DNA of 41,290 bases, from the IMG/VR virus record IMGVR_UViG_3300025769_000267, positions 1-41,290 of that record, one strand, 5' to 3'. Positions 1-41,290 of the stretch are shown piece after piece. Numbering within the stretch: position 1 is the first letter of the stretch; each line of letters opens with the position of its first letter. The position numbers and the translations under genes are program-made. The notes under the pieces were generated by a model. It was not told where the DNA came from. It saw only the letters and a program-made list of their open reading frames with translations, and made no database searches. The DNA comes from a virus.

Positions 1-1
1 C

Positions 2-568
2 AGTAGTTATTTGCCAACAGGTCCAGAAGATGGAACTGCAACCTATGTGGACGGCAGAGTAGGTACAGCATTTATTCAAGAGTATAGATTCAATCAATAC
101 TGTATGAGATTGCAAAATGCACTAGCACCTACACTGGACAAAGAATTCAAATTGTTTATGAAAAACAAAGGGATTAGCATTGACAGTAGCTTGTTCAATC
201 TCAAGTTTGTAGAGCCACAGAGCTTTAGCACATACAAAGAAATTGAAATACATGCTGCTCGTGCTAATGTATTCAGTGGACTAGAAGGTGTTCCTTATAT
301 GAGTAGACGCTTTATACTTGAAAAGTATTTAGGATGGACTGAAGATGAAATCCTCAAAAACGAGCGCATGTGGGAAGAAGAAAATCAAAGCGGAGCCGCA
401 GCTAGCACAGAGACTGTTCCAGGACTGGGCAATGTAGGTGTTAGAAGTTTTGATGTAGACACAGATGTGTCAGACTTAGATGTTGATGCACCTACAACAG
501 ATGAGTTAGAGGGCGGTAGCCCTATTAGCGGTGAAGAGAATTCACCTGCAGGAGATGAAAATGCGTGA
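2..568 (+). CDS. 20: Portal vertex protein gp20, C-terminal part (5' truncated by window edge)
   Basis: This is the last 188 residues of the T4-type portal protein, which forms the dodecameric DNA entry ring at the unique head vertex and binds terminase and neck. The reading frame is open from the left edge; the first TTG (11) is an internal Leu codon, not a start. The segment with FNQYCMRLQNALAPTLDKEF, then KNKGI and FSTYKEIEIHAARAN, then YMSRRFILEKYLGWTEDEI, follows the pattern of the gp20 C-terminal helical region. The last roughly 55 residues are acidic and low in complexity. Its position just upstream of gp67, gp21, gp22 and gp23 homologues is the canonical T4 order and supports the call. 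The stop overlaps the next gene by 8 nt. Confidence 0.9.
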   Translation, partial: SSYLPTGPEDGTATYVDGRVGTAFIQEYRFNQYCMRLQNALAPTLDKEFKLFMKNKGISIDSSLFNLKFVEPQSFSTYKEIEIHAARANVFSGLEGVPYMSRRFILEKYLGWTEDEILKNERMWEEENQSGAAASTETVPGLGNVGVRSFDVDTDVSDLDVDAPTTDELEGGSPISGEENSPAGDENA

Positions 569-764
569 TAAGGAATTTTTAAAAGAGTACTATGATGCAG
601 AAGATAATGAGTATGCAGAACGCAAAATAACAGATACTCGCAAGAGTAGACTAACACTCAGACAGTTAAATCGTTTGAGAAAGCAGCGTGAAATACACAA
701 TATTGAACATGCTAATAGAACAAAAAGAATACAAAAAATATACGCTACCCCATCTCAAGGCTAA
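561..764 (+). CDS. Small basic protein between gp20 and the prohead core gene
   Basis: A 67-residue hypothetical protein beginning MRDKEFLKEYYDAED. I chose ATG 561 because AGGAG (550-554) lies 6 nt upstream; ATG 555 would leave no spacing, and ATG 531 has no comparable ribosome site. It overlaps the end of the portal gene by 8 nt, which suggests translational coupling. An acidic N-terminus is followed by a strongly basic C-terminal half rich in Arg and Lys (SRLTLRQLNRLRKQREI). I do not recognise a family. Its place matches the small-gene slot between genes 20 and 67/68 of T4, so a core or portal-associated role is possible, but that is inference. Confidence 0.6.
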   Translation: MRDKEFLKEYYDAEDNEYAERKITDTRKSRLTLRQLNRLRKQREIHNIEHANRTKRIQKIYATPSQG

Positions 765-907
765 ATTTTTTCCAAGTTTTTTACTTATCATGACAATTTT
801 GTCATAAAATACCCATTTTTTAGGTGTTTTACTAAGTAAAACGTCTTGGTTACTAAATATAGATGTAAACCATCTTGGTAAGCCTGTAATTTTTTAAGGA
901 GAAAGAT
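765..907. other. Intergenic region with two palindromes and a late-promoter-like element
   Basis: This 143-nt gap carries no gene. It holds a perfect 16-nt palindrome at 790-805 (ATGACAATTTTGTCAT) and a second inverted repeat at 826-842 (GTTTTAC, TAA, GTAAAAC). Then comes ACTAAATA at 852-859, a relative of the T4 late promoter TATAAATA. A small potential hairpin (AGATG, TAAAC, CATCT) follows. Neither palindrome is followed by a clean U-tract, so they are not convincing intrinsic terminators. The gene-proximal end has a strong ribosome site (AAGGAG) before ATG 908. Confidence 0.6.
852..859 (+). promoter_or_regulatory. Candidate late promoter element ACTAAATA
   Basis: It matches the T4 late consensus TATAAATA at six of eight positions and lies 48 nt before the gp67-like start codon. 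It would drive the head-assembly genes late in infection. The match is weaker than the other late elements in the window. Confidence 0.4.
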
Positions 908-1717
908 ATGAGCGAACACAAGGAATCTTTAGTAAAGGTTCTTGAGTATCTCGTCAACGATGAGCAGGACAAAGCTGCTGATCTCCTACACAACGTTTTT
1001 GTTGAGAAAGCCAAATCACATTGGTCAAGTATCACAGAAGACGATGAAGTAGTAGAAGACGAGATTACTGAAGAGGATCTTGACGAAACTATCGATCTTG
1101 ATGAAGCTGACGATGATTCAGAGGACGACGAAGTAGAAGAAGCAATTGATGTTTCTGATGCCGAAGAAGATTTCCTTGATGATATCGAAACAGCTGAAGA
1201 AGAAATCGAGCAAGAAGAAATCATGGACGATGAGGACATGGACGACGAAGATGCAGAAATGGATCTAGCAATGGACATGGAACCAGAAGCTGATGATGAA
1301 GGCGAAGAAGAAAGCCCTGAAGCAGAAGCAGAAGAGGCCATGGACAACGTAGAAGATGCAATTGCAGAACTACGTGCAGCATTTGCTGATATGATGGGCG
1401 ATGAGCCAGCAGAAGAATCCGTAGAAATGGAAGAAGAAGCTGAAGTTGAGCCTATGGAAGAAGGCGCAACAATGACAGCGGTTAATGTATCACACAGTGA
1501 TAGCAGCGACAAAGCATCACCAGTTGCGGGCAATGCATCTGCACCAAACGATGCAAAAGCACACAGCGCACCAGGCGGAGAAGAGAAGGGTAGACCTGCT
1601 CCAGCCGCTAAAGATATGGGCGTTGATGGTCCACAAGAAGCAGGCGATCTAAGCTCAGCGCCAGCAGCTAAGAGCGAAGATAACAAAAGCGACAGTCCAA
1701 TCAGAGGAATGAAGTAA
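908..1717 (+). CDS. 67: gp67-like acidic prohead core protein
   Basis: A 269-residue protein. In T4 the small gp67 is a core component that is cleaved by gp21 and affects head shape. Here a helical N-terminus of about 40 residues (KESLVKVLEYLVNDEQDKAA) is followed by a very acidic stretch, about residues 43-195, dominated by Glu and Asp. A low-complexity Ser/Ala/Pro/Lys tail ends in PIRGMK. A short helix followed by a polyacidic tail, with the gene placed directly before gp21, is the gp67 pattern. It is over three times the length of T4 gp67 (about 80 aa), so it may also do the work of gp68. The ribosome site AAGGAG is strong. It ends one nucleotide before gp21 begins. Sequence identity to T4 gp67 itself is low; the call rests on composition and order. 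Confidence 0.7.
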   Translation: MSEHKESLVKVLEYLVNDEQDKAADLLHNVFVEKAKSHWSSITEDDEVVEDEITEEDLDETIDLDEADDDSEDDEVEEAIDVSDAEEDFLDDIETAEEEIEQEEIMDDEDMDDEDAEMDLAMDMEPEADDEGEEESPEAEAEEAMDNVEDAIAELRAAFADMMGDEPAEESVEMEEEAEVEPMEEGATMTAVNVSHSDSSDKASPVAGNASAPNDAKAHSAPGGEEKGRPAPAAKDMGVDGPQEAGDLSSAPAAKSEDNKSDSPIRGMK

Positions 1718-1718
1718 T

Positions 1719-2360
1719 ATGTTTACCTCGCTCAAAGAGCACTTAACTTATAGTCAGGCTAATATTGTCACCGAAGCTATTGAAGAAGCTAACGGTGGCA
1801 AAAGCCTCTATATGAAAGGTATCTTTATTGAAGGCGATGTACGCAATCAGAATAACCGTATCTACACAAAAGAAGAAATTCATGGTGCTGTTAAAGCGAT
1901 CAATGAAAAAATCAAAAAAGGATACAGTGTATTAGGTGAAGCTGATCACCCAGATGACCTAAATATTAATCTTGATCGTGTGAGTCACATGATTACTGAG
2001 ATGGATATTGATGGTGCTAACGGTATCGGTAAGCTGAAAATATTGCCAACTCCAATGGGAAACATTTGTAAAACCCTATTAGAGAGTGGTGTAAAACTAG
2101 GCGTGTCAAGTAGAGGCAGCGGCAATGTAAATGAAAACGGAATAGTTAAAGATTTTGAAATTATTACTGTAGACATAGTTGCAAATCCAAGTGCTCCGGA
2201 TGCATATCCCGATCCAATCTATGAAAGAATTATGAATCATAGACGGGGTAATGTACTAATGGATGTCGCTAGTGCAGCAGGACACGACAACAGAGCACAA
2301 CGTTATCTCCAGGAAGAGGTGACAAACTTTATTAAAAACCTGAAGTATAGGAGAGATTAA
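1719..2360 (+). CDS. 21: Prohead core protease gp21
   Basis: A 213-residue serine protease of the herpesvirus-assemblin/T4 gp21 clan (MEROPS S80). It sits in the prohead core, activates itself, digests the scaffold and trims gp23. The catalytic His is in GEADHPDD (His77) and the Ser is in GVSSRGSG (Ser130 or Ser131), the usual H...S spacing of the family. The opening YMKGIFIEGD-V-R-N-Q-N-N-R-IY is the family's conserved first strand. Length is close to T4 gp21 (212 aa). The start ATG lies one nucleotide after the gp67-like stop, with GAGGAA a little upstream. The scaffold gene follows after a single nucleotide, so the three core genes are a tight translational unit. Confidence 0.95.
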   Translation: MFTSLKEHLTYSQANIVTEAIEEANGGKSLYMKGIFIEGDVRNQNNRIYTKEEIHGAVKAINEKIKKGYSVLGEADHPDDLNINLDRVSHMITEMDIDGANGIGKLKILPTPMGNICKTLLESGVKLGVSSRGSGNVNENGIVKDFEIITVDIVANPSAPDAYPDPIYERIMNHRRGNVLMDVASAAGHDNRAQRYLQEEVTNFIKNLKYRRD

Positions 2361-2361
2361 T

Positions 2362-3462
2362 ATGGCTCATGCAATGGATGAACTATTAAGCTCAAATGCG
2401 CTCTCCGAGGAGGTTAGATCTTCACTATCCGAAGCTTGGGAAACCCAGCTAACAGAAGCTCGTGAGGCAATCACAGCTGAACTTAGAGAAGAATTTGCAC
2501 AACGTTATGAAAATGACAAATCGCAAATTGTTGAAGCTATGGATACAATGATTGGTGATGTTATTGCTAAAGAACTCGAAGAGTTCAAAGAAGACAAAGC
2601 CAAAGTTGCAGAAGATCGTGTAGCATATCGCAAACATATGAAAGAGCATGCTAAAGTGCTTGATTCATTTGTGATGGATACACTTCGCAAAGAAATTAAC
2701 GAACTTCGCGAAGACCGCAAGTTGCAAGAAACTAACATGGCCCAACTAGAGGGTTTTGTTATGGAGCAACTGACCAAAGAGCTCAACGAGTTTCATGAAG
2801 ACAAACGCTCACTAGTTGAAGCAAAAGTCAAAATGATCAAAGAAGGCAAAGAAGTCATTAACGAAACAAAACGTGAGTTTATTGCTAAATCTGCAGAAAA
2901 GATTGAGGGAATTCTTGAAAATACTATCAAGAATGAACTTACAACACTACGTGAAGATATCAAAACAGCCAAAGAAAATACCTTTGGACGTAAGATTTTC
3001 GAAACATTTGCAGCAGAGTTTATGAGCAGCTACCTCAATGAAGGTACTGAAGTTGCAAAACTAAACAAAGCAATGGACGAACTACAAGTTAAACTTAGTG
3101 AATCTGAAGCAAAAGTTGCTGAAAAAGAAGTTCAGCTACAAGAATCTGCAAGAGATGCTCGCATCAAAGCAGACGTAGCAGAGCGCAAAGCTGTCATGCA
3201 AGAGATGATGGCACCGCTTAACAAGCAACAAAAAGAAATCATGGGTGCATTACTTGAAAGTACACAAACAGACAAGTTACAAAGTGCATTCAACAAGTAT
3301 CTACCTTCTGTATTGAAAGAAGATGCTAAACAACCAGAAAAGAAGGTACTAAGTGAATCTTCAAAAGAGATCACTGGAAATAAAGAAGCAGTTACAGAGT
3401 CAGCAGAAGCTGGTCAGACTGCAGAAATTATTAACCTTCGTAAATTAGCCGGTATAAGTTAA
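2362..3462 (+). CDS. 22: Prohead core scaffold protein gp22
   Basis: A 366-residue, almost wholly alpha-helical, charged protein placed between gp21 and gp23, as in T4. It is the major internal scaffold that gp23 assembles around and that gp21 degrades before DNA packaging. A repeated helix signature (E-L-x-E-F/L-x-E-D-K/R) appears near residues 71, 111, 140 and 192, giving a long coiled-coil character. The segment GRKIFETFAAEFMSSYLNEG near residue 209 is the most conserved-looking part. The protein ends in INLRKLAGIS. AGGAGA precedes ATG 2362 at good spacing. It is longer than T4 gp22 (about 269 aa). Confidence 0.88.
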   Translation: MAHAMDELLSSNALSEEVRSSLSEAWETQLTEAREAITAELREEFAQRYENDKSQIVEAMDTMIGDVIAKELEEFKEDKAKVAEDRVAYRKHMKEHAKVLDSFVMDTLRKEINELREDRKLQETNMAQLEGFVMEQLTKELNEFHEDKRSLVEAKVKMIKEGKEVINETKREFIAKSAEKIEGILENTIKNELTTLREDIKTAKENTFGRKIFETFAAEFMSSYLNEGTEVAKLNKAMDELQVKLSESEAKVAEKEVQLQESARDARIKADVAERKAVMQEMMAPLNKQQKEIMGALLESTQTDKLQSAFNKYLPSVLKEDAKQPEKKVLSESSKEITGNKEAVTESAEAGQTAEIINLRKLAGIS

Positions 3463-3473
3463 GGAGACCGAAA

Positions 3474-4634
3474 ATGGCAGACAACCTAATGGAAAATTGG
3501 AGCGAAACTAAATCCGCTCTTACAGACGGTCTAACTGGAACAAAAAAGCAAGTTATGGAAACAACACTTGAAAACACCAAGAACTATCTCGCAGAGGCAG
3601 TTACAGCTGGTGCAACTCAAAGTGGTAACATTGCTACCCTTAACAAGGTTATCCTTCCAGTGATTAGACGTGTTATGCCAACTGTTATTGCCAACGAGAT
3701 CGTTGGTGTTCAGCCTATGACAGGCCCAGTTGGTCAGATCCACACACTACGTGTACGTTACGCAGAAACATTTGACACAGCCGTAGCAGGCGATGAAGCA
3801 CTAAGCCCATTCGCAATTGCAACAGGCTACGCAGGCGATGCAGCAAGCAACGGCGGCGCAGCAACTTCAGCTCTAGAAGGTGAAGCTGGTAAGAAACTAA
3901 GCATTCAAGTTCTAAAGCAAACTGTTGAAGCAAAATCACGTAAGCTATCAGCACGTTGGACTTTTGAAGCAGCACAAGACGCACAAAGCATGCATGGTCT
4001 TGACGTTGAAGCAGAAATTATGCAAGCACTTGCACAAGAAATTACTGCTGAAATCGACCAAGAAATCATTGCAAGCCTAACAAGTCTTGCTGGTGCAGCA
4101 GCTGACACATACGCACAAGGTAGCGTAAGTGGTACAGCAACATTTGTTGGTGACGAGCATGCAGCTCTTGCAGTTCTAATCAACAAAAATGCAAACACAA
4201 TTGCAGCACGTACACGTCGTGGTGCAGGTAACTGGGCAGTTGTAAGCCCAACAGTACTAACAGTTCTACAAAGTGCGACAACAAGCGCATTTGCACGTAG
4301 CACAGAAGGTACTTTTGAAGCACCAACAAATACAAAATTCGTTGGTACACTAAACGGCACAATGCGTGTTTATGTAAACCAGTATGCAGCTAACGACGAT
4401 GTCCTAGTTGGTTACAAAGGTTCAACAGAAACAGACGCAGCGGCGTTCTACTGCCCATACATCCCACTGATGTCAAGCGGTACAGTACTAGATCCACAAA
4501 CATTTGAACCAGTTGTGTCATTCATGACACGTTATGGTTATGTGGAACTAAGCAACCAAGCATCATCACTTGGTAACGCAGCTGACTATCTTGCAAAAAT
4601 TGCTGTTACAACAAACCAGCTTGCATTTACCTAA
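3474..4634 (+). CDS. 23: Major capsid protein gp23 (precursor)
   Basis: A 386-residue HK97-fold major capsid protein. The motif PVIRRVMPTVIANEIVGVQP followed by MTGPVGQI is the hallmark of T4-type gp23. A probable gp21 cleavage site is L39-A40-E41 before A42, matching the L/I-x-E rule of T4 prohead cleavage; the mature protein would then start AVTAGATQSG. At 386 aa it is far shorter than T4 gp23 (521 aa), so insertions present in T-even phages appear to be missing. Codon use is biased to CGT for Arg and GCA for Ala, unlike the AGA-rich fibre genes, as expected for a very highly expressed gene. AAGGAG precedes the start. No gp24 vertex paralogue follows; a strong terminator does. Confidence 0.97.
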   Translation: MADNLMENWSETKSALTDGLTGTKKQVMETTLENTKNYLAEAVTAGATQSGNIATLNKVILPVIRRVMPTVIANEIVGVQPMTGPVGQIHTLRVRYAETFDTAVAGDEALSPFAIATGYAGDAASNGGAATSALEGEAGKKLSIQVLKQTVEAKSRKLSARWTFEAAQDAQSMHGLDVEAEIMQALAQEITAEIDQEIIASLTSLAGAAADTYAQGSVSGTATFVGDEHAALAVLINKNANTIAARTRRGAGNWAVVSPTVLTVLQSATTSAFARSTEGTFEAPTNTKFVGTLNGTMRVYVNQYAANDDVLVGYKGSTETDAAAFYCPYIPLMSSGTVLDPQTFEPVVSFMTRYGYVELSNQASSLGNAADYLAKIAVTTNQLAFT

Positions 4635-4656
4635 TAGGTATAAGCATAACAAACAT

Positions 4657-4685
4657 AAAACAGGCTCTTCGGAGCCTGTTTTTTT
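4657..4685 (+). terminator. Intrinsic terminator after gp23
   Basis: CAGGCTC, loop TTCG, GAGCCTG, followed by seven T. The stem can be lengthened by flanking A:T pairs. The UUCG tetraloop and clean U-tract make this a textbook factor-independent terminator, 22 nt after the gp23 stop. It isolates the capsid module from the appendage genes. Confidence 0.95.
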
Positions 4686-4697
4686 ATGACTGTAATG

Positions 4698-4705
4698 AAT
4701 AAATA
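4698..4705 (+). promoter_or_regulatory. Candidate late promoter AATAAATA
   Basis: One mismatch to the T4 late consensus TATAAATA. It lies 13 nt downstream of the gp23 terminator and 21 nt before ATG 4727, so it probably restarts transcription for the first appendage gene. The same bases form the left arm of the hairpin that ends at the start codon. Confidence 0.65.
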
Positions 4706-4726
4706 TGTACAAGAGGAGTATTTGTT
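4698..4726 (+). promoter_or_regulatory. Start-codon hairpin overlapping late promoter (locus 1)
   Basis: AATAAATA (4698-4705) can pair with TATTTGTT (4719-4726) over 8 bp with one G:U. The 13-nt loop holds the ribosome site AGAGGAG, and ATG follows directly. It is the weakest of five similar structures because the stem is A:T only. Confidence 0.45.
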
Positions 4727-7186
4727 ATGACCACCATCAAAGCAAGCGGAAGAGATTTAGAACTTAAATCAGATCAGGATATTGTTTTTTATCCTACTAG
4801 TAATATATGGATTAGTCAAGGAACTAAACTAATTTTTGAAGGCACTGTGCCAGACGATTTTGAAGTCAAGTTACAAGCGACCAGTGTAACTGCTGACAGA
4901 GACATTATTTTGCCTGATGCTAGCGGAACAATGGCCACACAGGAATGGGCTAGTTCGCAATTTACTTCTCAACCTATTGCAACTATCACAGGAGCAACAC
5001 AAGCCAATCCTGTTGTTATCACTACTACCGCAGCACATAATTTTACAAATGCTGCTAGTGTTACAATCACAGATGTTGTTGGTATGACAGAACTCAATGG
5101 TAATAGTTATTATGTAAGTGTTCTGACAAGTACTACTGCGGCACTATATACCGACGCAGGACTAACTTCAGGTGTAGATGGAACTGCGTTTACAGCATAT
5201 GTTTCGGATGGTGTTGCTACTCAATCGTTAACTGCTAGCACTGATTTTAACTCACTATTAAACAAACCAACCACAATAGCAGGTTATGGAATCACCGATG
5301 ATGTTGTAATAAAAGACACCAATGGCGATATTCATTTTGCAGATGACGACAAAATATTCTTTGGCGATACAGATGACTTTAGTATCTCTTTGGACACTAG
5401 TGCAAGCGTAACCGGAGAGGCTCTGTTAAGCACTTCTGGGAATATGATTCATAGGCAAACACTACCATATGCAACCTACTCTATAGAGAGAGATAGTGAT
5501 GGAGGATTTGGACCATTGGTGTATCTTTATCACAACACCACTAGCCCATCTACAATAGACACTACATCTATAATTTTTTCTGCAAAAAATAGTGCGGCAG
5601 CTATTCATACTTATGGAAGTATTCAAAGTACGACAACGAATGTCACAGATGGTGCAGAAGAAAACAAAGTAACTTTTTCCGCATCTAAAAGCGGCACACC
5701 GCAAGGCTACTTAGTCTTAAATGACACCAACGCGGATGTTACTCTTGGCCTTACTGGTGCAGTTTTGATTTCCAATGGCACCACAGCAGAGCGTCCGTCT
5801 ATTGCTGAAAATGGCATGCTACGCTACAACACAGATGATACTCAGTTTGAGGGCTACGCCAATGGTGCGTGGGGACCGATTGGCGGCGGTTATGCAAATT
5901 CAGATGTTGATGCACATCTAAATCAAAGCACTGCAGGCGCTAACCAAGTACTAAGTTGGAATGGATCAGACTATGCATGGGTTGCACAAACAACTGGATA
6001 CGGCGATGTAAACGTTGATGCACATCTCAATCAATCAAATCCAACAAGTGGTTATGTATTAAGTTGGAATGGATCAGACTATGCATGGGTCGACAATGCA
6101 GGTTATGCAAATTCAGATGTTGATTCACATCTAAATCAAAGCACTGCAACTGCTAATCAGATACTATCTTGGAGCGGTGGCGATTATGACTGGATAGATC
6201 AAAGCAGTTTTCAAAATGTTGTTGATGATACCACACCAGAACTTGGTGGTGATCTAAACATGAATGGTAATGATATCATCGGCACAGGTAATATTAATAT
6301 TACTGGTAGTGTTACCAGTACAGCCGTTGGTGTCCCGACAATAACAAGTTCAACAGATATAAATTTCACAGCAGGCACAGGTGCTACTGATAGAGTAGAA
6401 GTTACACAAAGTCCATTTAAAATTGCTAGTTTTACAACCACTCAACGTGATGCAAAGACCAGTGAAGACGGTGACTTGATTTACAACAGCTCTAACAATC
6501 AGTTTGAAATTTATACTAATACTAGTTGGGCTGCAATGACCAAAGTTGTATATGATAATTTATTACCATCAAGTGATTTTGTAGATCAAATTACTAATAT
6601 ATGGTCAGCAAATCCAACAACACCAGCTGATTTTGCCGCTTGGGCACAGACTACAGCCAGTGATGGTTTTGAGTATGGTAATATTGACCTAAGTACTACT
6701 CCTCCAACAATTAGATCAATTGATAGTTTGTACTGGCTAAACATTAGTACAAACAACAATCCAGATCCAGCACATGTAACTCGTTGGTATGATATAGTTT
6801 TACCAAGTTTAATAGAGCAGTCCTGGTTCGATGTACATACAAGTAATCTTGTTAATGGTAATGTTTTCAGTAGAGTATCAGATGATACAACTCCAAAACT
6901 TGGCGGCGCCTTAGATGCAGATGGAAAAAATATAGAAAATCTTGGTCAAGTTCAAATTGGACAACTTGGTTCGGTTGTTTTTGAAGGATTTACCGATGAT
7001 GCATTTGAAACAACACTCATAGTAACTGATCCAACAGCAGATAGAACAATTACATTTCCAGATGCAACCGGTACAGTAGCACTAACAACTGATTTGACAG
7101 CATACATTAGTTTAGCAACACTTAAAGCTGAAGTAGCAGCAAGTACAGATTTTGCTGATTTTCAATCAAGAATAGCAGCACTGTAA
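4727..7186 (+). CDS. Modular fibre-like virion protein (819 aa)
   Basis: A probable tail-fibre or appendage protein. Near residue 36 is the module FEG-T-VPDDFE followed by a DASGTM strand. Residues about 102-150 (AAHNFTNAASVTITDVVGMT, ELNG) resemble the E1-FCCH-type beta module common in phage structural proteins. Near residue 345 is the TTAERP...LRYNT...FEGY module. Three tandem copies of a 35-residue unit (S-D-V-D-A-H-L-N-Q-S ... LSWNGSDYAWV) occupy about residues 388-493. A second FEG/TFPDATGTV module lies near residue 750, and a short helical end follows. It is the first gene after the gp23 terminator, with its own late-type promoter. Role as fibre or adhesin is inferred from modules; no exact homologue is recognised. 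Confidence 0.75.
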   Translation: MTTIKASGRDLELKSDQDIVFYPTSNIWISQGTKLIFEGTVPDDFEVKLQATSVTADRDIILPDASGTMATQEWASSQFTSQPIATITGATQANPVVITTTAAHNFTNAASVTITDVVGMTELNGNSYYVSVLTSTTAALYTDAGLTSGVDGTAFTAYVSDGVATQSLTASTDFNSLLNKPTTIAGYGITDDVVIKDTNGDIHFADDDKIFFGDTDDFSISLDTSASVTGEALLSTSGNMIHRQTLPYATYSIERDSDGGFGPLVYLYHNTTSPSTIDTTSIIFSAKNSAAAIHTYGSIQSTTTNVTDGAEENKVTFSASKSGTPQGYLVLNDTNADVTLGLTGAVLISNGTTAERPSIAENGMLRYNTDDTQFEGYANGAWGPIGGGYANSDVDAHLNQSTAGANQVLSWNGSDYAWVAQTTGYGDVNVDAHLNQSNPTSGYVLSWNGSDYAWVDNAGYANSDVDSHLNQSTATANQILSWSGGDYDWIDQSSFQNVVDDTTPELGGDLNMNGNDIIGTGNINITGSVTSTAVGVPTITSSTDINFTAGTGATDRVEVTQSPFKIASFTTTQRDAKTSEDGDLIYNSSNNQFEIYTNTSWAAMTKVVYDNLLPSSDFVDQITNIWSANPTTPADFAAWAQTTASDGFEYGNIDLSTTPPTIRSIDSLYWLNISTNNNPDPAHVTRWYDIVLPSLIEQSWFDVHTSNLVNGNVFSRVSDDTTPKLGGALDADGKNIENLGQVQIGQLGSVVFEGFTDDAFETTLIVTDPTADRTITFPDATGTVALTTDLTAYISLATLKAEVAASTDFADFQSRIAAL
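5889..6205 (+). repeat. Three tandem 35-codon repeats
   Basis: Three copies encode Y-(A/G)-(N/D)-x-(D/N)-V-D-(A/S)-HLNQS-x6-9-(V/I)-LSW-(N/S)-G-x-DY-x-W-(V/I). Copies 1 and 2 share exact DNA over the stretch coding for LSWNGSDYAWV, which points to fairly recent duplication or conversion; copy 3 has drifted more. Such repeats usually lengthen fibre shafts. Confidence 0.85.
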
Positions 7187-7196
7187 AGGACATAAC

Positions 7197-9353
7197 ATGA
7201 CCGAAAGATATTATACACTCGGAACACATACTCCAGAGCAATGGCAAGAAATACACGACGAATTGTGTACAAGTGATGCAACACCAGATACTATTCCTGA
7301 CAGAGCGTGTACATGCACTGATGATATGATACATAGTGCTGTTCGTGGTGAGTTTTTGCTCACTGAACAAGAAGCTCAAACACTTGCATTAGATAGTAGA
7401 ATTAAGTTTATTAATAAAAGTTTTAACAGGTATCCTGAACTTATGCCACCTGAAGATAAATTACACAACGGAATTTTAGGAACAGTAAAAACTGAAAGAT
7501 GGGCAACACCAAACTTAAACTATATGACATGGACAGATTTCCAAGAATCTGAGTTTGGTGGAGGAGGCGTTTATGTAGTAACAAGTCAATTCTCGACTGA
7601 ACAACCTACTGTCAACCGTGCTAGTTATCAGTTTGTCAGGATGCAAAGCAAAGAATATTATTGGAAAGATCAAGCATTTGGGTATTATCCAACCCAAAAA
7701 CCAAGCCCAAAGTGGGGAGCCAGTGAAAAAGTTAGACAATTTGGTGCAGGAGAACATACGGATGTTATTTGTGCTGACAATGGCTCTTGGATCGGGCACA
7801 CAGAGTTTATTAACAGTGGTGTTACTAATGCAGTGAACCCATCTGACTATACAGGCGGAAATGTGCTACCAGGCGATGGATATTGTGATGTATTAGATTT
7901 GGTGTTAGATGCTCCTTATTATATTGATCCAGACTGGTTCGATGCAAGTCCAGGTACAAGATTAACAACACGATGGGACGGTACAACTGTGCCTGTTGAA
8001 AGTATTGCACGTAGTTGGTGGCAATACACTCAAGAGCGTAGCCCGCAATTCGCAGCTTTTGGTAGCATTTTAGTGCCTAGTAGTTATACTAGAGATAATG
8101 CACATGGAAGTCCTACAACGCTGCCTAGTTCAGCAAATCACGGAACACAGTGCGCTAGTTTGCTTTACGGTAGAACTCATGGTTGGGCATATAATTCTAA
8201 TAAATGGCAGATGAATCTATATGGAGCTAACAATATTGGAAGTTTTGAACGTGGCTTCGACATTCAAAAAATATTTCATCAGTATAAACCAATTAACCCA
8301 CTGTATGGCACAAAAGACCCTACAATAAGTTCAAACAGTTGGGGATACAGAAGCGGCGGCAGTGATGATCACAATCCGGGGTATAGCGATAAAACCGGTG
8401 ACTATTGGTATTGGAGAACAGATCCGGCAGTTTCATACGATGGTCTTGGTTGGGAACCTAGATTCATTAGTCGTAATGGACTCAAAGGAGACAGTGGACG
8501 CTGGTCTAGTGAAATGTATGACAACAGTATGACGCAAGCAGGAGATGAACTTATACAAGCTGGCGTAATTTTTATTAGCTCAGGCGGTAATAGTAATCAA
8601 CAGATAGTAAATCCTGATCATCCTAACTACGATAATAGAATCAGTAACAACAATACAAACACACTATACCAGGATAGTTTTTACGAATTTGGAGTGCAAA
8701 CAACAGGTACAACCAATCGCAGAGGTTTCCCTAATCACATAGGTAAAACAGAAAGTCAAACATTTCAAGGAAACACCACAGTGAAGTTTCCGGCTATTAC
8801 TGTTGGTGCGTTAAGTGATAGAAATGCTATGCAGTACCCATTTGTGCGTATAGAGCATAAAATTGATTACAGTAATACAGGATCTGCAATTGATTTTTAT
8901 GCACCTGGTGACGGAACTCTTGCAGCCACTGTCGCAAATCAGGGAGTGATTCAAAGGTTAGATGATACTTATAGTGATTTAACTGTGTATTCAGGCAACT
9001 GCTACGATGCCCGCTTTAGTGGAACTAGTGCAGCAGCACCTGTGGCAGCAGGACTTTTAGCTTCAGTGATGCAGTATAATCGAGGTTGGACCTGGGAAGA
9101 TTTAAAAAATTGGATACAAAATAATGTAGAACTACAACCAGCTGATTCTTTCAATCAAGGTACTGAACCTACAACACCAAATGATACCGATTGGACACAA
9201 GCTGATCACGCATATGAATCCTTACTCGGTGGCGATCCGAGAGTACTGTATCAAGCAACTATTCCTGTGAATACGCCGTATCCTGGAGTAAGTGATACTG
9301 AGATTCAAGGCAGCTTTACCCTGTCGGGTGGTATTAACTTTAGCATAGTTTGA
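7197..9353 (+). CDS. Subtilisin-like serine protease (peptidase S8), virion-associated, copy 1
   Basis: A 718-residue subtilase. The catalytic triad is visible: Asp194 in DVICADNGSWIG, His315 in SSANHGTQCAS, Ser611 in FSGTSAAAPVAAG. The oxyanion Asn is probably Asn465 in SSGGNSNQ. About 185 residues precede the Asp motif, enough for a propeptide; EFLLTEQEAQTLALDSRIKF resembles the end of an I9-type inhibitor domain. The catalytic core is long, with a large insertion between the Asp and His motifs (about 120 residues). No signal peptide is seen, as expected for an intracellularly assembled virion part. AAGGA precedes the ATG and the gap to the fibre gene is 10 nt, so it is in that operon. Maturation of fibres, or digestion of host surface proteins, are possible roles (inference). 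Confidence 0.92.
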   Translation: MTERYYTLGTHTPEQWQEIHDELCTSDATPDTIPDRACTCTDDMIHSAVRGEFLLTEQEAQTLALDSRIKFINKSFNRYPELMPPEDKLHNGILGTVKTERWATPNLNYMTWTDFQESEFGGGGVYVVTSQFSTEQPTVNRASYQFVRMQSKEYYWKDQAFGYYPTQKPSPKWGASEKVRQFGAGEHTDVICADNGSWIGHTEFINSGVTNAVNPSDYTGGNVLPGDGYCDVLDLVLDAPYYIDPDWFDASPGTRLTTRWDGTTVPVESIARSWWQYTQERSPQFAAFGSILVPSSYTRDNAHGSPTTLPSSANHGTQCASLLYGRTHGWAYNSNKWQMNLYGANNIGSFERGFDIQKIFHQYKPINPLYGTKDPTISSNSWGYRSGGSDDHNPGYSDKTGDYWYWRTDPAVSYDGLGWEPRFISRNGLKGDSGRWSSEMYDNSMTQAGDELIQAGVIFISSGGNSNQQIVNPDHPNYDNRISNNNTNTLYQDSFYEFGVQTTGTTNRRGFPNHIGKTESQTFQGNTTVKFPAITVGALSDRNAMQYPFVRIEHKIDYSNTGSAIDFYAPGDGTLAATVANQGVIQRLDDTYSDLTVYSGNCYDARFSGTSAAAPVAAGLLASVMQYNRGWTWEDLKNWIQNNVELQPADSFNQGTEPTTPNDTDWTQADHAYESLLGGDPRVLYQATIPVNTPYPGVSDTEIQGSFTLSGGINFSIV

Positions 9354-9375
9354 TATATTACAAGGAAATAATAAC

Positions 9376-10917
9376 TTGACTGAGCGTGAATATATAGTAA
9401 GTTTAAAACGTGACGTTGATGCTGCTAGTTTTGCAGCAGAAATGACTCAAACTACCGGAAATACTACTATACCTAGTCGTAGTGTTGACGTAGCCAATGC
9501 TAGATTGTTGAGTGAAAGAAACACACATTATTCATTAACAGACCAAGAAGCACAAGCTCTTAGAAACGATCCTAGAGTAGTAGATGTTGCAATACCACCA
9601 GATCAGGATGATGATTTAGAACTTGTTAGAAATGCAATACAAACAGCAGACTTTACCAAAACTACCAGTGATAGTGGTAATTTTGTCAACTGGGGACTGA
9701 GACGTTGTATTGGTACTAATAATCCTTATGGTTCTAACCTAACAGAAAACACAGGACAATATACCTATAACCTAGACGGAACTGGTGTTGATGTTGTGAT
9801 ACAAGACAGTGGCTTGCAAGTAGATCATCCAGAATTTCAAGACAAAAATGGCGTGTCTCGTGTGCAACAAATAGATTGGTACACATCTAGCGGATTAAGT
9901 GGAACTCAAAATGCCAATCATTATAGAGATTATAACGGACATGGAACTCATTGTGCAGGAATTGCTGCAGGCAAAACATACGGATGGGCTAAAGAATCTC
10001 ATATTTACAGTGTAAAAGTAGCAGGACTAGAAGGAAGCGGGGATCCCGGAACTGGCATCAGCATCACTGATTGTTTTGATGTTATAAAAGGATGGCACAA
10101 CAACAAGCCTGTAGATCCAGCAACTGGATTTAAAAGACCTACTATTGTTAACATGAGTTGGGGATATGGCAGTTATTTTTACAATATACTAGGTGGAAAC
10201 TACAGAGGTACAAATTGGACAGGTACAACCAGAAGAACAGATTATGGTATGGTTGGTTCTTATGTGAGTGTTTACAATTTGTATAGATATGTAGTAAGAG
10301 TTGCTAGTGTAGACACAGACCTACAAGAAATGATAGATGCAGGAATACATGTTTGTGTTGCTGCCGGAAACAGTTTTCAAAAAATTGATGTACCTGGTGG
10401 AGTTGATTACAACAACTATTTCAATAGTGGTGCGTTTGGATCTAATAGATATTATCACAGAGGAGGAAGCCCATACGACGATGAAGCAATTGTGGTAGGT
10501 AACATTGATAGTTCAGTACATTCAGGAGGCTTAGAACAAAAAGCACAAAGCAGTGAAAACGGTCCTGGTGTGGACTTGTACGCTCCGGGTACTGATATAA
10601 TGAGTACAAGTAGTACTATAAATGAATTTAACACAGGTAATTATCCCCAAGACACTAACTTTAAGATCATGAATATCAGTGGAACCAGTATGGCTAGTCC
10701 GCAAGTTTGTGGAGTAGGAGCATTGATACTACAAGCAAATCCTCATATGAATCCTGCACAGTTAAAAAAATACATGTTAGCACAAACTGCATCAGGTAGT
10801 ATCTATTCAACAGGACTAGATAACGATTACACAGACAGCAGAAGTATCAAAAACGGTAATAATAGATTTTTAGTTAATCCTTTTTCAAGTGAATACAAGT
10901 ATCGTATTTTAAACTAG
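9376..10917 (+). CDS. Subtilisin-like serine protease (peptidase S8), copy 2
   Basis: A 513-residue subtilase with a complete triad: Asp144 in VVIQDSGLQVDHPEF, His189 in YNGHGTHCAG, Ser438 in NISGTSMASPQ; oxyanion Asn332 in AAGNS. The N-terminal 75 residues (EYIVSLKRDVDAASF ... ALRNDPRVVDV) look like an I9 propeptide/inhibitor, so it is probably made as a zymogen. The start is TTG 9376, chosen because AAGGAA lies 8 nt upstream and because the resulting MTEREY matches MTERYY of the upstream protease. It is closer to classical subtilisins than copy 1. The genes are 22 nt apart and are paralogues that have diverged strongly in length. Confidence 0.93.
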   Translation: MTEREYIVSLKRDVDAASFAAEMTQTTGNTTIPSRSVDVANARLLSERNTHYSLTDQEAQALRNDPRVVDVAIPPDQDDDLELVRNAIQTADFTKTTSDSGNFVNWGLRRCIGTNNPYGSNLTENTGQYTYNLDGTGVDVVIQDSGLQVDHPEFQDKNGVSRVQQIDWYTSSGLSGTQNANHYRDYNGHGTHCAGIAAGKTYGWAKESHIYSVKVAGLEGSGDPGTGISITDCFDVIKGWHNNKPVDPATGFKRPTIVNMSWGYGSYFYNILGGNYRGTNWTGTTRRTDYGMVGSYVSVYNLYRYVVRVASVDTDLQEMIDAGIHVCVAAGNSFQKIDVPGGVDYNNYFNSGAFGSNRYYHRGGSPYDDEAIVVGNIDSSVHSGGLEQKAQSSENGPGVDLYAPGTDIMSTSSTINEFNTGNYPQDTNFKIMNISGTSMASPQVCGVGALILQANPHMNPAQLKKYMLAQTASGSIYSTGLDNDYTDSRSIKNGNNRFLVNPFSSEYKYRILN

Positions 10918-10925
10918 TTGATACA

Positions 10926-10933
10926 CATAAATA
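10926..10933 (+). promoter_or_regulatory. Candidate late promoter CATAAATA
   Basis: One mismatch to TATAAATA, placed in the 41-nt gap after the second protease and 25 nt before ATG 10959. It would start a new late transcript for the following fibre genes. Confidence 0.6.
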
Positions 10934-10960
10934 GTAGTATTAAGTGTGAGAGACTACTAT
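10931..10960 (+). promoter_or_regulatory. Start-codon hairpin overlapping late promoter (locus 2)
   Basis: Perfect 8-bp inverted repeat ATAGTAGT (10931-10938) and ACTACTAT (10953-10960). The right arm includes the AT of the start codon. The 14-nt loop ATTAAGTGTGAGAG carries only a weak ribosome site (GAG). Arm sequences differ completely from those at 27380 and 38310 while the geometry is kept. Confidence 0.6.
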
Positions 10961-13919
10961 GGCGTTAAACCTAGATCATCAGAGAGATAGAATAAGCACC
11001 GCTAGCGGTAATATTACTATCAGTACCAGCGGTGCTTTGAGAGTTCCTGTTGGCAACACAGCACAGCGACCTCAAAGTGGAGTTGTACAAACTGGTCAAA
11101 TTCGTTTTAATACTCAAACAACACAGTATGAAGGCTACAATGGTGTAAGCTGGACCAGTCTAGGTGGCGTTAAAGATGTAGACCAAGATACATACATCAC
11201 TGCTGAACAAGCATCGGATGATGATACACTACGTTTTTATACTGCTGGTGTACAGCGGTTAACAATCAATAATCTAGGAGAAGTTGAGATTTTCAACGAT
11301 ACTAGTATTACACAAAACTTTCGTGTTGATGGTTTAACTACACTAGACACACTAGACGTAAACAGTCAAGCTACTATTGCAAGTTTAAATGTCGAAGATC
11401 TGGCACAAAATAGTGTGGTATTTGCAGGCCTCAACGGTGAACTTGAAGATGATGTAAACTTCACATACAATGGTAGTGTAATGGAAGTTGATACTAACGG
11501 TGCTATTGGTTTGCCCAGAGGGACACAAGCACAGAGACCAGGCAGTCCTAATCCAGGTTATATTAGATTTAGTACAGATGCTACCAACTTAGAATTTTGG
11601 AATGGCTCTACATGGAATGTTGTTGGTACAGGCTCGGGTGCTGCTAGTGCATTTACTACTATCAGTGTAAACGGACAAAATAATGTTGTGGCTGACGGAC
11701 CTAGTGACACACTAACAATTGTTGGTGGATCAGGAATCAATGTAGTAACAGATGGTGCTACAGATACTATTACTTTTTCAGTACAACAGCTTAGTGCTGG
11801 TACATCGTTGTCTGACACCGACGGTGATACTGGAATAAACTTAGAAACAACACCAGACGAAGACACTATAAGATTTACTACAGATGGCACAGAAAGAATG
11901 GTCATCGATAATACAGGTCTAGTGTCTATACTAGGTACAGGCGCATTAGAAATACCAGCTGGCACCACAGCAGAACGTCCAACTACACTAGCACAAGGAC
12001 AGATCAGATACAATACTACAGATGCTACGTTTGAAGGATACGACGGTGCAGCTTGGGGAAGTTTAGGCGGAGTTAAAGATGTTGACGGTGATACATATAT
12101 CACTGCTGAATTAAATTCAGATGAAGATTATCTTAGATTTTATACAGCCAATTCAGAAAGATTTAACATTGATAATCTGGGTCAGGTAACCTTCGGCGAC
12201 AGTGCTACAAACAACTTTTATACTTTTCCTACACAAAGAGGATCAGATGGTCAAATATTAATAATTGATCAAAGTGGTAATTTAGTATTCAGTGACTTTT
12301 CTACATCCAACACATACTATCAAGACACAGCGCCGGCAGCACCAACTAATACTATTTCAACTGGTGATTTTTGGTTCGACACCGGAACAACAGGCGAATT
12401 ATATATCTATACAGGCAATGAATGGATCAGTACAACACCGGGTGCTGATACTGGATTTATCAAACAAAACTACACAGGTGATGGCAGTACCACACAGTAT
12501 GACACACAAACAGGTGTAAACGGAGGTACAGTAAGTTTAGTATTTTTAAATGGTGTACTTTTACAGCCAATCAATGACTATACAGAAGCAAGCGGTGTCG
12601 TAACTTTTGTTGTTGCTCCTCTATTAGGTGATCAAATTGATATTATGATTACAGGGGAGTTAGTAACACTATCTTTAAATCCATTGGGATTAAACAACCA
12701 TAACTTAATATCAGTGGACGCTGCTGGAGAACTAACTGTCAGCAGTTTAATAGTAAGCGATTTAACTGATAATAGAGTTGTAATTGCAGGTGCAAGTGGT
12801 CAGCTTGAAGATGATGCTAATCTTACATTTGATGGAACTAATTTAGTAATATCAACAACCGGAGCTGTACAAATACCAGTTGGAACTACAGCAGAACGCC
12901 CAACACCAGTTCAAGGTCAGATCAGATACAACACAGATGACAGTACCTTTGAAGGATACAACGGCGCAACATGGGGATCATTGGCTGCTGGTCTTACCAG
13001 TGTTAGTTTAAATATTGCAGGTGACAGTGGAACTGATGCAGTAGACACAAGCGTGGATACACTTACATTTGTAGGCGACACTGGAATTACAACTGCGGTC
13101 ACTAACAATCAAGTGAGTATAGATTTAGACGACACTACTGTAACTCCAGGTGTATACGGTAATGCTACAACTGTTCCTGTTATCACAGTTGATCAACAAG
13201 GCAGAGTTACGTCTGTTACCACAGCCGCAGTAACCAGCACACCTTCAGGTGTTTACACTGTTCATACATTTACAGGCAACGGTGCAGATGATACATTCTC
13301 TACTAGTAATACTAACATAGATGACAATCAAATTTTTATTGACGGATTGTTAGAAGACAGTGCAAACTACACAATTGCACCCAACGGAGATGTTACATTT
13401 AATACTCCTCCTGCAAACAATACTACTATTATTGTGTATGCTTACACCACCAGTATTAATTTGGTAAATTTAGAACAACTGGGCATAGCCAATCACAACA
13501 ATATCAGTGTAGATGTTTCAGGTAATGTTGGATTAGGAACCGCAAGCCCACAAGAAAAATTACACGTAGATGGTGCTATCAGGATTGACGGTGTTAGCTC
13601 ACTGGCTACTGCTAGTACTACACTAGCAACTGTAACACCCACTGCTATAGACACATTTGCTATCACAGCTTTCAGAAGTTGCAAATACACAATACAAGCC
13701 ACCAACACAGTTACCAACGAATATCAAACAGCAGAAGCTATTGTAATTCATGATGGTAGTAGTGCATACATAACAACTTATGGCACAATTTTTACTGGTA
13801 GTGCTAGTATACTAAGTTTGGATGCAGATGTCAACAGCGGAAATGTTAGATTACTAGCAACCGCATCAAGTGCTGATAGCACAGAATACAAAATAACAAG
13901 AATAAGCACATTGGTATAA
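10959..13919 (+). CDS. Modular fibre-like virion protein (986 aa)
   Basis: A long beta-rich appendage protein. Four copies of the GTTAERP-type module (G-A-x-x-x-P-x-G-x-x-A-x-RP ... GQIRYNT ... FEGY-x-G-x-x-WGSL) start near residues 25, 181, 327 and 635; the first and third continue into GGVKDVDxDTYITAE. Two copies of a YTGDGST / FTGNGAD module ending in a hydrophobic strand lie near 504 and 770. The C-terminal 115 residues (RIDGVSSLATASTTLATVTP onward) form a separate domain likely to be the exposed tip. It starts MALNLDHQRDRIS right after the hairpin. No signal peptide or membrane segment is seen. Function as fibre or adhesin is inferred. Confidence 0.72.
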   Translation: MALNLDHQRDRISTASGNITISTSGALRVPVGNTAQRPQSGVVQTGQIRFNTQTTQYEGYNGVSWTSLGGVKDVDQDTYITAEQASDDDTLRFYTAGVQRLTINNLGEVEIFNDTSITQNFRVDGLTTLDTLDVNSQATIASLNVEDLAQNSVVFAGLNGELEDDVNFTYNGSVMEVDTNGAIGLPRGTQAQRPGSPNPGYIRFSTDATNLEFWNGSTWNVVGTGSGAASAFTTISVNGQNNVVADGPSDTLTIVGGSGINVVTDGATDTITFSVQQLSAGTSLSDTDGDTGINLETTPDEDTIRFTTDGTERMVIDNTGLVSILGTGALEIPAGTTAERPTTLAQGQIRYNTTDATFEGYDGAAWGSLGGVKDVDGDTYITAELNSDEDYLRFYTANSERFNIDNLGQVTFGDSATNNFYTFPTQRGSDGQILIIDQSGNLVFSDFSTSNTYYQDTAPAAPTNTISTGDFWFDTGTTGELYIYTGNEWISTTPGADTGFIKQNYTGDGSTTQYDTQTGVNGGTVSLVFLNGVLLQPINDYTEASGVVTFVVAPLLGDQIDIMITGELVTLSLNPLGLNNHNLISVDAAGELTVSSLIVSDLTDNRVVIAGASGQLEDDANLTFDGTNLVISTTGAVQIPVGTTAERPTPVQGQIRYNTDDSTFEGYNGATWGSLAAGLTSVSLNIAGDSGTDAVDTSVDTLTFVGDTGITTAVTNNQVSIDLDDTTVTPGVYGNATTVPVITVDQQGRVTSVTTAAVTSTPSGVYTVHTFTGNGADDTFSTSNTNIDDNQIFIDGLLEDSANYTIAPNGDVTFNTPPANNTTIIVYAYTTSINLVNLEQLGIANHNNISVDVSGNVGLGTASPQEKLHVDGAIRIDGVSSLATASTTLATVTPTAIDTFAITAFRSCKYTIQATNTVTNEYQTAEAIVIHDGSSAYITTYGTIFTGSASILSLDADVNSGNVRLLATASSADSTEYKITRISTLV

Positions 13920-13922
13920 GAT

Positions 13923-14687
13923 ATGTCAACAAAAGATTTTTCAGTAGATAACATTTTAGTTGGAGGTAATATAAAAGGTCCAGCTACTTTTTATCTTGAC
14001 CCAGCAGCAGACGATACAGCAGAACCAGGCGGATCTATTGTAGACTCGGGTACTGTGGTTATATTAGGTAACTTAGAAGTTACAGGTAGTACCTCCAGAC
14101 TTAATACACACACGTTAGACGTAGAAGATATTAACATCACAGTAGCAAGAGGAAAAGCAACATCAGCTGATGCAGACGGTGGCGGGTTAACAGTAGATGG
14201 CGCTAATGCAACTATTGTTTATTCGGACGCAGGTAACAGTTGGGTATTCAACAAAGCACCTTATTTTTTAACTGAAAGAATTTTAACAACTGCTGATTTA
14301 GGATCAGGCAGCGGCATTGATGCTGACTTGTTAGATGGACAAGACAGTCCATACTATTTGGATTATGCAAACTTTACAGGTAATCCTACACTTACTATAA
14401 CAACAAACTCACCTAGTGGAAATGGTGCATTGTCTTATGACAGCAATACAGGAGCATTTACATATACTCCACCTGCTGTGACATTGGACAATGCTACTAC
14501 AAATGGTAATACCACTACCAATGATATAAGTGTAAATACATTGACTAGCACTGTGGCTCAAGGTACAGCACCCCTTGTAGTAGCCAGTGATACGTTGGTA
14601 AGTAATTTAAATGCAGACAAGTTGGACAACAAAGAATATCAAGAAATAATTGAAGATGCAACAGCACTAGCTATTGCACTAGGATAA
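13923..14687 (+). CDS. Fibre-like virion protein (254 aa)
   Basis: A short modular protein. Residues about 40-115 carry the GxLEVTGSTSRLNTHTLDVEDINITVARG ... GLTVDGANATIVYSD module, present in longer form in the genes at 21297 and 27408. A DADLLDGQDSPYYLDYANFT motif near residue 136 is common at shaft regions of phage tail fibres, and TAPLVVASDTLVSNLNADKL near 215 is its usual partner. It ends ATALAIALG, like the gene at 32200 (TIALSIALG). It begins 3 nt after the previous stop with little ribosome-site signal, so coupled translation is likely. Confidence 0.68.
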   Translation: MSTKDFSVDNILVGGNIKGPATFYLDPAADDTAEPGGSIVDSGTVVILGNLEVTGSTSRLNTHTLDVEDINITVARGKATSADADGGGLTVDGANATIVYSDAGNSWVFNKAPYFLTERILTTADLGSGSGIDADLLDGQDSPYYLDYANFTGNPTLTITTNSPSGNGALSYDSNTGAFTYTPPAVTLDNATTNGNTTTNDISVNTLTSTVAQGTAPLVVASDTLVSNLNADKLDNKEYQEIIEDATALAIALG

Positions 14688-14691
14688 TAAA

Positions 14692-15000
14692 ATGGCACAA
14701 ACTTTTAAAAACTATACAGCATCTGGAGTAGGAGTAGGAGACACCACAGTTTACACTGTGCCTGTGGCTACTACAGGTATTATTATTGGTTTAACACTAT
14801 CAAATATTACAGCTTCTGAGATCAATGCTACTGCAAAACTCAATACTGTACACATAGTAAAAGACGCTCCTATACCTACAGGCAGTACATTAGATTGTAT
14901 TGAAGGTAAACTTATAGCAGAAGCAGGTGATACAATTGTGGTAGTAAGCAACACTGCAACCAGTGTTGATGCTATTGTGAGTGTTTTAGAACAATCGTAA
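14692..15000 (+). CDS. Small beta-rich virion protein (102 aa)
   Basis: The protein reads as a compact beta-sandwich: MAQTFKNYTASGVGVGDTTV, then YTVPVATTGIIIGLTLSNIT, then an AEAGDTIVVVSN strand. Proteins of this size and pattern occur beside fibre and baseplate genes in marine T4-like phages, where they are listed as structural. It begins 4 nt after the preceding stop and is followed 9 nt later by a large fibre gene preceded by AAGGAT. A small fibre-connector or tip-cap role is possible; the sequence does not decide it. Confidence 0.65.
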   Translation: MAQTFKNYTASGVGVGDTTVYTVPVATTGIIIGLTLSNITASEINATAKLNTVHIVKDAPIPTGSTLDCIEGKLIAEAGDTIVVVSNTATSVDAIVSVLEQS

Positions 15001-15009
15001 GGATAACTG

Positions 15010-17424
15010 ATGGGTAAATCAAAAGAACTAGCTGAATTTGGATCTTACGCTCAAATAAACACAGCTACAGACAATGTTCAGATTACAGGTGATCTAACAG
15101 TAAGTGGAACAACTATAACAGTTGATTCTACAACAATCACAGTGCAAAATTCACTAACATTTGAAGGTATTACAGCAGATGACTTTGAAACTGTTTTAAC
15201 AGTTACAAACCCAACAGCAGATAGAACTATCACACTTCCTGATGCTACAGGAACGGTTGCTCTAACATCACAGACACTTGATAATTTATCGTCTATAACA
15301 ACACTAGACGCAGACCATGTTTTCCAAATTGATGGTTCGAGCAACAGTAATGATGTAGTGACATTTCGTCCAGAAGTTGCTGGTCAAAACAATGCTGTAA
15401 TTGAACTAAGAAGTTTTGGTAACGGAGGGAGCCAGCAAGGCATTCCAGAATTAAAATTTTGGAGAGATACAAATGACGGAAACTCCGCAGCTGGTGATAC
15501 AACAGCTCGAATTGTATTTGAAGGCGGAGATATTTCAGGACAAGGCTACAGAGCACCTTACAACTATATCTCTAGCGTTATTGATGATGTGGATTTGATC
15601 AATAGTCAAAGATATGGGCATCTTGAAATTCAACATCGTGTCACTAACATTGGCGGTGGCTCTATACCAGACGGTACTTATACTTCTGCAGAATTCCATT
15701 ATGATAGAATTAAGGCACCAGGAAAACTTGAGATTGGAGATACTAATTCTGCGACATTCGATCCAAGTTCATTGACAGCAGACCAAACTATCACTTTCCC
15801 AAATGTCTCTGGAACGCTTGTCGTTGCTGATAGCAATGATACTGTCAACCTGACAGGTGACAATCCTATTATAGAATTAGAAAGCACTTACGAGTGGACT
15901 GCTGGGACTGTTGCTGAAAGCAAGCTGCAAATCACTAACAAACAAAACGCCAATAGTGATGCATGGCAAATCAGAGTTGACCCAGACAATGTAGAAACAT
16001 CATCGTCTCTTAGGATCAACATCGATAATAATGATGTAGTCACGTTCTACAGTGATGAAACACAAGGTGCTACGTTCTTTAAAGATATTAGGATGTGGGG
16101 AAATAGTATCTACTTCTTGAATGGTAGTAGTAACCTTATATTCGAGGGCGCAACTTACGACGACTTTGAAACAACTGTAACGGTCGCTGACCCCACCGCT
16201 GACCGTACAATTACACTGCCTGATGCGACAGGGACGGTTTTATTACAAAACACTGACAATACTGTTACAATAGACGTTGGAACAGCGCAAAACACTACGA
16301 AACTCTTTTTAACTGGAAGTGATGCACTTGTTCAGTTGGGTGATTTGGGTAGTAATAATGGCCCTCATGGTTTTCATTTTGGTTACGATGTTGCTTCATC
16401 TGATGGCATGTCTATCTTGTATCGAACTGCTAGTGATGCAATTACCTTTGAGGATAGCTCAGGGCTTTCTGGCAACAGGGTTATGTCTGTACAGCAGGAT
16501 GGTAATGTTCTATTTACAGGTGACCTTATCTTTGAAGGAGCAACAGCAGATGACTTCGAAACAACACTAACTGTAACTGATCCAACAGCAGACAGAACTA
16601 TCACACTACCTGATGCAACTGGTACAGTTGCAACTATAGACAACAGCCAAACATTTTCAGCACAACAAACCTTCTCTGATGATATTATCATGAATGGGAA
16701 CACTAATAGAATCTACTTTGATGACATATCTCATGGCATTTATATGGAAGGTTTCAATTTCACAGGGGCACCTGCACAAGAATATTGGAGAGTGTTTGTT
16801 GGTGGCACACAAGCACTTAGTGCTCATAATATAAACTCAGGCTCAAATTATGTCAGGATAGGCACAGGATTTGATCTTCAGTTTGAGGGTACAACGAGTG
16901 ATGGTAATGAAACAACACTAACTGTCATAGACCCTACCGCTAGCAGAACTATTACGCTTCCGGATGCAACTGGTACTGTAGCTCTGCTTGAAAGCACTCA
17001 GGACTTTACAGCAAGTCAAACTTTTAGTTCAGACTTGGTTGTTGGCAGTGTTCTTAAAGTCGAAGGATCTATATGGGAAGAATATATTGTCGGAACTGTT
17101 ACTACCAATACTTTAACAGTAGATATACTAGGTTCTGCTAACACCACACAAACTGTGAGCGGTCTTAGTGCAAATTTTGAAGTAGCATTTACTAATGCGC
17201 CTACATCAGGGACATACACAATTGGTGTAGCATTAATAATCACACAAGGTGCTAGTGCTTACATACCCAATACTTGTACAGTAAATGGCACAAGTGTTAC
17301 CATTAAATGGTTAAACGCATCTGCTCCAACAGGAAACGCAAACCAAACAGACTTGGTAAATTTCACTCTAGTAAACAATTCAGGAACATATGATGTACTT
17401 GCTGGCTTATCAACATTTGGGTAA
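15010..17424 (+). CDS. Modular fibre-like virion protein (804 aa)
   Basis: Contains four copies of the FEG-x-x-x-D-(D/G)-(F/N)-ETxLTVTDPTA-(D/S)-RTITLPDATGTV module (from about residues 52, 377, 507, 624) plus a diverged one near 250. Residues about 437-500 (SDALVQLGDLGSNNGPHGFH ... SILYRTASDAITFEDSSG) closely match residues about 242-305 of the protein at 21297, showing a shared segment. The last 110 residues (DILGSANTTQTVSGLSANFE onward, ending LAGLSTFG) form a tip-type domain also seen at the ends of the 21297 and 29312 proteins. Inferred role: fibre shaft with receptor-binding or trimerising tip. Confidence 0.72.
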   Translation: MGKSKELAEFGSYAQINTATDNVQITGDLTVSGTTITVDSTTITVQNSLTFEGITADDFETVLTVTNPTADRTITLPDATGTVALTSQTLDNLSSITTLDADHVFQIDGSSNSNDVVTFRPEVAGQNNAVIELRSFGNGGSQQGIPELKFWRDTNDGNSAAGDTTARIVFEGGDISGQGYRAPYNYISSVIDDVDLINSQRYGHLEIQHRVTNIGGGSIPDGTYTSAEFHYDRIKAPGKLEIGDTNSATFDPSSLTADQTITFPNVSGTLVVADSNDTVNLTGDNPIIELESTYEWTAGTVAESKLQITNKQNANSDAWQIRVDPDNVETSSSLRINIDNNDVVTFYSDETQGATFFKDIRMWGNSIYFLNGSSNLIFEGATYDDFETTVTVADPTADRTITLPDATGTVLLQNTDNTVTIDVGTAQNTTKLFLTGSDALVQLGDLGSNNGPHGFHFGYDVASSDGMSILYRTASDAITFEDSSGLSGNRVMSVQQDGNVLFTGDLIFEGATADDFETTLTVTDPTADRTITLPDATGTVATIDNSQTFSAQQTFSDDIIMNGNTNRIYFDDISHGIYMEGFNFTGAPAQEYWRVFVGGTQALSAHNINSGSNYVRIGTGFDLQFEGTTSDGNETTLTVIDPTASRTITLPDATGTVALLESTQDFTASQTFSSDLVVGSVLKVEGSIWEEYIVGTVTTNTLTVDILGSANTTQTVSGLSANFEVAFTNAPTSGTYTIGVALIITQGASAYIPNTCTVNGTSVTIKWLNASAPTGNANQTDLVNFTLVNNSGTYDVLAGLSTFG

Positions 17425-17430
17425 TTATTG

Positions 17431-20400
17431 ATGCCTTTTTTAAAAACTACCACAGGACGATTACTATCCTCTACATTTATTAGTAACATTCTTCCAATTT
17501 CTTTTACAGAAGATTTGTTTCATATTGACACATGGTATGGTGATGGCAGCTCAGAAAGAACAGAACCAATACCTATGTATACAACTGCTGAAACTACTCC
17601 AACAGCAGGTACTCTTTATACCTATGACACTTTTCCTGGATATACCAGGGACTTAAGAATTAAAGAATATACTGGATCTGGTAGAATACTTATCAGAGGA
17701 TATTCTTCTCAGAGCAACGAATACAACAACTGTATAGTATTAGAAGAGTCGACTGATTTTCAACCATTCACTGTCAATTCAGGTCGATGGATTCGATTCG
17801 GCACAAGTGGTGTGTATGATTGGGAGGATGCTTGTCTTAATCCCAACGGAGAATTGTTTGCTTTAGGTAGCGACAGAGTCAATAATAATACTAACGAATG
17901 GGAAGCTATAGTTATAAAATATCAAAGAGATGGTTATCAGCTGAATGGAACTCCGGCTAATATAAGTTATGGTTCTTCTACTTCAGCAGCTTGGGATAGG
18001 AGTATACAACCAGTGAATGGCTATGTTGATAACGGCGGCACAGCCACAGATCAATGGCGAATGAGACTAATAGAAGCCGACACCAAAGAAAATTTATGGC
18101 TATTTGGCTGGGGTATTGAGAATCTTTATGATGATAGTACATCGGGAAAAATAATAAGGGTACAACAAAGTAACGGAGATATAACAGGTTCTATACAACA
18201 ACATGTAAAAACAGTAGGACACACCAGTCCAGTTCCGCAAATTGACCCAGACATATCTATCCCTAGAGGAGATATTCAGTTGGCATATGTCGGTGGAGAT
18301 GAGCATGTTGTGATAACTGGCTCCGCAACTGAACAAAGCAGTAACGTTTCATGGGGAACATCGTGGACTTGGAGCAGTAGCACTTCTAATATATCTCAAG
18401 GTTCAGGGTATAGAATATCCTGGGATCATCCAAATGCTAGTAACTTTTTAAATATCTATACCTATGCAACATTTAGTCACAAACACAGTACAGGCGCTCA
18501 TGCAAAGTATGTTGTTTATACTGGTACTGCTGAACAAATTATAAGTGGAACTACTACCGAAACATATGGCTATTGCACAATTTTAGATGGTAGTAGCAGC
18601 CAAGGCGGAGATCAAGTAAAAAGTTTTTATATAACAGATCCAACAGGTAATTCAAATCCTGGTTTTTCAAGGGTTGTGTTTTCCAGTGATGCAAGTGAAA
18701 ATTATCCTATCTACATACTAATTGGCACTATATTAATGAGATATCAAGGTGTAACAACCACAAGTAACGCTAACAATTGGGCTAAGAAAATAGATTTTTT
18801 ACATGATGATTTCGATAACGGCAACTTGAATAGTCTTTATCTTTCAATGTCTAGTGCAGGAGATCCTTTGTTGATAGGTTCTTGTCTGACAAGTGAAAAC
18901 CAGACGCAAATTTCGGATGAACGTCGGCAGGTATTTGTAGCTAAAATACCCGCTGATGGCAACAATTGTAATGGTCTTTGGGGAAGTCATTTTTCTATAT
19001 CTGATACAACTTTTCCAGTAAACTTTACAAATGATGCCAGTCCGTTTGGTTGGAGCAGATATTCAGGATCTACATCAGTAGTAAACGCTAATGAAGATGT
19101 TAATGATTATAATCATAGTAGCAGCACTTCTTATACTAAAACAAATGTTACTAAACAAACTCCTAGCAATCAATTGTTAGAAGATACCCGACAACTAACT
19201 GATGCGCTGTATTGGATGAAGACATTCAATAATGGTCAAAATTATTTCATTGACAGCCAACGAGGTCGTTCAGGAACAGGAACTTTAATAACTCCTAGTA
19301 GTACAACTAACAGTTCAAACAGTAATAATTACTTAAAATATTGGACTCCTTGGTTTCTCCACAGTGTTAGTACAGTTCATGGTTCTGTTTTTGGTAGTAA
19401 TTTTAATGTTAATAATACTAAAACTCAATTAAAGGTTATCAAAAAACAAGAAAACTTTTTTGATATAGTGAAATATGATGGAACAGGTGTTGCTAGACAA
19501 ATCGAACACAGCTTAAACCAAAGACCAGGTATGATAATAGTAAAATGTTATGATATAGGTTCTAGTAGTTTATTACAAGCAGATGCAGATTGGATGGTGT
19601 TTCATAGAAGTGCAGATGCATCAAATTCACAAGATGGATATTTTACAATAAATCAATCCAGTGCTGTTGGATGGTATGATCAAGTAGCAAATGACGGCGT
19701 TGCAGCAGATGATGCAGTTTGGCGTAAAACAATACCCAGTAGTTCTTCATTTAGTGTAGGTACAGATTCTCGAGTTAACGCAGCCGGTGCCAAATACATT
19801 GCTTATATTTTTGCACATGATCCTAGTTTAAGCAATGGAAAAATTGTTTGTGGGCATTTTGATACAGATGCCAACGGAAAAGCATCTGTAGATATTGGAT
19901 GGGATCCACAGTGGGTGTCTTTGTGTGCGGTAGATGACGGTTATTGGACAGAATATAACAACAGAACAGGGATGAGTCCTTTTCTCAGTGAAGAAATATT
20001 CTGGAGTTCTAGTACTGTAAACACACTAACAAATGGTACAGGTGTACACTCTAACAGTGTTGGTTTTAATGTTGACCTTTCTCACAGATCTCTTACTAAT
20101 AAACGTGTGGTGTATGTTGCAATTAGATACACAATGAGAAATTGGTTAACAGAAATCGGTGGATATAATTTACCTTTTGAATACACAGGGTCTACAACTT
20201 CTCTTTTAAAACTTCCTTATTTTAAAGATTTATATGAAAACCCAGCGAAACCAGGTTCAGACGAAAATGATCGCCCTACTGCTTTGAATGTGCCAAAATT
20301 TGGATATTCACGCAGCGTGAACAATGGTCCTTTTGACATGGGAATATGGATGGACAACAGTGGCACAAACATGCCTCAGTTTGGAGCCAGAATACTAGGT

Positions 20401-21258
20401 AACAATTACTTGCTTTTATCTGCTGATCAAGGTTTAACTAGTTCTAGTGATTGGAGATGGGATTACAAAGCAGGTATGATGCTCAACAACAGAGTTGGAC
20501 AAACTGTTAGTGGTTCTAGTTATACATCTACAGGACACATGTGGAGAAAAGCACCTAAAGAGTTGGATATACTTGTCTATGAAGGTGATTCCGGTGTTAC
20601 AACAGGTTCTACTCAAACAATTAAACACGGCTTACAAGCTACTCCTGATATGATGTGGATCAAACCACTTAGTGGAACAGGAGATTGGATTTGTTATCAT
20701 AAAGACTTGACAAATCCCAACAATCAGTGGCTTGAACTTAATAAGTCTTCTTCCGGAGCTCGAACTGAATTAACAGTGAATGAATATCCGTTTCCTGTTA
20801 GTCCTACTAGTACAGAATTTACTGTAGGTCACGACAGTACTGAAAGAGTTTTAGGTGCTAACAGAAAATACATAGCTGTATTGTTCTCACAAGAAGGTGG
20901 TACTTTCTTAACAGGCAAATTTACTGGCCCTACAAGTTCAACAGTTACAATTTCAACTGGACAAGATAATCCTGAGTTTGCTATGTATAAAAAGATTACA
21001 ACAGATCCAGCATTATCCAATAATACAATTGCTGTTGAGAGTTTTAGTAGCGGAAATGACTATAGATGGGATTTTAATTCTCCGACAGCAAATAACAATA
21101 CTCAAGACGGTGTGGTGCAGAGATTTTTATCATCTAATCCTGACGTTTGGGAACTAGATCATCTGGTTAACAATACATTTTGGGGAAATAATAGCACCTA
21201 TCCAGGAACATACATTTATGCTCTATGGACCGCAAGGAATTTCATAGATGAAGAATAA
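17431..21258 (+). CDS. Large adhesin-like virion protein with two DUF7483-like domains (1275 aa)
   Basis: I start at ATG 17431 (MPFLKTTTGR); the TTG just before it adds one residue and is not needed. The opening resembles MPFVTTIAAQ (30460) and MPFLTTNANR (31362). The first ~480 residues are beta-rich, with runs such as GRILIRGYSSQSN and ENLWLFGWGIENLY that suggest a propeller or sandwich. Two copies of a domain with the pattern H-(S/G)-L-x-x-(R/T)-P-(G/D)-M-(I/M) ... W-(M/I)-(V/C)-(F/Y)-H ... (F/S)-x-V-G-x-D-S ... Y-IA-(Y/V)-(I/L)-F lie at about 674-800 and 1045-1155; this is the DUF7483-type phage domain. The C-terminus (GTYIYALWTARNFIDEE) is tail-protein-like. Receptor binding is inferred. 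Confidence 0.72.
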   Translation: MPFLKTTTGRLLSSTFISNILPISFTEDLFHIDTWYGDGSSERTEPIPMYTTAETTPTAGTLYTYDTFPGYTRDLRIKEYTGSGRILIRGYSSQSNEYNNCIVLEESTDFQPFTVNSGRWIRFGTSGVYDWEDACLNPNGELFALGSDRVNNNTNEWEAIVIKYQRDGYQLNGTPANISYGSSTSAAWDRSIQPVNGYVDNGGTATDQWRMRLIEADTKENLWLFGWGIENLYDDSTSGKIIRVQQSNGDITGSIQQHVKTVGHTSPVPQIDPDISIPRGDIQLAYVGGDEHVVITGSATEQSSNVSWGTSWTWSSSTSNISQGSGYRISWDHPNASNFLNIYTYATFSHKHSTGAHAKYVVYTGTAEQIISGTTTETYGYCTILDGSSSQGGDQVKSFYITDPTGNSNPGFSRVVFSSDASENYPIYILIGTILMRYQGVTTTSNANNWAKKIDFLHDDFDNGNLNSLYLSMSSAGDPLLIGSCLTSENQTQISDERRQVFVAKIPADGNNCNGLWGSHFSISDTTFPVNFTNDASPFGWSRYSGSTSVVNANEDVNDYNHSSSTSYTKTNVTKQTPSNQLLEDTRQLTDALYWMKTFNNGQNYFIDSQRGRSGTGTLITPSSTTNSSNSNNYLKYWTPWFLHSVSTVHGSVFGSNFNVNNTKTQLKVIKKQENFFDIVKYDGTGVARQIEHSLNQRPGMIIVKCYDIGSSSLLQADADWMVFHRSADASNSQDGYFTINQSSAVGWYDQVANDGVAADDAVWRKTIPSSSSFSVGTDSRVNAAGAKYIAYIFAHDPSLSNGKIVCGHFDTDANGKASVDIGWDPQWVSLCAVDDGYWTEYNNRTGMSPFLSEEIFWSSSTVNTLTNGTGVHSNSVGFNVDLSHRSLTNKRVVYVAIRYTMRNWLTEIGGYNLPFEYTGSTTSLLKLPYFKDLYENPAKPGSDENDRPTALNVPKFGYSRSVNNGPFDMGIWMDNSGTNMPQFGARILGNNYLLLSADQGLTSSSDWRWDYKAGMMLNNRVGQTVSGSSYTSTGHMWRKAPKELDILVYEGDSGVTTGSTQTIKHGLQATPDMMWIKPLSGTGDWICYHKDLTNPNNQWLELNKSSSGARTELTVNEYPFPVSPTSTEFTVGHDSTERVLGANRKYIAVLFSQEGGTFLTGKFTGPTSSTVTISTGQDNPEFAMYKKITTDPALSNNTIAVESFSSGNDYRWDFNSPTANNNTQDGVVQRFLSSNPDVWELDHLVNNTFWGNNSTYPGTYIYALWTARNFIDEE

Positions 21259-21260
21259 TG

Positions 21261-21268
21261 AATAAATA
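21261..21268 (+). promoter_or_regulatory. Candidate late promoter AATAAATA
   Basis: One mismatch to TATAAATA, 2 nt after the preceding stop codon and 28 nt before GTG 21297. It is followed by a palindrome, ATGTATAATACAT (21268-21280), but not by the start-codon hairpin seen at five other loci. Confidence 0.55.
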
Positions 21269-21296
21269 TGTATAATACATTTACAAGGATTTTCTA

Positions 21297-24200
21297 GTGC
21301 CATATATCGGAAGAAGTTTAGGTTCAGGTAGAAGAATAGCACACAACTTTACTGCTACAGCCAACCAACAAACATTTAATTTGCCTTATACACCGTCATT
21401 TATTGATGTTTTTCAAAATGGTGTGTTGTTGTCTCCTACTGATTATACAGCTACAGATGGTGCTACAGTTGTTCTAGCAGTTGGCGCATCATTAAATGAT
21501 GAAATAACTGTAATATCTCACAAAACTTTTAATGCCGCAGACAGTGTTAGTGCCAGCAGCGGAGGCACATTTAGTGGTGTAGTAAACTTTGCAGACAATG
21601 TAAACATCACAGGAGACCTCACAGTCGACGGCACTACTACAACTATCAACAGCACCACACTAGAAGTAGATGATCTAAACATAACTGTTGCTAGTGGTGC
21701 AGCAGATGCAGCAAGTGCAAACGGCGCAGGTCTCACAGTGGACGGTGCTAATGCTACACTAAATTATTCTAGTGCAGGAGACATTTGGGAAATCAACAAA
21801 GGATTGGGACTTGTTTTATCAACAGTCGACGATATTATTTTGGAAGAAGTAGGATCAAGTGGTGTTGCAGGATTTCACAGTTCTTCGACTACAACAAGCA
21901 TTCTTGCAATTGACGCTACAAACAACAGAGTAGGTATAGGATTAGATGAACCTACAGCTCTTTTTGAAGTCAATGGCGGAACAGGCGTTGGATCTCAAGG
22001 TACATCAAAAGTTATTGTAAGCGGAAACGATGCACTTGTTCAGTTGGGTGATTTAGGTTCAAACAGCGGATCTCATGGCATACAGTTCGGGTATGATAAT
22101 ACTAGTTCAGATGGTATGTCTATATTGTACAGAACTGCTAGCGATGCTATTACTTTTGAAGACAGTTCAGGAATTAGCGGTAATAGTGTTATGTCTATTT
22201 TGCAATCGGGTGTTGTTGGAATTGGCACACAAACACCTCAAGCAACACTGGATATAGGATCTACAGATTCAGTTAAATTGCCAGTGGGATCAACTGCTGA
22301 ACAATCAAGTTCGCCAGTTACTGGTATGATAAGATACAACAGTTCAGATACAAAATTTGAAGTTTACAACAGTACTTGGTTAAATCTAGTTGAAAGTACC
22401 AAAGAAACAGCGCAAGTCACACTACAAGGCTCGCAACCTAAGATAACTTTAAATTTAGGTGCCGGTGGAAATAGTGAATTTAGCATAGACGGCGATACAA
22501 CTTTTATTGACATAGATCCTACAAATACTATAAGTGGTAGTGAATTTAATATTAGAATTGATGGAAATACCTATTTATTCTTTGATGGTACAGGAACCAC
22601 AGCATATCAACCATTTGTTATCAAAGGCACAAATTTATTACTAGCAGATGACCCAGTAACGCCGGGCGTTGATCCAGACTTCACAACAACGATTACCAAA
22701 GGCATAACTTCTGCTAATAGAACAATTACTATACCAGATGCAGATGGTGAAATTGTACTGTACAACAACGGTATTGTGTTTGAAGGAAGTACTGCTGATG
22801 ATTTTGAAACACTGCTATCTCCCACAGACCCCACACAAGACAACACTATTACACTACCAGATGCTAGTGGTACAGTTGCACTGACAGATGTATCTGGCAA
22901 TCTACAGCTGACTGGAACACTCACAGCAACCAGTGTTTTAACTGACAGTGTGGTATTTGAAGGCAGTATAGCAGATGATTTTGAAACAACAATTGCAGTT
23001 ACAAATCCAACAGCAGATAGAACAGTAACACTACCTGATGCAACGGGTACAGTGATCACAACAGGCAATTTAAATAATATCACCAGTGTGGGGACATTGG
23101 TCAATGATGTTACTATCAGTAGTGCTGATCTAGATGTATTTGGTAGAATTGGCGTTGGTTTAAACAACCCTGGAGACTTCAATAGTAATGCAAATGATGT
23201 TGTTATTGGTGATGGTAGTGCTGTTCATGGTCTAACTATATATTCTTCTGCAGGTACTTCAGGTAATATATATTTTGCTGATAGTCCAACTGGGACAAAT
23301 GCCTACAAAGGATATATCACTTATAATCAATCTACTAATGTTATGAGTTTTGGTACCGCATTCACTGAAAGAATGACCATTGGTTCAACTGGGGATGTCA
23401 ATCTGGTAGGAAACTTATCAGCTGGGGATGTCAATCTGGTAGGAAACTTATCAGCTGGGGATGTCAATCTGGTAGGAAACTTGATATTTGAAGGAGCAAC
23501 AGCAGATAACTTCGAAACAACACTCACAGTAGAAGATCCTACACAAGACAATACAATCACACTGCCTAATCACAGTGGTCACGTTATAGTAGGCGATGCA
23601 ACAAGTACTAGTGATGATAAAATTTTTATCAGCAGCACAAACAGCCAGCGACCTAGAATTATATTACAAAATGATCAAACAGGCAGCTCTTCTAGACCTG
23701 AACTGCATTTTCAAAGAACTACTACTAGTGTATCAGATGGTATGGATCTTGGAATAATTAGATTTGTAGGCAAAGACAGTGCAGGCGCAGACACACTGTA
23801 TGCTTACATTTTTGCTGAAATGAGCGATGTAACCAACGGATCAGAAGATGGTAGATTGACTTTTCAATGCTTTGGCAATGGTGCAAGCAACGGCGCTCGG
23901 TTTGTAATAGACGGCACAGGTGGCAATGACGATCCTGATCTAGCTAATTTTGAATTTAGTGGTAATAATACTGGTTACGTTATGCATGTGGAACGCACTG
24001 TAATAGATCAAGGCAACCAAGGTGCAGTATTAGGTTTGAGTTTAGGCGAAGATACTGGACCAGAAGATGATCCTTGGATTGACTTTATAAACTATGGTAC
24101 TACAGGTACAGACGGATCTCCAAGCACAAGCGGGGATCAAAATATAAATGGATCAATAAGCACTGTTAACGGCAATCAAGGTATAGTTGTTTTTGGTCAA

Positions 24201-24677
24201 GAAAATCTACTGTTAAGAGCTGAAGATATTGCCAAAGTTACCCAGACAGTTAGTACTACAGGATATGCAAATGGTATTGATATTACCACTGGCATGAACA
24301 TACTCAACAAAAGTAGTTTTACAACCACCAGAGAAAAAATCGCAACAATTTCTGCAGCCACAGGTGTTGTTGCACACAACTACAATTCCGCCCAAGTGTT
24401 TTACCACACAGCACCAGCAGCAGACTTTACAGTAAACATCACAAACATGGACACTGCAAGCAGCTATGTGTACACAGTTAGTGTTGTTGTAGTACAAGGT
24501 GCTACACCTCGTGTACCAACTGCACTTCAAATAGATGGTGTTGCAACAACTGTTAACTACAGTGCTGGCACTGCATTTAGTAGTTCAAATGCAAACGGTG
24601 TAGATGTTTTTGTTTATAATTTATTCCGCATAGGCAGTTCTTGGACAGTGATTGCTAACGAAGCGGATTATTCATAA
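21297..24677 (+). CDS. Modular tail-fibre-like protein (1126 aa), GTG start
   Basis: The GTG start is supported by AAGGA 7 nt upstream and by the resulting MPYIGRSLGSGRRI, a typical opening for marine phage fibre proteins. Residues about 16-72 form the F-N-L-P-Y-x-P ... FQNGVLLSPTDYT beta module. About 105-165 is the DLTVDGTTTTINSTTLEVDD module with GLTVDGANATLNY. Three FEG/TLPDATGTV modules lie near 493, 555 and 729. Immediately before the last, a 33-bp unit (GDVNLVGNLSA) is tandemly repeated. A segment near 242-305 matches the protein at 15010. The C-terminal 125 residues form the shared tip-type domain. The stop overlaps the next start (TAATG). Fibre role inferred. Confidence 0.75.
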   Translation: MPYIGRSLGSGRRIAHNFTATANQQTFNLPYTPSFIDVFQNGVLLSPTDYTATDGATVVLAVGASLNDEITVISHKTFNAADSVSASSGGTFSGVVNFADNVNITGDLTVDGTTTTINSTTLEVDDLNITVASGAADAASANGAGLTVDGANATLNYSSAGDIWEINKGLGLVLSTVDDIILEEVGSSGVAGFHSSSTTTSILAIDATNNRVGIGLDEPTALFEVNGGTGVGSQGTSKVIVSGNDALVQLGDLGSNSGSHGIQFGYDNTSSDGMSILYRTASDAITFEDSSGISGNSVMSILQSGVVGIGTQTPQATLDIGSTDSVKLPVGSTAEQSSSPVTGMIRYNSSDTKFEVYNSTWLNLVESTKETAQVTLQGSQPKITLNLGAGGNSEFSIDGDTTFIDIDPTNTISGSEFNIRIDGNTYLFFDGTGTTAYQPFVIKGTNLLLADDPVTPGVDPDFTTTITKGITSANRTITIPDADGEIVLYNNGIVFEGSTADDFETLLSPTDPTQDNTITLPDASGTVALTDVSGNLQLTGTLTATSVLTDSVVFEGSIADDFETTIAVTNPTADRTVTLPDATGTVITTGNLNNITSVGTLVNDVTISSADLDVFGRIGVGLNNPGDFNSNANDVVIGDGSAVHGLTIYSSAGTSGNIYFADSPTGTNAYKGYITYNQSTNVMSFGTAFTERMTIGSTGDVNLVGNLSAGDVNLVGNLSAGDVNLVGNLIFEGATADNFETTLTVEDPTQDNTITLPNHSGHVIVGDATSTSDDKIFISSTNSQRPRIILQNDQTGSSSRPELHFQRTTTSVSDGMDLGIIRFVGKDSAGADTLYAYIFAEMSDVTNGSEDGRLTFQCFGNGASNGARFVIDGTGGNDDPDLANFEFSGNNTGYVMHVERTVIDQGNQGAVLGLSLGEDTGPEDDPWIDFINYGTTGTDGSPSTSGDQNINGSISTVNGNQGIVVFGQENLLLRAEDIAKVTQTVSTTGYANGIDITTGMNILNKSSFTTTREKIATISAATGVVAHNYNSAQVFYHTAPAADFTVNITNMDTASSYVYTVSVVVVQGATPRVPTALQIDGVATTVNYSAGTAFSSSNANGVDVFVYNLFRIGSSWTVIANEADYS
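23391..23482 (+). repeat. 33-bp in-frame tandem repeat, 2.8 copies
   Basis: Units at 23391-23423, 23424-23456 and 23457-23482 (partial) are identical at DNA level. Each encodes GDVNLVGNLSA; the third leads into NLIFEG. Perfect identity and a multiple-of-three period mark recent slippage or unequal recombination that changes fibre length without breaking the frame. Confidence 0.95.
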
Positions 24678-27373
24678 TGGCACGTTTTAGTCAACTAGCA
24701 TCCGTAATCAGCAGAGTACAAGGACTACCTAATAGCAGTTTTTTTATGGGTGTGCATGATGCTAGCGGCGATTATACCATGAGTGCTGGTAGTTCGTTGG
24801 CTGTCAATCGCAAAGGTATAATTGCACTTCATCTTCGACTGTATCCCAACAATGAGTTTTTATTAGTACTACTGGACAAAACAGGAGATATACTTGAAAA
24901 AAGAACCTACAGTCATTTAGGTAGTGGCAAAACAGCAGAAATTTATCATGATCCTGTTACAGATGGATTTTATATATATTCTAAAAATAGTAATCCGGGA
25001 TCAGCAGGAGATACTTATCTAATGTTGGTAGCAGATGACGGTTCTATTGTAGATCAAATTGAATTAGGCGGAAATATAGAGTACGGGAGTGGATTTCAAG
25101 CTGCCAACGGCGGACATACTCTTGGCGGCTGTGTTTCAGATGATAGTTTTTTTCTTCCTGCACATGATCAAACCAATAATGAAATGTTTGTTGCTAAATT
25201 CAATACCAGCACAGGATCAATTGTAAGTTCAGTAATTATTCCAAATACTTCACTCACAAATGTTGGCACCTCATTCAGTGGCTACAGTCGACGTCCGCTT
25301 ACTATTGGGGGAAATGAAACTGATGGATTTATAATTGCATCATTCAACAATGGCAATGGCGCAGATAGACTGGAACTAACAACTGTGTACGGCAGTTCTC
25401 CTTATAGTGTGTGGGGAGGAAGCACAAGTGCATCTAGTTTCTGTAATCATTGTTTGTTTGTAGGTCAAACAGGCGACAGGGTAATATTTGATATACAAGC
25501 AAGCAACAACACTCAATACTTTGGAGTAATAAATGACAGAGACCTTTCCACCAACGATCTTAGGCGAATGACGTATAGTGTTAATACTCCTTATAGCGGA
25601 TCTGCAGCGGGCGATGCTGTTTATCCTAGTACTTTTGCACAACGCAAAGATAATAAAGCAACAGTTGATGAACTTAGATGGTGTTATGCACTCAACAATG
25701 ATATAATCAATAGCAAATACATGCAAGTTATCATGCCTTTTAAAAGTGATCTTAGTGTTAGCAGCATGGATAGAGATTTTACATATATTGAAGTACCTGA
25801 AGCAATGCTAATGGTAATGCACTTTGATTATCAAGGAAATGTCTATTTGTTAGGAGACAGCACATCAGGTGTTCACTTGATAAAATTAGATTATGATGCT
25901 GTATGGGATAACGTTGCTGCTAATATCACATATGACTATGATGGTGCAACATATACAATACACACAGCAAGGAATTTAACACAGTTAAATACCCAAACCA
26001 CATACTTCTATACTTTTAGTTCTAATAGTGTTGGGGCTGCTAATCCACTGACTAGTGGTATCACATCTACAGCCAGTGCCAACACTTCTTTAAGCCTTGC
26101 AAATCAAATTTCAGGCTTTGGGTATAATTATCATTTTGAGACTGATACACTACCATATGTTCCGTTGCCTTGGAGTGTAGAACTTACAATAAGCAATCCT
26201 GATATTGAACCATCAGATCCAACTGATTATTTTGGTCGTAACCTAGATATGAGTGAAAACTATGTTGTTGTTAGTGCGACAGGAGAAGATTTAGGAGGTG
26301 CAGGCGCAGGTGTAGCTTATGTTTTTAATCTATCTGGAGATTTGCTGTATACCTTGCAAAATCCAGTTCCATCTTCTACAGGTTTTGGTACTGGTGTTGC
26401 TGTAGATGGAAACTATATTGCTATAGGCGATTATGATTACAATACCAACGGTCGTGTTTATGTATATGATATAACAACATTCGGCAGTGTTGGCAGTACT
26501 ATTACCAGTGCAAATTACACATTAGAATCGTTTGCAACTGCACCAGATGGTGCAACACAAAGCGGCAGTTCGTGGTTTGGATGGCAAGTAGCTATACACA
26601 ATGGTTGGCTTGTAGTAGGTGCGCCTGCTACTACACACACCAATCAAGGATCACATGGTGCTGCTTATTTGTATGATATCAGCACTTTTAGTACAGGTTC
26701 GATCACCAGTGCAACTTATATACTAGCAAATCCCAATCTACCCAGTGGTACTGCTGATAGAATGGGATACAGTGTTGCAATAGATGGCAAATGGATTGCA
26801 GTAGGTATACCTGGGGCAGAAGACAATCCTAAAACATACGAAGGTGCAGTTTATGTTTGGGACAAAAGTACATTTGGTGCAGTAGGAAGTTCTCCGGCAT
26901 ACACTTGGGAGTTTCAAAATCCAACCCAAACTTCTTTTTTTACACGGGGGAATCAACAACAGATTGCAATATCAGAAACTGCTGGTCATGTACTAATAGG
27001 TAGTTATAATGAAACTAGTGGTGGCTTAACTCAAGCAGGAAGAGCATATCTTGGTAGTTTAACTACAGGTAGTTACTTTTACAACATTGATACACCAAAT
27101 CCAATAAATCAAGGATTTTTTGGTCAGGGTGTTGCATTATCCGCAGATGGAAGATACGCATTTATAGCACAACAAGACAATTTGACTTCTCAAGCTGCAT
27201 TGTATGTTTATGATACTGCTAAGTTTGTTGGCGGTATTACAGCAAGCCCAGATTATACTACTAAAATGAGTAACAATTTTCCAGCACCTGTTGCTGCAAA
27301 CAGCAATAGAGCTGTTATAGCAAACGGTTCTACGTCAGGTGCTCCACAACTTGTCACTCAGCACAAGAGATAA
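24677..27373 (+). CDS. FG-GAP/integrin-like beta-propeller virion protein (898 aa)
   Basis: The C-terminal half, from about residue 510, shows six blades of the FG-GAP type: a phrase such as FGxxVAVDGNYIAIGDYDYN or FGWQVAIHNGWLVVGAPATT, followed by G-x-V/A-Y-V/L-Y-D and a linker such as TTFGSVGSTIT. This matches bacterial and integrin-alpha propellers, which bind proteins or sugars. The N-terminal half (LAVNRKGIIALHLRLYPNNE, LMLVADDGSIVDQIELGG) also reads as beta-propeller repeats of another kind. The ATG overlaps the previous stop by one base (TAATG), so the two are translationally coupled. A cell-surface-binding appendage is likely; ligand unknown. It lacks the FEG and GTTAERP modules. Confidence 0.75.
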   Translation: MARFSQLASVISRVQGLPNSSFFMGVHDASGDYTMSAGSSLAVNRKGIIALHLRLYPNNEFLLVLLDKTGDILEKRTYSHLGSGKTAEIYHDPVTDGFYIYSKNSNPGSAGDTYLMLVADDGSIVDQIELGGNIEYGSGFQAANGGHTLGGCVSDDSFFLPAHDQTNNEMFVAKFNTSTGSIVSSVIIPNTSLTNVGTSFSGYSRRPLTIGGNETDGFIIASFNNGNGADRLELTTVYGSSPYSVWGGSTSASSFCNHCLFVGQTGDRVIFDIQASNNTQYFGVINDRDLSTNDLRRMTYSVNTPYSGSAAGDAVYPSTFAQRKDNKATVDELRWCYALNNDIINSKYMQVIMPFKSDLSVSSMDRDFTYIEVPEAMLMVMHFDYQGNVYLLGDSTSGVHLIKLDYDAVWDNVAANITYDYDGATYTIHTARNLTQLNTQTTYFYTFSSNSVGAANPLTSGITSTASANTSLSLANQISGFGYNYHFETDTLPYVPLPWSVELTISNPDIEPSDPTDYFGRNLDMSENYVVVSATGEDLGGAGAGVAYVFNLSGDLLYTLQNPVPSSTGFGTGVAVDGNYIAIGDYDYNTNGRVYVYDITTFGSVGSTITSANYTLESFATAPDGATQSGSSWFGWQVAIHNGWLVVGAPATTHTNQGSHGAAYLYDISTFSTGSITSATYILANPNLPSGTADRMGYSVAIDGKWIAVGIPGAEDNPKTYEGAVYVWDKSTFGAVGSSPAYTWEFQNPTQTSFFTRGNQQQIAISETAGHVLIGSYNETSGGLTQAGRAYLGSLTTGSYFYNIDTPNPINQGFFGQGVALSADGRYAFIAQQDNLTSQAALYVYDTAKFVGGITASPDYTTKMSNNFPAPVAANSNRAVIANGSTSGAPQLVTQHKR

Positions 27374-27374
27374 G

Positions 27375-27382
27375 TATAAATA
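27375..27382 (+). promoter_or_regulatory. Late promoter, exact TATAAATA
   Basis: Exact match to the T4 late consensus, in the 34-nt gap before ATG 27408. One of two exact matches in intergenic DNA of this window. Confidence 0.8.
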
Positions 27383-27409
27383 TGTGTAAGTAGACTAGGA
27401 TACACATAT
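27380..27409 (+). promoter_or_regulatory. Start-codon hairpin overlapping late promoter (locus 3)
   Basis: Perfect 9-bp inverted repeat ATATGTGTA (27380-27388) and TACACATAT (27401-27409). The loop AGTAGACTAGGA carries the ribosome site AGGA. The right arm includes the AT of ATG 27408. Transcription from TATAAATA should begin about 6 nt past the element, i.e. right after the left arm. Confidence 0.7.
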
Positions 27410-28826
27410 GGCACTGAACTTTCCAAATAATCCCGCAGATGGTGATATCTATCAAGCCTTGGGCAGAGGCTGGAAGTATAACAGCACGGCTGGTATTTGG
27501 GAAGCATTAATCAGAGTCAACACTGCATTTGACAGTGATGATATCACAGAAGGTGCTGTCAATCTCTACCAAAGTCCTGAAAACATAGATGACAGAGTTA
27601 GTCAACTGTTGCAAGCAGGAAACAACATAACTTTAAATTATGATGATTTAGCAAATACCTTGACAATTAGTGGTTTTAGTAGTAATATTTTTAGTATCAC
27701 TGACGGCGTTACAACAGAGCAGATTGACGCAACCAACACTGTTACATTTCTTGGAACTGCAAATGAAGTAGAGGTTGCAGTAAGTGCAACTGATACTGTG
27801 ACTGTTGGACTTCCCAGTGATGTTACAATTGGCAATGATTTAACAGTAACGGGTAATCTTGTCGTTAACGGCACAACAACCACTATAAATAGTACCGAAC
27901 TCAGCGTAGACGACCTTAATATTACTATAGCTAGTGGTGCAGCAGATTCAGTTGCAGCAGATGGTGCAGGAATCACAATTGATGGTGCTAATGCTACACT
28001 AATATATGATAATGCACTGGATGCTTGGCAATTCAATAAACAGCCCTACTTTAATACAGATAGACTGTTAGACACAGCAGATACGCTGGATAGTTTTTCA
28101 GATGTCGACTTTAGTACGCCTCCCACAGACGGACAAACCATAATATGGAATGCAGCACAGAGTAGATTCGAAGCAGGTGAAAGTTTTAGTCAAGCAGAAT
28201 TTGAAACTAGCTTTGATACAAGAATTGCCACAACAAATATCACTGCGCTAGCAGATGTAGAAGCAGGCCCTGCACTGGACGGTGAGATACTGTTTTATTC
28301 AACTGCTAACAGCCAGTTTGAATTTGGATATATTGGTACTGCTAATCTTCAAACAGGATTTTATGTAAACGATACATACACAGGAGATGGTAATACAGTT
28401 GATTATGCACTGTCCCATGACCCAGGAACAGCACAAGCACTGTTAGTTTTAGTAGACAACATTGTGCAAGAACCAGCAATCAACTACACTACTAGTTCAA
28501 CTACACTGACATTTACAGGTGCTCCTGCACTAAATGCTAGAATATACATACGTTATTTGGGATTGCCTGCAAATGTAACAACTGTAGGTGACGGAACAAT
28601 TACAAATGCCAAACTTAGTTTGACATATTCAAGCAATCAGTACACAGGCGATAATACCACAGTTAATTTTACAATTGCCAATGGACACACAGCTGACAGT
28701 GTACTGGTAATATTAGATGGTCTAATATTACCTCCCAGTGATTACACTGTGGCAGGAACAACACTAACATTTGCTGTTGCTCCGTTACAAGATCAAAGTA
28801 TAGATATAAGGTACATGCCAGTATGA
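27408..28826 (+). CDS. Modular fibre-like virion protein (472 aa)
   Basis: The N-terminus MALNFPNNPADGDIYQALGR then WKYNSTAGIWEAL is the FPxNPxDGDxY...YNSTxxxW module frequent in marine phage fibres. Residues about 140-215 carry GNLVVNGTTTTINSTELSVD with GAGITIDGANATLIYDN. A linker with ALADVEAGPALDGEILFYS follows. Two copies of the YTGDG/NxxxVxYxL ... LVxVDxIxxxPxxxYTxxxxTLTFxxAP beta module occupy about 322-385 and 410-472, the second forming the C-terminus. The last 4 nt (ATGA) overlap the next start. Structural role inferred from modules and context. Confidence 0.72.
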   Translation: MALNFPNNPADGDIYQALGRGWKYNSTAGIWEALIRVNTAFDSDDITEGAVNLYQSPENIDDRVSQLLQAGNNITLNYDDLANTLTISGFSSNIFSITDGVTTEQIDATNTVTFLGTANEVEVAVSATDTVTVGLPSDVTIGNDLTVTGNLVVNGTTTTINSTELSVDDLNITIASGAADSVAADGAGITIDGANATLIYDNALDAWQFNKQPYFNTDRLLDTADTLDSFSDVDFSTPPTDGQTIIWNAAQSRFEAGESFSQAEFETSFDTRIATTNITALADVEAGPALDGEILFYSTANSQFEFGYIGTANLQTGFYVNDTYTGDGNTVDYALSHDPGTAQALLVLVDNIVQEPAINYTTSSTTLTFTGAPALNARIYIRYLGLPANVTTVGDGTITNAKLSLTYSSNQYTGDNTTVNFTIANGHTADSVLVILDGLILPPSDYTVAGTTLTFAVAPLQDQSIDIRYMPV

Positions 28827-29299
28827 GTAGAGTAAGAAACAAAGCAGATTTTGCAAGTAGATCAGGCGATTTCGACGGTGATAACACAGATGATGTACAG
28901 TTTGATAATATCACTGTTACAGGAAATATCAATGTAACTGGTACTAGCAGTACTATATTTACTGCTGGTGCAAATATTGAACTTGATGCTGCTAGTAGGG
29001 TATTGGTCAAAGATTCCCCTTTTACACCTGCTAGACTAAGTTCAGCACAACGAGACGCTATTGTAGGAGCATTAGGCGGAGATATAATTTACAACACAAC
29101 CACACAAGTCATGGAAGTTTACCAAAACGGACAATGGGTTAGATTTGATTCTGTGGGTATTGTTTTCCCACAAGGAGATCTTGGAGATTTAACACAAGAT
29201 TTTCAAACTTTGGGATTTGAAATAGGAACTGCTACTAATTTTGATTGTGAAAAAACAATAGTTTTTGCTGCAGAAGACCTAGGACCAGGATTAACATAA
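28823..29299 (+). CDS. Small fibre-like virion protein (158 aa)
   Basis: Starts MSRVRNKADFASRSGDFDGD, with a TVTGNINVTGTSSTIF strand repeat and then P-A-R-L-S-S-A-Q-R-D-A ... GDIIYNTTTQVMEVYQNGQW, a shorter relative of the IRYNT...FEGY module; a similar stretch occurs near residue 570 of the protein at 4727. The C-terminal 40 residues (GDLGDLTQDFQTLGFEIGTA) are not recognised. The ATGA overlap with the upstream gene suggests coupled translation and possibly a physical complex of the two products. Function unknown beyond probable virion part. Confidence 0.65.
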   Translation: MSRVRNKADFASRSGDFDGDNTDDVQFDNITVTGNINVTGTSSTIFTAGANIELDAASRVLVKDSPFTPARLSSAQRDAIVGALGGDIIYNTTTQVMEVYQNGQWVRFDSVGIVFPQGDLGDLTQDFQTLGFEIGTATNFDCEKTIVFAAEDLGPGLT

Positions 29300-29311
29300 T
29301 AGGAAGAAAAA

Positions 29312-30241
29312 ATGCCAACAACATTACAACTAAGAAGAGGATCAACTACACAACACAATACTTTTGTTGGTGCTGCGGGTGAAATCACTGTAGATACAGA
29401 CAAAAATACAATTGTTGTGCATGATGGTGCTACAGCAGGTGGCTTTCCTGTGTTTCATACAGGAGCTAATGCCACACTAAACAATTTAATAGTATCGGGA
29501 AATTTAACAGTTCAAGGTACTACAACCACACTGAATAATGCCAACACACAAACTGTAGACCTCGGAGACAATGATAAAATTCGTCTTGGAGACAACAATG
29601 AATTACAGATGTATCACACAGGTATAGGTGGTGCAGCTTTTGTTGACAATACAGAAGGCGTACTAACACTAAGACCCAACGGACAATTTACAGTAAGTAA
29701 CTATACCACTGCTGAAACTTATATTACTGCCGCTGCTAATAGTGGAGTTCAACTTTTTTATGATGGTAGTACCAAACTCACTACCAACAACACTGGTATT
29801 GATATAGCAGGTACTGCAACAACAGATGGTCTTACCGTAGATGGTACAAGTTATTTTTCTGAAATTATTGAAAATGGCACCTTGAATGCTACCACCAGCG
29901 GAACAATAGACATTGATCTCAGAGACGGTGCATTGTGGTACTTAAACACAGCACAAACAGCCAACAGAACTATTAATTTCAGAGCAACTTCAAGTGAAAC
30001 ATTAGACAGTATACTAAACAACATTGATAGTATCACTGCCGCTATAATTTTAACCAATGGTGCTACACCTTATTATTTCAACACAATTCAAGTAGACGGG
30101 TCTACTATTACTCCAAAATATCAAGGTGGAGTCAATATTACCAGTGGTAATGCTAACAGTTTAGATGTTTATTCATTTACAATACTCAAAACAGGCAGCG
30201 GTACATTTGAAGTATTGATGGGTATGACACAATTTGCCTAA
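29312..30241 (+). CDS. Fibre/adhesin with major-tropism-determinant-type N-terminal domain (309 aa)
   Basis: The first ~50 residues (PTTLQLRRGSTTQHNTFVGA, then AGEITVDTDKNTIVVHDGAT) match the Mtd N-terminal/phage tail-repeat domain (LQLRRGT...GE-x-x-x-DTDxxxxxVHDG), which in Bordetella phage helps anchor a receptor-binding protein. Residues 60-105 hold the GNLTVQGTTTTLNNANTQ strand module with two DNDKIRLGDNNELQMYHTG phrases. The last ~115 residues (NGTLNATTSGTIDIDLRDGA to VLMGMTQFA) are the tip-type domain shared with the genes at 15010 and 21297. It has AGGAAG before ATG. Receptor-binding role is inferred; no reverse transcriptase or template repeat is present, so there is no evidence of DGR-driven variation. 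Confidence 0.75.
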   Translation: MPTTLQLRRGSTTQHNTFVGAAGEITVDTDKNTIVVHDGATAGGFPVFHTGANATLNNLIVSGNLTVQGTTTTLNNANTQTVDLGDNDKIRLGDNNELQMYHTGIGGAAFVDNTEGVLTLRPNGQFTVSNYTTAETYITAAANSGVQLFYDGSTKLTTNNTGIDIAGTATTDGLTVDGTSYFSEIIENGTLNATTSGTIDIDLRDGALWYLNTAQTANRTINFRATSSETLDSILNNIDSITAAIILTNGATPYYFNTIQVDGSTITPKYQGGVNITSGNANSLDVYSFTILKTGSGTFEVLMGMTQFA

Positions 30242-30253
30242 TAGGATTTAAAA

Positions 30254-30460
30254 ATGTACGAAGTATGGGTAGAAGATCCAGGCAACAACGAACTTTTTTC
30301 AGGACCTGATTACGGAACAAGTCTACACACTGAAAACACATATGAACAGTGTGAACAATGGATTACAGACAACTTTCCTGATTATGATGAAACACTTAAT
30401 CCAACTCCTTTGTATGTAGAATACTTCACTTGTACTTGGTTGATTAGGGAAGTGACATAA
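30254..30460 (+). CDS. Small acidic hypothetical protein (68 aa)
   Basis: Begins MYEVWVEDPGNNELFSGPDY and ends TWLIREVT. It is acidic and aromatic-rich with two Cys (in EQCEQW and FTCTW) and no membrane segment. It starts 12 nt after the preceding stop with AGGAT upstream, and its stop overlaps the next ATG (TAATG). I do not recognise a family. Its tight position between an Mtd-type fibre gene and a glycine-rich adhesin suggests a chaperone or connector of those appendages, which is only context. Confidence 0.6.
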   Translation: MYEVWVEDPGNNELFSGPDYGTSLHTENTYEQCEQWITDNFPDYDETLNPTPLYVEYFTCTWLIREVT

Positions 30461-31338
30461 TGCCATTTGTTACTACTATAGCTGCTCAATCGGTTCTTGG
30501 CTTGGGAAGAAAAGAAAGGTACACTAAATCTATACCTTTTACTTTTTTGTCTACAAGTTCACTAGGAACCATTGATTTGAGTTGGCGTAAGGTTATTCCA
30601 GGGCTAACTGTAGGTTATTTTTTAATGGGCGGTGGCGGCAGCGGAAGTGCTAGTCATTACCAAGGCGGCGGCGCAGGCAATTTTCAATATGGTACGTTTA
30701 CTACATCAGGCGGACTTGATACAATTACAATAACAGCCGCAGGTAGAAGTCAAATTCTTCAAAATCCTACCAATATCAATCTTCAAGGAGTTGCTGGAGA
30801 ATCTAGTAGCATAGTTGCTCCTGAAAGTAGTATTAATATAACAGCAACAGGTGGTGAAAGAGGGAATATAAACGCTGCTGAAGCTGCTGGCAGTAGTGGT
30901 GGGGGCGGCGCTGGCAATAGCGGCTTTGGCGGTGTTGGCGGTAGCGGGGGATCAAATGGGTCCAATGGTAATACCTATGTTGGAGGTACAGGCATAGGCA
31001 CCACTAATTGGAATACTGCAACAAGCTGGCTTACAACTAAAATTCAAACCTATTCATTGAATGCCAGTGCTAGTATAAGTGCAGGAGCAGGAGGTAATCC
31101 TACTACAAATAGTAATTGTGGCGGAGGCGGAGCCGGTGGATTGGTTTTTGCTGATGTTGCTGAAATTTCTACAACACCCAGCGGTTTGGTAGCTCCTAGA
31201 ACCGACGTTGCTACACAAGGAACAAGTGCAGTAGGTTGGGGAGCTGGTGGCACCAGTGGAGGGTACAATGTCACTTATGGCCGAGGTACTGCCACAGGTC
31301 AAGGTGCACAAGGGTTTGCCATGATATGGACCGAATAA
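30460..31338 (+). CDS. Glycine-rich adhesin-like protein (292 aa)
   Basis: After MPFVTTIAAQSVLGLGRKER and a beta stretch, glycine-rich blocks appear at about residues 51-75 (GGGGSGSASHYQGGGAGNFQ), 145-175 (GGGGAGNSGFGGVGGSGGSN), 221-228 and 263-290. They alternate with short variable strands and end GQGAQGFAMIWTE. Alternating poly-Gly runs and variable loops recall the polyglycine sandwich of the T2/S16 gp38 tip adhesins, and the ending resembles the final strand of glycine-rich phage and bacterial surface proteins. There is no gp38 assembly domain that I can identify, so homology is not claimed. Start codon overlaps the preceding stop. Likely host-contact tip (inference). Confidence 0.65.
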   Translation: MPFVTTIAAQSVLGLGRKERYTKSIPFTFLSTSSLGTIDLSWRKVIPGLTVGYFLMGGGGSGSASHYQGGGAGNFQYGTFTTSGGLDTITITAAGRSQILQNPTNINLQGVAGESSSIVAPESSINITATGGERGNINAAEAAGSSGGGGAGNSGFGGVGGSGGSNGSNGNTYVGGTGIGTTNWNTATSWLTTKIQTYSLNASASISAGAGGNPTTNSNCGGGGAGGLVFADVAEISTTPSGLVAPRTDVATQGTSAVGWGAGGTSGGYNVTYGRGTATGQGAQGFAMIWTE

Positions 31339-31341
31339 ATA
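31334..31341 (+). promoter_or_regulatory. Candidate late promoter AATAAATA
   Basis: One mismatch to TATAAATA, overlapping the stop codon of the glycine-rich gene and 20 nt before ATG 31362. Ribosome site AAAGGA follows. No clear start-codon hairpin is present here. Confidence 0.5.
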
Positions 31342-31361
31342 TTTTTAAAGGAATAGAATAA

Positions 31362-32168
31362 ATGCCATTTTTAACAACAAATGCAAATAGAGCATTCGGA
31401 TTGTTTCCACAAATATATTCTTCTGTGGCAGAACTTGTACAACGTTTGCCAGAACGTGATGCAACGTCTTCGTTGAGTGGCACTATATCTGCTAATTCGG
31501 TAGTGAATCTGGTTGGAATTTCATTGAACAACGATTTAAAATATACCACTATTGAAGACCCTGTTGATGGCACTAGATTTAATGCTATCGGGATAGCCAG
31601 TTATACAGGCAGTGCCTCTAATAATTATAACAGTAGAGATAGTACTACAGGACATAATGCATCATCAATGCAAGTACCTAATGCCAACAGCACATATTCC
31701 GCCAACGAAGCATGGATAGGAACAGATGATGCTCAAACACTGATATATAATAATTACCAAATCTTAAGATGTTGTATGGCAGTTATTGGACCTCAGTGTG
31801 AAAATTATTTTATGAGACCAGTGGGACAAGGACCTTTGAATGTTTGGTCACCACTGACAACAAATGAAGGTACTAACTGGTCACAAAACAACACTGCTCC
31901 TAGAATCAAAGATGCTGTTGATGGTACAAATTTCAGTACTAATAAGTCTAACGGGCCATGGGGAAGTGGTCATTATGGACCTTGGTGCTGGAATACCGGT
32001 CGATCTGCTCCAACACAAAGTCATCTTTTAAAAAATAGCATCATGGGCAATGCAGTATCCGCAAGCGCAGATCCAATATATATATTTGAAAGAAGCAGTG
32101 ATAACGACCCTTATCCACCACAAGACTCGTTATATACCTTTATTTTTTGGCCAGACTATCCCGTATAA
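31362..32168 (+). CDS. Virion-associated hypothetical protein (268 aa)
   Basis: Begins MPFLTTNANRAFGLFPQIYS, sharing the MPF(L/V)xT opening with the proteins at 17431 and 30460, which suggests a common N-terminal attachment peptide. The rest (AELVQRLPERDATSSLSGTI, DPVDGTRFNAIGIASYTGSA, GPWGSGHYGPWCWNTGRSAP, ending YTFIFWPDYPV) has many aromatics and Ser/Thr/Asn but no module that I recognise. The aromatic C-terminal half could form a carbohydrate-binding face. It is closed off by an exact late promoter immediately downstream. Role as an adhesin is inferred from place and opening only. Confidence 0.6.
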   Translation: MPFLTTNANRAFGLFPQIYSSVAELVQRLPERDATSSLSGTISANSVVNLVGISLNNDLKYTTIEDPVDGTRFNAIGIASYTGSASNNYNSRDSTTGHNASSMQVPNANSTYSANEAWIGTDDAQTLIYNNYQILRCCMAVIGPQCENYFMRPVGQGPLNVWSPLTTNEGTNWSQNNTAPRIKDAVDGTNFSTNKSNGPWGSGHYGPWCWNTGRSAPTQSHLLKNSIMGNAVSASADPIYIFERSSDNDPYPPQDSLYTFIFWPDYPV

Positions 32169-32171
32169 ATA
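32164..32171 (+). promoter_or_regulatory. Late promoter, exact TATAAATA
   Basis: Exact match to the T4 late consensus. It overlaps the stop codon of the 31362 gene and lies 28 nt before ATG 32200. Confidence 0.8.
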
Positions 32172-32198
32172 TATATAACTAGAATAAGGTTATTATAT
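32171..32198 (+). promoter_or_regulatory. Start-codon hairpin overlapping late promoter (locus 4)
   Basis: ATATATAAC (32171-32179) can pair with GTTATTATAT (32189-32198) as 9 bp with one bulged T. The loop TAGAATAAG contributes to the ribosome site AAGG. ATG 32200 follows after one base. The stem is A:T-rich, so the fold is weaker than at locus 3. Confidence 0.5.
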
Positions 32199-32199
32199 T

Positions 32200-32655
32200 A
32201 TGGCAGTTGCACAAATTATTCAAAGAGCTATAGCAGTTGATAGCGTTGGTCCAGATCAACTAGCACCAGGTGCTATAACCGCTGCAGATATTCCCAACGG
32301 AGAAATTACAGCAGATAAACTAGCGTCAACTTTAGATCTGAGTGCAAAAACACTAACTATTACACAAGACAGTGTTACTGCTCACCAGAGTGCTTTGAGC
32401 CTTGCTGAATCTCAGGTTAGTGGTTTAAATTTAGATACTATTTTAACAAGAGGCAATACCAGTACACAAAGTTTAACTGTTAACCAAGTTATTGCCACAG
32501 GAAGTGGTGCAAACAACTTGTCTGGTACTACTACTTTAGGCGGTGATGTAACCGTTAACGGTACAATTGCTGCAACAGGTAGTATAACTGCTGATAATGG
32601 ATCACCTTTGATGACACAAACCAAAACGATAGCCCTATCGATAGCTTTAGGATAA
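32200..32655 (+). CDS. Small fibre-like virion protein (151 aa)
   Basis: Begins MAVAQIIQRAIAVDSVGPDQ and continues with the ITAADIPNGEITADKLASTL motif (xxDIxxGxItxdKLA), common near the base of phage tail-fibre shafts. GNTSTQSLTVNQVIATGSGA and TTLGGDVTVNGTIAATGSIT follow as shaft-like strands. It ends TIALSIALG, like the 13923 protein. It is the first gene after an exact late promoter and lies 12 nt before the giant structural gene, so both are probably one late transcript. Confidence 0.68.
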   Translation: MAVAQIIQRAIAVDSVGPDQLAPGAITAADIPNGEITADKLASTLDLSAKTLTITQDSVTAHQSALSLAESQVSGLNLDTILTRGNTSTQSLTVNQVIATGSGANNLSGTTTLGGDVTVNGTIAATGSITADNGSPLMTQTKTIALSIALG

Positions 32656-32667
32656 TAGGAAAACATA

Positions 32668-35600
32668 ATGGGTAAAAAACTTTTTGTAGGCAGATATACA
32701 TTTGATGCTTCAGCTAACAGTGTTACAGTAAACGACAATATTGCAGCTGAACGCTTGCTGATTATTACTGATGTTACAAACAACAAAATCATTTATAACT
32801 TTGCTGAACCAACACTTGGCTTTGCTAGCAGAACTTATGATGCGACAACTAAAAAAACTACTTTTATACTAACCGCAGACTGTGTAGCATTGGGATGCAC
32901 AGACACAGACAGCTTACAAATTTTTATTGAAAAAGAAGCACAAGAAGTTGTATTCAGTGATGCTTATTTGGATCCTGTTAGTAAGATACGTGTGAGCAAT
33001 CCTGAAAACTTGATCGACACTGACTTTGAATATGGACTACAAAGTACAAAGTGGGAAACACTAGAACTTACCAATAATATTCCTACTTTCTTTAGTAGAG
33101 ACGGTGATTTTGATATTCCTATTAGTACAATACAAGTTTCAGCTAACAGTGATATTGTAACAGTTACTACAAGTTCTCCTCATGGATTGCAAAGAGGATC
33201 ACCTATTATTATGCAGTCAACATCAGAAGTCAGTGCTGATGGTGGATTCATCGTTGCAGGTGTTATTGATACAACCAGTTTTAATTTTAAAGCTAAAAGT
33301 ATTTTTACAGTTACAGATGATATCAAAGAAACATACACACAATTGTTTGCAGCTAAAATCTATACAGGTACTGAATTTAAACTCAGCCAAATTGGAGGTA
33401 TTACAACTGATGGCGGTAACCCGAGTACCATCACAGTAAACACGGTTAACCCTACTAATTTTACCAATGGAACTAGTATGGCTATGAGTAATACATTTGC
33501 TAAGTCAACTGTTAATTTTAATACAGATGATGTTGAAGTAGACAATACTGATGTAATAGATATATCTTATACCAGCGCAACAGCTACGGGAGAAACAGGC
33601 GGTTTTAATCTAGGAGGTGTAGCAAGTGTAGAATTTACACCAGAAGACAATACTGTATTTTTTGAAGAAGGTGTTGAATACACTATTGATCTCACCAATG
33701 ATACTATTACTTTTAGTGAGCCGCACGGATTTACAAATGTTAGTGCTGACTATGCAATTCCTTGTACATATTTTTGTGACACTACAACAAACACACCAAT
33801 TGGTGGTTTGACCGCAAACAGAACCTATTGGATATATCGAATTGACGATTATACAGTTTCACTGCACTACTATTTCAGCACTAGCAGCGGAGTAAACTAC
33901 AAAGTAAATCTAACAAGTCCGGGTGTTAGTGGAGGAATTACTAGAAGTTGTTTTACTAGATCTCTTTGGGTTTATTATACTGATGGCAGATACACTTACG
34001 CTGACAGATTTAACACCACTTGGTTAACTGGTAACAACATAAACACTGAATTTGGTAGTGTAAGAAACAGAGGTTTGTACACACAACTAACAAACAGCGC
34101 AGGCACGGGTTTTACCGACGGATACGGAAAAAATGAAGTAAATGATATACATTTGGGAAATAATCTAAATTATGATTATTGGGCTTTAAGGTACAGCACA
34201 AACGACAGTTATCGAGCTAGGATATACTATGATAATACCAGCAGTAGTTATGTTAGTACATACTATAGTAGTAGCAGTGATGCAGGCTGGACAAATATCA
34301 GAGATGAAGTTCAGAGAAGCAGTTTGTGGGTACCCAATCATGGATTAACATCTGCACAAGATGGTCAGTTGATTACTGTTACTGCTACGACTGGAACATT
34401 GCCAGCAGGGTTATCCAGTGGAAGTTCCTACAAAGTAGTTGTTGTTGACAGCAATAGACTGGCTTTTGATACTACAGCAGGTTCTGCTGTCTCTTTTACC
34501 AACTCAGGTTCTACCAATCTAACCTATCGTATACAATCAACTGCAAGCAAACCCACTGCTAATACTATTAGCATACCTGGCAATACACTGCAAGAAGGAG
34601 ATGCTGTTGAATTAGATGTGGGCGCAGGAACTCCCATTGGTGGACTAGTAGACGGAACAACATACTACGTTGCACTAAAAAATGATGGAAGATTTTCACT
34701 TTCTACTAGTGCTACTATATACGGAGTATCAGATTTCATACTCAATCAGGCCAGTAGTACCTATGTGAACTTGTCAACTAATACTGTTAACATAGGGGGC
34801 AGTACTTTTTCCAATGGCGATGCTGTGGTGTATACAGCAGGTACACCTGTGGTTGGATTAAAATCAGGCGTAGTATATTGGGTAAGAGAACTTACCACAA
34901 ACAACTATGGTTTTTATCATAGTCAAGCCGATGCTCTTGCTAACACAAATCAAATTGATTTCTTTGCATATGGCAGTGGTGCTGGATCTATGGTTAAAAT
35001 TGATATTATTGATTTTACAAGCAAGCCAGGTACTAACGAATCTCATACTTTCTTAGCTGACTTTGTTGGAGCAGCAGATGGATTGTACACAGTTGCAAGC
35101 ACTGCATCAGATCAGTTGAGCTTTACATTTAACGCAGGCAATCAAATTGAAGCTAGAACAAAAACAATTGTAGCCCAAGAATCTTTTGTAGATGCATTTG
35201 ACGCACTCAAAGTTGATAATCACGGATTTATTACAGGAGACAGCATAGCACTTACACTAAATGGAACCACCAACATAAGCGGTTTAAGCAACGGAACGTA
35301 TTATGTAATTAGAGTAAACAAAGATTTTATTAGACTGGCACTAACACAAAATGATGCTATCAACAATCAATATGTGCTTTTGACCGAAACTGGAACAAGT
35401 GCAAGTAGACTTACAGGAACCATCAGCCTACAGCCAACTACTATCGTTGGTAGTTTCAATGGCTCAGGTACAATAAGTTTTACAGCAGACAGTACTTACA
35501 TAGATGGAGAAAGCACCAGTTTTACCAGTTACTTTAGTAAAGGTGATACATTTTTTATCAATAATCCAGAAACTGTCACCAGTACAGAAATAACCACAGT

Positions 35601-38301
35601 TAATACCACAACTGATGTTTTCACTGCAACTGCTCACACACTGGTAGATGGTGATTTAGTAACACTGTCAGGTACCGCAGCACCCACTGGATTAAACTAT
35701 TCAGATTTATATTATGCCAAAGCTGTAACAGTTGACACATTTAGTTTACACTACACAAGAGCAGACGCTGTAGCAGGATCAAACATTATTCAACTCACAG
35801 ACATTGGTACAAGCACAAGTGTTAATAGGGTGCAAGATGCTGGCAGTATCATTGAGCGTGAAATTGACTACGTAAACGGTGACACAAAAATTCAATTTAC
35901 CACAGCATTGCCTTCAACTGCACTAACAAATGTTAACTATTTGCAAAACACTAGTTTGTTACTAAGACCAGATGGTTTTGCACTGCACAGACCATACGAT
36001 GGTGGTGTTGATCTTATTCCGAGTACTAACCCAGACAGTACAATGATACGCCAAACACGCAAATATTTCCGTTACCAGTCTGGTAAAGGTATTCAAGTAT
36101 CATTTGCTGTTAACTTTAGTCCTACCAGTCAAATGGACACATTCACTAGAAGTGGAAATATAGGAACAATTACTACTAGATTTCCTCATAGACTGAGCGA
36201 AGGATTAGAAATTGTAACCAGTGGCAGTACCAATACCAGTAATGACACATTTGGAACTATTAACTACGATGTTTCAGTAGCACCAGATCAACAAGGACAA
36301 AACAAATTTCAAGTTGATGGTGAAGAATTATCTACACTAACACTGTACGAAGGCAGAACCTATAGATTCAACCAAGAAGATGCAACTAATGCTACTCATC
36401 CTCTGAGATTTAGTGAAACACAAGACGGCACACATTCAGCAGGCAGCGAATACACCGTTAATGTTACCACAGCTGGAACTCCAGGTAATCCAGGAGCATA
36501 CACACAAATCACCATAGCTAGTGGTGCTCCTGAGTTGTATACTTATTGTTCTACTCACCCGGGTTTGGGATTTGTTGTTACTACACCTGTTGACCCAACT
36601 AACAATCAAGGAAACTTGTGGAACGGAACACTGACTGTACTGAGTGTAATTGATGATTTTAGATTTACAGTACAGTTAGATGGCACACCTAGTGATACTC
36701 AAGCAAAAGGTGTTGTAGAATATTATGTTAAGAATTGGGAAAACAGTGATCTTAGATGTGGTTTGTACGATGATCAAAATGGTATTTTCTTTGAATATAA
36801 TGGTCAAAATTTAGAAGTTTGTCGAAGAAGTAGTATCAAACAGTTGAGTGGGTATGGAAACTTAACCTTTAGATCTAGTTTGGTAACAGGTATTTCTACT
36901 AAATTTACAAGTCAGTTATCAGTGGGTGATTACATTGTTATCAAAGGTCAAAGCTATAAAGTAAGTAGAATTGACAGTGATACTCAATTGTATATTATAC
37001 CGGGTTACAGAGGTGTGAGTTTAGAAAAAGCTGTTATTACCAAAACAGAAACAACAAAAATACCGCAAGAAAATTGGAATTTAGATCCTTGCGACGGTAC
37101 AGGATACAGCGGATTTATACTAGATATTCACAAAATACAAATGGCGTATATTGATTACAGTTGGTATGGCGCAGGTAAAGTTCGTTTTGGATTTAAAGAT
37201 CAACATGGTAATGTTAAGTATGTGCATGAATTCATTCATGGTAACGAATTTACAGAAGCATACATGCGTAGTGGTAACGTTCCTGCACGTTATGAAATAC
37301 AAAACAATGGGACTCCTACATATGTTCCTGCACTGGCACACTGGGGTACAAGTGTTATCATGGACGGTAAGTTTGATCCAGATAAAGCATATATCTTTAA
37401 TGCAAACAGTAAAAACTTGACACTTACTGGTGTGAGTCAGTTGACAGCTAGTGCAAAAGTTGATTACACTGGAATTTATTATCAGAGAAGAGGCAACTAC
37501 TATTATGCAATTGGTTATGCTCTAGAGCTAGATTCAGCTGACAGTACACTTAACCAGGTAACAGCAGGCACAGAAGTTACAGGTGCTGATTTAGCTGCAA
37601 ATACTAAAGCTAGAAATCCTATTAGCGGTTCAATTAGTCCTTATCAGCCTTATCTTCCTAGTATTAGCAGTAGACAAGGAACCAGTTATTTCACTCAGGC
37701 AAACAGAAACCTGTTGGTTATAGATCAACAACCGTTATCTACTAACTCGTCAAGCACATATGCAATTGGTGCTGCAACAGGTGGTGAGGTTAACGTTACT
37801 AAAGATATACCTTTGATTAGTATTAGACTTGCTCCTAGTGTGGATACAAGTGCTCCTGGATTTTTAGGAGAAAGAGAAATTATCAATAGAATGCAATTGA
37901 TTCTAACAAAGGTTAATGTGCTGAGTACACATGCTGCTACAGTTCAACTTATCTTGAATGGACAATTGAGTTCAAATGCATGGGAGCGTGTTACACCTCC
38001 AAGTTTGAGTCAGTTGCTACTGCACGAAAACGTTGATACTATTACAGGCGGATTAAGTGTGTACAACTTTGAGGCACAAGGTGGTACTGGTACTAGCGGA
38101 CGTACACCTGTGTTGACCACAGAAGACTTGGGTGATATTGCTACACTAGGTAACAGTATACTAGGCGGTGATAATGTTTTCCCAGATGGCCCAGATGTGC
38201 TTACACTGGTTGCAACACTTAGCGAAGATCCAAGTACTGTTACAGGAAGCAATCCATTTACAGTGTCAGGACGTTTTGGTTGGACAGAATCACAGGCTTA
38301 A
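32668..38301 (+). CDS. Giant virion structural protein (1877 aa) with embedded cupredoxin-like segment
   Basis: The N-terminus (MGKKLFVGRYTFDASANSVT) is followed by several ~50-residue beta modules. They have the pattern (H/N)-G-(L/F)-x-x-G-D-x-(V/I) ... G-L-x-x-G-x-x-Y-x-V ... D-x-F-x-L, with His at 172, 353, 558, 852 and 990, plus His-less copies near 635 and 710. At about 1205-1305 a different domain interrupts one such module. It contains ATHPLRFS (His1244) and LYTYCSTHPGLG (Cys1294, His1297, Leu1300), the ligand spacing of a type 1 copper protein of amicyanin type, but with Leu in place of the axial Met. The last ~450 residues (GFILDIHKIQMAYIDYSWYG to GRFGWTESQA) look like a large conserved structural domain of marine T4-like phages. 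Probably a baseplate or long-fibre component (inference). AGGAAA precedes the ATG. Confidence 0.78.
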   Translation: MGKKLFVGRYTFDASANSVTVNDNIAAERLLIITDVTNNKIIYNFAEPTLGFASRTYDATTKKTTFILTADCVALGCTDTDSLQIFIEKEAQEVVFSDAYLDPVSKIRVSNPENLIDTDFEYGLQSTKWETLELTNNIPTFFSRDGDFDIPISTIQVSANSDIVTVTTSSPHGLQRGSPIIMQSTSEVSADGGFIVAGVIDTTSFNFKAKSIFTVTDDIKETYTQLFAAKIYTGTEFKLSQIGGITTDGGNPSTITVNTVNPTNFTNGTSMAMSNTFAKSTVNFNTDDVEVDNTDVIDISYTSATATGETGGFNLGGVASVEFTPEDNTVFFEEGVEYTIDLTNDTITFSEPHGFTNVSADYAIPCTYFCDTTTNTPIGGLTANRTYWIYRIDDYTVSLHYYFSTSSGVNYKVNLTSPGVSGGITRSCFTRSLWVYYTDGRYTYADRFNTTWLTGNNINTEFGSVRNRGLYTQLTNSAGTGFTDGYGKNEVNDIHLGNNLNYDYWALRYSTNDSYRARIYYDNTSSSYVSTYYSSSSDAGWTNIRDEVQRSSLWVPNHGLTSAQDGQLITVTATTGTLPAGLSSGSSYKVVVVDSNRLAFDTTAGSAVSFTNSGSTNLTYRIQSTASKPTANTISIPGNTLQEGDAVELDVGAGTPIGGLVDGTTYYVALKNDGRFSLSTSATIYGVSDFILNQASSTYVNLSTNTVNIGGSTFSNGDAVVYTAGTPVVGLKSGVVYWVRELTTNNYGFYHSQADALANTNQIDFFAYGSGAGSMVKIDIIDFTSKPGTNESHTFLADFVGAADGLYTVASTASDQLSFTFNAGNQIEARTKTIVAQESFVDAFDALKVDNHGFITGDSIALTLNGTTNISGLSNGTYYVIRVNKDFIRLALTQNDAINNQYVLLTETGTSASRLTGTISLQPTTIVGSFNGSGTISFTADSTYIDGESTSFTSYFSKGDTFFINNPETVTSTEITTVNTTTDVFTATAHTLVDGDLVTLSGTAAPTGLNYSDLYYAKAVTVDTFSLHYTRADAVAGSNIIQLTDIGTSTSVNRVQDAGSIIEREIDYVNGDTKIQFTTALPSTALTNVNYLQNTSLLLRPDGFALHRPYDGGVDLIPSTNPDSTMIRQTRKYFRYQSGKGIQVSFAVNFSPTSQMDTFTRSGNIGTITTRFPHRLSEGLEIVTSGSTNTSNDTFGTINYDVSVAPDQQGQNKFQVDGEELSTLTLYEGRTYRFNQEDATNATHPLRFSETQDGTHSAGSEYTVNVTTAGTPGNPGAYTQITIASGAPELYTYCSTHPGLGFVVTTPVDPTNNQGNLWNGTLTVLSVIDDFRFTVQLDGTPSDTQAKGVVEYYVKNWENSDLRCGLYDDQNGIFFEYNGQNLEVCRRSSIKQLSGYGNLTFRSSLVTGISTKFTSQLSVGDYIVIKGQSYKVSRIDSDTQLYIIPGYRGVSLEKAVITKTETTKIPQENWNLDPCDGTGYSGFILDIHKIQMAYIDYSWYGAGKVRFGFKDQHGNVKYVHEFIHGNEFTEAYMRSGNVPARYEIQNNGTPTYVPALAHWGTSVIMDGKFDPDKAYIFNANSKNLTLTGVSQLTASAKVDYTGIYYQRRGNYYYAIGYALELDSADSTLNQVTAGTEVTGADLAANTKARNPISGSISPYQPYLPSISSRQGTSYFTQANRNLLVIDQQPLSTNSSSTYAIGAATGGEVNVTKDIPLISIRLAPSVDTSAPGFLGEREIINRMQLILTKVNVLSTHAATVQLILNGQLSSNAWERVTPPSLSQLLLHENVDTITGGLSVYNFEAQGGTGTSGRTPVLTTEDLGDIATLGNSILGGDNVFPDGPDVLTLVATLSEDPSTVTGSNPFTVSGRFGWTESQA

Positions 38302-38304
38302 TTC

Positions 38305-38312
38305 GATAAATA
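38305..38312 (+). promoter_or_regulatory. Candidate late promoter GATAAATA
   Basis: One mismatch to TATAAATA, 3 nt after the giant gene's stop codon and 29 nt before ATG 38342. Confidence 0.65.
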
Positions 38313-38340
38313 TGTGTAGCAGACACTAGGAAACACATAT
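38310..38340 (+). promoter_or_regulatory. Start-codon hairpin overlapping late promoter (locus 5)
   Basis: Perfect 8-bp inverted repeat ATATGTGT (38310-38317) and ACACATAT (38333-38340), with loop AGCAGACACTAGGAA holding AGGA. ATG 38342 follows after one base. The loop resembles that at 27389-27400 (both contain AGAC and CTAGGA), so loci 3 and 5 may be copies of one leader. Confidence 0.65.
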
Positions 38341-38341
38341 C

Positions 38342-41290
38342 ATGCCAGTGAGTAAAAATTTCGAATTAGCAAATCTAGCAAGTGGATTAGATGTAGATCA
38401 ATCCACTGGCGAAGTATTAACGATAAATTTAGATACAGATGTTGTCACTGAAGGATCCGCAAATGTATACTATACAGATGCCAGGGTAGCAGCATTTCTT
38501 TCAGGAGGGACATTTACTGGTGGGATCAAATTAGGTGACAATGAAAAAATACAGTTTGGAGATACAACTACTCCAGACTTAGAAATATACCACGATACTA
38601 ATAATTCAATAATTGCAGACACAGGCACAGGTAATCTAGTGCTTGACTCTGAAACAGTTGTTGTTCAAAGCACAGGCGCATTGGTTGTTCCTGTGGGTAC
38701 AACTCTCCAACAGCCTACTACATTACTACAAGGTATGGTTCGTTACAACACAGACGACAGTACCTTTGAAGGCTATGACGGTGCAGCATGGGGCAGTTTA
38801 GGTGGTGTTAAAGATGTTGATCAAGACACTTATATCGAAGCAGAAGAAGGTGCAGATGACGATACCTTGAGATTTTATACCGCCGGTGATATAGCACTTA
38901 CAATTGACAATATACAAAATGCTAAATTTGAAAGTACAGGTGCAGTTAGAGTGCCGGTAGGTTCTGAAGCTGACAAAACATCATTTACAGCAGAACAAGG
39001 ACAAATACGCTACAACACCACGGATAGCACGTTTGAAGGCTATGATGGATCTGCGTGGGGCAGTTTGGGTGGTGTCAAAGACGTTGACCAAGATACTAAA
39101 ATTGAAGCAGAAAGTAGTGCTGGTGCAGATAACGATGAACTAGATTTTTATACTGCTGGTACACAGCGTATGCAAATTGGTGCAACTGGTGATTTAGGAT
39201 TCGGAGACGGCTTAACCAAGTTTACAGTAGCATTTACCTCTGGTGATACAAATATTGCTGGTACACTAGATGTATCGGGTGCAGTAAATCTAAATAACAC
39301 AACTGGATCTACAAGTGCTACAACTGGAGCACTCGTGATAGATGGCGGCACAGGCATTGCAGAAAACTTATATGTTGGAGGCAATATTGATGTAACTGGA
39401 GATTTAACAGTTAATGGAACTACAACAACTGTAAACAGTACAGTGGTCACAGTAGATGATCCGATTTTTACACTGGGCGGTGATACTGCTCCTACAACAG
39501 ATGACAACAAAGATCGTGGTATCGAATTTAATTGGCATGATGGCATTACAGCAAAAGTAGGTTTCTTTGGCTTTGATGACTCTGAAGGTAAATTTACATT
39601 TATTCCTGATGCAACAAATACTTCAGAAGTGTTTAGTGGTACAGCAGGAACTATTGTAGCTGATGTTGAAGGAGACTTAAATGGTGATCTAGTAAAAGCT
39701 GTCACAACTGCAAATGACATTTATCCTTCAAGTGCCAATCAATACTTGGGTGATACATCTAATAGATGGGCTGCTCTTTATGTTGGGGACATTGTTGCGA
39801 CAGGTGCAGGTAAAACTGCTTATTTTCAAAATGTAGAAACTTTTGGAACACTAGACGTAACTGGTAAGATTACTGCGACAGGTGGATTAGATGCTCCTAA
39901 TAACATAGCACTTACAAATAGTGGTTTTTCACATACTCTTTCAACAGATACATTATCGTCAAATACCTTAACGGTTTTTGACGCAAGTGGTGGTTATGTG
40001 GCATATACAGACGTTACACAAACCCTTTCTAATAAAACACTAGATGCTCCTATTATTAGTGACCACATTATTTTTGAAGGTGCGACTGCTGATGCATTTG
40101 AAACTACACTTGCTGTCACTGATCCAACAGCAGATAGAACTATTACTTTTCAAGATGCCAGTGGCACTGTAGCATTATTGAGTGATATTAGTGGTGGCGG
40201 CAGTGCTAGTTTCAGCACAATTAACTTGACAGGTGATATTGTATTTGAGGGAGCAACAGCAGACGACTTCGAAACAACACTCACAGTAACTGATCCCACA
40301 GCAGATAGAACTATCACACTACCCGACGCAACTGGCACAGTTGCAGTAAGTGTAACAGATACCACAACAACTACACAGGGCGATTTAAATCTAGACTTCA
40401 CTTTAAGTACAGCTGGTAATGTAAGTGCAACAGGTGATGCATATGGACTAGCAACAAGTGATAGTCCGACATTCGCTGGACTAACAATTAACGGATCAAG
40501 TTTAGTATTTGAAGGAGCAACAGCAGATGACTTCGAAACAACACTAACTGTAACTGATCCCACAGCAGATAGAACTATCACACTACCTGATGCAACTGGT
40601 ACAGTGCTTACCACTGGAAATTTAACTGAAATAACCAATTTGGGCGTACTGACAGGTGATATTGTATTTGAGGGAGCAACAGCGGATGATTTTGAAACAA
40701 CACTAACAGTTGTAGACCCGACTGCTGACAGAACAGTTACATTACCTGATGCCAGTGGCACTGTGCCTCTTTTATCAGTCAATGGACTTACCAGCAATGT
40801 GGTTCTTACTGATTTTGATGAAACATCAATTAATGGTGTTGATATAAATCCTTCAATTGCTCTGGCAAACTCCCACCGTTGGACAATCAACTCTGGTACT
40901 TTTCAAGTGATTTCACAATACACACCAGGGATCTCAGGCTTCACAGATCCTCTTTGGGGTAATATTATTTTAAATGGTAATGTATATTTAGGCGGCGGCA
41001 CAGGTTTTAACAACTTTGCGTATCTTCACTTCAATGGTCCTATCAAAACTGATTTGGTATTTGAAGGAGCAACTGCTGATGGTAATGAAACAACACTTAC
41101 ATTAACCGATCCAACAGCAGCTAGAACAATCACACTACCAGATGCAACAGGTACTGTAATTACCACTGGGAACTTAACTGAAATAACCAATTTAGGTGTA
41201 CTAACAGGTGATATTGTATTTGAAGGAGCAACAGCGGATGATTTCGAAACAACACTCACAGTAACTGATCCAACAGCAGATAGAACTATC
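38342..41290 (+). CDS. Modular tail-fibre-like protein, 3' truncated by window edge (983+ aa)
   Basis: Begins MPVSKNFELANLASGLDVDQ and stays open for 983 codons to the edge. Residues about 32-60 contain VVTEGSANVYYTDARVAAFL, a known fibre-shaft phrase. Two GTTxxxP / EGYDGAAWGSLGGVKDVDQD modules lie near 115 and 200. A DLTVNGTTTTVNSTVVTVDD module near 355 is followed by GIEFNWHDGITAKVGFFGFD, typical of marine phage fibres. NIALTNSGFSHTLSTDTLSS and TLSNKTLDAPII come next. From about 577 to the edge there are six FEGATAD...TLPDATGTV modules. No stop or frameshift is seen. It is preceded by a late-type promoter and hairpin. Fibre role inferred. Confidence 0.78.
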   Translation, partial: MPVSKNFELANLASGLDVDQSTGEVLTINLDTDVVTEGSANVYYTDARVAAFLSGGTFTGGIKLGDNEKIQFGDTTTPDLEIYHDTNNSIIADTGTGNLVLDSETVVVQSTGALVVPVGTTLQQPTTLLQGMVRYNTDDSTFEGYDGAAWGSLGGVKDVDQDTYIEAEEGADDDTLRFYTAGDIALTIDNIQNAKFESTGAVRVPVGSEADKTSFTAEQGQIRYNTTDSTFEGYDGSAWGSLGGVKDVDQDTKIEAESSAGADNDELDFYTAGTQRMQIGATGDLGFGDGLTKFTVAFTSGDTNIAGTLDVSGAVNLNNTTGSTSATTGALVIDGGTGIAENLYVGGNIDVTGDLTVNGTTTTVNSTVVTVDDPIFTLGGDTAPTTDDNKDRGIEFNWHDGITAKVGFFGFDDSEGKFTFIPDATNTSEVFSGTAGTIVADVEGDLNGDLVKAVTTANDIYPSSANQYLGDTSNRWAALYVGDIVATGAGKTAYFQNVETFGTLDVTGKITATGGLDAPNNIALTNSGFSHTLSTDTLSSNTLTVFDASGGYVAYTDVTQTLSNKTLDAPIISDHIIFEGATADAFETTLAVTDPTADRTITFQDASGTVALLSDISGGGSASFSTINLTGDIVFEGATADDFETTLTVTDPTADRTITLPDATGTVAVSVTDTTTTTQGDLNLDFTLSTAGNVSATGDAYGLATSDSPTFAGLTINGSSLVFEGATADDFETTLTVTDPTADRTITLPDATGTVLTTGNLTEITNLGVLTGDIVFEGATADDFETTLTVVDPTADRTVTLPDASGTVPLLSVNGLTSNVVLTDFDETSINGVDINPSIALANSHRWTINSGTFQVISQYTPGISGFTDPLWGNIILNGNVYLGGGTGFNNFAYLHFNGPIKTDLVFEGATADGNETTLTLTDPTAARTITLPDATGTVITTGNLTEITNLGVLTGDIVFEGATADDFETTLTVTDPTADRTI
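40070..41290 (+). repeat. Array of six ~100-bp FEGATADDFETTLTV-TLPDATGTV repeats
   Basis: Copies begin near 40070, 40241, 40505, 40664, 41057 and 41216 (the last cut by the edge). DNA identity between copies is high. A longer shared block joins the end of one copy to the start of the next: 40604-40693 and 41155-41245 are near-identical and encode TTGNLTEITNLGVLTGDIVF. Related copies lie in other genes at about 4834, 6979, 15163, 16138, 16531, 16882, 22777, 22961 and 23485. These give the phage many sites for homologous recombination between fibre genes. Confidence 0.9.

Follow-up and report, generated by a model that had tools for sequence, protein, structure and literature searches.

Genes and late promoters of the window

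The window, meaning the whole stretch of DNA analysed here (IMG/VR record IMGVR_UViG_3300025769_000267, positions 1-41,290), is a 41.3-kb fragment of a marine T4-like myovirus. The same phage is present at 99.9% identity in two other contigs (G025/IMGVR_UViG_3300019765_000012 and L002), and by its capsid the phage is closest, among cultured ones, to jumbo T4-like phages such as PA5oct (68.5%) and GAP32/121Q (about 66%). Since megablast gave no match to close cultured relatives of the window, homologues were drawn from IMG/VR; a search of the window against Rfam 15 gave no match to a curated RNA family. As shown in Table 1, downstream of the gene for a gp23-type major head protein lies a cluster of large, co-directional genes of structural and fibre type. 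A T4-type late box (NATAAATA), which is the published cyanophage late promoter (PMC2984593), lies directly 5' of a gene at 10926, 27375, 32164 and 38305. Seven NATAAATA boxes in the window precede a start codon; the earlier note had spoken of eight loci, and the number of usable promoters is seven.

Table 1. Late promoters, hairpin arms and associated genes in the window (WC, Watson-Crick).
Feature	Coordinates	Strand	Remarks
gp23-type major head protein	3474-4634		phrog_138
Reported fifth hairpin, promoter AATAAATA against TATTTGTT	4698..4726	+	judged not significant
Late promoter box CATAAATA	10926..10933	+	predicted +1 = 10939 (A)
Left arm ATAGTAGT	10931..10938	+	8 WC bp, p=0.003
Right arm ACTACTAT	10953..10960	+	end inside ATG (10959)
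Gene behind 10926 hairpin, virion structural/baseplate-fibre type (DHQ family)	10959..13919	+	phrog_6005 virion structural protein, E 6.5e-72
Late promoter box TATAAATA, T4-type	27375..27382	+	predicted +1 = 27388 (A)
Left arm ATATGTGTA, strongest hairpin	27380..27388	+	overlaps promoter box; 9 WC bp, p=0.0003
Right arm TACACATAT	27401..27409	+	end = T of ATG (27408-27410)
Gene behind 27375 hairpin, tail-fibre/structural type	27408..28826	+	phrog_18673 tail fiber protein, E 6.7e-13
Late promoter box TATAAATA	32164..32171	+	overlaps upstream gene's stop; predicted +1 = 32177 (A)
Left arm ATATATAAC, moderate hairpin	32171..32179	+	bulged
Right arm GTTATTATAT	32189..32198	+	one bulged base; ends 1 nt before ATG (32200)
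Late promoter box GATAAATA	38305..38312	+	predicted +1 = 38318 (A)
Left arm ATATGTGT	38310..38317	+	8 WC bp, p=0.0003
Right arm ACACATAT	38333..38340	+	ends 1 nt before ATG (38342)
Gene behind 38305 hairpin, virion structural/tail-fibre type	38342..41290	+	phrog_6005, E 7.9e-56; runs off window

Start-codon hairpins in the window

Five hairpins joining a late promoter to a start codon had been reported in the earlier note. All five inverted repeats can be read in the DNA, but they are not equal in strength: those at 10926-10961, 27375-27410 and 38305-38344 have 8-9 contiguous WC bp (p about 0.003-0.0003), that at 32164-32202 is moderate, and that at 4698-4729 fails, so that hairpins are real at three, and probably at four, of the five reported loci. 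The p values were obtained by shuffling the spacer while the promoter box and ATG were kept fixed; pooled by Fisher's method over the seven start-codon late promoters, they give p=2.4e-6, or 3e-4 when 38305 is left out as a copy. Such shuffling, which had been proposed as a check on the chance rate, bears directly on the explanation that AT-rich leaders between TATAAATA and TATG readily give short palindromes from which the fitting ones were picked. Pairing between the ATA of the box and the TAT of TATG comes for free in every such leader, and chance fully explains 4698 (p 0.33) and partly 32164 (p 0.15), but it is contradicted at the three strong loci, each with p<=0.003.

The hairpin at 32164 has 6 contiguous WC bp and becomes longer with a 1-nt bulge; its stem reaches p=0.15 and its energy switch p=0.06, and the homologue search for the 32200 gene found none. 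At 4698, in front of the gene at 4727, 4 contiguous WC bp (9 with G-U) yield a dG of -2.6 kcal/mol with p=0.33/0.45 in spacer shuffles; the stem is weakened to -1.1 kcal/mol in L168, a relative with 98% identity, and is absent from four further relatives (L003-L006). The locus is ruled out as a hairpin by its energy, its p value and its relatives. A strong intrinsic terminator (AAAACAGGCTC/GAGCCTGTTTT), kept in many relatives, follows gp23 at 4657-4682, directly upstream of 4698, which is the only promoter of the window with a terminator upstream and is also one without a convincing hairpin. No hairpin is present at the remaining two promoters, 31334 and 21261, the latter with a GTG start.

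The leaders at 27375 and 38305 are, by their sequence, copies of one cassette of promoter, hairpin and RBS: their similarity beyond the promoter scores 15.5 against a shuffle maximum of 6.5, with the arms and loop common to both. The earlier count of five independent loci is reduced to about three, as these two leaders are copies and 4698 fails. The cassette precedes two unlike fibre genes. No comparable late-promoter hairpin leader was found among N-terminal homologues of the 27408 gene. For the 38342 gene, whose matches mostly fall outside its N-terminal region, the search gave no homologue with a late-promoter leader.

In the family of the 10959 gene, hairpins with other arms occur in homologues L021/L464, L455, L273 and L419. 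Four unrelated arm pairs (window, L455/L464, L273 and L419) are found there among many leaders without a hairpin; most homologues lack it, including one that is 78% identical, and selection in this family would therefore be weak or lineage-specific. The hairpin appears here to be a facultative device that was gained repeatedly. The same fibre-gene family has a conserved TGTGAGAG element 5' of the ATG (window 10940-10952; homologues L418-L451), which is perhaps an unusual ribosome-binding sequence.

Late-promoter leaders in related phages

Related viral contigs supplied 290 loci with a total of 4.1 Mb for the survey, and clustering on leader plus coding sequence left 255 non-redundant leaders. 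As a positive control, T4 was scanned in the same way, which returned e, 49 and segB; the segB leader lies at about 71,948 of the T4 record (L377), in agreement with the literature. In the arm-swap control, the left half of one leader was joined to the right half of another. Run on a smaller set of 60 over-clustered leaders, the swap test had been weak. In the non-redundant set, at least 8 WC pairs in the promoter-to-ATG geometry were found in 9/255 leaders, compared with a mean of 0.5 (at most 4) in arm-swaps and 0.4 in shuffles, which is about 18 times the arm-swap rate. When the untranscribed -13..-1 segment alone was swapped in 264 leaders, the number of strong switches (ddG>=6, dG<=-7) fell from 14 to 2.15, with a maximum of 6. 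Among 49 stems of at least 7 WC bp that start in the box, the right arm ends on the T of ATG in 16 and within -3..+1 in 25, while the left arm begins mostly at box position 6. Control heptamers of the same composition gave no excess, and four without late-box overlap showed no stem of at least 8 WC pairs; TAAAATA gave a single, terminator-like match. AAATATA was disregarded as a control heptamer, being contaminated by TATAAATATA late boxes.

Swap controls still give about 1.6 stems of at least 7 bp per 255 leaders, in favour of chance; the excess of longer stems in relatives, together with the pooled window value and the compensatory changes in the MSRPK family described below, speaks against chance, which is already contradicted for the strong loci and is a rather improbable account of the whole. 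The window phage itself is an outlier, with 3/7 promoters strong as against roughly 2-4% elsewhere. Without the window and the MSRPK family, the contiguous-WC excess is small (about 3 stems of at least 8 bp vs 0.5), and therefore the wider excess rests more on the energy-based swap test. G-U vs A-C mismatches across the whole non-redundant set (11:15, against 9:15 in swaps) are uninformative outside MSRPK. A terminator lies upstream of 1/32 hairpin leaders vs 28/197 others (p=0.09) and a co-directional gene upstream of 22/26 vs 267/386 (p=0.12), neither difference being significant.

Two further arrangements were seen in the related contigs. An endolysin gene (phrog_894; L181:7511-7972) stands behind a late-promoter hairpin and recalls T4 gene e. 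Face-to-face late boxes (ATAAATA...TATTTAT) occur 5' of genes in L015, L023, L038, L067, L069 and L070; both predicted starts lie between the boxes, and the 5' leaders of the two transcripts would therefore be complementary.

Compensatory change in the MSRPK family

The MSRPK family, a gene of ~95 aa that is absent from the window, has the hairpin in 69/80 IMG/VR relatives (L292-L371); further loci of the gene are L194:8877-9167, L235:15304-15591 and L183:10527-10811. Its protein has no PHROG or Pfam match, and the homologues in PA5oct, Phosso, Atu_ph07 and SCTP-2 are without the hairpin. Because the MAFFT leader alignment misplaced the arms, pairs were counted on leaders anchored at promoter and ATG. 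Among 58 distinct leaders, the central pair is A-T in 17 and G-C in 35, T-A and C-G being rarer, and wholly different arms are present in L316, L235 and L327/L344. The gene tree requires a minimum of 8 parsimony changes at the left base, with few branches well supported; the supported branches alone give two independent compensatory pairs. Compensatory change is found in this family, whereas among the window genes there are sporadic different-arm hairpins in the 10959 family, and 27408, 32200 and 38342 have no informative homologues.

Mismatches in the MSRPK stems are G-U in 20 cases and A-C in 0; this tolerance of G-U and absence of A-C (20:0) suggests pairing in RNA rather than a DNA site. 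The inverted repeat might otherwise be read as an operator for a dimeric DNA-binding regulator, in the way that I-TevI represses its own late promoter; the repeat does overlap the promoter, and I-TevI is a precedent for late-promoter occlusion (PMC2988022). The arms, however, differ freely between loci and homologues and thus offer no common half-site, and the position of the right arm follows the ATG, not a set distance from the promoter, which, with the mismatch pattern, makes an operator very improbable. The earlier view that pairing rather than sequence is kept is supported by the swap controls, the clustering of right arms on the ATG and the compensatory changes in a homologous gene family.

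Proposed mechanism

It is likely that the window hairpins are start-codon hairpins embedded in late promoters, of the type known from T4 e, 49 and segB. The left arm comes from the last bases of the box and a few bases after it that are predicted to be untranscribed; the right arm is formed by the bases just before the ATG and by part of the ATG, and the loop carries Shine-Dalgarno-like bases. T4 late boxes span -13 to -6, and -13/-12 are named for the first two bases (PMC2988020). RNA polymerase with the late sigma factor (gp55 type) would initiate about 6 nt past the box; the predicted +1 is based on the spacing in T4 and on the preference for A at this position. The position given earlier for the left arm, at or before +1, is plausible, as A occupies the site 6 nt past the box in 7/7 window promoters and in 62% of 255 promoters from relatives. 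Local late mRNA would then lack most of the left arm at 32164 and all or nearly all of it at the other three loci, and its start codon would be open; RNA entering from an upstream promoter would have both arms, fold, and be poorly translated.

Predicted accessibility follows this scheme. The cost of opening -14..+6 is 10.7 kcal/mol on read-through RNA vs 2.2 kcal/mol on late RNA at 27375, and the corresponding opening costs are 7.1 vs 4.8 at 38305, 7.5 vs 3.3 at 10926 and 12.0 vs 4.6 kcal/mol at 32164. By prediction, masking of the RBS and start codon is lost from the late +1 at the four good loci, the cost falling by 2.3-8.5 kcal/mol; at 4698 and 21261 it drops by <=0.5 kcal/mol or rises. In the MSRPK leaders, the median goes from 10.4 to 3.9 kcal/mol, with a drop of more than 1 in 73/76. 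The swap controls and these calculations agree with the earlier proposal that the left arm lies in untranscribed promoter and that the ATG would be masked on read-through RNA.

Stems at the 5' end are a known means of mRNA stabilisation, and a 5'-terminal stem could in principle serve the stability of the late mRNA itself. Most of the left arm, however, which begins 6-8 nt before the predicted +1, would be untranscribed, and the folding energies of the truncated leaders reach only -0.7 to -3.5 kcal/mol; such a role is hardly probable.

At the four good loci (10926, 27375, 32164 and 38305), the upstream genes are co-directional, without a terminator, and their stops lie 2-13 nt before the left arms; read-through is therefore expected. 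The closeness of these stops would also suit translational coupling, where the hairpin shuts the start codon unless the ribosome ending the upstream gene melts the stem, so that output is tied to upstream translation. However, the stop of the preceding gene is equally near in T4 e and 49 (nudE, pin), and read-through e RNA made early is nevertheless repressed about 100-fold (PMC3014915); the median distance from stop to promoter is no shorter in hairpin leaders (13 nt) than in others (8 nt), which makes coupling unlikely. With late-promoter-embedded hairpins, at least three, and probably four, structural/fibre genes of one late cluster would depend on their own late promoter and not on read-through.

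The output of each gene, in the terms of the earlier note, may be set by promoter choice, and the purpose could be timing, with early or middle read-through RNA kept silent, or gene-by-gene dosage. Dosage within the late phase is conceivable because the window genes are structural. A more specific possibility, put forward tentatively, is that the hairpin provides translational insulation within a late operon: fibre and structural genes would be uncoupled from read-through occurring at the same time, the stoichiometry of parts would be set promoter by promoter, and the device would have spread by copying of the leader cassette (27375 to 38305 or the reverse).

Comparison with known systems

The late-promoter hairpin mechanism has been described for T4 e, soc, 49, I-TevI and segB (PMC3014915, PMC2988022). 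The T4 precedent invoked in the earlier note is confirmed in this literature for e, soc and 49. In T4 e (lysozyme) and 49 (endonuclease VII), as in the window, the left arm starts inside a TATAAATA-type box, the right arm ends at the ATG, the RBS lies in the loop or an arm, and the upstream stop is a few nt away. The T4 stems are stronger (about -13 kcal/mol, compared with a modest -6 to -8 kcal/mol in the window) and their products are harmful if made early, whereas in the window several leaders of one phage precede structural/fibre-type genes in a late cluster. T4 soc is likewise a structural gene with a late-promoter-linked hairpin (PMC3014915), but its left arm lies further downstream (CATGTAATT, around +1) and the local transcript keeps more of the arm. 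I-TevI, I-TevII, I-TevIII, segB and Aeh1 mobE resemble the window in having the late promoter inside the left arm and a silenced read-through RNA (PMC2988022); these hairpins belong to mobile endonucleases in early or middle transcripts, while those of the window belong to virion genes. The MSRPK leaders of marine T4-like phages have the same geometry and arms that co-vary, but they precede a different gene and the hairpin is conserved across most of that family.

It can be seen that the mechanism is known from T4, while its deployment on several fibre-type genes within a single late cluster is new; the recurrence in marine T4-like phages and the strong conservation in one family are more interesting than the window itself. 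So far, the promoter-embedded hairpins of T4 have been regarded as a few special cases. The present results suggest a recurrence of this logic among uncultured marine T4-like phages, with different arms on fibre genes. As the device can be detected from sequence alone with a swap control, late-gene wiring becomes readable in uncultivable phages, and the choice between timing and dosage as its role can be put to the test.
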